A stretch of 55,006 nucleotides of DNA, from NCBI GenBank assembly GCA_021826025.1, contig JAKBBG010000003.1, forward strand, positions 1 to 55,006, written 5' to 3'. Every line of letters starts with the position of its first letter. Positions within the stretch are counted from its first letter, which is position 1. This DNA comes from Pseudomonadota bacterium (lineage in GTDB: Bacteria > Pseudomonadota > Gammaproteobacteria > Burkholderiales > Ferrovaceae). Both the position numbers and the translations under genes were made by a program. Under the pieces are notes generated by a model that was not told the origin of the DNA, searched no databases, and saw nothing but the letters and a program-made list of their open reading frames with translations. This document shows, in pieces, positions 1-55,006 of this stretch.

Positions 1-408
1 ATCTGCCGCCTCCAGAACGCGATGCAGCGCGTGGCCCAGTCGGGAGCCCGGGCCCTCAGCCTGGCCCCGCCTGCCCTGTTCGGGCAACAGCTGCAGGGAA
101 TCGCGGCCCAGATGTTGCAGGACCTGCTCGCAGCCGGCTTCCCGGCCGCCACCGCAGGCGGCATCGCGCTGGAATGCCTGGATGCCACGCTGGCCTCCTT
201 CGACACGCCTCCGCCTTTCTGCCAGCCCGGTTCCGCCGCTTCCGCCGATGGCACGCTGGGCTACGTGCAGGCAACCGTAACCTTGCCCGCAAGTGCCGCA
301 GCTTCCGGGTTTGCCTTTTTCCTCCCTTCCGGAAACGGGGCCGGCCAGCCGTTTCCGGGCCCGCAATCCTTTGCGGCCAGCGCCCTTTATCGCTATGCGC
401 CCCGGTAA
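1..408 (+). CDS. TadE/TadG-like pilus assembly protein, 5' end missing
   Basis: The reading frame is open from the left edge to a TAA at 406-408, so the N-terminus lies outside the window. The visible part begins with an amphipathic stretch (QNAMQRVAQSGARAL) and continues as a Pro/Ala/Ser-rich extracytoplasmic domain. This is what follows the membrane helix in TadE/TadG pseudopilins. Its main support is context: it overlaps the next pseudopilin gene by 14 bases and heads a run of tad genes on the same strand. The usual N-terminal helix cannot be seen. The methionine at 22 is probably internal. Confidence 0.55.
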   Translation: MCRLQNAMQRVAQSGARALSLAPPALFGQQLQGIAAQMLQDLLAAGFPAATAGGIALECLDATLASFDTPPPFCQPGSAASADGTLGYVQATVTLPASAAASGFAFFLPSGNGAGQPFPGPQSFAASALYRYAPR

Positions 409-940
409 CCGAAAGCATTCCGGCGCCGCCACGGTGGAATTTGCCCTGGTCAGCGCGGTGCTGCTCACGTTGGTCTTCGGCACCATGGAACTGGGGCGGA
501 TTTTCCTCGCCTGGAACGCCGCCCTGGAAACCACGCGACGCGCAGCAAGGGACGCCGCCGTGATGGGGTTTGACGCACTGCCATACGCCCGCAATGACGG
601 GGTGCTGCATCCGGAAGCCAGCGGCGACAGCGCCGCTTTCCCGGCATTGGGAGAACTCACGGCAGCCGCCGTTTCCATCCGCTTCATGAGCGGCCCGTTC
701 GGCGCGCTCACGCCGCCGGCGTCGCTTCCGGGCAGCGCCGCCCAGAACCTGGCCAACTGCACGCAGGGACTGTCTCCTTGCGTCACGGCCGTGCAGGCGT
801 CGCTGTGCCTTCCCGGCAGCGACCCGTGCGAGCCGTTGCCCTACCTGCCGCTGGGCATTCCGGGCCTTCCCCTCACCCTGTATCTCCCGCTGTCGCCGGC
901 CACCGTGCCTCTCGAAGGCGCCGGCGCCGCCGGCGGCTGA
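395..940 (+). CDS. tadE: TadE-like pseudopilin of the Tad pilus
   Basis: This is a protein of 181 residues. It has a short basic N-terminus, then GAATVEFALVSAVLLTLVFG, the typical TadE/TadG motif: a conserved Glu in a hydrophobic helix at about residues 11-32. The motif ELGRIF and a C-terminal domain with two Cys pairs follow. TadE-type pseudopilins are matured by the prepilin peptidase and help assemble Flp pili. I chose the ATG at 395 because the motif starts ten residues later. The open frame extends to 293, but that part is a shadow of the preceding gene. Family level is secure; TadE, TadF and TadG cannot be told apart. Confidence 0.8.
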   Translation: MRPGNRKHSGAATVEFALVSAVLLTLVFGTMELGRIFLAWNAALETTRRAARDAAVMGFDALPYARNDGVLHPEASGDSAAFPALGELTAAAVSIRFMSGPFGALTPPASLPGSAAQNLANCTQGLSPCVTAVQASLCLPGSDPCEPLPYLPLGIPGLPLTLYLPLSPATVPLEGAGAAGG

Positions 941-946
941 AGTCCC

Positions 947-1750
947 ATGCGTCCCGCTGCGCCCCAGGGCCGGATCTTCGCGCTGCTTGGCTGCAAAGGC
1001 GGCGTGGGCACCACACAGCTCACGGTCCAGCTGGGACGTCTGCTCGCGTACCGCTGGCAACTCGACGTCCTGATCGTGGACTGGGTGCATCCTTTCGGCG
1101 ATGCGGCACTGCTGCTGTCCGGCGAGGATCCGGTGTCCCACCTGGGCGACCTGCTGCGCGAGCCCGAACGGCTCGATGCCACCCTGCTGGACGCCGCGCT
1201 GATGCGCCCCCTGCCGCACCTTGCCGTGCTGGCAGCCGCGGAAACGCCGCTGCGGGCGCCTGTCCAGCAGGCCGCGGCCGTGCAGCGCCTGCTCGCGCTG
1301 GCGCGCAGCCGCTTCGACTGCGTCCTGTGCGACTGCGGCCGTCAGCTGGATCCGGTCCGGCTCATGCGGCTGCACGAATCCGATCGCCTGCTGCCGGTCT
1401 TTCAGCCCACCCTGTCCACCATCCGCGACGCGCGGCGACTGCTGGTGGCCCTGCTGGACAGCGGTGTCCTGCCCGAACAGGTGTTGCCCGTCCTCAACCG
1501 GATGGGACGGCACCAGCAGGTTCCCGCGGAGTTGCTGGAACAGGTTCTGGGCACCCGGCTGCCGCACCGCCTGCCCGAACACCCGGGGTTTTCCCTCCCC
1601 CTGCCCGAACGGCCGTCCCAGCCCTGGCAGCGCAGCCTGCTCGCGCTGGCCGCCGCCCTGGCGCGCCGTCCCGAACAACACGCGGCCCGTTCCGGCCTGC
1701 TGCAGCGCTGGTGGCGCAAGCAGTGGCGCTGGAATCCGACCCCGCTTTGA
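947..1750 (+). CDS. tadZ: TadZ/CpaE-like MinD-family ATPase without receiver domain
   Basis: This is a protein of 267 residues in the MinD/ParA superfamily. The deviant Walker A (CKGGVGTTQL) lies at about residues 16-25, followed by a Walker A'-like VLIVDW and a later FDCVLCDCG strand. TadZ/CpaE localises the Tad secretion machine, usually to a cell pole. Family members normally carry an N-terminal receiver-like domain of about 120 residues. Here the P-loop begins almost at the start codon, and the preceding gene ends only six bases upstream in the same frame, so the domain is absent rather than mis-annotated. The gene lies between the pseudopilin genes and tadA. Confidence 0.8.
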   Translation: MRPAAPQGRIFALLGCKGGVGTTQLTVQLGRLLAYRWQLDVLIVDWVHPFGDAALLLSGEDPVSHLGDLLREPERLDATLLDAALMRPLPHLAVLAAAETPLRAPVQQAAAVQRLLALARSRFDCVLCDCGRQLDPVRLMRLHESDRLLPVFQPTLSTIRDARRLLVALLDSGVLPEQVLPVLNRMGRHQQVPAELLEQVLGTRLPHRLPEHPGFSLPLPERPSQPWQRSLLALAAALARRPEQHAARSGLLQRWWRKQWRWNPTPL

Positions 1751-1761
1751 CGAGAGCCCCC

Positions 1762-3006
1762 ATGCCCATGCTGCCTGCCCTGCGTTTCAAGATCCACCAC
1801 CAGCTGCTCGACCAGTACGACCTGGCCCGGCTGCAGGCCCTGCCGCCCGAACGCCAGCGCACGGAAGTGAAAGCCTGGATCGAAGCCCGCCTGGCGCAGG
1901 AGCGGCCGGCCATCAACGCTGCGGAACACCGGCAGCTGGTGGAGGAAATCCAGCACGAGATGCTGGGCCTGGGCCCCCTCGAACCCCTGCTGCAGGACCC
2001 CGGCATTTCGGACATCCTGGTCAACGGACCCGACCAGATCTATGTGGAGCGGCGCGGCTGCCTGCAGCGCGAGCCGCGCAAGTTCGAAGATGCGGCCCAT
2101 CTCACCCGCACCATCGAACGGATCGTCTCCCGCGTCGGGCGGCGCATCGACGAATCAAGCCCCATGGTGGACGCGCGCCTGCCCGACGGCTCGCGCGTCA
2201 ACGTGATCATCCCGCCCCTGGCCCTGGACGGACCGATGCTGTCCATCCGCCGTTTCGGCGGCGCCCCCCTGACCCTCGAGCACCTCATCGCGGAAGAAAG
2301 CCTGACCCGCGACATGGGAGCGTTGCTGCAACGCTATGTGGAAGCCCGCCTCAACCTGCTCGTGTCCGGCGGCACCGGAAGCGGGAAAACCACCCTGCTC
2401 AACGTGCTGTCCGGCTTCATCGCGCCTTCCGAGCGGCTCATCACGATCGAAGACGCTGCCGAACTCCGCCTACGGCAGACGCACGTGGTCCGCCTGGAAA
2501 CCCGTCCCGCCAACCTGGAAGGGCGGGGGGAAATCACGGCACGCCAGCTGGTCCGCAACGCGCTGCGCATGCGCCCGGATCGCCTGATCGTGGGGGAAGT
2601 GCGCGGGGCGGAAGCGGTCGACATGCTGCAGGCCATGAACACCGGACACGACGGTTCGCTCACCACGCTGCATGCCAATTCGCCCGCCGACGCGCTCGTG
2701 CGGCTGGAAAACATGGTGGCGCTGGGACACGGCGGACTTTCGGAAAACAACATCCGGGCCCAGATCGGCAGCGCGCTCCAGGTCATCGTCCAGACCGCGA
2801 GGCTGCCCGACGGCAGCCGCAAGATCACGGCCATTTCGGAACTGTGCGGACGCCGGACCGGCCATTTCCGGATCGTGCCCCAGGTGGTTTTCAGGGCGCA
2901 CGGGCGCGGCGAAAACGGCCGGATTTCCGGCACCTTCGAACGCGTTTCCAGGGCCTCCTCCTTTGCCGCCCGGTTCCCGGCTCACGCCCTGCCTGCGGAG
3001 GACTGA
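1762..3006 (+). CDS. tadA: Tad pilus assembly ATPase TadA/CpaF (type II/IV secretion ATPase)
   Basis: This 414-residue protein is the cytoplasmic hexameric ATPase that powers Flp pilus assembly. An N-terminal helical domain contains the CpaF signature around [19 protein letters not shown] (residues 70-88). Walker A GGTGSGKT is at 203-210, and the Asp/His boxes and Walker B (LIVGEVRG) follow. TLHANS lies further on. The length matches CpaF (about 400-480). The frame is open upstream to 778, but that stretch lies over tadE and tadZ, so I start at the ATG at 1762; 1768 is an alternative. It is followed at once by tadB. Confidence 0.92.
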
Positions 3007-3010
3007 GCCC

Positions 3011-3799
3011 ATGAGCCTGGCCCTGGCGGTCTTCGCACTTGCCCTTTTCGCGCTGGCCCTGTCGCTGCTGGAACTCCTGCGCTGGCTGTGGGACCGCCAC
3101 TTCGGCACCCACCGGCAACTGAAGGCGCGGATGGCGCACTGGGCCGGCGAACCGGTTCCGCTGGCGCTGCCGCCGCCCCCCTTGCGCGTGCATGCCGGCG
3201 GGAAAGGCTGGGGCAGGGTTGCGGCCTCATTCCGGTTCTGGTCCGAACGCCGGAGGCTGCGCCGCATCGAAGCCCAGCTTCCGGAAGCGATCGAATTCCT
3301 GAGCCGGGCCCTGCGGGCCGGACACGATCTCACGCACGCCGTGGAAATGGCCGCGGCGGCGCTGCACGCGCCGATTGCCCACGAACTGCGCCTGACCGCC
3401 GAGGAAATCGGTTTCGGTGCCGGTCTGCCGCTCGCCTTGCAGCACCTGGGGGCACGCGTGCCCCTGCCCGACCTGCAAACCTTCATCGTGGCAACCTCCC
3501 TGCACCGGGACACGGGAGGGGATATCACCCGCGTGTTCGACCGGCTGGCCGCGCTGCTGCGCGAGCGGGCCGGCCTGCGCGCCCGCATCCGCGTCCTGTC
3601 GGCCGAAGGGCGCCTGTCCGCCTGGATACTCAGCATCCTGCCGGTCCTCTGCGCCTTCCTGGCGCAATGGCTGCATCCCGGATTCCTGGAATTGCTGCTG
3701 AAAGACCCGGTCGGGCGAAACGTCGCGCTCGGCGTCGTGGCGGACTGGATGCTGGGCGTGTTGCTCATGGTTCGCATCACCCGCCTGGACCCGACATGA
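3011..3799 (+). CDS. tadB: Tad inner-membrane platform protein TadB
   Basis: This 262-residue membrane protein has one hydrophobic segment at the N-terminus (about 1-25) and two at the C-terminus (about 200-255). Between them is a T2SSF (GspF-like) domain with AEEIGFGAGLPLALQHLG and a run ending GGDITRVFDRLA, as is usual for TadB. With TadC it forms the platform on which the TadA ATPase acts. It starts four bases after tadA and overlaps tadC by four bases (ATGA), which suggests translational coupling. Confidence 0.88.
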   Translation: MSLALAVFALALFALALSLLELLRWLWDRHFGTHRQLKARMAHWAGEPVPLALPPPPLRVHAGGKGWGRVAASFRFWSERRRLRRIEAQLPEAIEFLSRALRAGHDLTHAVEMAAAALHAPIAHELRLTAEEIGFGAGLPLALQHLGARVPLPDLQTFIVATSLHRDTGGDITRVFDRLAALLRERAGLRARIRVLSAEGRLSAWILSILPVLCAFLAQWLHPGFLELLLKDPVGRNVALGVVADWMLGVLLMVRITRLDPT

Positions 3800-4515
3800 C
3801 GCCCGGGACGACGCCCCGCTCCGATCCGGCCCCGGACCCGCTGCAACGCACGCTGCTGCGCGCAGGGGTGCGCAGCCCGAAGGCCCTGCCCCTGTACCGC
3901 GCCGCCCGCATCGTTTCAGCGCTGGGCTGCATGAGCGGCACATTGCTGGTCCCCGCGGAACATCCGGCGCTTTTGGCGATCTGCGCGACCGCAGGGGGCG
4001 CCTGCGGATACGGCCTGCCGGCCCTATGGCTCAGGAGGGCGTTGCGGCGCAGGCAGGAAGCCATCGCACGGGCCCTGCCCGACCTGCTGGACCTGCTGGT
4101 GTTGTGCGTGGAAGCCGGCCTTTCCCTGGAACAGTCTTTCGGCCGTCTGGCCCGCGACTTCGCGCGCTTTTCCCGGCCGCTCGCTCAAGAGCTGCACACG
4201 CTCTCGTCCGAGCTGTCCGCCGGCAGCGGACGCCAGCGCGCCCTGAGCCATTTCGCCTGGCGCACCGGGCTGCCGGCCGTGGACAGCCTGGTCTCGCTGC
4301 TCGCGCAGGCCGAACGGTTCGGCACCCGGGTGAGCGACGCCCTCGTGGCCCAGGCGGAACAGGTGCGCCAGGAACGCCGGCACGGCGTCGAAAAGGCCGC
4401 TGCCGTGATCGGACTGAAGCTGCTGTTCCCGCTCGTCTTCTGCATTTTCCCTGCGCTTCTGGTGGTGCTGGTAGGCCCCGCCTTCCTCGGCATCTACCGT
4501 GCGCTGCAGGGCTGA
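3796..4515 (+). CDS. tadC: Tad inner-membrane platform protein TadC
   Basis: This 239-residue T2SSF-domain protein is the partner of TadB. The core ALPDLLDLLVLCVEAGLSLE is the TadC signature, and the C-terminus has a long hydrophobic hairpin (LLFPLVFCIFPALLVVLVG). The ATGA overlap with tadB fixes the start. It is the last tad gene seen; the next gene converges on it after 11 bases. No prepilin peptidase (tadV), secretin (rcpA) or flp pilin is in the window, so these must lie to the left if present. Confidence 0.88.
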   Translation: MTPGTTPRSDPAPDPLQRTLLRAGVRSPKALPLYRAARIVSALGCMSGTLLVPAEHPALLAICATAGGACGYGLPALWLRRALRRRQEAIARALPDLLDLLVLCVEAGLSLEQSFGRLARDFARFSRPLAQELHTLSSELSAGSGRQRALSHFAWRTGLPAVDSLVSLLAQAERFGTRVSDALVAQAEQVRQERRHGVEKAAAVIGLKLLFPLVFCIFPALLVVLVGPAFLGIYRALQG

Positions 4516-4526
4516 AGGCGACCGGG

Positions 4527-6122
4527 TCAGTAGGATGCGACGCCGCCGTTGGAACGGGGGTCGGTGGCGCCTTCCAGCAAACCATCCGGATGGCGCACGA
4601 CGGCTCCCGCATGGCCGACGGTTTCGTCGAAATCCTGCAACAGCTCCACTTCGTGCCCCCGGGATCGCAGCGCGTCCACCAGGCTTGGGGGGAAGCGCGC
4701 TTCGAGCTTGAGGGTGTCCGAAGTCTGTCCCCAGGTCCGCCCCAGCAGCCAGCGCGGTGCCGTGACGACCTGCTGCAGGGGCTGCCCGAACAGCACATGG
4801 CGCGTGAATACGGCGGCCTGGGTTTGCGGTTGCCCGTCGCCGCCCATGGTGCCGTACACCATCACGCGCCCGTCGGACAGGCGGGCGGCCGCCGGGTTGA
4901 GGGTGTGGAAAGGCCGCTTGCCGGGACGCAACGCCAGCAACGCCGCAGGATCCAGGCTGAAGGAAGCTCCCCGGTTCTGCCAGTTGATGCCGGTTTTCCG
5001 CAGGACGCAACCGCTGCCATATTCGTGGTAAATGCTCTGGATGAACGACACGGCAAGGCCCCGGTCATCGATCGCCCCCATCCAGACGGTGTCCGCAGGC
5101 CCTTTTCCCGCCCCCCACGGGGCAGCGCGTTCCATGCGGATGCGGGCGGCAAGCTCGCCCAGGCGGCGCTCATCCAGCAATCCCTGCGGTTCCACCGGGC
5201 ATTCTCCCGGGTCCGTGACGTAGCGGTCGCGCAGGGCAAACGCCTGTTTGGTGGACTCCACCAGCAGGTGCACGTAATCGGCGCTGTCGGGCGCGAGGGC
5301 AGCGAGACCCGCCCGCTCCGCGATGCCCAGGATGGCAAGGGACACGACGCCCTGGGTGGGCAGGGTCATGTTGAACAGTTCGCCGCAGGACAGGGCAAGG
5401 TGCAGCGGCGTCACCGTCTGCGCGCGGTACCCTTCCAGGTCTTCCGCAGCCACGGGGGAACCGATTTCCCGCAGGTCCGCCGCAATGTCCGCGGCGAGGC
5501 GTCCGCGGTAGAAGCTGTCGAGCCCCTCTGAGGCAAGGCGGCGCAGCGTGAGCGCGAGACGCGGCTGCAGGAACCGCTGGCCGGGCTGCGGCACGTCGCC
5601 GCGGGGCAGAAACGTCTCGGAAAACCCGGGCTGGCCTTGCAGTTCGGCCAGTTTTTTCGCGGTCAGGAGGGACTGGCTCGCAGTCACCGGAATCCCTTCG
5701 TCGGCATAGCGGATCGCTTCCGACAGGAGCCGCTCGAGCGGCAGGCGCCCGCCCCAGTGACGCGAGAGGTCCAGGGCCGCCTGCCATCCGCCCACCGTTC
5801 CCGCCACGGTGTTGGCGGCCCAGGGGCCGCGCGCGGGCACGGCCTGCATCCCGGCCGCATGGTAGGCATCGATGGTGGCTGCACGGGCAGCCCCGCCGCA
5901 GGCGCTGATGGCGACCGGTTCTCCAGCCGGCGGCAGGATGGTCCAGAAGCCATCCCCGCCGATGCTGTTCATGTGGGGGTAAACCACGGCGATGGCGGCG
6001 GCGGCGGCCACCATGGCTTCAATGGCGTTGCCCCCCGCGCGCAGGATGTCGAGCCCTGCCTGGGCGGCCAGGGCGTGGGGCGCCGTCACCATGCCCCGCG
6101 TGCCCAATGTGGTTTGCAGCAT
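4527..6122 (-). CDS. ggt: Gamma-glutamyltransferase-like Ntn hydrolase, cytosolic
   Basis: This 531-residue protein has the full gamma-glutamyltransferase fold. GNAIEAMVAAA is near residue 31, and the putative nucleophilic Thr345 is in GPADTVWMGAID, where the family cleaves itself into two subunits. The small-subunit motif TMGGDGQPQ comes later. The family transfers or hydrolyses gamma-glutamyl groups, although many bacterial members act on other amides. No signal peptide is present, unlike periplasmic GGT, so a cytosolic enzyme is inferred. I chose the ATG at 6122; the open frame continues upstream but overlaps the MFS gene, which ends 10 bases away and is probably co-transcribed. Confidence 0.85.
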   Translation of the reverse strand: MLQTTLGTRGMVTAPHALAAQAGLDILRAGGNAIEAMVAAAAAIAVVYPHMNSIGGDGFWTILPPAGEPVAISACGGAARAATIDAYHAAGMQAVPARGPWAANTVAGTVGGWQAALDLSRHWGGRLPLERLLSEAIRYADEGIPVTASQSLLTAKKLAELQGQPGFSETFLPRGDVPQPGQRFLQPRLALTLRRLASEGLDSFYRGRLAADIAADLREIGSPVAAEDLEGYRAQTVTPLHLALSCGELFNMTLPTQGVVSLAILGIAERAGLAALAPDSADYVHLLVESTKQAFALRDRYVTDPGECPVEPQGLLDERRLGELAARIRMERAAPWGAGKGPADTVWMGAIDDRGLAVSFIQSIYHEYGSGCVLRKTGINWQNRGASFSLDPAALLALRPGKRPFHTLNPAAARLSDGRVMVYGTMGGDGQPQTQAAVFTRHVLFGQPLQQVVTAPRWLLGRTWGQTSDTLKLEARFPPSLVDALRSRGHEVELLQDFDETVGHAGAVVRHPDGLLEGATDPRSNGGVASY

Positions 6123-6132
6123 CAAGCCCTCC

Positions 6133-7374
6133 TCAGAAATACTGGCGCCGGCGACGCAAGGGCTTGAGCACCGCAAGCGCCAGCACGGCGGCCAGGATGT
6201 CGAGCGTGATGACCACGCCGAACACCGGAATCCAGCTGCCCGCAGCGTCGTGCAATTGGGCCGCCATCGGTCCGCCCAGCACCGACCCCACGCCTTGCGC
6301 CATGTAAAGGAACCCGTAGTTGGCCGTCGCATGGCGTTCGCCGAACGTGTCGGTCAGGGTGGAAGGAAACAGGGAAAAAATCTCGCCCCACCCAAAAAAC
6401 ACCACGCCGGACAGCAGCACGAACAGCACCGGATCCCCGCGGAACTGCAGCCAGGCCAGCATGGCCAGCCCTTCCAGCAGGAATGCGATGAACATGGTGT
6501 TTTCCCGGCCGATGTTGTCGGACAGCCAGCCGAAAAACGGACGGGTCAGGCCGTTGGTGACCCGGTCCACCGTCAGGGCGAGCGGCAGCGCGGCCATGCC
6601 CATGACCGTGATGGTGGCCACGCCGAAGTCCCGGGCAAATGCGGCCGTCTGGGAAATGACCATGAGGCCGGACGTGGACATCATGGTCATCATCGCAAAC
6701 AGGAGCCAGAACACCGGCGTTTTGAGCATGACGGCCGGAGAGGCGCCGGCCACCTGTTCCCGGTGGCCGCGCAGGATCGCTTCCGCTTCCCGCGGCGGAC
6801 GCTTGAGCCCCTGGGCCGCCAGCAGCCCCAGGACGCCGAACCCCAGCCCAAACATCCACAGCGTGGTCTGGTAGCCGCGTTCAGCGATGCTGCTCGCAAT
6901 GGGAAAGGTGGTGGCAATGGCGCCAAAACCGTAGCCTGCCGCCACCATCCCCACCGCAAAACCCCGCCGTTCCGGAAACCACTTGACCATCTGGCTCACG
7001 ATCCCGATGTAGACGATGCCGGTTCCCACCCCGCCAAACAACCCGTAGGTCAGGTACAGCTGGGTGACCGTGCTGGCGCTGGCGGCCAGCACCCAGCTCA
7101 AGCCGGTCAGAAGGATGCCTGCGGAAATCAGGAAACGCGGACCGAAGCGGTCCACCAGATACCCCTGGGCCGGGGACAGGAACGTTTGCAGCACGATCAG
7201 GATGGAAAACGTCACCTGGATTTCCGGCAGCCTGGCCCCGAGAGCGCCCATCAGGGGCTTGGTGAAGAGGGTCCAGGTGTACTGGGGGCTGGAAATGGCC
7301 ATCATGCAGATCAGGCCGAGCAAAAGCTGGATCCAGCGGTCACGTCCGGGGGCGGGGGCTTGCGGTGTCGTCAT
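6133..7374 (-). CDS. OFA-family MFS carrier (oxalate/formate antiporter-like)
   Basis: This 413-residue protein has twelve predicted membrane segments and the pattern of the oxalate:formate antiporter (OFA) family: SSPQYTWTLF at the start, GVGTGIVYIG in helix 4, GLTRPFFGWLSD after the central loop, and NYGFLYMAQGVGS in helix 11. OxlT uses an Arg in helix 8 and a Lys in helix 11 to bind oxalate. Arg278 is a plausible match, but the helix 11 position I would align with the Lys appears to be Gln360, so the substrate may not be oxalate. Neither oxc nor frc is nearby. The gene precedes ggt by 10 bases on the same strand. Confidence 0.8.
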   Translation of the reverse strand: MTTPQAPAPGRDRWIQLLLGLICMMAISSPQYTWTLFTKPLMGALGARLPEIQVTFSILIVLQTFLSPAQGYLVDRFGPRFLISAGILLTGLSWVLAASASTVTQLYLTYGLFGGVGTGIVYIGIVSQMVKWFPERRGFAVGMVAAGYGFGAIATTFPIASSIAERGYQTTLWMFGLGFGVLGLLAAQGLKRPPREAEAILRGHREQVAGASPAVMLKTPVFWLLFAMMTMMSTSGLMVISQTAAFARDFGVATITVMGMAALPLALTVDRVTNGLTRPFFGWLSDNIGRENTMFIAFLLEGLAMLAWLQFRGDPVLFVLLSGVVFFGWGEIFSLFPSTLTDTFGERHATANYGFLYMAQGVGSVLGGPMAAQLHDAAGSWIPVFGVVITLDILAAVLALAVLKPLRRRRQYF

Positions 7375-7495
7375 GAAATTGTCCTCATCGTGGGATGGAT
7401 GTCCGCCTGGATTCGCCTATCCGGGCGGAGCAGCCGCGTTTCGGCAACGATCGGCATACCCTACCAAATAGCAAAGGGCATGCCAAATCCGGCAG

Positions 7496-8674
7496 CTACC
7501 CTGCCGCGCGCGCCGGTTTGAGCATCGGAAAAAATCCGGCAAGTCCGAACAGGGGACCGGGCAGCAGCAGCCAGGCCACCGCCGTGCCCCAGCTCGCCAC
7601 CGCATGGGTCGTCAGGGCAATCGCCACCACCGTGATGGAAAAGCCGATGGCGTTTTGAAACGCCAGCGCGCTGCCCACCAGATGGGACGGACAGGCGGCG
7701 GCGGAGAGCGCGGAAAAATGGGGGGAGTCGGCCACGACGCTCGCCCCCCACAGCACCAGCAGCAGGAACAGCAACGGTGCCGGCCAGCGGTCCCCGCCCG
7801 CAGCGAACAGCAGGCAGCAGGTTCCGGACAGGAGCAGGGCGGCGGCGGCAACGGGGGCACTGCCCACGCGCCGGGCCCAGGCGCCGCCCAGAAAGCAGCC
7901 GAAGGCCCCGGCGCCCATGATGACAAAGGCCAGGCCGGCGGTTCCCAGGGTCGGGAAGTCTTGCACCAGAACGGTGCGTGCCACGAGCATCGGCACCAGC
8001 GTCCAGAAGGCATAGAGCTCCCACATGTGGCCGAAATAGCCCAGGGCCGAAGCCCGGAAACGCGGCGACAGGAACGCCGCCAGCACGCTGCCGGGACGCA
8101 GTTCGGCAGCACCCGGCCGTTGGCGCAGGTGGGGGCCGTCGCCCAGGCGCTGGATGAGCGCGGCTCCCACCAGGGCCAGTGCCGAAGAAGCCAGGATGAC
8201 GCCCTGCCAGGGCCAGGAAGCGCCCAGCAGGCGCAAGGCGTGCGGCAGGGCGGAGCCCAGCGTGAGCATGCCCACCAGCTGGGCCAGCGCGCTGCCTGCG
8301 CGTTCCGGCGCCCAGCTCACCACCAGTTTCATGCCGATGGGATAGATCCCCGCGAGGCAGATGCCCACCAGGAACCGGAAGGCGACGGCGCTCGCAAGCC
8401 CGCCCGAAAAAACCGCAAACGCCGCATTGAAAAAGGCGCCGCCCACGGCGCACGCGGAGAAAATGCGGCTTGCGGGATAGCGGTCCGCCAGGCCGGAGAG
8501 GGAAAACCCCAGGGTCCCCAGGATGAATCCGGCCTGCACCGCCGTGGTCATCCAGCCGATGTCGCCCGGCGAAGCGCCCCAGGCGCGCACCAGGTCGTCG
8601 GCAGCACTGTTGGCGCTGAACCACAGGGACGTGCCGAACAGTTCGGCCAGGGCTATCCAGGCGACGGGCGTCAT
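7496..8674 (-). CDS. MFS transporter, substrate unknown
   Basis: This 392-residue protein has about twelve hydrophobic segments and begins [19 protein letters not shown], a start common in a group of uncharacterised proteobacterial MFS proteins. The helix 2-3 loop contains [10 protein letters not shown], the MFS loop signature. The start at 8674 lies before the first helix; the open frame upstream covers ccmA in antisense and is not coding. It is divergent from ccmA with 108 bases between. I cannot assign a substrate. Confidence 0.8.
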
Positions 8675-8766
8675 GGCGCCTGCGCCGCGCCCGGGGCGCA
8701 GCCCGTTGCGGAAAGGGCGAGCGTCTGCTTCATGGAGCGGTCCCTCAGGTTCGGGGAATGAATCCT

Positions 8767-8774
8767 GTAGAATA
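8767..8774 (+). promoter_or_regulatory. Putative -10 element of the ccm operon
   Basis: TAGAAT at 8768-8773 matches the sigma-70 -10 consensus at five of six positions and lies only nine bases before the ccmA ATG. No good -35 or Shine-Dalgarno sequence is visible, which suggests a leaderless or near-leaderless message. Confidence 0.4.
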
Positions 8775-8782
8775 GCGCAAAT

Positions 8783-9388
8783 ATGCTTTCCGTTTCCCAC
8801 CTCACCTGCCAAAGGGGCGAACGGGTCCTGTTCCGGGACCTGAGCTTTGCCCTGCCCGCGAGCCAGTGGCTGCAAGTGGCAGGCTCCAACGGCGCCGGCA
8901 AGACGAGCCTGTTGCGCATCCTGGCGGGCCTGTCCGAACCGGCCGAGGGGCAGGTCACCTGGAAAGGCCGGCGCTTGCGGGAAGACCGCGCGGCGTTCCA
9001 TGCCGACCTCCTCTATCTCGGCCATCAGGGCGCCCTCAAGGAGGAACTCACGCCCCTGGAAAACCTCACGCTGGGCCTGGGCATGGAAGGGTTTTCCCCG
9101 GGGGAGGAAGCGGCCGCCGAAGCCCTGGGCCGCTTCGGATTGCAGGGACGCGAACAGCTTCCGACGCGCTACCTTTCCGCCGGCCAGCGCCGCCGCGTGC
9201 TGCTCTGCCGCCTGATGCTGCGTCCGGCGCCCCTGTGGATCCTGGACGAGCCGTTCACCGCCCTCGACGTGCATGCGGTGGGCGTGCTGTCCCGGCTCAT
9301 CGAGCGCCACCTGGCCTCGGGCGGCAGCGCCGTCCTGACCAGCCACCAGGCCATGCCGCTGCCTCCCGGACTCAGCGTCACCTTATGA
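8783..9388 (+). CDS. ccmA: Haem exporter ATP-binding protein CcmA
   Basis: This 201-residue ABC ATPase has Walker [10 protein letters not shown], signature LSAGQRRR and Walker B LWILDEPF, and it starts in the usual CcmA manner ([16 protein letters not shown]). CcmA and CcmB, with CcmC, load haem onto CcmE in System I cytochrome c maturation; ATP hydrolysis releases holo-CcmE. It is the first gene of ccmABCDE and overlaps ccmB by four bases (ATGA). The neighbouring mtoDAB-cymA genes would be major clients. Confidence 0.95.
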
Positions 9389-10062
9389 ACGGCGCCTTCG
9401 CCCCCTTTCGCCAGGCGGTCCGGCGCGATTTGCTGCTGGCAGCCCGCCACAAGACGGAAGTCATCACGGCGCTATTTTTCTTCGTGATCGTGGTCAACCT
9501 GCTGCCGCTCGGCATCGGCCCGGACCAGGACCTGCTGCGCAAAATTGCGCCGGGCGCCCTCTGGATCGGCGCGTTGCTCGCCACGCTGCTCGGCCTGCAG
9601 CGCCTGTTCGCCCCCGACCACCAGGATGGCACCCTGGAGCAGATGGCGCTTTCCCCGCAGCCCTTCACGCTCCTGATTGCCGGTAAAATCATGGCGCACT
9701 GGCTGGTCTCGGGATTGCCCGTGGTCATGGTCGCCCCCCTGCTCGGCGTGCAGTTCGACCTGCCCGGCAGGAGCCTCGCGATCCTGACGCTGTCGCTCCT
9801 GCTCGGCACTCCGATCCTGTCCCTGATCGGGGCCGTGGGCGCCGCCCTGACGCTGGGGGTGAGGGGCAGCGGCGTGCTGCTGTCCCTGCTGATCCTCCCC
9901 CTCTACATCCCGGCCCTCATTTTCGGGGCGGGCGCCGTGGAAGCCGATCTTGCGGGCCTGGGCATCGAAGGGCACTTTTCCCTGCTGGGAGCATTGCTGC
10001 TGGCCTGCATTGTTTTTGCCCCCTGGGTGACCACGGTGGCGTTGCGCGTTGCGCTGGAGTGA
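9385..10062 (+). CDS. ccmB: Haem exporter permease CcmB
   Basis: This 225-residue protein has six predicted membrane helices and the CcmB motifs QDGTLEQMALSP (cytoplasmic loop) and LTLGVRGSGVLLSLLILPLY. It is the membrane partner of CcmA. The start is fixed by the ATGA overlap with ccmA. ccmC begins four bases after its stop codon. Confidence 0.93.
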   Translation: MNGAFAPFRQAVRRDLLLAARHKTEVITALFFFVIVVNLLPLGIGPDQDLLRKIAPGALWIGALLATLLGLQRLFAPDHQDGTLEQMALSPQPFTLLIAGKIMAHWLVSGLPVVMVAPLLGVQFDLPGRSLAILTLSLLLGTPILSLIGAVGAALTLGVRGSGVLLSLLILPLYIPALIFGAGAVEADLAGLGIEGHFSLLGALLLACIVFAPWVTTVALRVALE

Positions 10063-10066
10063 ACGA

Positions 10067-10810
10067 ATGAGCACATCCCTCATCAACTGGTTCAAATTCG
10101 CATCGCCGGCCTCCTTCTATCCGATGGCGGGCCGGCTCGTGCCCTGGTTTTCGGCGGCAGCCCTGCTGCTTGCCGCGGCAGGCCTGTGGGTGGGGCTCGC
10201 GATCGCCCCCACGGACGCCCAGCAGGGCGAAGGCTACCGGATCATTTTCGTGCACGTGCCGGCAAGCTGGATGTCCATGTTCATTTACTGCGTCATGGCG
10301 TTCTGGTCGGCGCTGGGCCTGTCCTTCAACACGCGCCTGTCGGGCATGATGACTTCGGCGCTCGCCCCCACCGGGGCGCTGTTCGCCTTCCTGTCGCTGT
10401 GGACCGGCTCCCTGTGGGGCAAGCCCATGTGGGGGGCCTGGTGGGTGTGGGATGCGCGCCTGACGTCGCAGCTCATCCTGTTTTTCCTCTACCTGGGCTT
10501 CATCGCACTGCAGGCGGCCATCGACGATCCGAGGCGCGCCGACAAGGCGGGCGCGATCCTCGCCCTGGTGGGCGTGGTCAACGTCCCGATCATCTATTTT
10601 TCCGTGCAGTGGTGGAACACCCTGCACCAGGGCGCCTCGGTTTCCATGACCAAGGCTCCCAGCATGGCGCACACGATGTTGGCGGGGATGCTGTTGATGG
10701 CCCTGGCGTTCTGGGCCTACACCATCGCCATGGCCCTGATCCGGGTGCGCTGCATCATTCTTGAACGCGAATTGACGAGCGAATGGGTGAAGAAAAATGC
10801 AATGGAATAG
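10067..10810 (+). CDS. ccmC: Haem handling protein CcmC
   Basis: This 247-residue protein has six predicted helices. The tryptophan-rich WWD motif (WGKPMWGAWWVWD) at residues 117-129 faces the periplasm and binds haem. His63 in FVHVP and a later His in NTLHQG fit the two axial ligands of the family. CcmC passes haem to CcmE. The ATG at 10067 is preferred over an upstream in-frame ATG at 10049, which lies inside ccmB. Its end overlaps ccmD by 14 bases. Confidence 0.95.
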   Translation: MSTSLINWFKFASPASFYPMAGRLVPWFSAAALLLAAAGLWVGLAIAPTDAQQGEGYRIIFVHVPASWMSMFIYCVMAFWSALGLSFNTRLSGMMTSALAPTGALFAFLSLWTGSLWGKPMWGAWWVWDARLTSQLILFFLYLGFIALQAAIDDPRRADKAGAILALVGVVNVPIIYFSVQWWNTLHQGASVSMTKAPSMAHTMLAGMLLMALAFWAYTIAMALIRVRCIILERELTSEWVKKNAME

Positions 10811-10964
10811 CTGGAGCGAATTCTGGGCCATGGGAGGCTATGGCCTTTACGTCTGGGGCAGCTTCGGCGCGTGCCTGCTGGGCATGACGCTCGAGCCCTG
10901 GCTGCTGCTGCGCCGACGCCGGGCCATCCAGGCCCGCCTGCCGCGCAAGGAGTCCATCCGATGA
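10797..10964 (+). CDS. ccmD: Small haem exporter protein CcmD
   Basis: A 55-residue frame begins [20 protein letters not shown], has one membrane helix at about residues 13-38, and then a basic tail (LLLRRRRA). This composition, with FWxMGGYGxYVW before the helix, is typical of CcmD. CcmD helps release holo-CcmE from CcmABC. It overlaps ccmC by 14 bases and ccmE by four (ATGA). Confidence 0.92.
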
Positions 10965-11401
10965 AACCCCGCCACAAACGCCTGCTGCTCATCCTGGCCG
11001 CGCTCGCCGTACTGGGCGTGGCCGCCGCGCTGGTCCTCAACGCGTTTCGCAGCAACCTGGTGTTCTTTTACACGCCGACCCAGATCGCCAACGGCGAGGC
11101 CCCCAAAAACCGCGCGTTCCGCATCGGCGGCCTGGTGAAAGCCGGCTCGCTCAAGCGCGACGGCATCACGGCCCATTTCATCGTGACCGACACGGTCAAG
11201 GAGTTTCCGGTGCAGTACACCGGCATCCTGCCCGACCTGTTCCGCGAAGGACGCGGCGTGGTGGCCCAGGGCAAGCTGGGAGAGGGCGGGCAGTTCGTGG
11301 CCTCGGAAGTGCTGGCCAAGCACGACGAGAACTACATGCCGCCGGAAGCGAAAAGCGCGGTGGAACAGGCCCAGAAAGCGGCCCGAACCCTCAAGCAGTA
11401 A
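10961..11401 (+). CDS. ccmE: Periplasmic haem chaperone CcmE
   Basis: This 146-residue protein has an N-terminal membrane anchor (about residues 7-28) and an OB-fold periplasmic domain. His121 in [12 protein letters not shown] is the residue that binds haem covalently in the family. CcmE carries haem from CcmABCD to the CcmF/H ligase. It is the last gene of this operon and faces ccmI across 36 bases that contain a GC-rich hairpin. Confidence 0.95.
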
Positions 11402-11409
11402 TTCCCGTC

Positions 11410-11431
11410 CCGCCGGCCGCACGGCCGGCGG
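11410..11431. terminator. GC-rich hairpin between converging ccmE and ccmI
   Basis: CCGCCGGCC pairs with GGCCGGCGG around a four-base loop between the converging ends of ccmE and ccmI. No T-tract follows on either strand, so intrinsic termination is possible but not typical. Confidence 0.45.
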
Positions 11432-11437
11432 CCCCCT

Positions 11438-12670
11438 TCAAGGCTGCACCTGGCTGATGGTGACCTGCAGGTCGTGCGCTCCCGGCTTGACCGGTCCGCT
11501 GGCGCCCAGAAGATCCCCGCTGGAAGGCATCGCGCTGCCCGATTTCGACACCCGGGCTTCCACGCGCACGAGCTTGGCGGAAGACAGTTTGAATTGCGGG
11601 CTCATGGCCATGTCGTCGGTCAGTGCGAAATCGATCGGCAGCTGGCTGACCGTCGTGCGGAGCACGGCGAGCGGCATGCGCGGCCCGTCCACGGCGCGGG
11701 CAAAAATGAAGACCGTGTCGCTCGGGGAAACCTTGCCTTTGAGCGCCGGGTCGATGCTGACGCGGCCGGTCACAGTGCCGGAGGCCGCTGCGCCCTGGGT
11801 TTCCCCGGGCTCGGCAGGCATCTGGAACTGGCTGGCGGCGAGCGGCGGCAATTTGGCCTTTGCGCGCGCCATGTTGAGGTTCTGCAGGACGAACTGGGCG
11901 TCGGGGGAGCCCGGCTCCAGCAGCGGCATCAGCTTCTGCCAGTAGCTGTCGGCCTTGCGATAGTCCCTGTCCGCAAAGGCAATCCCCCCGGCCAGGAAAA
12001 GGCCCTTGCCATTGCTCGGTTCCAGCGCCAGCGCGGACTGGACCAGGGCGCGGGCCTTGGCCATGCCCGGATCTTCGCCCGATGCGGTCAGGGCCTCCGC
12101 GTAGTCCACCATCAGCTGGGGATCGTCGCGAAGCTGCGCCGCCAGATGGCCATACGCTTCCACGGCTTCCTTGGGCTTGTCGAGGTTCATGTAGGAGCGC
12201 GCCAGCATGGCCCAGCCCTGGGGATTGTTCGGCTCCTTGGCCAGTTTTGCCGCCAGCGAATCCACCATGTCGCGAACCTGCTTTTCAGTCACTTCCTGCG
12301 GCGCCTGCTGCGGATTGAACGCTTCCGGATGCCCATGCCAGGCATAAATGCCGCCGGCCACGAGGGGAATGGCCACCAGGATGCCGATGGCCACCTTGCG
12401 GCCGTGGGAGAAGTCGGTGACTTCGGGAGCCACCGCAGTGTCTTCCAGCAGGCGCCGCTGGATTTCGTCGCGCGCCTGGGCGTAGTCCGCGTCCGCAAGG
12501 CTGCCGTCGCGGTGCTCGGATTCCAGTTCAGCCAGCTGGTCGCGGTAAACCGCCGCGTTGAGGGCCTTCCGGTTGTCGCTCACGCTGTCGCGGCGGCGCA
12601 GGAGCACAAACAGCAGGATGGCGAGCACGGCCAGCGAAAGCAGGCCTGCCGCGAGGAGGAATGAAGTCAT
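11438..12670 (-). CDS. ccmI: Cytochrome c biogenesis factor CcmI (CycH)
   Basis: This 410-residue protein has two N-terminal membrane helices (about 3-26 and 93-112) around a cytoplasmic leucine-zipper-like loop. TPR repeats follow, with GWAMLARSYMNLDKPKEAVE as the clearest unit, and then a C-terminal domain with GRVSIDPALKGKV, typical of the periplasmic part of CcmI. CcmI holds apocytochromes for haem ligation. Its start overlaps the ccmH stop by four bases (ATGA). Confidence 0.9.
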   Translation of the reverse strand: MTSFLLAAGLLSLAVLAILLFVLLRRRDSVSDNRKALNAAVYRDQLAELESEHRDGSLADADYAQARDEIQRRLLEDTAVAPEVTDFSHGRKVAIGILVAIPLVAGGIYAWHGHPEAFNPQQAPQEVTEKQVRDMVDSLAAKLAKEPNNPQGWAMLARSYMNLDKPKEAVEAYGHLAAQLRDDPQLMVDYAEALTASGEDPGMAKARALVQSALALEPSNGKGLFLAGGIAFADRDYRKADSYWQKLMPLLEPGSPDAQFVLQNLNMARAKAKLPPLAASQFQMPAEPGETQGAAASGTVTGRVSIDPALKGKVSPSDTVFIFARAVDGPRMPLAVLRTTVSQLPIDFALTDDMAMSPQFKLSSAKLVRVEARVSKSGSAMPSSGDLLGASGPVKPGAHDLQVTISQVQP

Positions 12671-13122
12671 GATTGGTCGCGCAGCAGCGCCTCGGCTTGT
12701 TTTTTCTGTTCGGAAGAAAGGGGGCTCTCTGCCGCATCACGGTTGCGGCGACGGAGCACGAAGGCCAGCACGGCGACGCCGATCGCCAGAAAGACGAACG
12801 GTCCGAACCAGAGAAACCAGGTCTTCGGCTTCACGGGAGGGCGGTAGCGCACAAAATCCCCGTAGCGGGAAACCATGTAATCGACCACCTGCTGGTCGGT
12901 CTTCCCCTGCCGGATCTGCGCACGGATTTCCCGTCTCAGGTCCTCCGCAAGGTCGGCCCTGGACCCGGCCAGGGACTCGTTCTGGCACACCAGGCAGCGC
13001 ATCTCCTGGGCGATCTTGATGAGGCGCTGTTCCACCACTTCGTCTTCCGCCAGCGGCTTGGCCTCGTTGGCATGGAGCGGCCAGGAAAAGCAGAGCAGGA
13101 CGAGCCAAAGCCACGGTTTCAT
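12667..13122 (-). CDS. ccmH: Apocytochrome thiol-reductase CcmH (CycL)
   Basis: This 151-residue protein has a signal peptide ending near HANEA, the redox motif RCLVCQ (Cys43 and Cys46), and a C-terminal membrane helix at about 104-124. CcmH reduces apocytochrome thiols before haem attachment and works with CcmG and CcmF. The start at 13122 gives the usual CcmH length; the frame upstream overlaps ccmG. It overlaps both neighbours by four bases. Confidence 0.93.
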   Translation of the reverse strand: MKPWLWLVLLCFSWPLHANEAKPLAEDEVVEQRLIKIAQEMRCLVCQNESLAGSRADLAEDLRREIRAQIRQGKTDQQVVDYMVSRYGDFVRYRPPVKPKTWFLWFGPFVFLAIGVAVLAFVLRRRNRDAAESPLSSEQKKQAEALLRDQS

Positions 13123-13658
13123 TTTTTCAGCTCCGCAATGAGAGGCAGGATGGTCTTCTGCAGCGCTTCGAGCGTGACGGGCCCGATCTGCTTGTAGCGG
13201 ATGACCCCGTGCCGGTCGATCACGTAGGTTTCCGGAACGCCGTAGACGCCGTAATCGATGCCGACGCGGCCGTCCGCATCCACCGCCGTGAGGGTATAGG
13301 GATCGCCGTAATCGGAAAGCCATTTTTGCGCGTCGGCCGCCTGGTCCTTGTAGTCCAGCCCGATCATCGGCACCGCATGGGTGCGGGAAAACTTCAGCAG
13401 CAGGGGATGCTCTTCGCGACAGGACACGCACCAGGACGCCCACACGTTCAGAAGCCACACCTGCCCTTTCAGGTCGGCCGGGCTGAAGGTTTTTCCCGGC
13501 TCATGGAGTTGGGGCAACAGGAAATTGGGGGCCGGCCTGTCGATGAGCGGCGACGGCACGAGGTGGGGGTCGCGCGTGAGGCCGATGGCCATCAGCGCGA
13601 CCAGGCCCGCGAACGCAAGCAGCGGAATCAGGAACCACAGGTTGAACTTCTTCTTCAT
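13119..13658 (-). CDS. ccmG: Periplasmic thioredoxin CcmG/DsbE
   Basis: This 179-residue membrane-anchored thioredoxin has one helix at about residues 7-26, PAPNFLLPQL, the active site NVWASWCVSC (Cys77 and Cys80) and the cis-Pro loop YGVPETYVID. CcmG keeps CcmH and apocytochromes reduced. I chose the ATG at 13658, which overlaps the ccmF stop (ATGA); an upstream ATG in the same frame lies within ccmF. Confidence 0.93.
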   Translation of the reverse strand: MKKKFNLWFLIPLLAFAGLVALMAIGLTRDPHLVPSPLIDRPAPNFLLPQLHEPGKTFSPADLKGQVWLLNVWASWCVSCREEHPLLLKFSRTHAVPMIGLDYKDQAADAQKWLSDYGDPYTLTAVDADGRVGIDYGVYGVPETYVIDRHGVIRYKQIGPVTLEALQKTILPLIAELKK

Positions 13659-15589
13659 GGCTTCGCCGTCTCCCCGCCCGCGCGCTTGCCACCGACCCGG
13701 TAGCGGCGATCGGAAGCCGCCAGGATCCCGCCCAGGGCCATCAGGACGCAGCCGCCCCAAATCCAGTTGACGAAAGGCTTGTAGTACACGCGCACGCCCC
13801 AGGCCCCATGGTCGAGGGGCTCCCCGAGGGACACGTAGAGGTCGCGGTCCACCGTGGAATGAATGGCCGCTTCGGTCATGGGCATGGGCGAAGAAAAATA
13901 CGTGCGCTTTTCAGGCAGCAGCCGGCCCTGGACTTCGCCGTTGCGGGCGTAGGTGACCATGCCCTGCATCGCGGTGTAGTTGGGTCCGGGAACTTCCTGG
14001 ACGCCCACCAGGCGGAACGTGGTGCCTGCCAGGGTGAGGGTGTCGCCCGGTGCCATGCGCACGTCGCGTTCCAGTTCGTAGCCTTTGATCAGGGTCACGC
14101 CGATGACGAACACGGCAAGCCCCAGATGCGCCGTCTGCATGCCCCAGAACCAGAAAGGAATGCGGCTGACCTTGCGCCAGGCCCACACCTGACGCGCCAC
14201 GGCCAGGATGAGCCAGGTCGCCACCGCGATTCCGAGGGCTGAAAGCGGCGAAAAACTCCCCATCAGGACCGGCACCACCATGCCCACGAGTATGGACAGC
14301 ACGATCTCGACCCGGACTTTTTTCAGCAGGGTCCGGAGTTCCGCCTTTTTCCAGTTGGCCAGGGTGCCAAGAGGCAGGATCAGGAGCAGGGGGATCATCA
14401 GCGGCACGAACACCGTATTGAAATAGGGCGGCCCAACGGACAGCTTGCCGAGATTGAGCGCGTCGATCACCATGGGGTAGATGGTACCCAGCAGCACCGA
14501 ACCGGCCGCCACCACCAGCAGCACGTTGTTGAGCAGCAGGAACGATTCGCGCGAAACCAGCTTGAAGCGCCCGCCCTCACCTACGGACGGCGCACGCCAG
14601 GCAAACAGGGTGAGCGAACCGCCGATCACGAGCGCCAGGAACAGCAGCACGAACACCCCCCGGCGCGGGTCAGACGCGAACGCATGCACCGAAGTGAGCA
14701 CGCCGGAGCGCACGATGAACGTGCCCACGAGGGAGAGCGAGAAGGCGGCGATGGCGAGCAACACGGTCCAGCGCTTGAAGGCCCCCCGTTTTTCGGTCAC
14801 CACCAGCGAATGGATCAGGGCCGTGCCCACGAGCCAGGGCATGAACGACGCGTTTTCCACGGGATCCCAGAACCACCAGCCTCCCCAGCCCAGCTCGTAG
14901 TAAGCCCAGCGAGAGCCGAAACAGATGCCCAGGGTGAGGAACACCCAGGCAGCCAGGGTCCAGGGCCGGGACCAGCGCGCCCAGGTGGCGTCGAGCTTGC
15001 CGGAAATGAGGGCGGACAGGGCAAAGGCAAAGGCCACGGAAAACCCCACATAGCCCATGTACAGCATGGGAGGGTGGTAGACGAGTCCCGGGTCCTGCAG
15101 CAGCGGATTGAGGTCGCGCCCGTCCTGCGCCGCAGGAAACAGGCGGTCGAAAGGATTGGAAGTGAGCAGGATGAAAAGCAGGAAGCCCACCATCACCAGT
15201 CCCAGCACGCCCAGCACGCGGGCCACCACCGGGTCGGGAAGGCGGCGGGAAAACAGGGCCACGGCCGCAGTCCAGCCTGACAGCATCAGCACCCACAGCA
15301 GCAGCGACCCTTCATGCCCGCCCCATACGGCGGAAAACTGGTATTGGACCGGCAGCTTGGAATTGGAATGCTCGCTCACGTAGAGCACGGAAAAGTCGTT
15401 GTGCAGGAACGCCCAGGCCAGGCAGGCGAAGGAAACCACCACGCACAGGAACAGGGTCAGCGCCGCGGGGCGGGAAAGTCTGATCCAAGCGGCCACGCCC
15501 TTCTGGGCTCCCGCCAGGGAAAAAAAGGCCAGAGCCGCCGACAGCAGCATGGCAAGGATCAGGGCAAAGTGTCCAAGTTCGGGAATCAT
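13655..15589 (-). CDS. ccmF: Haem lyase subunit CcmF
   Basis: This 644-residue multi-helix membrane protein has the WWD domain GWGGWWFWDPVENASFMPW at about residues 234-252 and flanking conserved stretches such as VWGGHEGSLLLW. CcmF with CcmH and CcmI attaches haem to the CXXCH motifs of apocytochromes. It is the first gene of ccmFGHI, which runs towards ccmABCDE, so the two halves of the pathway are transcribed separately. Confidence 0.95.
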   Translation of the reverse strand: MIPELGHFALILAMLLSAALAFFSLAGAQKGVAAWIRLSRPAALTLFLCVVVSFACLAWAFLHNDFSVLYVSEHSNSKLPVQYQFSAVWGGHEGSLLLWVLMLSGWTAAVALFSRRLPDPVVARVLGVLGLVMVGFLLFILLTSNPFDRLFPAAQDGRDLNPLLQDPGLVYHPPMLYMGYVGFSVAFAFALSALISGKLDATWARWSRPWTLAAWVFLTLGICFGSRWAYYELGWGGWWFWDPVENASFMPWLVGTALIHSLVVTEKRGAFKRWTVLLAIAAFSLSLVGTFIVRSGVLTSVHAFASDPRRGVFVLLFLALVIGGSLTLFAWRAPSVGEGGRFKLVSRESFLLLNNVLLVVAAGSVLLGTIYPMVIDALNLGKLSVGPPYFNTVFVPLMIPLLLILPLGTLANWKKAELRTLLKKVRVEIVLSILVGMVVPVLMGSFSPLSALGIAVATWLILAVARQVWAWRKVSRIPFWFWGMQTAHLGLAVFVIGVTLIKGYELERDVRMAPGDTLTLAGTTFRLVGVQEVPGPNYTAMQGMVTYARNGEVQGRLLPEKRTYFSSPMPMTEAAIHSTVDRDLYVSLGEPLDHGAWGVRVYYKPFVNWIWGGCVLMALGGILAASDRRYRVGGKRAGGETAKP

Positions 15590-15648
15590 CCGGCACCCAT
15601 CGGCTTCAAGAAATTCGGGAAAGTCCGTAAGTGTACATCAGCCGGGAC

Positions 15649-15654
15649 TATAAT
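15649..15654 (+). promoter_or_regulatory. Putative -10 element of the universal stress gene
   Basis: A perfect TATAAT lies 41 bases before the uspA ATG, in the 106-base gap shared with ccmF. The region 17 bases upstream (CGTAAG) is a poor -35. The gene has a clear ribosome site (GGAGG). Confidence 0.4.
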
Positions 15655-15695
15655 GAAGATGCCGCGTTGTCGGCTGGCTCATACTGGAGGTCGCC

Positions 15696-16124
15696 ATGTT
15701 CAAGCACATCCTCATCGCCACGGACGGATCGGAACTGTCGCGCAAAGCCGTCACCGGAGGGCTGGAAATGGCCAAGGCCCTGGGGGCCCGGGTCACGGCT
15801 TACTCCTGCGTGGTGGAATACCTGCCCATGACGGAATTCGCCGTGGAAACCCCCCAAACCGTGATGGAGCAGCTGGAATCCGAGGCGGACCGTCATCTGA
15901 AGGAATTCACCGCACAGGCGGCGGCGGCAGGCGTCCCTTTCGGCACCGTGAAAAGCACCGAGTTTTCACCCTATACGGGAATCATCGAGACCGCCCGAAA
16001 ACAGCATTGCGACCTGATCATGATGGCGTCGCACGGCCGCCGCGGCCTGGCCGGCCTGCTGCTGGGCAGCGAGACCCAGAAAGTGCTGACCCACTCCGAA
16101 ATTCCGGTGCTGGTCTACCGCTGA
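15696..16124 (+). CDS. Universal stress protein (UspA family)
   Basis: This 142-residue cytosolic protein begins MFKHILIATDGSELSRKAV, the usual Usp start. It carries the ATP-binding pattern near the C-terminus (MASHGRRGLAGLLLGSETQKV), so it probably belongs to the ATP-binding class. It stands alone, divergent from ccmF and convergent with the Gly/Trp-rich gene. Its specific role is not evident. Confidence 0.9.
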   Translation: MFKHILIATDGSELSRKAVTGGLEMAKALGARVTAYSCVVEYLPMTEFAVETPQTVMEQLESEADRHLKEFTAQAAAAGVPFGTVKSTEFSPYTGIIETARKQHCDLIMMASHGRRGLAGLLLGSETQKVLTHSEIPVLVYR

Positions 16125-16125
16125 G

Positions 16126-16689
16126 CTACTGCTGGATCGCTCCCGGCGGGGTGGCCGGCACGGCGCGCCAGGGCTCCGGACATTGGGTCACGTAGGGGTA
16201 ATACCCTCTGGCGGACTGGCAATAAAACCAGTTCTGGGGCCCGGCTTCCTGGGTGGAACCCAGATAGGTGGTGTCTTGCGGAGAAACCGGAGTCTGGTTC
16301 ACCACCACGGTGGTCGGCTGGGCGCCATAATATCCGTAGCCCGCCCCCCACGGATAGGGATTGTAAACCCAGGGGTCGGCCATGGCCCAGCCAACGCCCA
16401 GGCCCAGGCCCCATCCCCAGCCGCCCCAGCCCCAGTCACCCCGGTACCACGGACGGCCGCCCCAGCCTCCGTTCCAGCCGCGCCCGCCCCAGCCTCCGTT
16501 CCAGCCGCGTCCGCCCCAGTTGCCGCCCCGGTAGCCGCCGTACCCACCGCCGCCGGCAAAATGGCCGCCGCCCATGTGGCCGCCGCCCATATGGCCGCCG
16601 CCACCGCCGTGTTGAGCCCAGGCCGGCAGGGCCGCCGCCAGCGCGAGGGCAGGAAGCAGCTTCAAAGTCAGGGAAGATGGCTTTTTCAT
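16126..16689 (-). CDS. Secreted Gly/Trp/Tyr-rich protein with C-terminal CPEPW motif
   Basis: This 187-residue protein has a signal peptide ending at PAWAQ. A Gly/His/Trp-rich region with tandem WNGGWGGRG units follows, then a Tyr-rich part. The C-terminus (ARGYYPYVTQCPEPWRAVPA) recurs almost unchanged in the protein at 28805-29185. The function is unknown; the two C-terminal cysteines may form a disulfide. It follows a Spy-like gene with 38 bases between, the same order as at the second locus. The start is supported by a ribosome site (GGAGG). Confidence 0.65.
   Translation of the reverse strand: MKKPSSLTLKLLPALALAAALPAWAQHGGGGGHMGGGHMGGGHFAGGGGYGGYRGGNWGGRGWNGGWGGRGWNGGWGGRPWYRGDWGWGGWGWGLGLGVGWAMADPWVYNPYPWGAGYGYYGAQPTTVVVNQTPVSPQDTTYLGSTQEAGPQNWFYCQSARGYYPYVTQCPEPWRAVPATPPGAIQQ
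16461..16514. repeat. Two tandem 27-base units within the Gly/Trp-rich gene
   Basis: Copies at 16461-16487 and 16488-16514 differ at one base. They encode repeated WNGGWGGRG units, so this is a repeat inside a coding sequence. Confidence 0.85.
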
Positions 16690-16727
16690 GGGGCCTCCTT
16701 CACGGTGCTGGGCTCGATGCCGGACGA

Positions 16728-17324
16728 TCAGTAGGCGCCGGCATGGCCACCGTAGGATTCGTGATGATGTCCTGTCATCCCGTGGCCGATCCAGCCTCCC
16801 TGGTAGGACTGCTGCCAGTAGAGGTCGAAAATCGTCTTCTGTTTGGGACCCAGGGTCTCGTAAAACGTTTTGGTGTTGTTGAGCGCGGTTTCCAGCAGCG
16901 CCACATGGTCTTGCATGCGCTTGATTTCCGCGCGCATGTGTTCCAGGCCATGGGCCATGCGTTCAGGGGTCGTGCGGTGGGTATGCGCCGGGTCTTCCAT
17001 GGGGCCGAGCTTCATGTGTTCCTCGCGCCACTGGTGGACTTTTTCCGTCTGGGAACGCACGTTGGCCACCACGTCACCAGACCACTGATCCCACGCCGGC
17101 TGTTGCTCCGCCGACAGGTCGAGCTTGGTCTTGAGGTCATCGAGCATGCGCTGGGTGTGCGCCACCCAGTCCACTTCGCCATAGCCATCCCACCCATCCG
17201 GCGATGCGGCGCCGGGGGGAGGCGGCGTGGTCGGGGAGGGATCGGCAGCCAGGACCGGGGCCGCTTGCAGCGCAAGGGCGCTGGCGGCGATCAGAATCAG
17301 TTGCTGGATCGAGGAAATTCGCAT
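16728..17324 (-). CDS. Spy/CpxP-like periplasmic protein (LTXXQ family)
   Basis: This 198-residue protein has a signal peptide (cleavage near VLAAD) and a helical domain. LDLSAEQQPAWDQW corresponds to the LTXXQ motif, TTPERMAHGLEHM follows, then FYETLGPKQKTIFD. Spy and CpxP are periplasmic chaperones or stress sensors. It has a close paralogue at 28238-28777 with the same KQKTIFDLxW end. The C-terminal tail is rich in His and Gly (GHHHESYGGH), which may bind metal. The start at 17324 has a clear AGGAG site. Confidence 0.75.
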   Translation of the reverse strand: MRISSIQQLILIAASALALQAAPVLAADPSPTTPPPPGAASPDGWDGYGEVDWVAHTQRMLDDLKTKLDLSAEQQPAWDQWSGDVVANVRSQTEKVHQWREEHMKLGPMEDPAHTHRTTPERMAHGLEHMRAEIKRMQDHVALLETALNNTKTFYETLGPKQKTIFDLYWQQSYQGGWIGHGMTGHHHESYGGHAGAY

Positions 17325-17472
17325 TGTAAACTCCTGAGTCTCGAGATGATGATCGGACCGTTTGCTTAAAGACAACAGAAGGTCCGGTTTGGTTTCAAGG
17401 AACACGATGTAACAAATTGTGGGTTAGAATGGACCGGGTTTCCACCCGCGTTGCCACCAAACGGAGGACCCC

Positions 17473-17991
17473 ATGAGCATATCACGCCGCATCGCCTTCG
17501 CAGCACTCGCCCTGTCCCTGCCGCTGACCTGGGCTCAAGCCGCATCACCGCTCGACGCTGTTCCGGAAACCATGCCCTACGACATCCCGTACGGCCCCCC
17601 GGTCTCCCTGGCGGAAGCCCGCCAGGCCATCGACGCAGCCATGGCGGAAGCCGCTTCCCATCACTGGAAGCTCAATGTCGCCGTGGTCGACTCCGGAGGC
17701 AACCTGGTCTCGTTCGCGCGCATGGACGGCGCCCAGCTCGCGTCCATCGCCATTGCGGAACATAAGGCAAAGGCCGCCGCAGGCTACCGCCGGGAAACCA
17801 AGGTGTTCGAAAACGCCGTCCAGGAAAAAGGCCTGAATTACGTCACCACGCTGGACGGGGTCATCGCCTCCCGCGGCGGCATTCCCCTGGTGGTCTCCGG
17901 AAAACTGGTGGGCGCCATCGGATGCTCCGGCGGAACCGGTTCCCAGGACGAGGTGGCCTGCACCGCCGGCGTTGCCGCCCTGCGGCGCTGA
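17473..17991 (+). CDS. Exported GlcG/HbpS-family protein
   Basis: This 172-residue protein has a signal peptide (cleavage near AQAAS) and a GlcG/HbpS (DUF336) domain, shown by LNVAVVDSGGNLVSFARMDGA and GGIPLVVSGKLVGAIGCSGG. HbpS in Streptomyces binds haem and iron and reports redox stress; other members have no known role. Here the protein would be periplasmic. It is divergent from the Spy-like gene and convergent with the DUF2721 gene, whose stop lies directly next to it. Confidence 0.75.
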   Translation: MSISRRIAFAALALSLPLTWAQAASPLDAVPETMPYDIPYGPPVSLAEARQAIDAAMAEAASHHWKLNVAVVDSGGNLVSFARMDGAQLASIAIAEHKAKAAAGYRRETKVFENAVQEKGLNYVTTLDGVIASRGGIPLVVSGKLVGAIGCSGGTGSQDEVACTAGVAALRR

Positions 17992-18447
17992 TCAGCGCGG
18001 CTGGTGGCGCCAGCGGATGGAATAGGAGGCCACCAGCACTTCCACCAGCAGCAGCACGAGCGCGACCAGGAACGAGCCGATGCCGCTCACGAACGTGCCG
18101 ACCACGACGCGGCTGAGCTGCAGCCTCCCCCCGCTCGTTTCCGCGAGAAACAGCTCGAGCACCGTCATTCCGATCGCGACCCCGCACATCACCACGAACA
18201 CCATGGAGGCATTGATGAGCCAGCCCCGTGCGGCAAGCTGCCCCAATTCGGTTTCGAAACCCGCTTGCTGGGAAATCGTGTGGGGGTCGGGGTTGAGCAG
18301 CTTGTCCTGCAGGAACCGGGACCGGTCGACCACGCGCGACAGGCGCTGCGTCAGGGCCGACACCAGGTTGGCGACGGCCGTCAGCAAAAACACCGGGGCG
18401 AGCGCCAGCTGGATGCCTTCCGTAAGTGACGCGGTATCGATGCTCAT
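17992..18447 (-). CDS. DUF2721 membrane protein
   Basis: This 151-residue protein has three predicted membrane helices. IQLALAPVFLLTAVANLVSA followed by RLSRVVDRSR is the recognisable start of the DUF2721 family. Function is unknown. It is the last gene of a four-gene run starting at dps and follows lrgB after four bases. The start at 18447 is chosen because the frame upstream overlaps lrgB. Confidence 0.75.
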   Translation of the reverse strand: MSIDTASLTEGIQLALAPVFLLTAVANLVSALTQRLSRVVDRSRFLQDKLLNPDPHTISQQAGFETELGQLAARGWLINASMVFVVMCGVAIGMTVLELFLAETSGGRLQLSRVVVGTFVSGIGSFLVALVLLLVEVLVASYSIRWRHQPR

Positions 18448-18451
18448 CGGC

Positions 18452-19195
18452 TCAGACCATCCTCTCAAAAGAGGGGATATAGCCTGCCAGCAGGGGAATG
18501 GCCACCGCCCCCAGCACGCCGTGCAGCCCCATGGCCAGGCTCGCGTAGGTGCCCGCCTCCGGATGGACGCTGAACGCGCGGGACGTCCCGATGCCATGGG
18601 CCGCCACGCCGATCGCGAACCCGCGCTGCCACCATGCCGTGACGCCCAGGCCGTCCAGCACGAAGCGCGCCAGGACAGCCCCCAGGATCCCGGTGATGAC
18701 GGCGAACACGGCCGTCAGGGTGGGAGAGTATCCCAACCGTTCGGCCACGCCCATGGCGATGGGCGCCGTCACCGATTTGGACACCATGGCGCCCACGATG
18801 GCGTGGTCTGCGCCCAGGCTTCGGGCGATCCCTACCGCGCTCGCGATGGACACCAGCCCTCCCGTGACCAGGGCGAGCAGGAGCGGCACCATGCGTCCGC
18901 TCAATTCGCGCAACCCCCGGTATATGGGCACTGCGAGGGACACGGTGGCGGTGCCGAGAAGAAAGTGGACGAACTGGGCGCCTTCGAAATACTTGGCGTA
19001 GGGCATGTCCAGAAGTTCCAGGCAAACGGCCACGATCAAGACGGCGATCGCCACGGGGTTGGCCAGGGGATGGCGATTGCTTCGGACGTAGAGGAAAAAT
19101 CCCACCTGGTAGGCCGTCAGGGTGAGGATCAGGGCGAGCAGCGGGCTGCCCGAAAGATATACCCAGATTTCGTGGATCGGCAGCGGCCTAGTCAC
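18452..19195 (-). CDS. lrgB: LrgB/CidB-family inner-membrane protein
   Basis: This 247-residue protein has many membrane helices and the family motifs AMVSKSVTAPIAMGVAE and AAHGIGTSRAF. LrgB/CidB proteins partner LrgA/CidA holin-like proteins in murein hydrolase control and export of small organic acids; PlgG of plants is a glycolate carrier. The start is a GTG at 19195, overlapping the lrgA-like gene by eight bases. Confidence 0.88.
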   Translation of the reverse strand: MTRPLPIHEIWVYLSGSPLLALILTLTAYQVGFFLYVRSNRHPLANPVAIAVLIVAVCLELLDMPYAKYFEGAQFVHFLLGTATVSLAVPIYRGLRELSGRMVPLLLALVTGGLVSIASAVGIARSLGADHAIVGAMVSKSVTAPIAMGVAERLGYSPTLTAVFAVITGILGAVLARFVLDGLGVTAWWQRGFAIGVAAHGIGTSRAFSVHPEAGTYASLAMGLHGVLGAVAIPLLAGYIPSFERMV

Positions 19196-19535
19196 GGCTG
19201 GCCTTGCGGCTCAATCCCTTGAGCACCAGGCCGGTGGCGCCCACCGTGAGCACGACGCTCGCAAGCAGGGCGGACACCACGGCCCAGGCATGTTCCCGCA
19301 GCTGGGGCAGGAACAGGATCACGCCCGTGGCGGCCGGCACGAACAGCAGGCCCAGGTGCTGGCTGAACGCATCGGACACGAAAGCCAGCGTCTCCGGAAC
19401 GCTCCCGCGCAGGATCAGGAACAGCAGCAGCAGCACAAGTCCCAAAACCGGTCCGGGTATGGCTGGCAGCAGGAAGTGGGAAACCAGTTCACCGGCCCCC
19501 TGCCACAACAGGATCTGGACCAGCCCGGGGATCAT
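19188..19535 (-). CDS. CidA/LrgA-family holin-like protein
   Basis: This 115-residue protein has four predicted helices and the family run LPAIPGPVLGLVLLLLFL. It is the small partner of the LrgB-like protein encoded immediately downstream. Its ATG overlaps the dps stop codon (ATGA), so synthesis is probably coupled to dps. Confidence 0.85.
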   Translation of the reverse strand: MIPGLVQILLWQGAGELVSHFLLPAIPGPVLGLVLLLLFLILRGSVPETLAFVSDAFSQHLGLLFVPAATGVILFLPQLREHAWAVVSALLASVVLTVGATGLVLKGLSRKASRD

Positions 19536-20023
19536 GTCTCCAGAAGTGCTCGCAGCATCCAGGCGGTCTTTTCGTGGATGTCCATGCGCTGGGTCAGCAG
19601 GTCGGCCGTGGGCTGGTCGTCCGCGGCGTCAGCACGCTTGAACACGTCGCGCGCGGTGGCTGCCACGCGTTCGTGTCCGGCCGCCAGCAATTCCACCATG
19701 CGCTGGGCCTTGGGCGGCGACTGGGGCACGTCGGGCAGCGCCGACAGCTTGGCGAATGCCGCATAGGAGCCCGGCGCCGGGAAACCCAGGGCCCGGATGC
19801 GTTCGGCGATCGGGTCCACGGCATTCCACAGTTCCGTGTACTGGGCCATGAACATGGTGTGCAGCGTGTTGAACTGCGGGCCGGTGACGTTCCAGTGGAA
19901 ATTGTGGGTGGTCAGATAAAGGGTGTAGGTGTCGGCCAGCAGGCGGCTCAGTCCGGCCGATATGGCTTTGCGGTCCGCCTCGGAAATGCCGATTTCGATG
20001 GACGGCGATTTTTTTCGGCTCAT
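19532..20023 (-). CDS. dps: Dps-family DNA-binding ferritin with altered ferroxidase site
   Basis: This 163-residue Dps protein has the ferroxidase region from HWNVTGPQFNTLH to AERIRALG. Aligned with E. coli Dps, His43, His55, Asp70 and Glu74 match ligands His51, His63, Asp78 and Glu82. The position of Asp67 (Glu in many relatives) is Met59. This ligand change may weaken iron oxidation. The basic start (MSRKKS) could bind DNA. It heads a tightly coupled run with the cidA-like, lrgB and DUF2721 genes. Confidence 0.9.
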   Translation of the reverse strand: MSRKKSPSIEIGISEADRKAISAGLSRLLADTYTLYLTTHNFHWNVTGPQFNTLHTMFMAQYTELWNAVDPIAERIRALGFPAPGSYAAFAKLSALPDVPQSPPKAQRMVELLAAGHERVAATARDVFKRADAADDQPTADLLTQRMDIHEKTAWMLRALLET

Positions 20024-20036
20024 GGTTTCCTCCCTT

Positions 20037-20792
20037 TCAAGTCCAGTCGGAACCCGAATCGCCCCCGCCGGAATCCCAGGATCCCGCATCGGAAACCCCG
20101 AAATCCTGCCCGCCCATGTCCCCGTTCAGCATGGGGTCCGCGCCGGGCGCCATGCCGCGCTCGGGCCCGTCCACCAGGCGGTGCGCCAGCGCCTCGCCGG
20201 CCACCATGCCGGCCCCCAGGGCCGCGCCGGTCGCCAGCGTGCCCATGATGCCGGAACCGCCACCCCCCATGGGGGCCATGGGCGACCCCATGGGTGCCGA
20301 ACCGGGCGGATAGTATCCCGGCCCGGGCTGGTTATACAGGGCAGCGGGATTCTGGCGGGCCTGGCGCCGCACCATCCAGAGCACAAACAGCAGCCCGAGG
20401 CCGCCGATGGCCAGAATCGTGCCCCAGGACATGCCGGAACCTGTGCCGGCGGGACCGCCCGCCGCTCCGGCATGCGCGCCCAGCTGCGCCCGCAGTTCCT
20501 GGACGGCCGTGGGATTGGCAAAGGGAAGTCCCGGCTCAAGCTTTTCGGCGAGGGCCAGTTCGTTGCGCGCCGCGGGAACCTCGCCCGAACGCGCCAGCAC
20601 TTCGGCGTTCACGTAATGGGCCTTGGCGCTGTTGGGATGCAGGCTCACGACTTCCTGCATCATGCTGCGGGCTTCCGCCATGCGGCCGCTCCGGGCCGCG
20701 CTGTAGACCTGGTCGAGCGTGGGTTCCGCCATCGCGAAACCCGCCTGTGCCGCCAGTAATGCCACCATGAACAACCGTATCCAGAACTTCAT
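20037..20792 (-). CDS. TPR-containing membrane protein with Gly/Pro-rich tail
   Basis: This 251-residue protein has a signal peptide (cleavage near AMAEP) and a TPR-like pair at about residues 27-100 (AKAHYVNAEVLARSGEVPAA). One membrane helix near 125-142 (WGTILAIGGLGLLFVLWMV) follows, then a Gly/Pro/Met-rich tail ending DSGGGDSGSDWT. The tail resembles those of putative tim44-like or YgiB-like proteins, but I cannot assign a family. It lies just upstream of dps on the same strand (13 bases). Confidence 0.65.
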   Translation of the reverse strand: MKFWIRLFMVALLAAQAGFAMAEPTLDQVYSAARSGRMAEARSMMQEVVSLHPNSAKAHYVNAEVLARSGEVPAARNELALAEKLEPGLPFANPTAVQELRAQLGAHAGAAGGPAGTGSGMSWGTILAIGGLGLLFVLWMVRRQARQNPAALYNQPGPGYYPPGSAPMGSPMAPMGGGGSGIMGTLATGAALGAGMVAGEALAHRLVDGPERGMAPGADPMLNGDMGGQDFGVSDAGSWDSGGGDSGSDWT

Positions 20793-20956
20793 GTCTTCCT
20801 CCGGAATGCTTGAAAAAGAGCCGGCGCGCCGTTCGGCCCGCCTGTTGCACCCATGATGCCACAACCATGTCAGATGGGGGCTCGCGAACGGATTGCAAGA
20901 GGGGGCCCCGGACCTGATTTTACGGGGGGCTTGCGGGAATGTTACGCTGACTGGCC

Positions 20957-23005
20957 ATGATGAACCCGTTCCGCCTTCACCGGCGGCCCACGCTGGCCGT
21001 CGGCTTCCTTGCCATCCTGGCGATCGTGGTGATTGCGCTGGCCACCCTGTTCCTGCTGTGGGATCTGCGCAAGCGGGCCATCACCCACGACCGCCTGGAA
21101 ACCGTGAGCATCACGCGCATGTTCATGGAGCAGACCGAACGCAATTTCGAACGGGCCGACCTCATCCTGCGCGGCGTGCAGGAGCGGCTTCAGGACCCTT
21201 ACGGGGCACGCCTGCCCCTGGGCAGCGTGCCGGTCCACCTGATGCTCGGAACCCACGTGCTGGGCATGCGGCAACTGGACTCCCTGTATCTGGCGGACGC
21301 GTCGGGGCGAATCGTCAACACGTCGCAACCCCGGGCCCCGTCCGTGCTTTCCGTGGCGGACCGTCCCTACTACCTGGCCTTCACCGGCGGCAAGGACCCC
21401 GGACTGTTCATCGACAAACCCGAACGCAACGCCTTCGGCAGCTGGACGCTCCACCTGGCCAGGAAGGTCACGGGACCTGGCGGGGCGTTCCGGGGCGTCG
21501 TGGTGGCCGCCCTCGACATCGCGCGCCTCGAGGAGTTCTACCGGATCCTGCAGCCTGACTACGCCCGCCCGGTTTCCCTGTATCGCATGGACGGCACCCT
21601 GTTGGTGAGCCTGCCGCCGCGCGACAACCTGATGGGCTTCCGCCCACCGGAATTGGGCCTCTCCCCGCTTCCGCCCCCGGGGGATGCCGTGCGGTTCATG
21701 AGCCACGTCAGGGGGGGGCCGGGCGAACTGGAAGCATTCACCCTGGCGAGCCTGGCCCGTTTTCCCCTGGCCGTGAGCGTAACCACCGACGAAGACGAGG
21801 CGCTCGCGGCATGGCGCGAAACGGCCGTTCCCATCGTGCTGGGCGCCGCCATCGTCAGCACCTTCATCGCGGTCGCGGCGTCCCTGCTGAGTTTCGAGCT
21901 CACCCGCCAGCAAAAGCTGGAACGCGCCCTGGACGAAGCGCATGACCGCTACCACCGCACCGTGGATTCCGTCATGGATGCCATCCTGGCCGTGGACGAA
22001 AACCAGCGCATCACCCTCTTCAATCCGGCCGCCGCCCGCATGTTCGGCTACAGCGCGGACGAAATCCTCGGCAAGCCGCTGTCGCTGCTCATCCCCGCGC
22101 GCCACACCCAGGCGCACCACATGCACGTGCAGAAATTCATGCACTCCGGGGCGGACTCGCGAACCATGGGACCCCAGCTCGAAATCAGCGGCCTGCGCGC
22201 GGACGGGACCGAATTCCCTCTCGAGTCGACCATTTCCCACACCGTGATCGACGGCCGTCCCCAGCTCACGGCCGTGTTGCGCGACGTCACCGAACGGCGC
22301 CGGGCCGAAAACGCCCTGCGCGACATGAACCGGCAGCTGCGCGGCCTGTCCGCTTCCCTTGAAAACGTGCGGGAGCAGGAACGCGCCCGCATCGCCCGGG
22401 AATTGCATGACGATCTGGGACAGCAGCTCACGGGCCTCAAGCTCGACCTGTCCTGGCTCAGCGGCCGGCTCAAGGAAGGGCGCCCGGCGGGCACCGAACG
22501 GATGGACGAAATGCGCCGGCTGCTCGACGCCGCCATCGGGTCGGTGCGGCGCATTTCCACGGAACTGCGCCCCCTCATCCTGGACGACCTGGGGTTCGGC
22601 GAGGCCCTCGGCTGGCTCACCGGCGAATTTGGCAAGCGTTCAGGCCTGAGCGTCTCCCTCGACCTGAAGGACGTCGGCCTGGTGCAGAACAACGAACTCG
22701 CCACCGCCCTTTTCCGCATCGTCCAGGAATCGCTCACCAACATCGCCCGGCATGCACGCGCGGAGTCGGTGGCCCTCCGCATTGCCGTCGCCGACGGCGC
22801 CCTGGTTCTCACCGTGCGCGACGACGGCGCCGGCTTCGGGGATGAACATCAGTCCGGCGGTTTCGGGCTGGTCAGCATGCGCGAGCGGGCTAACGCGCTC
22901 GGCGGGAACTTCAGTATCATCAGCACAGCAGGTGGCGGCACCACGGTTTGCGTGTCCTTTTCCCTGGACCTGCCGATATTCACTGGAGCGCCTCATGAAG
23001 CATGA
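20957..23005 (+). CDS. NarX-type sensor histidine kinase with periplasmic sensor and PAS domain
   Basis: This 682-residue protein has a membrane helix at about 13-35, a periplasmic Cache-like sensor domain up to about 285, and a second helix near 293-313. A PAS domain lies at about 330-447. HisKA_3 follows with the phosphoacceptor His484 in RELHDDLGQQL, then a HATPase_c domain (VRDDGAGFG and GFGLVSMRERA). This class pairs with LuxR-type regulators, and the cognate gene follows with an 11-base overlap. Because mtoD starts 164 bases after that regulator, control of the mto genes is inferred. The ligand is unknown. Confidence 0.9.
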   Translation: MMNPFRLHRRPTLAVGFLAILAIVVIALATLFLLWDLRKRAITHDRLETVSITRMFMEQTERNFERADLILRGVQERLQDPYGARLPLGSVPVHLMLGTHVLGMRQLDSLYLADASGRIVNTSQPRAPSVLSVADRPYYLAFTGGKDPGLFIDKPERNAFGSWTLHLARKVTGPGGAFRGVVVAALDIARLEEFYRILQPDYARPVSLYRMDGTLLVSLPPRDNLMGFRPPELGLSPLPPPGDAVRFMSHVRGGPGELEAFTLASLARFPLAVSVTTDEDEALAAWRETAVPIVLGAAIVSTFIAVAASLLSFELTRQQKLERALDEAHDRYHRTVDSVMDAILAVDENQRITLFNPAAARMFGYSADEILGKPLSLLIPARHTQAHHMHVQKFMHSGADSRTMGPQLEISGLRADGTEFPLESTISHTVIDGRPQLTAVLRDVTERRRAENALRDMNRQLRGLSASLENVREQERARIARELHDDLGQQLTGLKLDLSWLSGRLKEGRPAGTERMDEMRRLLDAAIGSVRRISTELRPLILDDLGFGEALGWLTGEFGKRSGLSVSLDLKDVGLVQNNELATALFRIVQESLTNIARHARAESVALRIAVADGALVLTVRDDGAGFGDEHQSGGFGLVSMRERANALGGNFSIISTAGGGTTVCVSFSLDLPIFTGAPHEA

Positions 23006-23642
23006 AGTGCTGGTGGCCGACGACCACGCCATCATCCGGGACGGCCTCAAGATGATTCTGGCCGACACGGACGACCTGGTGGTGGCCGGCGAAGCGAGCG
23101 ACGGCAACACCGTCCTGGACCTCGTGGAATCGCGCCACTGGGACCTAGTGGTGCTCGACCTGTCGATGCCGGGCCGCAACGGGCTGGAGCTCATCAAGCT
23201 CCTGAAACAGGCCCGGCCGCGCCTTCCCATCCTCGTATTCAGCATGCACCCCGTGGAACAGTATGCCGTGCGCGCCATCCGCGCCGGCGCTTCAGGCTAC
23301 CTGTCCAAGGAAGAAGACAGCGAGCTGCTCCTGCCGGCCTTGCGCAAAGTCGTGTCGGGCGGCCTGTTCATCGGACCGAAAGTGGCCGAACTCCTGGCGG
23401 CTGACATTTCCAGCGGCGCCGACCTCACCCCCCACACGGCGCTGTCCAACCGGGAATACGAGATATTCACGCGCATCGTGCGCGGCGCAAGCCTCACCGA
23501 AATCGCCGAAGCGCTTTCCCTCAGCATCAAGACCGTCAGCACCCACAAAACCCACATCCTCGAGAAAATGGGCATGGCAAGCCAGGTGGACCTGGTGCGC
23601 TACGCCATCGAACACCACCTGCTCGATCTGGAACGCGAATAG
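22995..23642 (+). CDS. NarL/LuxR-family response regulator, probable regulator of the mto genes
   Basis: This 215-residue protein has a receiver domain with acidic pocket Asp9/Asp10 and phosphoacceptor Asp55 (VVLDLSMPG), and Lys in YLSKEE. A LuxR-type helix-turn-helix follows (LSNREYEIFTRIVRGASLTE, SIKTVSTHKTHI). The open frame begins earlier, but the ATG at 22995 gives a full receiver domain and overlaps the kinase end by 11 bases. A short inverted repeat typical of NarL-class sites lies just after its stop codon, ahead of mtoD. Confidence 0.92.
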   Translation: MKHEVLVADDHAIIRDGLKMILADTDDLVVAGEASDGNTVLDLVESRHWDLVVLDLSMPGRNGLELIKLLKQARPRLPILVFSMHPVEQYAVRAIRAGASGYLSKEEDSELLLPALRKVVSGGLFIGPKVAELLAADISSGADLTPHTALSNREYEIFTRIVRGASLTEIAEALSLSIKTVSTHKTHILEKMGMASQVDLVRYAIEHHLLDLERE

Positions 23643-23647
23643 GAGCA

Positions 23648-23675
23648 TTCCTATTCCCCATAGGAATTTTCCTAT
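23648..23675. promoter_or_regulatory. Palindromic operator candidate upstream of mtoD (7-2-7)
   Basis: ATAGGAA-TT-TTCCTAT (23660-23675) is a perfect inverted repeat of two heptamers two bases apart, the spacing of NarL-class sites. A third copy, TTCCTAT, lies at 23648-23654. If the -10 is TATATT at 23696-23701, the dyad centre falls near -40, where class II activators bind. The regulator encoded immediately upstream is the natural candidate. The sequence differs from the NarL heptamer TACYYMT. Confidence 0.5.
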
Positions 23676-23695
23676 GGCGAAATTCAATGTAGTCC

Positions 23696-23701
23696 TATAT
23701 T
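23696..23701 (+). promoter_or_regulatory. Putative -10 element of the mto operon
   Basis: TATATT lies about 105 bases before the mtoD start. No -35 is seen; the palindromic operator candidate occupies the position just upstream, as expected for an activator-dependent promoter. Confidence 0.35.
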
Positions 23702-23806
23702 TTTTCGCAACGCAAAAAATCAAAATCCACCTCAGCTGTCGCGTGCCGGCCGGACTCGGTTCCGGTGCGCGACTCAAGCCAAACGGCTTCATCACTGAGG
23801 TGAATC

Positions 23807-24163
23807 ATGAAACTCACTGCCTGCACCGCCCGCGCGGCCACCGTCGCCTGTGCCTCCCTCCTCCTGCTGTCCCTGCCGGCCCGCGCCGTTGACGCCGAAG
23901 CGGCCAAAAGCCTGGCGCGCCAGAACAACTGCTTCAAGTGCCATGCCGTCGACAAGGACAAGGACGGCCCTTCCTACAAGAAAGTGGCGGAAAAATTCCG
24001 CGGAAAGGCCAACGCCGAAGCGCGCCTGATCGAACACATCACGTCCGGCGAGAAGGCCAAGTTTCCCGACGGCCATGAAGAAGAACACAAGATCGTCAAG
24101 ACCTCGCCGCCCAAGGACATGGACCAGATCCGCAACCTGGTGGACTGGATCCTGGCGCAGTGA
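23807..24163 (+). CDS. mtoD: Monoheme class I cytochrome c, MtoD-like
   Basis: This 118-residue protein has a signal peptide (cleavage near ARAVD), one haem site (CFKCH) near residue 42, and a short class I cytochrome fold ending in LVDWILAQ. The Met ligand expected after the haem in many class I cytochromes is not obvious; several His residues (HEEEH) lie downstream. In Sideroxydans a monoheme cytochrome MtoD lies next to mtoA and is thought to carry electrons in the periplasm. The same order is seen here, with mtoA 45 bases downstream. Confidence 0.85.
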   Translation: MKLTACTARAATVACASLLLLSLPARAVDAEAAKSLARQNNCFKCHAVDKDKDGPSYKKVAEKFRGKANAEARLIEHITSGEKAKFPDGHEEEHKIVKTSPPKDMDQIRNLVDWILAQ

Positions 24164-24208
24164 CGGCCATCTGAAGCCATCCGAACGAACGGGACAGGGG
24201 ACATCCAC

Positions 24209-25201
24209 ATGAACGTCATTCGAAAACTGCTCGCCGCCGGCATCCTGCTGTGCGGCCTGGGCGCCACCTCGGTTCTGCAGGCAGTGGAAAACAGCCTGCC
24301 CGAACTGGGCGGCGACGTTGCCAAATCGAAAGCCGAACAGGCCCGGGCGTCCTTGCGAAAGGATGCCCTCTGCACGCGCTGCCACGACGAAAGCGAAACG
24401 GTGCCGGTCCTCTCGATCTACCAGACCAAGCACGGCGTGAAAGGCGACGCGCGCACGCCGACCTGCCAGTCCTGTCATGGCGAAAGCGAAAGGCACCTCA
24501 GGGGAGACCCCAACGTCAAGGGCCGGCCCGCCCCGGACATCGTGTTCAACAAAAAGACCTATCCGGCCTCGGATGAGAAAACGCGCGCAGGCCAGTGCCT
24601 GACCTGCCACGACGGCACGAACCGCAACAACTGGGATGGCGGCACGCACCAGAACAACGGCCTTGCCTGCAACGACTGCCACAAGGTCCACCAGCCCCTG
24701 GACAACGTTCTGAGCAAGAAAACCCAGACGGCCGTCTGCTTCACCTGCCACAAGGAACAGCGGGCCGAAAGCCACAAGATGTCCACCCACCCGATCGACG
24801 TGGGCAAGGTGGTCTGCTCGGACTGCCACAATCCGCACGGATCCACCGGACCCAAGCTGCTCAAGAAGAACACCGTCACCGAAACCTGCTTCCAGTGTCA
24901 TGCGGACAAGCGCGGACCATTCCTGTTCGAGCACCAGCCGGTGGTGGAAAGCTGCACCAACTGCCATACCCCGCACGGCTCCAACATCACGCCGCTGCTG
25001 AAGTCGCGCCCGCCCTTCATGTGCCAGGAATGCCATGACGGCACCCATGCGAGCGGTTCCCCGGCCGGTCCGGCTGCCGCCGGCAAGCAAGCCGGGCTCA
25101 CGACGGCACCCAACAAGAACCTCGTGGGTCGCGCCTGCATGAACTGCCACAGCCAGATTCACGGCTCGAACAGCCCGGCGGGCGGCTACTTCCAACGCTA
25201 A
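24209..25201 (+). CDS. mtoA: Decaheme cytochrome c of the MtrA/MtoA/PioA family
   Basis: This 330-residue periplasmic protein has a signal peptide (cleavage near VLQAV) and ten CXXCH sites: CTRCH, CQSCH, CLTCH, CNDCH, CFTCH, CSDCH, CFQCH, CTNCH, CQECH and CMNCH. Size and haem number match MtrA and MtoA. Such proteins sit inside the MtrB/MtoB barrel and move electrons across the outer membrane. The adjacent barrel gene (21 bases on) and cymA support the role. It has no PioA-like N-terminal extension. Direction (oxidation or reduction) cannot be read from sequence. Confidence 0.95.
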   Translation: MNVIRKLLAAGILLCGLGATSVLQAVENSLPELGGDVAKSKAEQARASLRKDALCTRCHDESETVPVLSIYQTKHGVKGDARTPTCQSCHGESERHLRGDPNVKGRPAPDIVFNKKTYPASDEKTRAGQCLTCHDGTNRNNWDGGTHQNNGLACNDCHKVHQPLDNVLSKKTQTAVCFTCHKEQRAESHKMSTHPIDVGKVVCSDCHNPHGSTGPKLLKKNTVTETCFQCHADKRGPFLFEHQPVVESCTNCHTPHGSNITPLLKSRPPFMCQECHDGTHASGSPAGPAAAGKQAGLTTAPNKNLVGRACMNCHSQIHGSNSPAGGYFQR

Positions 25202-25222
25202 TTTCCGGGAGCGGAGTTTGCC

Positions 25223-27529
25223 ATGAAAACCATGAACAAGAACTTCAAGCTGAGCGTGCTGGCCGTGGCCGTGGCGGGCGCCCTCTCTGCACTGCCTGCC
25301 CAAGCCGACGACCAGGAAGCGGCCGCGCTCAAAACGCCGTCGAATTTCCTGGAGCTCGGCCCCATTTACAACTCGGCCGATTCCGCCAAGTACGGGGAAT
25401 ACACGGGCCTGGACCGCTCCGGCTGGTACCTGGGCGGCAACCTGGGCGTCCGCGGCGGCAACGCCTACAGCAACAATGAAGGCGGGGGCACCGAACGCTG
25501 GTCCATCTTCGGCGACGACCTGGGCCTGACGTCCCGCAACCTGAGGGCCACTTCCAGCAACCAGGGCAGCTGGAGCGTCGGGGTGGTCTACGACGAGCTG
25601 CGCCACTACATCACCGACACCTACACGACCCCTTACATGGGCGCGATGGGCAACAACGTGTTCACCCTGCCCTCGAATTTCGGCACGGCTTCCAACACCA
25701 CGGCCCTGAACACGACCCAGCTCGGCGCGTTCCATCCGCTGGAAATCAGCTCCACGCGGGCCAACACGACCTTCAACAGCAACCTGATCATCAACTCGCG
25801 CTGGAATGTCAGCTTCGACTACAACCACCTGGACCAGAGCGGCGCGAAGCTGATGGGCTTCGGAGCGGCCGCGCTCAACGGAGCCAACGGCGAAGTGGTG
25901 TCGATCCTGCCCATGCCCACCAACTGGCAGACCGACACCATCAACCTTGCGCTCAACTGGAAAGGGGACAAGGGCCACATGACCGGGTCCTATTTCGGAT
26001 CCCTGTTCCGCAACAACTACAACCAGGTCACCTTTGAAACCTTCGGGGGCGCCAACACGCTCCAGAACATGAGCACCGCCCCGAGCAACATGTTCCACCA
26101 GCTCAACCTGTCCGGAGGCTACGCGTTTTCGGACCGCACCAAGCTTGCCGGAAACCTGTCCTACGGACGCAATACCCAGGACACCGGATTCGTGGTGGAT
26201 CCCGGCATGATGGTGAGCCCGGCCCCCCGTTCCTCGCTCGGCGGCCTCGTCAACAACAGCCACGGGGACTTGAAGCTCACGGACCAGACCACACGCAAGC
26301 TGAAGCTGACCGCCGGCATCAAATATGACGAGCGCGACAACCAGACTTCGTCAAACATCTACAACTTCAACGCCATCAGCGGCGAGACGGGCAGCATTGC
26401 CAACTACCCCAATACGCCCCTGAGCACCCGCAAATACCTGGTCGAACTGGCCGGGGATTACGCCCTGGCCCAGCGCCAGAGCGTGCGGGTGGCCTATGCG
26501 TACGAAGACGTGTCGCGCTGGTGCAACCAGTATGCGGTCAATGCGGGATATCCCGCCGGCACCAACTGCGTGGTGGCCACCGCCACCAAGGACAACCGGC
26601 TGGACGCCACCTACAAGCTGAAGGCCAACGACAGCCTGGACTTCCGCCTGGGCTACCTGTACAGCGACCGCAACAGCAATTTCGACCCGAACGCCATCGC
26701 CGCATTCATCGGCACGAAAGGCAATCCGGTCACGGCCACCACGCTGGTCCCGGGGCTCAATGCCGGGGATTTCCCGGGCTTCTACCCGATGTTCGACGCC
26801 TCCCGCACCGAACAGGGCCCGAAAGCCAACGTCAACTGGCAGGTCAGCGACCGCTTGTCCCTGGCCTTGGGCGGCAAGTACCTGGAAGACAATTACTACG
26901 ACTCCACCTACGGGGTGAAGAACGGCAAGTTCTGGAGCCTCAACCTGGACGCCAACTACCTGTACCGGGAAAACGGCTCGGTATCGGCCTATTTCACGCG
27001 GCAATCGCGCGAACGGACCATGACCAACCTGCAAAACGGGCCGACCACCACCACGACGGCGACGGCCACGCGCATCAGCGTGCCGGCCAACGGCAGCTGG
27101 AACAACACCCTGACGGACGACGACACCACCTTCGGGCTCGGCGCCAAACAGGGCGGGCTGATGCACGGAAAGCTCGAGCTGACGGGCGACATCACCTATT
27201 CGCTCGGCAACACCAATTACGGGACGCAGCTCAACTACGCCACCACGACCACCACGGGCCTCACGTGCAGCGACCCCAGCATCATGTCCTGCGGCTCGCT
27301 GCCGGACATCCGCAACGCGATGACGCAACTCAAGCTGGGCGGCGCCTACCAGGTGGACAAGAACTCAAAGGTCGCGCTCAAGTACATTTACCAGCACCTG
27401 AACAGCAACGATTACTATTTCAACGGCTACCAGTATGGCTATACGCCCACGACGCTGCTGCCTTCCAACCAGCAGCCCGGCAGCTATAACGTCAATACCG
27501 TGGCAGTCACTTACGTCTACAATTTCTGA
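25223..27529 (+). CDS. mtoB: Outer-membrane beta-barrel protein of the MtrB/MtoB/PioB family
   Basis: This 768-residue protein has a signal peptide (cleavage near PAQAD) and a long series of alternating beta-strands, ending in VAVTYVYNF with the terminal Phe of outer-membrane proteins. The N-terminal FLELGPIYNSADSAKYGEY and repeated SWNNTLTDDDTTFGL-type turns are typical of MtrB/PioB. It forms the sheath around the decaheme protein. I see no N-terminal CXXC pair like that in Shewanella MtrB. No MtrC-like surface cytochrome gene follows. ATG at 25223 is used; the second Met (25232) is also possible. Confidence 0.93.
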   Translation: MKTMNKNFKLSVLAVAVAGALSALPAQADDQEAAALKTPSNFLELGPIYNSADSAKYGEYTGLDRSGWYLGGNLGVRGGNAYSNNEGGGTERWSIFGDDLGLTSRNLRATSSNQGSWSVGVVYDELRHYITDTYTTPYMGAMGNNVFTLPSNFGTASNTTALNTTQLGAFHPLEISSTRANTTFNSNLIINSRWNVSFDYNHLDQSGAKLMGFGAAALNGANGEVVSILPMPTNWQTDTINLALNWKGDKGHMTGSYFGSLFRNNYNQVTFETFGGANTLQNMSTAPSNMFHQLNLSGGYAFSDRTKLAGNLSYGRNTQDTGFVVDPGMMVSPAPRSSLGGLVNNSHGDLKLTDQTTRKLKLTAGIKYDERDNQTSSNIYNFNAISGETGSIANYPNTPLSTRKYLVELAGDYALAQRQSVRVAYAYEDVSRWCNQYAVNAGYPAGTNCVVATATKDNRLDATYKLKANDSLDFRLGYLYSDRNSNFDPNAIAAFIGTKGNPVTATTLVPGLNAGDFPGFYPMFDASRTEQGPKANVNWQVSDRLSLALGGKYLEDNYYDSTYGVKNGKFWSLNLDANYLYRENGSVSAYFTRQSRERTMTNLQNGPTTTTTATATRISVPANGSWNNTLTDDDTTFGLGAKQGGLMHGKLELTGDITYSLGNTNYGTQLNYATTTTTGLTCSDPSIMSCGSLPDIRNAMTQLKLGGAYQVDKNSKVALKYIYQHLNSNDYYFNGYQYGYTPTTLLPSNQQPGSYNVNTVAVTYVYNF

Positions 27530-27560
27530 AGATGGCAGCCAGGAATCCGAAACACCATCC

Positions 27561-27591
27561 GGGCCGGCGCCAGCACTGCGGGCGCCGGCCC
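27561..27591. promoter_or_regulatory. Strong stem-loop between mtoB and cymA
   Basis: GGGCCGGCGCC and GGCGCCGGCCC form an 11-base-pair stem around a nine-base loop. It is not followed by a T-tract, so it is more likely an RNA-stabilising or attenuating element than a full terminator. It could set the ratio of MtoAB to CymA. Confidence 0.55.
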
Positions 27592-27622
27592 ATTCGATCC
27601 CAATGACTCGGAGCAAGCATCC

Positions 27623-28219
27623 GTGAACAACGAAAAACCCGGCGCATTCAGGCGGCTATGGAACGTGCTCAAGCGGCCGAGCGCAAAATACTCTTTCATT
27701 GCGATTGCGGGCGTTTCCTTCGTGGCCGGAATCATATTCTGGGGCGGGTTCAACACCGGCATGGAGATGACCAACTCGCTCGAGTTCTGCGTGACCTGCC
27801 ACGAAATGCGCGACAACGTCTACCAGGAATACAAGGAAACCATCCATTACAGCAACCGCAGCGGCGTTCGGGCCATCTGCTCCGACTGCCATGTGCCGAA
27901 AGACTGGCTTCACAAGATCATCCGGAAGTCCAAGGCCTCCTTTGAAATCTGGGGAAAAATCACGGGCAGCATCGACACCCGGGAAAAATTCGAAGCCAGG
28001 CGGATGACGCTCGCCACGCACGAGTGGGAACGCATGAAAGCCAGCAATTCGAGGGAATGCAGAAACTGCCACAGTTTCGAAGCCATGAGCCCGGAACTCC
28101 AGAAGCAGACGCCCTACCGCAAGCACATGAAGGCCCGCGAAGAAGGGAAAACCTGCATCGATTGCCACAAGGGCATCGCGCACCATTTGCCGAAGGAATA
28201 CGTCGAACCGGACGAATAG
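27623..28219 (+). CDS. cymA: Tetraheme NapC/NirT-family quinol-linked cytochrome, CymA-like
   Basis: This 198-residue protein has an N-terminal membrane anchor (about residues 23-44) and four CXXCH sites (CVTCH, CSDCH, CRNCH, CIDCH). This is the size and haem number of CymA/NapC. It exchanges electrons between the quinone pool and periplasmic cytochromes, here probably MtoD or MtoA. The start is a GTG at 27623 with GGAG upstream. It is separated from mtoB by a stem-loop. Confidence 0.92.
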   Translation: MNNEKPGAFRRLWNVLKRPSAKYSFIAIAGVSFVAGIIFWGGFNTGMEMTNSLEFCVTCHEMRDNVYQEYKETIHYSNRSGVRAICSDCHVPKDWLHKIIRKSKASFEIWGKITGSIDTREKFEARRMTLATHEWERMKASNSRECRNCHSFEAMSPELQKQTPYRKHMKAREEGKTCIDCHKGIAHHLPKEYVEPDE

Positions 28220-28237
28220 GCTTCAGGAGGCTTCACG

Positions 28238-28777
28238 ATGAAACGGAATTTTTCACGCACCCTCTTCCTTTCCGCCACCCTTGCCCTGCTGCTGCAGGGC
28301 GGGACAGCCCTGGGCGGGACCGAACCTGATCCCGCTTCAGCGCCACCGGCTGCCGCGGTGGACTGGGCTGCAAACACGAAGGAACTGCTGGCCGACCTCA
28401 AGGGCCGGCTCGCCCTGTCGGACTCCCAGAAGGAGGCCTGGGGCACCTGGTCTGCCGCGACGATCGACGATGCGCGCGCCCAGGGCGAAGGGATGCAGGC
28501 GCTGACCCAGGCGCGTGCGGCCCAATGGAACCCGGACCTCACCACGCCGGAACGGATGGCCCGGAAAGCGGACCTCCTGAAGACCCGGCTTGCCCTGATG
28601 CAGGCCCATCTGGCACGGGTGGAGGCGGCCCTGCAACGCACCCGGGATTTTTACGACCGGCTGGACGGCAAGCAAAAAACCATTTTCGACCTGTTCTGGG
28701 GCCAGGACTATCGCGGCGACCTGTGGCCCGGGCGGGACAGGATGATGTTCGGCCAGGGCTGTTTTCCGCCCCGCTAG
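28238..28777 (+). CDS. Spy/CpxP-like periplasmic protein, second copy
   Basis: This 179-residue protein has a signal peptide (cleavage near ALGGT) and a helical LTXXQ-type domain: LALSDSQKEAWGTW, then TTPERMARKADLL, then FYDRLDGKQKTIFDLFW. It shares this layout and the KQKTIFDL motif with the protein at 16728-17324. It follows cymA by 18 bases and so probably belongs to the mto transcript. A periplasmic chaperone or metal-stress role is inferred. The C-terminus lacks the His-rich tail of the first copy. Confidence 0.75.
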   Translation: MKRNFSRTLFLSATLALLLQGGTALGGTEPDPASAPPAAAVDWAANTKELLADLKGRLALSDSQKEAWGTWSAATIDDARAQGEGMQALTQARAAQWNPDLTTPERMARKADLLKTRLALMQAHLARVEAALQRTRDFYDRLDGKQKTIFDLFWGQDYRGDLWPGRDRMMFGQGCFPPR

Positions 28778-28804
28778 CCGCCCCCGAGTAATGGAGGGAA
28801 CCCC

Positions 28805-29185
28805 ATGATCGCAAAACGCCTTCTGATTGTCGGAGTCTCGCTGCTCATGAGCCTGTCCGCCTTGACGCCGGTTCGGGCAGACCCGGGTCACTGGGATGGC
28901 TGGGGGTGGGGGCTTGGACTGGGCTTCGGCCTGGGCCTGCTGTATGCCCGCCCCTACTACAGCCCCTATTATTATCCCTACTATCCGCCCGCCTACTATT
29001 ATCCGCAGACGGTCATCGTGAACCAGCCCCCGGCCTGGACTCCGGGCACGACGGTGGTGTCCCCCGGAAACGCTGCAGGCTACTGGTACTACTGCGAATC
29101 GGCCCGGGGATATTACCCGTACGTGCCCCAGTGCCCTGAACCCTGGCGCCCGGTCCCAGCCGCCCCGCCGGGCCTGCCTCAGTGA
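28805..29185 (+). CDS. Small secreted Tyr-rich protein with C-terminal CPEPW motif, second copy
   Basis: This 126-residue protein has a signal peptide (cleavage near VRADP), a Gly/Trp stretch (GWGWGLGLGFG), a Tyr/Pro-rich centre and the C-terminal block ARGYYPYVPQCPEPWRPVPA. That block is nearly the same as in the protein at 16126-16689, but the Gly/His-rich repeats are missing. The function is unknown. It follows the Spy-like gene by 27 bases and overlaps the converging GGDEF-EAL gene by seven bases. Confidence 0.65.
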   Translation: MIAKRLLIVGVSLLMSLSALTPVRADPGHWDGWGWGLGLGFGLGLLYARPYYSPYYYPYYPPAYYYPQTVIVNQPPAWTPGTTVVSPGNAAGYWYYCESARGYYPYVPQCPEPWRPVPAAPPGLPQ

Positions 29186-32049
29186 ACTTCGGGAAAATCG
29201 ACCCCTTTCGCGGCCAGCAGGCCGAGAAATTCCTGTTCGGGAACCGGCGGTGAACAGAAGTATCCCTGCACATAATCGCAGCCAAAGGACTTGAGCAGCT
29301 CGAACTGCGGGGACGTTTCCACGCCTTCGGCGATGGTCTGGATTCCCAGCTTGTGCGCCATGACGATGATGGCTTCCGTGAGCACCTGTCCGCTTCCGCC
29401 CGCCTCCAGGGACGCAATGAAGGAGCGGTCGATTTTCAGGTAGTCCACATCGAATTCCTTCAGATAGGACAACGCTGAATACCCCGTCCCGAAATCGTCG
29501 ATGGAAAGTTGCACGCCCATCAGGCTGTACTCGATGAGCCGTTCCCGGACTTTGGGCGAGTCGGACAGCAGCAACCCTTCGGTGATTTCCACGGCCAGGG
29601 CATGGCCCGGCAGTTGCAGGCGGCTCATCTCCTCTTTCCAGTGCGACGCCTCCGACCGTGAAAACTGCAGGGGCGACTTGTTCACGCTGACCTGAATCAA
29701 CCGCCCGTACCGGGACTGCCAGCGTCCGGCCGCCGCGATCGCCTGCAGTAGCACCCATTCGCCGATCTCGTTGATCAGGCCGGCCCCTTCGGCCAGCGGA
29801 ATGAACACGTTCGGGCTGACCAGCCCCCGTTGCGGATGGCGCCAGCGCAACAGGGCTTCCGCCTTTTCGATGCGACCCGTGCGCAAGTTGAGGATGGGCT
29901 GGAAATGGAGCTGCAACTCGTTGCGCGACAGGGCGGCGCGCAAGTCGTGGGTCAAGGCCAGCTTTTCTGCTGCTTCATGCTGCATGGACTCCGTGAAGTA
30001 GCTGAGGCAGTTGCGCCCTTCGGCCTTTGCCCGGTACATCGCCTGGTCGGCGTTCTTGAGCAGCGACTCGATGGTGGTGGCATCTTCGGGGTACAGGGTG
30101 ATGCCGATGCTGGCTGAAATGTAGCCTGCCTGCCCGTCGCCCAGGTCGAAGGGCTCCGACAGGGCACGGATGACGCTGTATGAAACCCGCTCGATGTCGT
30201 TGCGAGCGCCATATTGGGGCAGGATGACCGTGAACTCGTCCCCCCCGATGCGGGCCACGGTGTCGGACTCGCGCACGCAGTTCTTGATGCGGCGCGCCGC
30301 CTCGTGCAGGAGGATGTCGCCTTTGGCATGCCCCAGGGTGTCGTTGATTTCCTTGAAATGGTCCAGGTCGATGAACAGCAGGGCCAGGGGATGGCCGGTC
30401 CGCGCCGCCTTCTTGATTTCCTGTGCCAGGCGGTCCAGCATCAGGTTGCGGTTGGGCAACCCGGTGATCATGTCGAAGTTGGCCTGCTTCCAGATCAGTT
30501 CCGCGTTCTCCTTGCTTTCCGTGATGTCGAAAAACTGGGCCACATAGCGGTGGACCTGCCCGTCGGGGTTGCGGATGACGCTGATGTTGGTGAGCTTCAC
30601 GTGCAGCGACCCGTCCTTGCGGCGGTCCCAAAGCTCACCCTGCCAGTGCCCCTTGTCCAGGAGGGCTTGCCACATGGCCTGGTAGAAGGCCTTGTCGTGG
30701 CGACCGGATTGCAGGATTCTGGGGTTCTTTCCCAGCACGTCCGAGAGCAGGTAGCCTGTCTGCTGGGTGAACGCCGGATTTGCGTCCACAATCCGGTTAT
30801 GCCCGTCCGTGATCAGCATCGCTTCCTTGCTGTTCTTGTAGATCGTCGCGGCAAGCCGCATGGATTCGTCGCTGCGCAGTCGCTCGGTGATGTCGCGCAG
30901 CAGGACGATATAGCGGAATTCGTCCTGGAACGAAATGCGCGAAATCGCCGCATCCAGATGGACCACGCTGCCGTCGTGGCGCAGCCCTTCGATTTCAAGC
31001 CGGTTGAGCTGCAAGGCGGCCGCCATCCAGTCGTTTTTGAAATGGTCGAGGTATTCCTGGAAGGATCGCCGGCTGGTCATGCTCACGAGCGATATGAATG
31101 GCTGGCCGACCACCTGCCGCGAACGGTATTCGAAAATGCGTTCTGCCGCGAGGTTGAAGGACTGCACGATCCCGTCGGCATTGACCGTGATGATGCCGTC
31201 CGCCACGTGGTCCAGAATGGCCTGCAGGTGGTCCGCGGCCTCCTGCACGTCCCGTTCCGCCTGCCGCTGCCGGGTGACGTCCAGCACCGTTCCGAGGGAG
31301 CGCAGCGGAAGCCCGGCGCCGTCGTATTCGGTCTCGCAACGTTCCTCCACGTACTTGATCCGTCCGTCCGGCATCCTGAGGCGGTGCACGATTTCGTAGG
31401 GCTTGCGGCTTTTGAGCGATTCGGCGTAGGTCTGGTGGACGCGGGACCGGTCGTCGGGATGCACCATTTCCAGGAAAGCTTCGTAGGAAGCCCGGAAACG
31501 GCCGGGATCGACTTCAAAGATGCGAAAGACTTCTTCGCTCCATTCCAGCCGGTTCGTGCGCATATCCAGCGCCCAGCTTCCCAGGGACGCGAGCCGCTGG
31601 GCTTCGGTAAGGCGACGCGTGCTTTCGATCAGCGCGTTTTCCGCTTGCTTGCGCTCGGTGATGTCGCGCGACAGCATCATGAAATGCTGTACGGGGTCGT
31701 GGCCCGGCTTCAGGGCCGTGGACAGTTCGAACCAGCGCCGGCCTTGCGGCAGTTCCAGGCAAATGACCTGCCCACGGGTTCTGCCGTCGCGTTCCGCCTG
31801 CGCGAGCGCGCCCATCACCACGTCGGCGGCATCCGGAGGCAGCATTTCCTGGACCGTCCGCCCCAGCAGCAGTTCCTGTTGGGCCACGAGCAGCGCCGCG
31901 TTCTGGGTCCAGATATTGAGATAACGGCCGTCGCGGTCCAGCTCGAAAAGGAGGTCCGGGATCGCTTGCAGCGTGGCGGACAAATCGTTCAGCGCGGCCC
32001 TGTACTGGATTTCCGTTTCTGAACGATCGTCCTCTGTTTTGACAGTCAT
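29179..32049 (-). CDS. Cyclic-di-GMP enzyme with four PAS domains, GGDEF and EAL
   Basis: This 956-residue soluble protein has four PAS/PAC modules at about 20-140, 150-268, 270-392 and 398-515. A GGDEF domain follows with IGGDEF intact at 601-606, then an EAL domain with EALLRW at 731-736. The later catalytic signatures ITEGLLL, IDDFGTGYS and LKIDRSF are also intact, so both activities are possible. No membrane segment or signal peptide is seen. The ligand of the PAS domains is unknown. It is convergent with the mto cluster. Confidence 0.92.
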   Translation of the reverse strand: MTVKTEDDRSETEIQYRAALNDLSATLQAIPDLLFELDRDGRYLNIWTQNAALLVAQQELLLGRTVQEMLPPDAADVVMGALAQAERDGRTRGQVICLELPQGRRWFELSTALKPGHDPVQHFMMLSRDITERKQAENALIESTRRLTEAQRLASLGSWALDMRTNRLEWSEEVFRIFEVDPGRFRASYEAFLEMVHPDDRSRVHQTYAESLKSRKPYEIVHRLRMPDGRIKYVEERCETEYDGAGLPLRSLGTVLDVTRQRQAERDVQEAADHLQAILDHVADGIITVNADGIVQSFNLAAERIFEYRSRQVVGQPFISLVSMTSRRSFQEYLDHFKNDWMAAALQLNRLEIEGLRHDGSVVHLDAAISRISFQDEFRYIVLLRDITERLRSDESMRLAATIYKNSKEAMLITDGHNRIVDANPAFTQQTGYLLSDVLGKNPRILQSGRHDKAFYQAMWQALLDKGHWQGELWDRRKDGSLHVKLTNISVIRNPDGQVHRYVAQFFDITESKENAELIWKQANFDMITGLPNRNLMLDRLAQEIKKAARTGHPLALLFIDLDHFKEINDTLGHAKGDILLHEAARRIKNCVRESDTVARIGGDEFTVILPQYGARNDIERVSYSVIRALSEPFDLGDGQAGYISASIGITLYPEDATTIESLLKNADQAMYRAKAEGRNCLSYFTESMQHEAAEKLALTHDLRAALSRNELQLHFQPILNLRTGRIEKAEALLRWRHPQRGLVSPNVFIPLAEGAGLINEIGEWVLLQAIAAAGRWQSRYGRLIQVSVNKSPLQFSRSEASHWKEEMSRLQLPGHALAVEITEGLLLSDSPKVRERLIEYSLMGVQLSIDDFGTGYSALSYLKEFDVDYLKIDRSFIASLEAGGSGQVLTEAIIVMAHKLGIQTIAEGVETSPQFELLKSFGCDYVQGYFCSPPVPEQEFLGLLAAKGVDFPEVH

Positions 32050-32124
32050 AGGTTCCGTATCATGAACGAGCGCGGGGAAATGCTCTCCCGATCCGGACCA
32101 GCGTATTGCGTTTTGGCCTCTCCT

Positions 32125-32155
32125 GCAAGCCGCGGCATTGCGCCGCGGGCCTTGC
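32125..32155 (-). terminator. Hairpin after the urea/amide operon
   Basis: GCAAG-CCGCGGC and GCCGCGG-GC-CTTGC pair around ATTGC just beyond the stop of the response regulator. A two-base bulge is present and no T-tract follows, so termination is only a possibility. Confidence 0.4.
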
Positions 32156-32162
32156 GGCGAAT

Positions 32163-33092
32163 CTAGCTTTGGGCAGGAAATTTCACTTTTTTCATCACGA
32201 TACCGATGGCGGCGGTACGGGTCTCGACGCCGAGCTTCTCAAAAATGTGTTCCACATGCTTGTCTATGGTACGGTGACTGCTTTCCAGGATCGTGCCGAT
32301 CTGCCGGTTGGTCTTGCCTTGCACCATCCAATAAACCACTTCCGCTTCCTTGATGGTCAAACTGAACCGCTGCTGCAGCGAGCGGACGATGATCGCCTCG
32401 CTTTCCTCCCGCATCAGCACCAGAACTTCATCCGTTTGATCCAGCTCCTGAATCCGCCCGTGCAGCCGGGCCTCCTGTGTTTCCACCAGAATCGGAAATT
32501 CACGCCCTTCCCGGGCAGCCTGAAGGGCGCGTTGCAGCCAGCGCATGAATTCCGGAGGCAACGCTGGCTCGTAATGAACCCCGAAATACTTGGTGAACAG
32601 TTCCCTCCCGAGCGGAGTCGCCCAGAGGATCTCCCCGCGGGAACGATTCACGGTCAGGCTTGCCTGGTCAAGGCGGTCCAGGGCGCCATGGGCTTGCCTG
32701 ACTTGGCGCGCCCGCTGCAAATGGGCCGCAATCCGGGCAAGAACCTCCTGCGGCTTGATGGGCTTAATCACGTAATCCGTGACGCCATGTGAAAAGGCGC
32801 TCACGACATTTTCCGTATCTGAAAGTCCTGTAAGAAAGATGATCGGGATGTTCTGCGTGGCCACATCCTTCTTCAAGTGTTGCGCCACCTGGAACCCGTC
32901 GATGCCCGGCATCAGCGCATCCAGCAAAATGATATCCGGGCGATTGCGCTGAACGGACTGCAACGCGGACTCGCCGCTGGTCGCGACCAAAACCGTGTAG
33001 CCAGCCTCGTCCAGGGCGTCGTGCAGCAGCGCGAGGTTTTCAGGCGTGTCATCCACCACCAAAACCACCTCTGATGCCGGATTGAACTTCAT
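32163..33092 (-). CDS. LuxR-type response regulator of the amide/urea operon
   Basis: This 309-residue protein has a receiver domain (VLVVDDTPENLALL, phosphoacceptor in IILLDALMPG, Lys in VIKPIKP), a middle region of about 110 residues that I cannot assign, and a LuxR helix-turn-helix (LTIKEAEVVYWMVQGKTN, RTIDKHVEHIFEKLG). It overlaps the end of the transporter-kinase gene by four bases and is its probable partner. I chose the ATG at 33092; the frame continues upstream into the kinase gene. It is the last gene of the 18-gene cluster. Confidence 0.88.
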   Translation of the reverse strand: MKFNPASEVVLVVDDTPENLALLHDALDEAGYTVLVATSGESALQSVQRNRPDIILLDALMPGIDGFQVAQHLKKDVATQNIPIIFLTGLSDTENVVSAFSHGVTDYVIKPIKPQEVLARIAAHLQRARQVRQAHGALDRLDQASLTVNRSRGEILWATPLGRELFTKYFGVHYEPALPPEFMRWLQRALQAAREGREFPILVETQEARLHGRIQELDQTDEVLVLMREESEAIIVRSLQQRFSLTIKEAEVVYWMVQGKTNRQIGTILESSHRTIDKHVEHIFEKLGVETRTAAIGIVMKKVKFPAQS

Positions 33093-36000
33093 AGCGCCAC
33101 CCGGGTTTGAGGGGCCTGCTTGAGCAGGAACCTCAGTTCTTCGAACTGAAACCTGCCGGTCAGGTTTCTTGCGGTATCGACAAACTCGCGGTAGTCGCTT
33201 CCGCACTCATGCAGGCGGTCCAGGGTCTGGACAATCCCCTTGAGATAGCCTGCTTCCGTATGCTGCCGCAGCTCCTCAATCCACTCCCGCGGCGGGTATG
33301 TCAGGGGCCCCTGCGCAACGGCGGGGACACTCGTTCGCGCTTCGTGAAAGATCCAGGACAACGCCATGCAGCGCCCGATGCTTTCCAGCAATTCGTTGAT
33401 GTTCACCGGCTTGGTTATGAACCGGTCCGAAGTGATGTTGGCGTCGTTGTCGGCGCCCTTTTCGAACGCATTGGCTGAAACAACCATCACTGGAATGTCG
33501 CGATGCTCCGTACGGCGCATGCGCCTGATCGTTTCCCATCCGTCGATCTCCGGCATGGCCAGATCGATCATCACGAGGTCGGGAGAAACCGCATCGAGAA
33601 GATCCAGGCATTCCTGTCCGCTGCAGGCTTCGAACATGTCAAACCCCAGCGGCGTCAGAAAACTGGAAATGACGCTGCGATCCAGGGGCTCGTTGTCGAC
33701 CACGAGGATCCTGCGCCGGCGGCCCTGGTAGCCCAGATAAACCCTGTCCTCGATCGCCTCGGCCGCCGCATGGCTGATCACGTGCGGCAAAAACAGGCGC
33801 AGCTTGAAAACCGTCCCTTTGCCTTCCGCGCTGTGGACCATGATGTCGCCGCCCATGAGGTCGATGAGCATTTTCGAGATGGTGAGCCCGAGCCCCGTCC
33901 CGCCGGAAACGTCGGAAGACTGGTTGGAACCCCGGGCGAACGGTTCGAAAATGCGCTCCAGGTCGGATGGCGGAATTCCCGGCCCAGTGTCGCCGACTTC
34001 TATCGTCGCGATCTCATTCTGATACTTGATGCCGAGAACGACCTGCCCTTCCCGGGTGAACTTGATGGCGTTGCCCACGATGTTGATTAGAATTTGCCTC
34101 AGGCGCCCGCCGTCCCCGCGAACTGTCACGGGCAAATCGGACAAGGCCTGGTATATGAAATCAAGGCCTTTGCTTTGCGCCTGCAATTTGAACATGCCCA
34201 CAATTTGCTGGACCAGTTCGCGAAACGGCAATGGCTTGATGTTCAGCTTCAGCTTTCCGCTTTCAATCCTGGCGATGTCCAGCGTTCCTTCGATCAGGGT
34301 CAGCAAGTGATCGCCGCTGCGTCGTATCACGCTGACCGCCTGCCTGCGATGGTCTGGAATGGCAGGATCCCCGTCCATGATTTGCGCATACCCCAGGATA
34401 CTGTTCAAAGGGGTGCGCAACTCGTGGCTGATGGACATGATGTACCTGCTTTTCGCCAGGTTTGCCATGTCAGCCGTCACTTTTGCGCTTTGCAGAAGCT
34501 GGTCCGTCTTTTTGTGGGAATTGATTTCCTGGATCAGCAGGCCGGTTTGCGATTTGGCTTCCATCAGCGCGACCTGACGGCTCTTGCTCACCAGAACGAG
34601 CCACCAGGCGACGATTCCCGCAATCACCAGCAGCCCGGAAAACAGCCGGATGTAAATGCCGCGGATGTAGTGGACCATTTCCCCGCTCCCAAGGTTGTTT
34701 GCGTAGACTTCCTGGTAGTAGAGCAATCCGAGCAGGGCGACCAAAATAAGGGAAAAGGACAGCAGCAGGACGATGTAGTGCCCCAGGCCGACGCGGAGAT
34801 AGTTGATCAGCTTCGGCGGCAGCAGCATGCTGACCCAGTCCATCATCTGGGCTGAAACCCTTGCCGAAGGTTTGCACTGGTCCTGGCACCGCACGTCCAA
34901 TGTGCAGCACAGGGAGCAGATCTTTCCCTGGTATGCGGGACAAAACGCCACGTCCTCCCGTTCAAAGTCATTCCCGCACACGGTGCAGGTGTGCCCAAGT
35001 CCGGGTTCCCCCAGGGAATCCGGCCCGCGCGCGATATAGAACTTGCCCTTGGTCCCGTAGGCAATCAGGGGGGACAGCACGAGCGGCAGCAGCAAGGACA
35101 CCAGGATCGCAAACGGCTGGATATCTTCGCCCATCACGCCAAGATAAATGAGAATCGCGATGCCGGCCGTGACGGTGACCGTAAAAAAACCCACGGGGTT
35201 GATGTCGTACAGATAGGCACGCTTGAATTCCACCGATTTGGGCGACAGGCCCAGCGGCTTGTTGATCACCAGATCGGTGAAAACCGCCATGATCCAGGGA
35301 ACGGCAATATTTGAAAACAGCTCCAGGACACGGTCCATGACCTGCAGCAGGTCCAATTCCATCAGCATCAATGCGATGACGATGTTGAAAATGACCCAAA
35401 CGACCCGCCCTGGATGGCTGTGGGTCAGCCTGGAGAAAAAATTGGACCAGGCGAGCGACCCCGCATAGGCATTGGTCACATTGATTTTCAGTTGCGACAG
35501 GATGATCAGGAGCGACGCAAAGGCGAGGATGACCCAATAGTTCGAGAACACATACTGATAGGCTATGAAATACAGGGCATTCGGGTTCAGGGTCTCGTTG
35601 AGTTCATACCCCATCCGCAGCGCCACATAGGCCAGGAGCATTCCTCCAAGGATTTTCAGTGAACTGAGGATCACCCATCCGGAGCCCCCAACCAGGACGC
35701 CGGCATACCAGGCATGGCGGTTTTCGGAAGTCTTTGCAGGCATGAAGCGCAGGTAATCCGCCTGCTCTCCCATCTGCGCGAGCAGAGGCAGCAACACCGT
35801 CAAGGCGATGCAAAACGTTTTCACATGGAAGCTGCCGCCGCCTCCGTCGATTCCGGTAAAGCGCCAGATGTCGTGAAACGTGACGTAATTCGACCCCAGC
35901 AGATAAATATACGGAAGCACCAGCAGAATGAGCCAAAAGGGCTGGGTGATGCTTTGAAAGCGGCTGATCGCCGTAACCCCTCTTGTGACAACCGGGATGA

Positions 36001-36484
36001 CGACGAGCGCACACAGAACGTATGCCCAGGACATACGGATATTGAAGGCCACATGCAAAGCAAAGGCCATGATGGCGGCTTCAAAAGCGAAAAAAATGAA
36101 GGTGAACGCCGCATAAATCAGCGAGGTGATGGTCGAGCCCAGATAGCCGAACCCGGATCCGCGGGTCAACAGATCCATGTCCAGGTTATACCGTGCGGAA
36201 TAGTAGCTGATGGGAAGGCTGACCAGAAACAGGATGATCCCCGAACAGAGGATGGCGTAAAAGGAATTGATGAAGCCGGAATGGATGAGCAGCGTCGCGC
36301 CAAGCGCTTCAAGCACCATGAAGGAAGACGTGCTGAACGCGGTATTGGCAACCTCGGCAATGCTCCATTTCCTGAAGCTTTCCGGGGCATAGCGCAGGGC
36401 ATAGTCTTCCAGGCTTTCGGTGGCGACCCAGGTGTTGTAGTCCCGCCGGATGTTAAAGACGCCTTGGGCTGAAAATTCGCTCAT
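33089..36484 (-). CDS. Hybrid histidine kinase fused to an NCS1-type transporter
   Basis: This 1131-residue protein combines several parts. Residues 1-485 form about twelve helices resembling NCS1 purine/cytosine permeases ([34 protein letters not shown]). A cytoplasmic Cys cluster follows at 500-537 (Cys500, 503, 515, 523, 526, 527, 533, 537), likely to bind zinc. Two more helices lie at about 568-590 and 612-632. HisKA carries His687 ([12 protein letters not shown]), then HATPase_c, a receiver domain (Asp974, Lys1025) and a helical tail. The start overlaps ureG by four bases. A transporter-like sensor for urea, amides or a related compound is inferred; whether it transports is unknown. Confidence 0.9.
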
Positions 36485-37092
36485 AACATGCCTGCGCGCT
36501 CGATGAACTGAACGATCTCTGCCAATCCGTGGCGGGTTTTCATGTTGCTGAACAAGAACGGCCGATCGCCCCGCATGCGTCTTGCATCCCGGTCCATCAC
36601 GTCAAGGGAAGCGCCGACATAGGGGGCAAGGTCGATTTTGTTGATGATCAGCAGGTCGGATTTCGTGATTCCCGGCCCCCCCTTTCTGGGGATCTTTTCC
36701 CCGGCCGCCACATCGATCACATACAGCGTCAAGTCTGAAAGTTCAGGGCTGAAGGTGGCGGCCAGGTTGTCCCCGCCGCTTTCCACGAAAATCACGTCGA
36801 GGTCCGAAAATCGTCGATTCAGCTGCTCGATGGCTTCCAGATTGATGCTGGCATCTTCGCGGATGGCCGTGTGCGGACACCCGCCGGTCTCGACGCCCAA
36901 TATATGGTCCGGGCTCAAGGCCGCATGCCGCACCAGGAATTGGGCGTCCTCCTCCGTGTAGATGTCGTTGGTGATCGCCGCCACGTGGTACTTATCCCGC
37001 AAGGCGATGCACAGTTCGAGGGTCAACGCTGTTTTTCCGGATCCTACCGGGCCGCCAATTCCCACACGAAGCGGCGAACGTTGGGTCATCAT
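36481..37092 (-). CDS. ureG: Urease accessory GTPase UreG
   Basis: This 203-residue protein has P-loop [10 protein letters not shown] near the start, then [31 protein letters not shown] with the nickel-binding CPH motif, and [10 protein letters not shown]. UreG delivers nickel to urease with UreD, UreE and UreF using GTP. It overlaps ureF by four bases and the transporter-kinase gene by four. Confidence 0.96.
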
Positions 37093-37817
37093 GATCGAAA
37101 TAGCCTCGTGTATTGTGTTTCGTGCAAGCAGGAAGCCAGGGCGTACCCTGGCATTGCATTCACCGCATCTTCAATCGAAGTGCTCAGGATGTCGTCGAGA
37201 TGCCGGCCAATCTGGCCGGACAATTCGATGAGCAGCCGCTGCCCCTCGCTCTGCCCCAATGGCACGCATTTCACTGCCGCCATGACCTGGTTTTCCAGCC
37301 AGGACCAGAGGTATCCCGTCACGGCCTCCTCCTCCGGCAGTTGCCAGTGATGCGCCAGATAGCTCCAGGCGCAAGGAAAGGTGACCTGCGTAGCCTGGTC
37401 CAGCGCTTCCGGCAATGGAACACCGATCTGCTTGAGCAGCTGTCTCATGGAAAATCCCATTTGCAAAGTCTCGGCACGCAACTCGACAGTGTCCCGGCTC
37501 GCCGCGAACGACTCGTCATGGTGCAGCGCCGATGCGGCATCTCCGGAGCGCCAGGCCCTCAGCATATGCACCAGGTACACTGCTTCGCAGCGCGCCATGC
37601 CGTCCCGCAACACATCTCCGATCCATTGACAAACCCCGGACGCGCCAACCACCTGGCCCCGTTCCACAACCCACTCCAACCCTTGCGAATAGCTGTATGC
37701 CCCTACAGGCAGGGCCGGGCTTGCCAGTTGCAGAAGCCTCAGCAGAACCCCTGCGCTAGCGGGTTTGCATGTCGTGAATTCGTGCTCCACGACCGACCCC
37801 TTCGAAACTATGCCCAT
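37089..37817 (-). CDS. ureF: Urease accessory protein UreF
   Basis: This 242-residue protein has the family start [20 protein letters not shown] and later [15 protein letters not shown]. UreF works with UreD and UreG in nickel insertion. The start is uncertain. ATG at 37817 overlaps ureE by 62 bases, an ATG at 37832 overlaps more, and a GTG at 37790 would overlap less. The conserved region begins near 37750, so all fit. Confidence 0.9.
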
Positions 37818-38253
37818 GGGAATGTCCCACATGCTTGCCGTAAGCCCCTGATTCGGGTTCAAACGGTGCCATGACCTCCGCCACCTCGAGGCCGAGCCCG
37901 CGCACCATGTCGGCCAGCACATGGTCATTGGGAAATCTCAGCCAGTCGGGATTTACTTCAAGGGCCACATGCCGGTTTCCCAAATGGTAGGCGGCCTTGA
38001 TCAGGCGCAGGGAATCTGTCGAACGGACTTCCATCACCGCTTCCAGAGCGGCCTTCACGGCGATGACGCGGCCATCCTGGGCGACAAGATGGTCGCCCCC
38101 CCGAAGCACCGTGCCCCGCTTGAGGAACAATCCGATTTCCTCTCCGGAATCCAGACGTGCCTGCAGCCGGTTTTTGCAGCGAAACTCGAATGCGAGCGTC
38201 AGGAATTCGGTTGCTTCACGTTCATGGGATGCCAACTGTTCAACCACGACCAT
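37756..38253 (-). CDS. ureE: Urease nickel chaperone UreE
   Basis: This 165-residue protein has UreE features such as EEIGLFLKRGTVLRGGDHLV, RLIKAAYHLGNRHV and a C-terminal His-rich tail ([11 protein letters not shown]) that binds nickel. The tail is short compared with the long poly-His tail of Klebsiella UreE. The start at 38253 is preferred to an upstream in-frame ATG inside ureC. Confidence 0.93.
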   Translation of the reverse strand: MVVVEQLASHEREATEFLTLAFEFRCKNRLQARLDSGEEIGLFLKRGTVLRGGDHLVAQDGRVIAVKAALEAVMEVRSTDSLRLIKAAYHLGNRHVALEVNPDWLRFPNDHVLADMVRGLGLEVAEVMAPFEPESGAYGKHVGHSHGHSFEGVGRGARIHDMQTR

Positions 38254-38260
38254 GGGAACC

Positions 38261-39967
38261 TCAGAACAGGAAATAGCGTTGGGCCATGGGCACAACAGCC
38301 AAAGGCTCGCAGGTCAGCAACTCGCCGTCTGCGCGAACCTCATAGGTTTCCGGATCGACCCGGACCTGGGGCAGGGCATCGTTCAATACCATGTCCGATT
38401 TCTGCAGATGCCGGGTATTTTTCACCGCGACCAATGGCTTTCCAAGGCCGAGGCCCCGCACCGATGCGTTGTCCAGGGCAGCCTGCGAAACGAATGTCAC
38501 GGACTTCCCCAATGCAAGGCCGAAGCTGCCGAACATCGGCCGCCCATGGACCGGTTGGGGCGTGGGAATGGAGGCATTGGGGTCCCCCATCAGCGCGTAG
38601 GCAATCATGCCCCCCTTGATGATGGTGGAAGGCTTCACCCCGAAAAATGCGGGCCGCCAGAGCACGAGGTCCGCCAACTTTCCCGCCTCGATGGAACCCA
38701 CTTCATGGCTGATGCCGTGGGTGATGGCCGGGTTGATGGTGTACTTGGCCAGGTACCGCTTGACCCGAAAATTGTCATTGCGCGCCGAATCTTCAGGCAG
38801 CCGGCCCCGTTGGCATTTCATCTTGTGGGCTGTCTGCCAGGTGCGAATGATCACTTCCCCAACCCTTCCCATGGCCTGGGAATCCGACGACATCATGGAA
38901 ATGGCGCCCATGTCCTGCAAAATATCCTCGGCGGCAATGGTCTCGCGCCGGATCCGCGACTCCGCGAAGGCCACATCTTCCGCAATGGCGGAATCCAGGT
39001 GGTGACAGACCATCAGCATGTCCAGATGCTCGTCGATCGTGTTGACGGTATAGGGTCTTGTGGGGTTGGTGGACGAGGGCAGCACGTTTTTCAGTCCTAC
39101 CGCCCGGATGATGTCCGGGGCATGCCCTCCGCCCGCGCCCTCCGTGTGGAACGTGTGGATCGTCCGCCCCTTGAACGCCCCCAGAGTGGCTTCCAGGAAG
39201 CCGGACTCATTGAGCGTGTCGGTGTGGATGGCCACCTGGACGTCATACAAATCCGCGACGGACAGGCAATTGTCGATGGCTGCCGGCGTGCTGCCCCAGT
39301 CCTCATGCAGCTTTAGCCCGATGGCCCCGGCCTTGATCTGCTCGATGGCAGGTTCTGGCAATGACACGTTCCCCTTCCCCATGAATCCCAGATTCATGGG
39401 GAAGGCTTCAGCGGCTTGAAGCATGCTGCCGATATGCCAGGGCCCGGGGGTGCAGGTGGTCGCAAACGTCCCGGTGGCAGGGCCGGTACCCCCGCCCAGC
39501 ATGGTGGTGATCCCGGAGCTCAAAGCCTCTTCGATCTGCTGGGGGCATATGAAATGGATGTGGCTGTCCACGCCGCCAGCCGTCACCAGCAGCCCTTCTC
39601 CGGCGACGATTTCGGTGGCTGCGCCGATCGGGAGCGTGACTCCCGGCTGTATGTCCGGGTTGCCGGCCTTTCCAATGCCCCAGATGCGTCCATCCTTGAT
39701 GGCCAGATCGGCTTTGATGATCCCGCTCACGGGGTCCAGGATCACGGCATTGGTGATGACGGTATCGGCGACTTCGCCGGCACTTCGCTGCGACTGGCCC
39801 ATGCCATCGCGAATGACCTTTCCCCCGCCAAACTTGACCTCCTCGCCGTAAACGGTCAGGTCCCTTTCAATCTCGATCCACAGTTCGGTATCAGCCAAAC
39901 GCAGCCGGTCACCTGCCGTCGGTCCAAACATTTCCGCATAGGTGCGCCGGGCCAGGGAGTTCGCCAT
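38261..39967 (-). CDS. ureC: Urease alpha subunit UreC
   Basis: This 568-residue catalytic subunit has metal ligands in [11 protein letters not shown], the carbamylated Lys in [10 protein letters not shown], and the flap motif [10 protein letters not shown] with the active-site Cys-His. Urease hydrolyses urea to ammonia and carbamate at a dinickel site. The start at 39967 ([20 protein letters not shown]) matches other UreC proteins. It is seven bases before ureE and five after hupE/ureJ. Confidence 0.97.
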
Positions 39968-39972
39968 GGAGG

Positions 39973-40563
39973 TCAGCTTCCCAGCGCAACCAATGCGAGG
40001 CCCAGTACGCCGGCCCCTGCCCACCGGGTCCTGCCCGTCGAGCGACGGACCCATTGCCCCATCAATGCACCAAGGCACAGCAGCAGACATGTCGCCAGCA
40101 TGAACCCCGCGACATAGCGCAACGGGGCCGCCGTATCCGGGATTTCAAGGCCGTGGGCGAGGCCGTGCCAGGCGGCAAACCCTGCCGCGGCGAGCATGCG
40201 CACCAGAATGGAGCATGGCTTTGCCCACAATAGCAGCGTCCCCGTGGCCAGTACGCTCGCCATCAGGGTGGATTCCACCCAGGCGGGAGCGGCTCCCAGG
40301 ATGCCAATGACGCCGCCGCCCAGCATCCCGGCCAGGAAGCAGGCCAGCACCGCGGCGCGCTGGCGGAGGGAGGACGCCAATGAGGCCCAGATTCCCATGG
40401 AAACCATCCCGACCACGTGGTCGAGGCCGCTGAAAGGATGGGACCACCCTTCCCAAAACCCGCCTCCTGCGTGGCCCGGGTGGGCAAACGCAAATCCGGG
40501 CAGCATGCAGGCCACGGCGCAGACCAGGGCATACACGATTTTCCGCTGACGACGCTGTTTCAT
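39973..40563 (-). CDS. ureJ: HupE/UreJ-family nickel permease
   Basis: This 196-residue protein has a signal-like N-terminus (cleavage near AFAHP), about six helices and the metal motif [12 protein letters not shown] (HX5DH), typical of HupE/UreJ. It probably supplies nickel for urease. It lies between ureB and ureC, overlapping ureB by four bases. Confidence 0.9.
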
Positions 40564-40865
40564 AAGTCCCCCTGGATTTTTCCCTGAAATCCGAACACCC
40601 GCCGGCTTCCCGCAAAGGCCACCAGCTCTACGGTCCGCTCCTGCCCGGGCTCGAAGCGTACGGCCGTTCCAGCGGCAATGTTCAGTCGCATTCCCCTGGC
40701 CTGCTCACGCTCGAAAAGAAGCGACTCGTTGGCTTCGTAAAAATGGTAGTGGGATCCCACCTGAATGGGCCGATCACCACGATTGGCCACCCGCAGTGCG
40801 ATCGTGTCGCGATGCGCGTTCAACGGTATTTCTTCTGCCTCGAGCAACCATTCCCCGGGTATCAT
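40560..40865 (-). CDS. ureB: Urease beta subunit UreB
   Basis: This 101-residue protein starts [20 protein letters not shown] and contains [20 protein letters not shown] and [13 protein letters not shown], as in bacterial UreB. It packs against UreA and UreC and has no catalytic residues. Separate ureA and ureB genes are the usual bacterial form. Confidence 0.96.
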
Positions 40866-40873
40866 CGTGGCAC

Positions 40874-41176
40874 CTATGCAATGGGCTGATGGACAGTCAC
40901 CAATTTGGTGCCATCCGGGAATGTGGCTTCGACCTGCACGTCCGGTATCATTTCGGGCACCCCTTCCATGACATCATTCCGGCCCAGCAAACCCGCCCCA
41001 TAGCCCATGAGTTCTGCCACCGTCCTTCCGTCCCGGGCCCCTTCCAGCAAGGCTGCCGTGATGAAAGCGACGGCTTCCGGATAATTCAGTTTCAGGCCAC
41101 GCGCCTTTCGCCTTTCAGCCAGCAAGGCGGCGGCAAATATCAACAACTTGTCCTTTTCTCGGGGGCTCAAATCCAT
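40874..41176 (-). CDS. ureA: Urease gamma subunit UreA
   Basis: This 100-residue protein starts [20 protein letters not shown] and contains [21 protein letters not shown], as in UreA. I chose the ATG at 41176 because it gives the standard N-terminus; an in-frame ATG at 41185 overlaps ureD. ureB follows after eight bases. Confidence 0.96.
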
Positions 41177-41181
41177 ACCTG

Positions 41182-42018
41182 TCATGTCCTCCAGATCCGC
41201 GGGTTTGCAGCCGCAATGCCCAACAGCCGGGGCCTCAGCACGTGCCAGATCGCGGTAAACCACTGCTTGGCCGTTTCCGACGAGTCCCCCAGAATACGAG
41301 CAATAAATATGCCATCCATTAGCGTGATGCCCGTCTGCGCACTGTCACAAACAGGGATCGCGCGGCAGTCTGCCACCGTCGTTTTGTTCAATGCGTCTGC
41401 GCAAGCCACCAGGGTTCCCGTGACCGTGTGCCCTGCCAGCCCGTTGAGGCTGCGCATCACGGGGGCCCGGGCGTCATAGCGCGCACGATCCAGAAAGGCC
41501 AGACGACCGCCGCGGCGGATGCTCAGGGAGGAACGTGCCTGGCCATGGGAAAAGGATTCTCCCGAATGACGCCGGCCAAAACACTGGATATCCCACCCCA
41601 CCAGGGTGGCTCCGGGGTCAAGCTCCACTTCCATGACCGTATCCGCCCAGCACTGGTCGAAGAAAATCGTTTCCTGCGGAAGCCATTCGACCGCCGCGTG
41701 CGCGCCCACGTGCAGCCGGATCTCCTGACGCGCCCGCCGATGATCGCTGCGGTACCATTTGCTCGCCCCCGGATTGGTGAACAGGACATGGGCCCTTTCT
41801 CCCAGCTGCGCGCAGATCCGCAGGTGGTCGCCCCCCACGATTCCTCCGGGAGGGTGCAGCAGCAGCGTATGGCATACGCCGCCTCCTTCGGGATACAAGG
41901 CCTTCTGCACCCTGAGCGGACCGCTATGGGATTTGCGACGCAGCACCGTCCCCCGGGCCGTGCGGTCGTAGCCCAGGGATAGGCTGGCATGCCAGCCGCA
42001 ATCCGCCTCCCCCGGCAT
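41182..42018 (-). CDS. ureD: Urease accessory protein UreD (UreH)
   Basis: This 278-residue protein has the family features [21 protein letters not shown] and [11 protein letters not shown]. UreD is the scaffold that binds apo-urease with UreF and UreG. The start at 42018 shares a base with the amiE stop (TAATG), indicating coupled translation; a further in-frame ATG at 42060 lies within amiE. Confidence 0.92.
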
Positions 42019-43052
42019 TACCCCGTGGCACCGGAATTGGGAATTCCGGGAACCGGACATTCCTCGGTCCCCACCATTGAGCGCGTCAGAGATTCCGCCT
42101 GGCGCCGCGCCCCTTCCGGATCGTTGATCCACTGTTTATAAAAGTCGTAGGGACAGGCGGCGATTCCGGATGCCCCTTCACCGGAATTGATGAGACCGGT
42201 ATAGCCCCGGTGCAGCAGCTTGAACAAATGGTTTTGAGACTGGCCGTGGCGGCGAAAATCCCGAATCAGCTGCTTGGAAAGGGCCGCATACTGGACCCCG
42301 TTTTCCTCTTCCCCGCATTCCCCCAAGGTACGGCCATCGAAACCGATGATCGCCGAATGGCCGAAATAGGAATAGACCCCATCAAATCCGGAAGCGTTGG
42401 CGACAGCCACATAGGTGTTGTTGGCGAACGCCATGGCTTTGGAAATGAGGATTTGCTGCTCTTTTGCCGGATACATGTACCCCTGGCAGCGCACGATCAG
42501 CTCGGCTCCCTTCATGGCGCAGTCGCGCCATATTTCCGGGTAGTTGCCGTCGTCGCAGATGATCAGGCTGATCTTCAGCCCCTTCGGGCCCTCCGAAACG
42601 TAGGTCTTCTCGCCGGGATACCATCCTTCAATCGGAGTCCAGGGCATGATTTTCCGGTATTTCTGGACGATCTCGCCCCGGCTGTTCATGAGGATCAGGG
42701 TGTTGTAGGGCGCCTTGCGGGGATGCTGTTCATGGCGTTCTCCTGTCAGTGAAAACACGCCCCAGACATTGGCCATGCGGCAGGCTTCCGCAAAGATTTC
42801 AGTTTCCTGGCCTGGGATGGATGCCGCCGTGTCGAGCATTTCCTGGGGGTCATACATGATGCCGTGGGTGCTGTATTCCGGAAAGATGACCAGATCCATT
42901 CCCGGCAACCCCGCCTTCATTCCCAGTACCATGCGGGCGATGGCACGGGCGTTTTCAATCACCTGCGCCTTGGTGTGTAGGCGGGGCATCTTGTAGTTCA
43001 CCACTGCCACGCCCACAGTGTCATTACTGCTTGAAATATCTCCATGTATCAT
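42018..43052 (-). CDS. amiE: Aliphatic amidase AmiE
   Basis: This 344-residue nitrilase-superfamily enzyme is very close to Pseudomonas AmiE, starting [20 protein letters not shown]. The catalytic Glu-Lys-Glu-Cys set is in [21 protein letters not shown] and CDDGNYPE. It converts short-chain amides to carboxylates and ammonia. AmiF formamidase is related, but the N- and C-termini look like AmiE. The start at 43052 matches the known N-terminus. No amiC/amiR/amiS genes are nearby, so regulation differs from Pseudomonas. Confidence 0.94.
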
Positions 43053-43072
43053 GACTCGATCCTTGTCGCGAG

Positions 43073-43390
43073 TTAATGGCTGATCATCCAGGGGCGCTTG
43101 TGGGCAAACCCTTTGGGCGCTTTTCCTGCCGAACTTCCGCCGCCGCAGCAGGAGCATCCCTGCCCGTGCCGTGACACGCGCTTCCGGGCCGGTTCATGCG
43201 CCGACCTTTCATTCGCGGCCATGGCCTTTCTGCGCTGGGACGGCATGTCCGCAATCTGCGGGGCAGCCACTGGCATGCGTGGCGACAAGGCACCGCAGGA
43301 CTTGCAATGCTGCTCTGCATCGCGCTCTCCGATGCGCAACAGCCGGTCAAAAGGACCGCAGTTCGGGCAGACGAAGTCGTAGGTCGGCAT
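43073..43390 (-). CDS. fmdB: FmdB-family zinc-ribbon protein
   Basis: This 105-residue protein starts [20 protein letters not shown], the FmdB zinc ribbon with Cys pairs CPNC and CKSC, and ends with another Cys-rich motif (GCSCCGGG). FmdB was named as a possible regulator of formamidase in Methylophilus. The gene lies one base after fmdA. Confidence 0.92.
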
Positions 43391-43391
43391 G

Positions 43392-44624
43392 TCACACCTT
43401 GTCGTAGGCAATGGGCATGCTGGGACCACCCTGGATGAACTGGGAAGGGCCTGAAGCGTTCGGCCGGATGTCGAACTCGAAAATCCCGGTGGGCAACCAC
43501 AACGTTGCGCAGGAGTTCGGGATATCCACCACGCCGCTGATGTGCCCCTGCACGGGCGCAGTCCCCAGAATGGAATAGGCCTGGGACTTGGAATAGCCGA
43601 ACTTGGCCAGATATTCGATGGCATTGAGGCAGGCCTGGCGGTAGGCCACGTTGACGTCCAGGTAATGCTGCTTGCCGGCCTCGTCCACGGAAATCCCTTC
43701 AAAGATCAGGTAATCGTCGTAGTGCGGCGTGATCGGACTGGGCCTGAAGATGGGGTTTTTGATCCCGTACTTCGCCATCCCCCCCTTGATGAGTTCGACT
43801 TTCATGTGGACCCAGCCCGCCATTTCGATGGCGCCGCAGAACGTGATTTCGCCGTCTCCCTGGCTGAAATGAAGATCGCCGACAGACAGCCCGCCTCCTT
43901 TCACATACACCGGGAAATAGATCTTCGAACCGCGCGACAGGTCCTTGATGTCGCAGTTGCCGCCATGCTCCCGCGGAGGAACCGTACGGGCTCCCGTCAT
44001 GGCGGCGGCCTCCTTTGCCCCTCCCTTGAGCTTACCCATATGGGCAGTGGACGGGTACGGCGGATTGGCAAGCGGAGGAACCCGGCCGGGATTGGTGTCA
44101 ATCAGGGCCTGCTCGCGGCTGTTCCACTGATCCAGCAATGCATGGCTTGGCAGGCAGCCGATCAGGCCGGGATGGATCAGGCCGGCATACCGGACACCGG
44201 GCACATGGCGGCTCTTGGTGAACAGGCCCTGAAAGTCCCAGATCGACTTCTGCGCATGGGGAAAATGGTCAGTCAGGAACCCTCCCCCGTTCTGCTTTGA
44301 GAAAAAGCCGTTGAATCCCCAGAGGCTGTCGCTTTTTGCGCCGATATCGAGGAGGTCGACCACCAGGAGGTCACCGGGTTCGGCGCCATTCACGCCGACG
44401 GGCCCCGAGAGAAAGTGAACAATGGACAAGTCGATGTCACGCACATCCTCGGCGCTGTCATTGTTCTTGATGAATCCGCCAGTCCAGTCGTATGTTTCCA
44501 GGATGAAATCATCGCCCGGCTTGACCCAGCAGGCCATGGGAATGTCCGGATGCCAGCGGTTGTGAATCATTTCGTTGGAATAGGGCGACTCGTCGAGATT
44601 CACTTTGATAAGGGTATCGGTCAT
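43392..44624 (-). CDS. fmdA: Formamidase FmdA
   Basis: This 410-residue protein of the acetamidase/formamidase family starts TLIKVNLDESPYSNEMIHNR. It contains HPGLIGCLPSHALL, the metal-site region REHGGNCDIKDL and SVGDLHFSQGDGEI. It hydrolyses formamide to formate and ammonia. No formate dehydrogenase is in the window. The gene is in the middle of the amide/urea cluster, between urtE and fmdB. Confidence 0.95.
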   Translation of the reverse strand: MTDTLIKVNLDESPYSNEMIHNRWHPDIPMACWVKPGDDFILETYDWTGGFIKNNDSAEDVRDIDLSIVHFLSGPVGVNGAEPGDLLVVDLLDIGAKSDSLWGFNGFFSKQNGGGFLTDHFPHAQKSIWDFQGLFTKSRHVPGVRYAGLIHPGLIGCLPSHALLDQWNSREQALIDTNPGRVPPLANPPYPSTAHMGKLKGGAKEAAAMTGARTVPPREHGGNCDIKDLSRGSKIYFPVYVKGGGLSVGDLHFSQGDGEITFCGAIEMAGWVHMKVELIKGGMAKYGIKNPIFRPSPITPHYDDYLIFEGISVDEAGKQHYLDVNVAYRQACLNAIEYLAKFGYSKSQAYSILGTAPVQGHISGVVDIPNSCATLWLPTGIFEFDIRPNASGPSQFIQGGPSMPIAYDKV

Positions 44625-44642
44625 GATGGACTCCTGAATGGG

Positions 44643-45347
44643 TTAGACGGACAAATACTTGCTGATGACGCTCTCGTCCACGTTGGACCGGACGTCCTGA
44701 TAGACGAAGCGCCCTTTTTCGATCACGCAGAACCGGTCTGCAATTTCCATGGTGAAACTCAAGACCTGCTCGGACACGATGATGGTCAACCCCTTCGTAT
44801 TCCGTATTTCCTTCAGGGTTTTTGCGATGTCCTTGATGATCGACGGCTGGATTCCTTCCGTGGGCTCGTCAAGCAGAAGGACTTTGGGGTTGGTCACCAG
44901 CGCGCGCGCGATGGCCAGCTGCTGCTGCTGCCCTCCGGAAAGATTCCCTCCCTTGCGCGAACGCATGTCGTAGAGCACGGGAAACAGGGCATAGATGTCG
45001 TCCGGAACCTTGTTGTTCCGAACAGCGGGCGGCAGCCCCGTCTGGATGTTCTCCAGCACGGTCATGTTTGAAAAAATCATCCGCCCCTGCGGGACGTAAG
45101 CGATGCCGTTTCTCACCCGGTTGAACGACTCCATGCCATCGAGCGACTGGCCGTCCACCTTCACTACTCCGGACATGGACGGGATGATTCCCATCAGGGT
45201 CTTGAAGAAAGTCGTTTTTCCCATGCCGTTGCGCCCCATCACGGCAACGATTTCCTGCTGGCCGACGTCCAGGGATAGGCCATTGATGACCTTGCTTTGC
45301 CCATAGCCGGCATCCAGGCCGGCGACTGAAAACATGGCGTGTTCCAT
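44643..45347 (-). CDS. urtE: Urea/amide ABC transporter ATPase UrtE
   Basis: This 234-residue ABC ATPase has Walker A GRNGMGKTTF, signature LSGGQQQQLAIARAL and Walker B LLLDEPTEGIQPSI. The latter sequence is a mark of UrtE/LivF-type proteins linked to urea uptake. It pairs with UrtD to power import. The start could also be the second Met (MFSVAG). Confidence 0.92.
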   Translation of the reverse strand: MEHAMFSVAGLDAGYGQSKVINGLSLDVGQQEIVAVMGRNGMGKTTFFKTLMGIIPSMSGVVKVDGQSLDGMESFNRVRNGIAYVPQGRMIFSNMTVLENIQTGLPPAVRNNKVPDDIYALFPVLYDMRSRKGGNLSGGQQQQLAIARALVTNPKVLLLDEPTEGIQPSIIKDIAKTLKEIRNTKGLTIIVSEQVLSFTMEIADRFCVIEKGRFVYQDVRSNVDESVISKYLSV

Positions 45348-45357
45348 GACGTCTCCT

Positions 45358-46098
45358 TCAATGACCCAAATAAACTTCGACGACCTTGGGGTTGGATTGC
45401 ACTGACTCCATGCTCCCCTCCGCCAGCAGCTTCCCCTGGTGCAACACAGTGACCTTGTGCGCGATGCGCTTCACGAACTCCATGTCGTGTTCGATGACGA
45501 TCAGGGACCTCCCCTTGGCGATCTTGTTGAGGAGCTCTGCCGTCTTTTCCCGCTCCACCACGCTCATTCCGGCCACGGGCTCATCGAGCATCAGCAGCGC
45601 AGGGTCCTGGATCAGCAGCATGCCGATTTCGAGCCACTGCTTCTGCCCGTGGCTGAGCAATCCGGATTGGGTGTTGAGGTGCTCTTCAAGAAAAATCATC
45701 CGTGCCGTGTCGATGATCTTCTGCTCGACCTCCGCCGTGCGCCTGAACATCAGGGACCCAAGCACGCTCCGGCCTTCCGGGTAGGAGATTTCCAGGTTTT
45801 CCAGGACGGTCAGGTTTTCGTAGATGGACGGGGTCTGGAATTTCCGGCCGACGCCAAGTTGGACCAGCTTGTATTCCGGCAACCGGGTCAGCTCGATCCC
45901 TTTGAATTCGATCGATCCGGACGTGGCCTTTGTCTTGCCGCAGATCAGGTCGAGCACGGTGGTCTTTCCGGCTCCGTTTGGTCCGATGATCACCCGCAAT
46001 TCGTTCTCTTCAACGTACAGGTTGAGGTCGTCCACGGCCTTGAATCCGTCAAATGACACCGTCAGGCCTTCGATGGAAAGTGCGATCTTGTTTGACAT
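45358..46098 (-). CDS. urtD: Urea/amide ABC transporter ATPase UrtD
   Basis: This 246-residue LivG-like ATPase has Walker A GPNGAGKTTV, LSHGQKQWLEIGMLL as the signature (SHGQ rather than SGGQ, usual in UrtD), and LLMLDEPVAGMS. It lies one base after urtC and ten before urtE. Confidence 0.93.
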   Translation of the reverse strand: MSNKIALSIEGLTVSFDGFKAVDDLNLYVEENELRVIIGPNGAGKTTVLDLICGKTKATSGSIEFKGIELTRLPEYKLVQLGVGRKFQTPSIYENLTVLENLEISYPEGRSVLGSLMFRRTAEVEQKIIDTARMIFLEEHLNTQSGLLSHGQKQWLEIGMLLIQDPALLMLDEPVAGMSVVEREKTAELLNKIAKGRSLIVIEHDMEFVKRIAHKVTVLHQGKLLAEGSMESVQSNPKVVEVYLGH

Positions 46099-46099
46099 T

Positions 46100-47239
46100 T
46101 CATGCCCCCGCGTTTTCGATGCTTGGCTTGGAAGATGCGGGCTTCCGCCTCGCTTTCGTCAGGAGCTGGCGCAGTTTGGGTTCCAGGTGAACCTTGTAGA
46201 GGCCGGACAGCCCTTCCGGAAACACCATCACCACGCCGATGAACAGCAACCCCATGAAGAACAGCCACAGCGTTGGAAACGATTCCGAGAACGCCGTTTT
46301 CCCGTAATTCACCAGAAGCGCCCCGTAAATGGCGCCGACAAGGGACATCCGTCCCCCGATGGCTGCAAAAATCACCATTTCTATGGAAGGAACGATGCCG
46401 ATGATCGAGGGGGACATGAATCCGACCTGCAAGGTGAACATCGCCCCGCCGATGGCGGATATCACGGCGGCCAGGGAGAAGACGAACACCTTGAAGTTGG
46501 CCACGTCATACCCGGAAAATCGCACGCGGTCCTCCTTGTCCCGCAGTGCCAGGAGCAGTCGCCCGAGCTTTGTGGAGAGAACCAGCTTGCTCAGCACAAT
46601 GGACAGCAGCAGCAGCGCGCCGTTGACGAAGTAGAGGACGTACTTTGCGGAGTCCGTGTTGATGTTCCAGCCATGCAGGGTCTTGAGGTCGGTAATGCCG
46701 TTGATTCCGCCCGTGAATCCCTGCTGGCCGACCACGAGAATGGTGACGATCGCGGCGATCGCCTGGGTGATGATGGAAAAGTACACTCCGCTGACCCGCC
46801 GCTTGAACATCGAGACGCCGATGATGTATGCCACCACGGCCGGGATGACGACAATGGCAAGCAACGTGAAGGCAAAGCTGTGGAACGGCTCCCAAAAGGC
46901 CGGGAGATGCGTCACCTGGTTCCAGTCCATGAAGTCCGGAATCCCCGGCGTCGTCTGGTGGGCGGTGCTGACAGGATCAGACGCCTCCAGCTTGAGGAAC
47001 ATGGCCATGCAGTAGCCGCCGATCCCGAAAAAGACCCCTTGCCCGAGACTCAATATCCCTCCATATCCCCATAACATGACCAGGCCTACCGCACAGTAGG
47101 CGAACGTCAGGTATTTCCCGACCAGGTTCAGCCTGAAAATGTCCAGACCCAGGGGGAACACCACGAAGATGATTGCCGCAATCACCAGCAGGTCCATCGC
47201 CCCTGCCTTGCCACCCAATATTTTTCCAAGCGCTTTCAT
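46100..47239 (-). CDS. urtC: Urea/amide ABC transporter permease UrtC
   Basis: This 379-residue LivM-like membrane protein has about ten helices and the family motifs GYGGILSLGQGVFFGIGGYC and GGTN-like GFTGGINGITDL. It forms the channel with UrtB. Confidence 0.92.
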   Translation of the reverse strand: MKALGKILGGKAGAMDLLVIAAIIFVVFPLGLDIFRLNLVGKYLTFAYCAVGLVMLWGYGGILSLGQGVFFGIGGYCMAMFLKLEASDPVSTAHQTTPGIPDFMDWNQVTHLPAFWEPFHSFAFTLLAIVVIPAVVAYIIGVSMFKRRVSGVYFSIITQAIAAIVTILVVGQQGFTGGINGITDLKTLHGWNINTDSAKYVLYFVNGALLLLSIVLSKLVLSTKLGRLLLALRDKEDRVRFSGYDVANFKVFVFSLAAVISAIGGAMFTLQVGFMSPSIIGIVPSIEMVIFAAIGGRMSLVGAIYGALLVNYGKTAFSESFPTLWLFFMGLLFIGVVMVFPEGLSGLYKVHLEPKLRQLLTKARRKPASSKPSIENAGA

Positions 47240-47257
47240 GACGTTTCTCCCTTCTTT

Positions 47258-48181
47258 CTATCGACGAACTTTGCTTCTCAACAACCCTTCCGGACGCATC
47301 ATCAGGATTGCGATGATGGTGAGCAGGGTCACTACCTTCCCCATTGCGTTGGTGAGAAAGAAGGTGAGGATGGACTGCGCCTGCGCAATCGAAAACGCGG
47401 ATGCGATGGTCCCGAAAAGGCTGGCCGTTCCGCCAAAGACAACGACGAGAAAGGTGTCGACGATATAGAGGGAGCCGCTGGTAGGCCCTGTGGACGCAAT
47501 GGTCGTGAAGCAGGCTCCGGCCACGCCGGCAATGCCGCAACCGATGGCGAAAGTGACCCGGTCGACCATTTTCGTGTTGATTCCGACAGCGCCCGCCATG
47601 ACGCGGTTTTGGGTCGTTGCGCGGACCTTGAGCCCCCATTTCGACTTGAACAGGAACAGGCCGACCAGGGCGGTCACAAGAATGGACATGGCCATCACGA
47701 ACAGCCCATTGAGCGGAATATCGATGCTGGGAGTCGGTTTCCAGGATCCCATCAGCCAGTCAGGCAGGGTTGCGCTGACTTCCCGCGCCCCGAACGACGA
47801 ACGGAATATCTGCTGCAGGATCAGGCTCAACCCCCAGGTGGCCAGCAGCGTGTCGAGCGGACGCTTGTAGAGGTGGCGTATCAGCAGGTATTCAAGCAGG
47901 TACCCCGCACCGAAGGCAATCACGAAGGACGCCAGGATGGCCACGATGAAGTAGTAGGGCATGAAGGAAGGCAGGTAGGTTTCCGTGAATCTCGACGTCA
48001 GGTAAATCGTGTAGGCTCCGATGGTCATGAATTCGCCATGGGCCATGTTGATGACTCCCATCTGACCGAATATGATGGCCAGCCCCAAGGCCATGAGCAG
48101 CAGCACGCTGAACAGGCTGAGCCCGGAAAAGCCCTGCATGACCACAATCGAGAAAAGGTCTGATAAGGAGTAACCGTCCAT
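47258..48181 (-). CDS. urtB: Urea/amide ABC transporter permease UrtB
   Basis: This 307-residue LivH-like membrane protein has FGQMGVINMAHGEFMTIGAY and GCGIAGVAGACFTT. Many proteobacterial UrtB proteins carry a long periplasmic N-terminal extension; this one lacks it and is closer in size to LivH or the FmdE amide permease. That leaves urea or short-chain amides as substrate. Confidence 0.9.
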   Translation of the reverse strand: MDGYSLSDLFSIVVMQGFSGLSLFSVLLLMALGLAIIFGQMGVINMAHGEFMTIGAYTIYLTSRFTETYLPSFMPYYFIVAILASFVIAFGAGYLLEYLLIRHLYKRPLDTLLATWGLSLILQQIFRSSFGAREVSATLPDWLMGSWKPTPSIDIPLNGLFVMAMSILVTALVGLFLFKSKWGLKVRATTQNRVMAGAVGINTKMVDRVTFAIGCGIAGVAGACFTTIASTGPTSGSLYIVDTFLVVVFGGTASLFGTIASAFSIAQAQSILTFFLTNAMGKVVTLLTIIAILMMRPEGLLRSKVRR

Positions 48182-48213
48182 GTTTGCTCTCCACAGTAAA
48201 AGAAGTGGCTAAA

Positions 48214-48241
48214 CGGGGCCGCTCGCCGACAAGCGGCCCCG
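48214..48241 (-). promoter_or_regulatory. Stem-loop between urtA and urtB
   Basis: CGGGGCCGCT and AGCGGCCCCG form a ten-base-pair stem with an eight-base loop in the only sizeable gap of the operon (67 bases). It could protect urtA message or reduce read-through, giving more binding protein than permease. Confidence 0.6.
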
Positions 48242-48248
48242 GCATTTC

Positions 48249-49496
48249 CTAGTACCCTTTCGGATAGGGATTTGGCGTGATGTAGTCAGAGGTGTAGACG
48301 ATCTTGGCCTGTCCGTCGGATTCCCATTCCCCGATGCGCAGCTTGGTTTTCAGGTGATGGTTCGGTTCGAGGTAGATGAGCCCTTCCGGAGCATCGAAAG
48401 TGATTTTTCCGCTCTCTTCCGCCTTGACCACCTTGTCGGTATCAAAGCTGCCTGCCATTTCCACGGCTTTCTTCCAAAGCCACGGGCCTTCGTACGCTGC
48501 CTGCGTCACGTCGCCGATCGGCGCGTTGGCTCCCCATTTCGCGTGGAACTGCGAGACGAACTTCTTGTTTTCCGGGGTATCGAGGGATTCGAAATATTTC
48601 ATGGCGGAGTAGAAACCGACCAGGTTTTCGCCGCCGATCCCCTTCGCCTCATCTTCCGTCACCGACAAGGTCAGAAGTGTCTGGTTTCCGCCATTGATGC
48701 CGGCGGCCTTGAGCTGCTTGAACCAGGAGACATTGGAACCGCCCACCACGGCCGCGTAGATGACATCGGGCTTTTTCAGGCGGATCTTGTTGATGGTGGA
48801 ACCGAATTCCGTGCTGCCAAGCGCTGCATATTCCTCGCCGACGACCTTTCCGTGAAGCACGGTTTCAATGTACTTGCGGGCAAGTTTCATGGTGGTTCTG
48901 GGCCAGATGTAATCAGACCCGATCAGGTAGAAAGTCTTTGCATTCTTCGTCTTGGCAACCCAGTCGAGCCCTGCGAAAACCTGTTGTGTCGCTTCCTGGC
49001 CTGTGTAGACGACGTTCTTGGACTGCTCCAGCCCCTCGTAAAAGGTGGGGTAGTAGAGCAGGCCGTTGTCCCGTTCCAGCACGGGGAGGACGGCCTTGCG
49101 GGAAGCGGAAGTCCAGCAGCCGAATATGGCCGCCACATGATCCGACTCCAGAAGCTTCTTTGCCTTTTCCGCGAACGTCGGCCAGTCTGAAGCCCCGTCT
49201 TCCTGGATGACGCGAATCTTCCTGCCCAGCACCCCGCCCATGGCGTTGATCTGGCTGATGGCCAGCTGCTCGGCTTCAATGGCGCCCGTTTCCGAAATGG
49301 CCATCGTTCCGGTCGAAGAGTGCAGCTGCCCGACCACGACTTCCTTGTCGGTCACTGCGATGTTGGATTCCGCCAGCGAAGGCTGGACTGCGAACAGCCC
49401 GTTCGCGACCACCCCCGCCAAAACACTTTTCGCGAGCAACCGCTTGAGTTTGCCGGAGCCAGAACAGCTGGCGTGGCGATGTGAAAGAAATGACAT
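48249..49496 (-). CDS. urtA: Urea/amide-binding periplasmic protein UrtA (FmdD-like)
   Basis: This 415-residue protein has a long N-region before a signal peptide hydrophobic core (cleavage near PSLAES). A type I periplasmic-binding domain follows: VVVGQLHSSTGTMAISETG, AAIFGCWTSASRKAVLPV and LLYYPTFYEGLEQSKN. These blocks are typical of UrtA and FmdD/AmiC-like proteins. It is the first gene of the operon and divergent from a porin. Confidence 0.94.
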   Translation of the reverse strand: MSFLSHRHASCSGSGKLKRLLAKSVLAGVVANGLFAVQPSLAESNIAVTDKEVVVGQLHSSTGTMAISETGAIEAEQLAISQINAMGGVLGRKIRVIQEDGASDWPTFAEKAKKLLESDHVAAIFGCWTSASRKAVLPVLERDNGLLYYPTFYEGLEQSKNVVYTGQEATQQVFAGLDWVAKTKNAKTFYLIGSDYIWPRTTMKLARKYIETVLHGKVVGEEYAALGSTEFGSTINKIRLKKPDVIYAAVVGGSNVSWFKQLKAAGINGGNQTLLTLSVTEDEAKGIGGENLVGFYSAMKYFESLDTPENKKFVSQFHAKWGANAPIGDVTQAAYEGPWLWKKAVEMAGSFDTDKVVKAEESGKITFDAPEGLIYLEPNHHLKTKLRIGEWESDGQAKIVYTSDYITPNPYPKGY

Positions 49497-49635
49497 AGGA
49501 AACTCCTTGAGTTAAGTGAGCCAAAGATTTTTCGTCCGATGAAACAGACCCCGACCTCGACTTCATCGTATTTCTTTTGACCCACCCGCTGAATACGCTG
49601 AATTACTTAGAACGGATGCTCCCGTCACACCGCTT

Positions 49636-49651
49636 TACGTGGATTTACGTA
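49636..49651. promoter_or_regulatory. Dyad candidate in the urtA/porin intergenic region
   Basis: TACGT-N6-ACGTA is a 16-base dyad, and it lies within a direct repeat of TTTACGT (49634-49640 and 49644-49650); CGTAAA recurs at 49681-49686. With a weak -10 (CATAAC, 49673-49678) for the porin, the dyad centre would fall near -41. It may bind the LuxR-type regulator at 32163-33092. Confidence 0.4.
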
Positions 49652-49762
49652 GATGAAACGCGCCGAAATCCCCATAACTTCGTAAATGTGCGTATTCACG
49701 CCACTGCTCCCGAAACATAGGCTGAACCCAAGTTCGTTTAACGTTCACCAAAGGAGAGCAGC

Positions 49763-50956
49763 ATGAAAATCAAACCAACCCGCGGCCTGTCCAAGGCCTG
49801 TTTGGCAGCACTGGTCTGTGCCGGCGCACTGAGTGCAAAGGCAGGAGAAACGATCAACTTCGGGAATGACCAGTCGGTCACACTGGGACTGGGAATCAGA
49901 ACTTCCTATGACAGCAACAATGCCGGCGGCCAACCCAATGGCCAGGCGTTCAACGTGGACAACCTGCGCCTCTACAGCACCTGGCAGTTCTCCAAAGAAT
50001 TCAAGGCAACCTTCGATACCGAATACAACAGTTACACGAACGGCGTGAGCCTGCTCGACGCCTTCGTGCAATATGAGCCCATGCAAAGTTTCAACGTCTG
50101 GTTTGGCCGCCTGCTGCCAGCGGCCGACCGTGCGGACATGGAAGGACCTTTCTACATCACCAGCTGGAATTACCCCGGTGTCTCCTCCGTCTACAAGGAA
50201 CAATACCTGGATGGCAGGGATCAGGGGATGACCGTCTGGGGCGTCGTGGCGAACGACCGCCTGACCTATGCGCTGGGCGCGTACCAGGGCATGGGCAAAA
50301 ATTCCGGGAGCGTCAATCAGTACAACGGCGGCGGCGGAAGCACCGACCTTATGTACACCGCCCGGCTCAATTACAACTTCTGGGACACCAAAGTCGATCC
50401 GGCCTATTTTGCCAGTTCCAGCTATTTCGGAACCCACGACGTCCTGGCGCTTGGGCTGGCCGGGATGACCCAGAGGAACGGGACCTTGAATACGGCCGCC
50501 GATGCCGGATACTCCGCCTACAACGTCGATTTCCTGATGGAGAAAAAGGTCCTGAACGGCGGCGCGGTGACCCTGTCAGGGGCGGCCTACAAGGTGGACA
50601 CGCAAAACACCCTGGACAACTATTGCACGACTACCAACAGCGCAATTCCCGGTGGCTGTTGGGGAGGCCCTACCTACCAGGGCCGCTCGTACATCGGGAC
50701 AGCCGCCTTTCTTTTCCCGGAGAAGGTCGGGTACGGCAAGTTCCAGCCTTATTTCCAGCATCAGGACTTCAAGCCGGACGGCTTTGACACGGGCATCGGC
50801 GCTGGGCAGACGTTCCGTACGCAACAGAACGAATACGGCGTGAACTATGTCATCAAAGGGTATGACGCCAAGCTCACGGCCGCATACACGCAAACCCTGG
50901 TGGCCGGGTCCACGTCTTCCAGCAGTTTCATTCTTGGAGCCCAGTTTCAGTTCTAG
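49763..50956 (+). CDS. Outer-membrane porin, probable FmdC-like
   Basis: This 397-residue protein has a signal peptide (cleavage near LSAKAG) and beta-strands ending SFILGAQFQF with a terminal Phe. It resembles trimeric porins in length and in strands such as NLRLYSTWQFSKEFKATFDT. In Methylophilus, FmdC is a porin for short-chain amides and urea encoded with formamidase and the transporter; the divergent position here suggests the same role. A ribosome site (GGAG) precedes the ATG. Confidence 0.8.
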   Translation: MKIKPTRGLSKACLAALVCAGALSAKAGETINFGNDQSVTLGLGIRTSYDSNNAGGQPNGQAFNVDNLRLYSTWQFSKEFKATFDTEYNSYTNGVSLLDAFVQYEPMQSFNVWFGRLLPAADRADMEGPFYITSWNYPGVSSVYKEQYLDGRDQGMTVWGVVANDRLTYALGAYQGMGKNSGSVNQYNGGGGSTDLMYTARLNYNFWDTKVDPAYFASSSYFGTHDVLALGLAGMTQRNGTLNTAADAGYSAYNVDFLMEKKVLNGGAVTLSGAAYKVDTQNTLDNYCTTTNSAIPGGCWGGPTYQGRSYIGTAAFLFPEKVGYGKFQPYFQHQDFKPDGFDTGIGAGQTFRTQQNEYGVNYVIKGYDAKLTAAYTQTLVAGSTSSSSFILGAQFQF

Positions 50957-51092
50957 TTTTTGACTGGCGCAGCACTCGGTGGATGACTGTAATCTCCCTT
51001 CAGGAGTCCGCCGAGTGTCAGTCAACGTCCCTCCATGGGCAAGGTCCGATGTCCCTTCCCCGCGCCATGGAGACTTTCCGGAAAGAAGGCGA

Positions 51093-51116
51093 ATCCCGGC
51101 CGGGTCAGGCCGGGAT
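51093..51116. terminator. Hairpin between the porin gene and the tRNA gene
   Basis: ATCCCGGCC and GGCCGGGAT form a nine-base-pair stem with a six-base loop. The minus strand beyond it is pyrimidine-rich (TTCGCCTTCTTTCC), so it may end the tRNA/rpoD transcript. The rest of the 234-base gap has only a weak imperfect inverted repeat. Confidence 0.4.
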
Positions 51117-51190
51117 CTGGGTTTATTGGCGGGCAGGCAGCCTGTCCGGCCCCACGAAACTGGGGGCAGAAACAGGCTGCCGATTTGGGT

Positions 51191-51267
51191 TGGTGGGTCG
51201 TCCTGGACTCGAACCAGGGACCAAAGGATTATGAGTCCTCTGCTCTAACCGACTGAGCTAACGACCC
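51191..51267 (-). tRNA. tRNA with CAU anticodon, probably tRNA-Ile2
   Basis: A 77-base cloverleaf with encoded CCA is seen. The acceptor stem is GGGTCGT/ACGACCC, the anticodon stem-loop is GAGGA-CTCATAA-TCCTT, and the T-arm is CCTGG-TTCGAGT-CCAGG. The anticodon CAU fits elongator Met or the Ile2 tRNA that TilS modifies to read AUA. The variable region and T-arm (TTGGTCCCTGGTTC) look more like E. coli tRNA-Ile2 than tRNA-Met, so Ile2 is favoured but not proved. Confidence 0.85.
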
Positions 51268-51275
51268 GGAGCCAT

Positions 51276-53159
51276 TCAGTTTTCGTTGTTGTCGATGAAG
51301 CTGCGCAGCCGTTCGGAACGGGAGGGATGGCGCAGCTTGCGCAAGGCTTTGGCTTCGATCTGGCGAATGCGCTCGCGGGTCACGTCAAATTGCTTGCCCA
51401 CTTCTTCCAGGGTGTGGTCGGTGTTCATTTCGATGCCGAAGCGCATGCGAAGCACCTTGGCTTCCCGTTGGGTGAGGGAATCCAGAACATCCTTGGTGGC
51501 ATCCCGCAGGCTCGCGTACAGGGCAGAATCCGCGGGCGCGACGGTGGCGGTGTCTTCGATGAAATCGCCCAGATGGGAATCGTCGTCGTCACCGATGGGC
51601 GTTTCCATGGAAATGGGCTCCTTGGAAATCTTGAGGATCTTGCGGATTTTTTCCTCGGGCATTTCCATGCGCTTGGCCAATTCCGCCGGATCCGGTTCCT
51701 GGCCGGTTTCCTGCAGGATCTGGCGGGAGATGCGGTTCATCTTGTTGATGGTTTCAATCATGTGGACCGGAATGCGGATGGTGCGCGCCTGGTCCGCGAT
51801 GGAACGCGTGATGGCCTGCCGGATCCACCAGGTGGCGTAGGTGGAAAACTTGTAGCCGCGCCGGTATTCGAACTTGTCCACCGCCTTCATCAGGCCGATG
51901 TTCCCTTCCTGGATCAGGTCGAGGAACTGCAGCCCGCGGTTGGTGTATTTCTTCGCGATGGAAATCACGAGACGCAGGTTTGCCTCGATCATTTCGCGCT
52001 TCGCGCGGCGGGCGCGCGCTTCGCCGGTGGACATCTGCCGGGCGATTTCCTTGAGGTCCTTGATGGGAATCCCCACTTCCTTCTGCAACGCGATCAGGTT
52101 TTCCTGCTGTTCGACGATGGCGTGCTTGAAACGGCCCAGCGTGGCACTGTATGCCTTGCGGGAGGCCATTTCCTCGGTCACCCACTTGAGGTTGATCTCG
52201 TTTCCGGGGAACGCCTTGATGAAATGGGCACGGGGCATGCCGGCCGAAGTCACGCACAGGTTCATGATGGCCCGTTCGTAGCTGCGAACGCGATCCACCA
52301 GCCTGCGCAGGCCGTTGCACAGGATTTCCACCTGCTTGGCCGTGAACCGGATGCTCATGAGTTCGGCCGAAATGCTTTCCTGCAGGTCCTTGTAGGCGCG
52401 GCTGCGCGAGCCTTTCTCGGCGAGCGCCTTGCGCATGCGCTTGTTGAGGCGGCGTATGGCGTTGAAGCGCACCATGGCGTCCTGCTTGAGCTGCTCCAGG
52501 TTGGCGCTTGCGATGGCGCCGTCCTCGTCCTCTTCGGCCTCCTCTTCGAGCTCGACTTCCTCGTCCTCGGCAGCCATTTCGGCTTCGACCGTTTCTTCCT
52601 CGCCTTCCCCGTCGATCAGGCCGTCGATGACTTCGTCGATGCGCAGCTCCTCGCGCTCCACCTTGTCGGCGAGAACCAGGATTTCGTCGATGGTGGTCGG
52701 ACAGGAGGAAATGGCCTGGATCATGTGCTTCAGGCCGTCTTCGATGCGCTTGGCGATTTCGATTTCGCCTTCGCGGGTGAGCAGTTCCACGGTGCCCATT
52801 TCCCGCATGTACATGCGCACGGGGTCCGTGGTCCGACCGAAGTCGGAATCCACGGTGGAAAGGGCCGCTTCAGCCTCCTCCACCACGTCCTCGTCGGCGA
52901 CCGGAGGCGGCGCTTCGGACATGAGCAGCTGCTCGCTGTCCGGGGCCTCGTCGTAAACCGCGATGCCCATGTCGTTGATCATGCCGATGACCGACTCGAT
53001 CTGTTCGGCATCGAGCATGTCTTCGGGAATGTGGTCGTTGATTTCGGCGTAGGTCAGGAATCCCCGTTCCTTTCCCAGCACGATCAGGTTCTTGAGGCGT
53101 GTGCGTTGCGCTTCGACGTCAGATTGCCGAGCGTCAGATCGGGAGTTTTCCGCAGCCAT
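51276..53159 (-). CDS. rpoD: Primary sigma factor RpoD (sigma-70)
   Basis: This 627-residue protein has region 1.1, the [12 protein letters not shown] motif of region 1.2, and an acidic non-conserved insert (about residues 190-230). Region 2 follows ([35 protein letters not shown]), then region 3, and region 4 with the helix-turn-helix [21 protein letters not shown] chose the ATG at 53159; an upstream GTG at 53171 is also possible. It lies downstream of dnaG, the classic sigma operon order. Confidence 0.97.
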
Positions 53160-53244
53160 GGTCAGTCGCACCCCTTAAAGGACAAGGAATTTCGTTGAAA
53201 AACTTGCAATTGTACCACAATGAAGCCATTCCTTCGCATTTGAT

Positions 53245-55006
53245 TCACCGGGCGTTACCCAGGGCATCGCTTTTCCCAACCCCTTGAATTTTCTGGAGCG
53301 TTTCCTGCAGCAGACGCTTTTCTTCCAGGGTCAGGGCCCGCTCCGCGGCCAGGGCCCGGAGCTTTTCGCTGGTGCGCCGCAGCGCCAGTTCGTTCAGGCG
53401 GACCAGCCCTTCGCGGTAAAGCAGGGCCAACTGGTCCGTTGGACTCGATTCGACCGCTGGAAATTCCCGGCGCAGGGCCTCCTGGATGTAAAAGCTTTCC
53501 GGCTGCCCCCTGAAATGTTCCACGATGTCCCGCACCAGCACCTGCCCTTCCCGCTCCCCGATGAATTCAGCCACCCGGCGCAAGGCAGCTTCGTCCGGCG
53601 GGCCCCCGTCCTGGCCGGGCACCCCTTCTTCCCGCACCAGGTCCGGACGGTGCAGAAGACACGCGAGCAGCCGGGCGGCCAGCGAAATCGGCGCTTCCCG
53701 CACCGGAATGCGGGCGCGTTGCGGCGCAGGCTGCGCCGGGGCCCGCCCCATCAGCAGCTCGAGGTCCCGTGCATCGACCTGGGCCAGCGCCGCCACCCGC
53801 TTGCGCAACAACAGGGAGAGCGCCGGCGCGGTGATCTGTCCCAGGCGCGCTTTGGCCGCCTGGAGGAACTGGGCACGCCCTTCCGCACGCGCCATGTCCA
53901 CGCCGCGGGTCAGCGTTTCGAGCAGGAACTCGGATGCGGGCGTGGCAGCGCCCAGCAAGGCTTCAAACGCGGCCGCCCCCTGGCCGCGCACGTAACTGTC
54001 GGGATCCTCGCCTTCGGGCAGGAACAGGAAAGACACCTGCTTGCCGTCCGCCAGGTGCGGCAGCGCCACCTCCAGGGCGCGCTGCGCCGCATTGCGGCCG
54101 GCCTGGTCTCCGTCGAAGGCAAACACCACGTGATCGGCCATGCGCAGCAGCTTTTGCACATGAACCGCCGAAGTGGCCGTCCCCAGCGTCGCCACGGCAT
54201 ATTCCACCCCGGCCTGGGCCAGGGCCACCACGTCCATGTACCCTTCCACCACGACCACCCGCCCGCCATCGCGAATGGCGCGGCGGGCCTGCGGCAGTCC
54301 ATAGAGCTCGCGGCCCTTTTCAAACAGGGGGGTTTCGGGCGAATTCAGGTATTTGGGCTCCCCCGGTCCGATCACCCGCCCGCCGAAACCGATCACCGAG
54401 CCGCGGCTGTCCTGGATGGGGAACATCACGCGGCCGCGGAAACGGTCGTAGCGCTTGCCGTCGCTCTCGATGACGAGCCCCGATTCCACCAGCGCCGGGG
54501 CCTCGTAGTCCGGGAAGGCCCGGGACAGGTTGCGCCAGCCGTCCGGCGCATAGCCCAGGCCGAAGCGGGCGGCGATGGCGCCGGTCAGGCCGCGCTGCTT
54601 GAGGTACTGGATGGCGGCAGGCGAGCCTTTGAGCTCGGCCCGGTAATAATCCGAGGCCTGCCGCAGCGTCTCTCCCAGGTCAAGGCGCGCTTCCGTCCGC
54701 TGTGTCGCAACGGGCGCCTCGTTCGGCACGTCGAGCCCAACCTGTCCGGCAAGCTCGTGAACCGCGTCCACAAAGCCCGCCCCGGTGTATTCCATGATGA
54801 ACCCCAGGGCCGTGCCGCTCGCGCCGCAGCCGAAACAGTAATAGAACTGCTTGCTCGGGCTGACTGAAAAGGAAGGGGACTTTTCGGAATGGAAAGGGCA
54901 GCGCGCCACGTAGTTGGCGCCGGCCTTCTTGAGGGGTACGTAGCGTTCGATCGTCTCGACGATATCGACACGACCCAGAAGCGTTTGAATGAAATCCCTG
55001 GGAATC
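53245..55006 (-). CDS. dnaG: DNA primase DnaG, cut at its start codon by the window edge
   Basis: The visible protein is about 586 residues and lacks only the start codon: the frame begins IPRDFIQTLLGRVDIVETIE, the normal DnaG N-terminus after Met. The zinc site (ARCPFHSEKSPSF, YYCFGCGASG) and the TOPRIM region (VVVEGYMDVVALAQAGVEYA, VFAFDGDQAGRNAA) are present, followed by a C-terminal DnaB-binding domain. It makes RNA primers for replication. The gap to rpoD is 85 bases. Confidence 0.96.
   Translation of the reverse strand, partial: IPRDFIQTLLGRVDIVETIERYVPLKKAGANYVARCPFHSEKSPSFSVSPSKQFYYCFGCGASGTALGFIMEYTGAGFVDAVHELAGQVGLDVPNEAPVATQRTEARLDLGETLRQASDYYRAELKGSPAAIQYLKQRGLTGAIAARFGLGYAPDGWRNLSRAFPDYEAPALVESGLVIESDGKRYDRFRGRVMFPIQDSRGSVIGFGGRVIGPGEPKYLNSPETPLFEKGRELYGLPQARRAIRDGGRVVVVEGYMDVVALAQAGVEYAVATLGTATSAVHVQKLLRMADHVVFAFDGDQAGRNAAQRALEVALPHLADGKQVSFLFLPEGEDPDSYVRGQGAAAFEALLGAATPASEFLLETLTRGVDMARAEGRAQFLQAAKARLGQITAPALSLLLRKRVAALAQVDARDLELLMGRAPAQPAPQRARIPVREAPISLAARLLACLLHRPDLVREEGVPGQDGGPPDEAALRRVAEFIGEREGQVLVRDIVEHFRGQPESFYIQEALRREFPAVESSPTDQLALLYREGLVRLNELALRRTSEKLRALAAERALTLEEKRLLQETLQKIQGVGKSDALGNAR

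Follow-up and report, generated by a model that had tools for sequence, protein, structure and literature searches.

It was found that a protein of 1131 residues, encoded near the end of a urea/amide operon in a Ferrovaceae contig, is probably a sensor kinase for urea or short amides that was built from a permease. In this protein, a permease-like domain, an eight-Cys module, and two further helices are joined to a hybrid histidine kinase (Table 1). The window means the whole stretch of DNA that was analyzed (55,006 nucleotides); coordinates are window positions and residue numbers are those of the window protein, unless stated. The gene is a single stop-free ORF. The permease-kinase fusion is real, and is due neither to chance nor to a frameshift, since 73 of the 80 best loci share the same complete single ORF (six run off their contigs and one, L056, is broken). 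Thus, the intact one-protein fusion of the original prediction was borne out. The source genome is split over 102 contigs, which might speak for a frameshift, a chimera, or an assembly error as the source of the fusion. The 73 complete ORFs and the annotation of the fusion as one gene on sequenced plasmids already refute this reading, which has practically no chance of being correct. The C-terminal part has the HisKA, HATPase_c, and receiver domains of a hybrid histidine kinase, with His687 and Asp974 in place, while residues 1-645 gave no Pfam match over the cut-off.

Table 1. Features of the kinase gene and its operon in the window.
Feature	Window positions	Strand	Basis
Response regulator, receiver + LuxR-type HTH; start overlaps kinase stop (ATGA)	32163..33092	-	
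Permease-like/8-Cys/two-helix/hybrid histidine kinase gene, 1131 aa	33089..36484	-	ORF + Pfam
C-terminal tail, without Pfam match	33092..33376	-	Pfam
Receiver (Response_reg), residues 926-1036; predicted phospho-Asp974	33377..33709	-	Pfam, motif
HATPase_c, residues 790-899	33788..34117	-	Pfam
HisKA, residues 678-743; predicted phospho-acceptor His687 in SHELRTP	34256..34453	-	Pfam, motif
Two further helices, residues 566-644; second continues toward kinase	34553..34789	-	predicted structure
8-Cys module, residues 498-540	34865..34993	-	alignment + pattern search
Permease-like domain, residues 1-486, 12 helices, LeuT fold nearest CodB + Mhp1	35027..36484	-	predicted structure
ureG; stop overlaps kinase start (ATGA)	36481..37092	-	
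ureD, ureA, ureB, ureJ, ureC, ureE, ureF (ureD upstream)	37089..42018	-	
amiE, aliphatic amidase	42018..43052	-	705 bits, NCBIfam cut-off 427
fmdB-type zinc-ribbon protein	43073..43390	-	match to annotated relatives
fmdA, formamidase	43392..44624	-	761 bits, cut-off 500
urtE, urtD, urtC, urtB, urtA: urea/amide ABC transporter (urtA upstream)	44643..49496	-	

An AlphaFold2 model of residues 1-645 (mean pLDDT 76, pTM 0.78) has 12 membrane helices, as counted by hand, the first of which is interrupted near residue 55. The 12 helices are followed by the Cys segment, modeled with low confidence, and by helices at residues 566-595 and 601-644. The Foldseek ranks 1-5 for the permease-like model are all taken by CodB and Mhp1, and solved SLC5-type proteins such as SiaT and NIS rank below NCS1. 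The VIA comparison gave Z 33.0 for CodB (397 residues aligned, rmsd 3.5) and Z 29.6, 27.8, and 26.1 for the Mhp1 entries, the last of which is outranked by AgcS (26.8). According to the model, the permease half has a LeuT-type 12-helix fold nearest to the solved NCS1 members, in agreement with the NCS1-like fold proposed earlier. Pfam assigned no family to residues 1-498, and PF02133 matched none of 52 relatives. PDB sequence searches and an hhalign comparison with one canonical NCS1 protein gave no sequence tie for the window protein, and no PF02133 protein was found elsewhere in the source genome. No SLC5 or STAC domain was matched over the Pfam cut-off in residues 1-645, nor an Amt domain across the whole protein at E <= 10. 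Since direct sequence proof failed, the NCS1 link rests on the fold and the kinase-free relatives. In a weak alignment, Lys333 falls on Ser312 or Thr313 of Mhp1, which presumably bind Na+ at the Na2 site on TM8. Phe127/131 likewise falls on the stacking Trp of NCS1 TM3 and Leu234 on the TM6 aromatic residue (Leu in 156 of the 167 fused proteins); the CodB residues for this comparison came from the accessible part of PMC9379551. Thus, unlike in CodB and Mhp1, the Na2 Ser/Thr is apparently an invariant Lys and the TM3 Trp apparently a Phe, as far as the weak alignment goes, and the domain is invisible to Pfam and fused to a Cys module and a kinase. Because the site alignment to Mhp1 and CodB is weak, the protein is better placed in an NCS1-like clade than filed as a canonical NCS1 member.

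The gene run in the window lies on one strand in the order urtABCDE-fmdA-fmdB-amiE-ureD-ureA-ureB-ureJ-ureC-ureE-ureF-ureG-kinase-regulator. The largest gap is at most 67 bp, and 4-bp ATGA overlaps join the kinase gene to both neighbors near the end of this tight operon. This bears out the predicted location inside a urea/amide operon. The UrtA score of 485 bits lies just under the model cut-off of 492.75. Among the ure genes, Pfam was run on ureJ only; the other names come from matches to annotated relatives and gene order.

Is this linkage common among the relatives? Two sets of loci were analyzed, namely the 80 best (L009-L088) and a second, wider set of 66 (L148-L213). A urt, ure, fmdA, or ami gene lies within about 9-10 kb in 63/80 first-set loci (urt 21, ure 58, fmdA 7, ami 8) and 51/66 second-set loci (urt 41, ure 19, fmdA 30, ami 13), so the architecture is not found mainly beside unrelated pathways, as the original prediction had asked to be checked. 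A related response regulator gene is near the kinase gene in 65/80 and 58/66 loci. On the inspected Klebsiella, Azospirillum, Burkholderia, and Chelatococcus plasmids, the kinase gene is divergent from urtABCDE-formamidase, while in Novosphingobium it comes after ureDABCEFG-ureJ. In Polaromonas sp. JS666 (L064), it adjoins ure genes. Of the 50 genomes with a family match, 47 have UrtA-type proteins (best E <= 1e-100, counted by hand), as compared with 71 of the 250 genomes that lack such a match (Fisher p 7e-19, not corrected for relatedness). Urea/amide neighbors are missing at 17/80 and 15/66 loci, some through contig ends. The second-set loci of this kind belong to 14 genomes; of the 12 tested, nine have urease alpha or an above-cut-off UrtA at another place in the genome, and the other three (G061, G068, and G435) have neither urease alpha nor a UrtA above the cut-off. 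The inspected Acinetobacter and Tistrella stretches have no urea/amide gene. In 26 of the 32 neighbor-less loci, three shared groups of frames occur (25, 8, and 8 loci), which their positions suggest to be kinases, the regulator, and a shadow frame. The gene neighborhood shows co-regulation and not the ligand.

Some relatives lack the kinase. One of them, annotated as a cytosine permease, is the last gene of a Klebsiella pneumoniae urease cluster. Others end ureDABCEFG in the genome G576, adjoin ure in A. ursingii, or have fmdA adjacent or nearby in Moraxella, Tsukamurella, Methylovirgula, and the genome G560; those of Arthrobacter and Streptomyces have no urea/amide gene alongside. From these positions at the end of a K. 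pneumoniae urease cluster or next to formamidase genes, urea or a short amide is the most likely ligand. Among the inputs proposed earlier, a urea/amide signal is thus supported as the likeliest. The sensor profile matches the kinase-free relatives at E 1e-172. PF02133 matches two of 11 kinase-free relatives, including that of K. pneumoniae at 37.7 bits. E135, Q237, E240, K333, N335, and N338 are identical in 167/167 fused proteins and in 16/16 proteins without a kinase match. The sensors and the permeases differ in TM1 at positions 54, 55, 58, and 59: Glu59 is present in 167/167 sensors (position 58 is Leu in the window protein), while the permeases have Asp58 with Phe/Gln59 in 12/12 rows. 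In the tree, the 12 kinase-free rows group together (SH-aLRT 99); the root is unsure, so that either sensors or permeases may have come first. The input module is also attached to other outputs, namely PAS-PAS-HisKA (L132), PAS-GGDEF-EAL (L136), and a receiver-less kinase (L123). It is quite possible, though tentative, that this unnamed NCS1-like clade comprises true urea/short-amide permeases, including that of the K. pneumoniae urease cluster, and related receptors. The switch at the TM1 break (Asp58 Phe/Gln59 versus Leu58 Glu59) and the Na2-site Lys would then make the transport cycle a ligand-gated signal, and the permease-Cys-two-helix block would be a general plug-in sensor for hybrid kinases, PAS kinases, and c-di-GMP enzymes.

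The calculated architecture, predicted fold, conservation, operon, urea/amide recurrence, and module swapping are here read as follows. The permease-like half would share a common ancestor with the permeases without kinase that are encoded in urease and formamidase clusters, and may have lost transport. Its LeuT-fold pocket would bind urea or a small amide (for example, formamide or acetamide), and opening and closing of the fold would shift the last two helices and thereby set the autophosphorylation of His687. The phosphate would pass to Asp974 and on to the LuxR-type regulator encoded next, directly or via an unseen Hpt protein, and this regulator would control urt, fmd, ami, and ure. Upon ligand binding, the kinase probably turns the urea/amide genes on. 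The eight-Cys module is most likely a binding site for one or two zinc ions, which would stiffen the link between the permease and the membrane helices.

Urease requires nickel, and the Cys module could instead sense metal or redox state (through nickel, zinc, or Fe-S) and gate the kinase, so that production of urease and the amidases would depend on the presence of metal. C500, C503, C515, C523, C526, C527, C533, and C537 are invariant in 52/52 aligned relatives, and a whole-protein search found the pattern in 167/167 distinct fused proteins, including the window's own (the alignment A4 was selected by this pattern, so its invariant Cys residues exist by construction and were not used as evidence). 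The last two helices directly follow the module, and 58 of the 80 first-set loci have ure genes nearby. Such gating is nevertheless improbable. In the second set, only 19/66 loci have ure and 32/66 have other urea/amide genes without it; the Cys residues are kept also where the inspected stretch lacks urease and has formamidase and urt genes instead. Kinase-free permeases carry the module as well: of 13 rows, eight have a four-Cys form only, two (L197 and L233) have all eight, and three have none (one is cut short). Because the module occurs on permeases and in urease-free clusters, a role in sensing nickel for urease is unlikely, and nickel sensing was downgraded as its main role. The suggestion that the module relays a signal from transporter to kinase is weakened by its presence on kinase-free permeases. 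A putative structural role in binding zinc is the simpler reading.

It is unlikely, though less so than metal gating, that the permease half is a working urea or amide importer which merely tethers a kinase sensing cytoplasmic ammonium, glutamine, or the nitrogen state. The sensors have the same core residues as the kinase-free permeases, and the SLC5 domain of CbrA alone can take up histidine, according to the accessible part of PMC13022988. Since the transporter domain of CbrA is reported as not essential for signal perception (accessible part of PMC9100948), sensing may not reside in the permease half here. On the other hand, Pfam found neither PAS nor any other known domain for cytoplasmic sensing in the window protein. 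The permease-Cys-helix module stays together as one unit when joined to very different outputs, and the four TM1 positions separate sensors from permeases. Many clusters have their own Urt transporter (41/66 but only 21/80). A related ligand, such as allantoin, hydantoin, cyanate, or a nucleobase, with the urea/amide genes only downstream of the signal, is rather improbable. Nucleobases, hydantoins, and allantoin are substrates of characterized NCS1 proteins (accessible parts of PMC9379551 and PMC11633122), and some kinase-free relatives are annotated as allantoin or cytosine permeases. In Shinella, the kinase gene has hydantoinase/oxoprolinase genes at a distance of about 2 kb, but relatives of these hydantoinase genes were found in 0/146 loci, which disfavors hydantoin, one of the inputs suggested earlier. 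The neighbors that recur are urt, ure, fmd, and ami, and the apparent replacements of the TM3 Trp and the TM6 aromatic residue, within the weak alignment, also speak against these ligands.

The probable urea/short-amide sensor kinase resembles CbrA, CrbS, and RpuS, the SLC5/STAC kinases, in joining a LeuT-fold transporter to a kinase. As described in the accessible part of PMC9100948, CrbS and RpuS are also hybrid kinases with a LuxR-type regulator encoded next door, and the target of all three is a transport or utilization operon, as would be the case here. In contrast, the present protein has an NCS1-like permease, an eight-Cys module and two helices replacing STAC and PAS, linkage to urea/amide genes, and close kinase-free relatives. 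In Ks-Amt5 of Kuenenia, as is proposed here, a transporter domain fused to a kinase was made a receptor for a nitrogen compound, with transport lost and a new binding site gained; it differs in its Amt fold, trimeric state, and ammonium ligand, and the accessible part of PMC5764959 was not found to mention a Cys module or a urea operon. The K. pneumoniae urease-cluster permease belongs to the same clade and has a four-Cys tail, but it lacks a kinase, and its positions corresponding to Leu58 and Glu59 of the window protein are Asp and Phe. GrtK, the ammonia sensor kinase of Burkholderia glumae, was rejected as a relative for its six-helix PilS-type domain (accessible part of PMC12918730). Among the matches listed, no report of an NCS1-kinase fusion was found in the open-licence literature; the accessible parts of an Azoarcus olearius RNA-seq study (PMC8467165), of S-component transceptor work (PMC11109136), and of PMC8472584 and PMC13390362 hold nothing direct on it.

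In the texts searched on the Klebsiella plasmid urea cluster (PMC13060141, PMC5506382) and on a Pseudomonas fmd-urt cluster (PMC13209695), no two-component system is mentioned. The present results name a likely dedicated regulator of urea and amide use for many proteobacteria, and point to the last gene of a K. pneumoniae urease cluster as a candidate urea permease. They also offer transceptor research a set of permeases and receptors that are close relatives and differ at few fixed positions; residue swaps may thus be used to test the step from transporter to sensor.

The fused protein of 1131 amino acids is encoded by a single open reading frame, and its kinase half is the sole part recognised by Pfam. 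No Pfam family matched residues 1-645 above the cut-off, and none of the 52 aligned relatives matched the NCS1 family PF02133. An AlphaFold2 model of residues 1-645 built from the 52-sequence alignment (pLDDT 76, pTM 0.78) predicts twelve membrane helices by my count, the first of which would be broken around residue 55. Confidence was low for the Cys segment (pLDDT 53-65 by block over residues 481-550); past it, two additional helices are predicted (566-595 and 601-644). In Foldseek, ranks 1-5 were occupied by CodB and Mhp1, both NCS1 transporters (E 3e-8 to 1e-5), followed by SiaT (4e-5). VIA put CodB at Z 33.0 (397 residues aligned) and three Mhp1 entries at 29.6, 27.8, and 26.1. Since the alanine symporter AgcS (26.8) falls among the latter, CodB is clearly ahead and Mhp1 less so.

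Features of the fused protein and its surroundings in the window
Feature	Position	Remark
Fused gene	33089-36484	minus strand
HisKA	residues 678-743	Pfam
HATPase_c	residues 790-899	Pfam
Receiver	residues 926-1036	Pfam
urtA to regulator	49496 to 32163	urtABCDE, fmdA, fmdB, amiE, ureD, ureA, ureB, ureJ, ureC, ureE, ureF, ureG, kinase, regulator
PAS-GGDEF-EAL gene	29179-32049	113 bp past the regulator
Porin-like gene	49763-50956	divergent from urtA
Large outer-membrane-porin-like protein	25223-27529	
Protein with four CxxCH motifs	27623-28219	adjoins the preceding gene

The genes from urtA to the regulator all lie on one strand with gaps of no more than 67 bp. ATGA overlaps at ureG/kinase and kinase/regulator are the arrangement of translational coupling. 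AmiE and FmdA both exceeded the NCBIfam cut-offs, and the regulator consists of a receiver and a LuxR-type HTH. The PAS-GGDEF-EAL gene may or may not belong to the operon or regulon. Relatives of the divergent porin-like gene recur near several urea/amide clusters, and it may be called fmdC-like by analogy only. Further away, the large porin-like protein presumably resembles MtrB/PioB, and its four-CxxCH neighbour is one I take to be NapC/NirT-like; extracellular electron transfer is possible for this pair.

Is this fusion common? A pattern scan of genome contigs returned at least 593 stretches; in at least 588, tblastn detected an encoded relative of residues 1-645 (E <= 1e-3). In the best 80 of these at least 588 stretches, the fusion is a complete single ORF in 73 loci, runs off the contig in six, and is broken in one (L056). 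Three overlapping genome samples were searched. At E <= 1e-10, 50 of 300 genomes from the order had a family match; at E <= 1e-3, so did 18 of 369 from the class and 55 of 398 from the phylum. In the latter two sets, a few matches are weak or fragmentary, and some lack the kinase. Of the plasmid records, 577 match the protein at any coverage (340 of them Klebsiella), and in 501 a single place covers 80% or more of its full length; the permease half alone matched 525 records (342 Klebsiella), kinase-free copies included. Some records seem misfiled. L141 (NZ_CP104448) and L228 (NZ_CP129771), filed as plasmids, look like chromosomes or parts of them (4.09 Mb; dnaG, rpoD), and L142 (CAKLQH020000001), labelled Acinetobacter phage MD-2021a, holds genes of an ordinary bacterial chromosome (katE and those of amino acid ABC transporters). 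A contig of a MAG named Akkermansia muciniphila (L068) carries a betaproteobacterial kinase-urease locus, probably by contamination.

Relatives of known proteins of the urea/amide ABC transporter (urt), urease (ure), formamidase (fmdA), and aliphatic amidase (ami) were found near the gene in 63 of the best 80 of at least 588 loci (urt 21, ure 58, fmdA 7, ami 8). The same holds for 51 of 66 stretches from the order and class samples (urt 41, ure 19, fmdA 30, ami 13), a set that leaves out the window and two contig-end fragments (G164 and G337) and includes two stretches whose sole copy lacks the kinase (L195, L211). Of the same 80 loci, 65 also have a related regulator, as do 58 of the 66. Among annotated records, a Klebsiella plasmid has urtABCDE-formamidase divergent from the kinase, with a regulator frame after the kinase that is missing from the record's gene list. 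The kinase has as neighbours urease genes in Mitsuaria, urt in Thioclava, urt and ure in Novosphingobium, and urt-fmdA-fmdB with amiE in Azospirillum; Shinella has urt by the kinase and hydantoinase/oxoprolinase genes about 2 kb away on the opposite side. Burkholderia vietnamiensis, Chelatococcus, and Methylovirgula also have urea/amide neighbours. No urea/amide gene was among the neighbours inspected in Tistrella and Acinetobacter stretches, and two further records carry no annotation.

No such neighbour was found in 17 of the best 80 and 15 of the 66 loci. The latter 15 come from 14 genomes, 12 of which were searched whole (G259 and G351 left out): urease alpha exceeded the cut-off in eight, UrtA in seven, and at least one of them in nine. 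Neither did so anywhere in G061, G068, or G435; the frames of G061 and G068 are longer (1408 and 1417 amino acids), and both copies of G435 are joined to other outputs. In the order sample of 300 genomes, 47 of the 50 with a family match have a UrtA-type protein (best E <= 1e-100, tallied by hand), versus 71 of the 250 without (Fisher p 7e-19, ignoring kinship among genomes).

Some relatives lack the kinase. Their profile aligns with that of the sensors over 532 columns (E 1e-172); PF02133 is matched by 2 of 11 kinase-free relatives, with 37.7 bits for the Klebsiella one. This K. pneumoniae protein (L228:7980-9587), annotated as a cytosine permease, is encoded by the last gene of a urease cluster and is a candidate urea permease; its record, called a plasmid, includes dnaG and rpoD. 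In this cluster, the place expected for ureC is taken by an IS110-type gene. Kinase-free relatives also end ureDABCEFG in G576 (L211), adjoin ure in Acinetobacter ursingii, lie beside or near fmdA in Moraxella and Tsukamurella, accompany the kinase, regulator, fmdA, and amiE in Methylovirgula and the kinase, fmdA, and amiE in G560, and diverge from the kinase gene in Acinetobacter. No urea/amide neighbour was seen for the Arthrobacter and Streptomyces copies or on the 8-kb contig of L195. In nitrogen-starved Mycobacterium smegmatis, the consulted portion of PMC4222082 gives 7.8-fold higher msmeg_3402 (putative cytosine permease) and 9.3-fold higher msmeg_3403 (formamidase, adjacent number) in wild type versus a glnR mutant; msmeg_3402 may or may not belong to this clade.

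The residue comparison took in 167 distinct fused proteins plus 16 rows that lack the kinase match (12 kinase-free, including two nearly identical Acinetobacter copies; two with other outputs; two cut or broken). E135, Q237, E240, Q241, D243, K333, N335, N338, and Y340 are invariant throughout. Fused and the 12 kinase-free proteins are fixed differently at 54 (S/A), 55 (F/Y), 136 (A/G), 173 (I/L), 341 (A/S), and 412 (G/K). At position 58, 155 of 167 fused proteins have Leu and the counts shown include no Asp, versus Asp in 12 of 12 kinase-free ones; position 59 is Glu in all 167 versus Phe (10) or Gln (2). Four of these eight positions sit at the helix 1 break, where the NCS1 Na2 site is built together with helix 8 (PMC9379551, in part). 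Lys333 aligns with Mhp1 Ser312 or Thr313, the choice being set by one gap in a motif alignment of very low hhalign probability; a Lys at one of these two hydroxyl positions is no more than a lead. An excerpt of PMC13022988 describes a Lys in the Na2 site of CbrA as well.

The eight Cys residues are invariant in 52 of 52 aligned relatives, and their pattern occurs in all 167 fused proteins; I infer that they bind zinc. Among the 13 rows lacking the kinase, all eight Cys are kept in two and a four-Cys form (CxxC...CxLC) in eight; the other three, one of them cut short, have none. Thus, the module is as much a part of the permease as of the kinase, and the four additional Cys are found mainly in sensors.

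Transporter-kinase fusions are already known (CbrA, CrbS, RpuS, Ks-Amt5), and no NCS1-kinase fusion was among the matches listed in a search of open-licence papers. "Two-component" and "histidine kinase" do not occur in the texts of PMC13060141 (Klebsiella plasmid urea cluster) and PMC13209695 (Pseudomonas fmd-urt cluster), nor "two-component" and "sensor" in that of PMC5506382 (Klebsiella plasmid urea cluster). The closest tested precedent for the permease half as a receptor is Ks-Amt5, in which the ammonium transporter joined to the kinase has lost transport and turned into a receptor (PMC5764959, in part). The contrary precedent is CbrA, whose SLC5 domain is reported, in the section consulted of PMC9100948, not to be essential for perception. 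The permease-Cys-two-helix block recurs on other outputs: PAS-PAS-HisKA-HATPase in L132, a kinase without a receiver in L123, and PAS-GGDEF-EAL in L136 (1-3429, G435). Such varied outputs are the pattern expected of a sensor input, and in the last case the module may also steer c-di-GMP.
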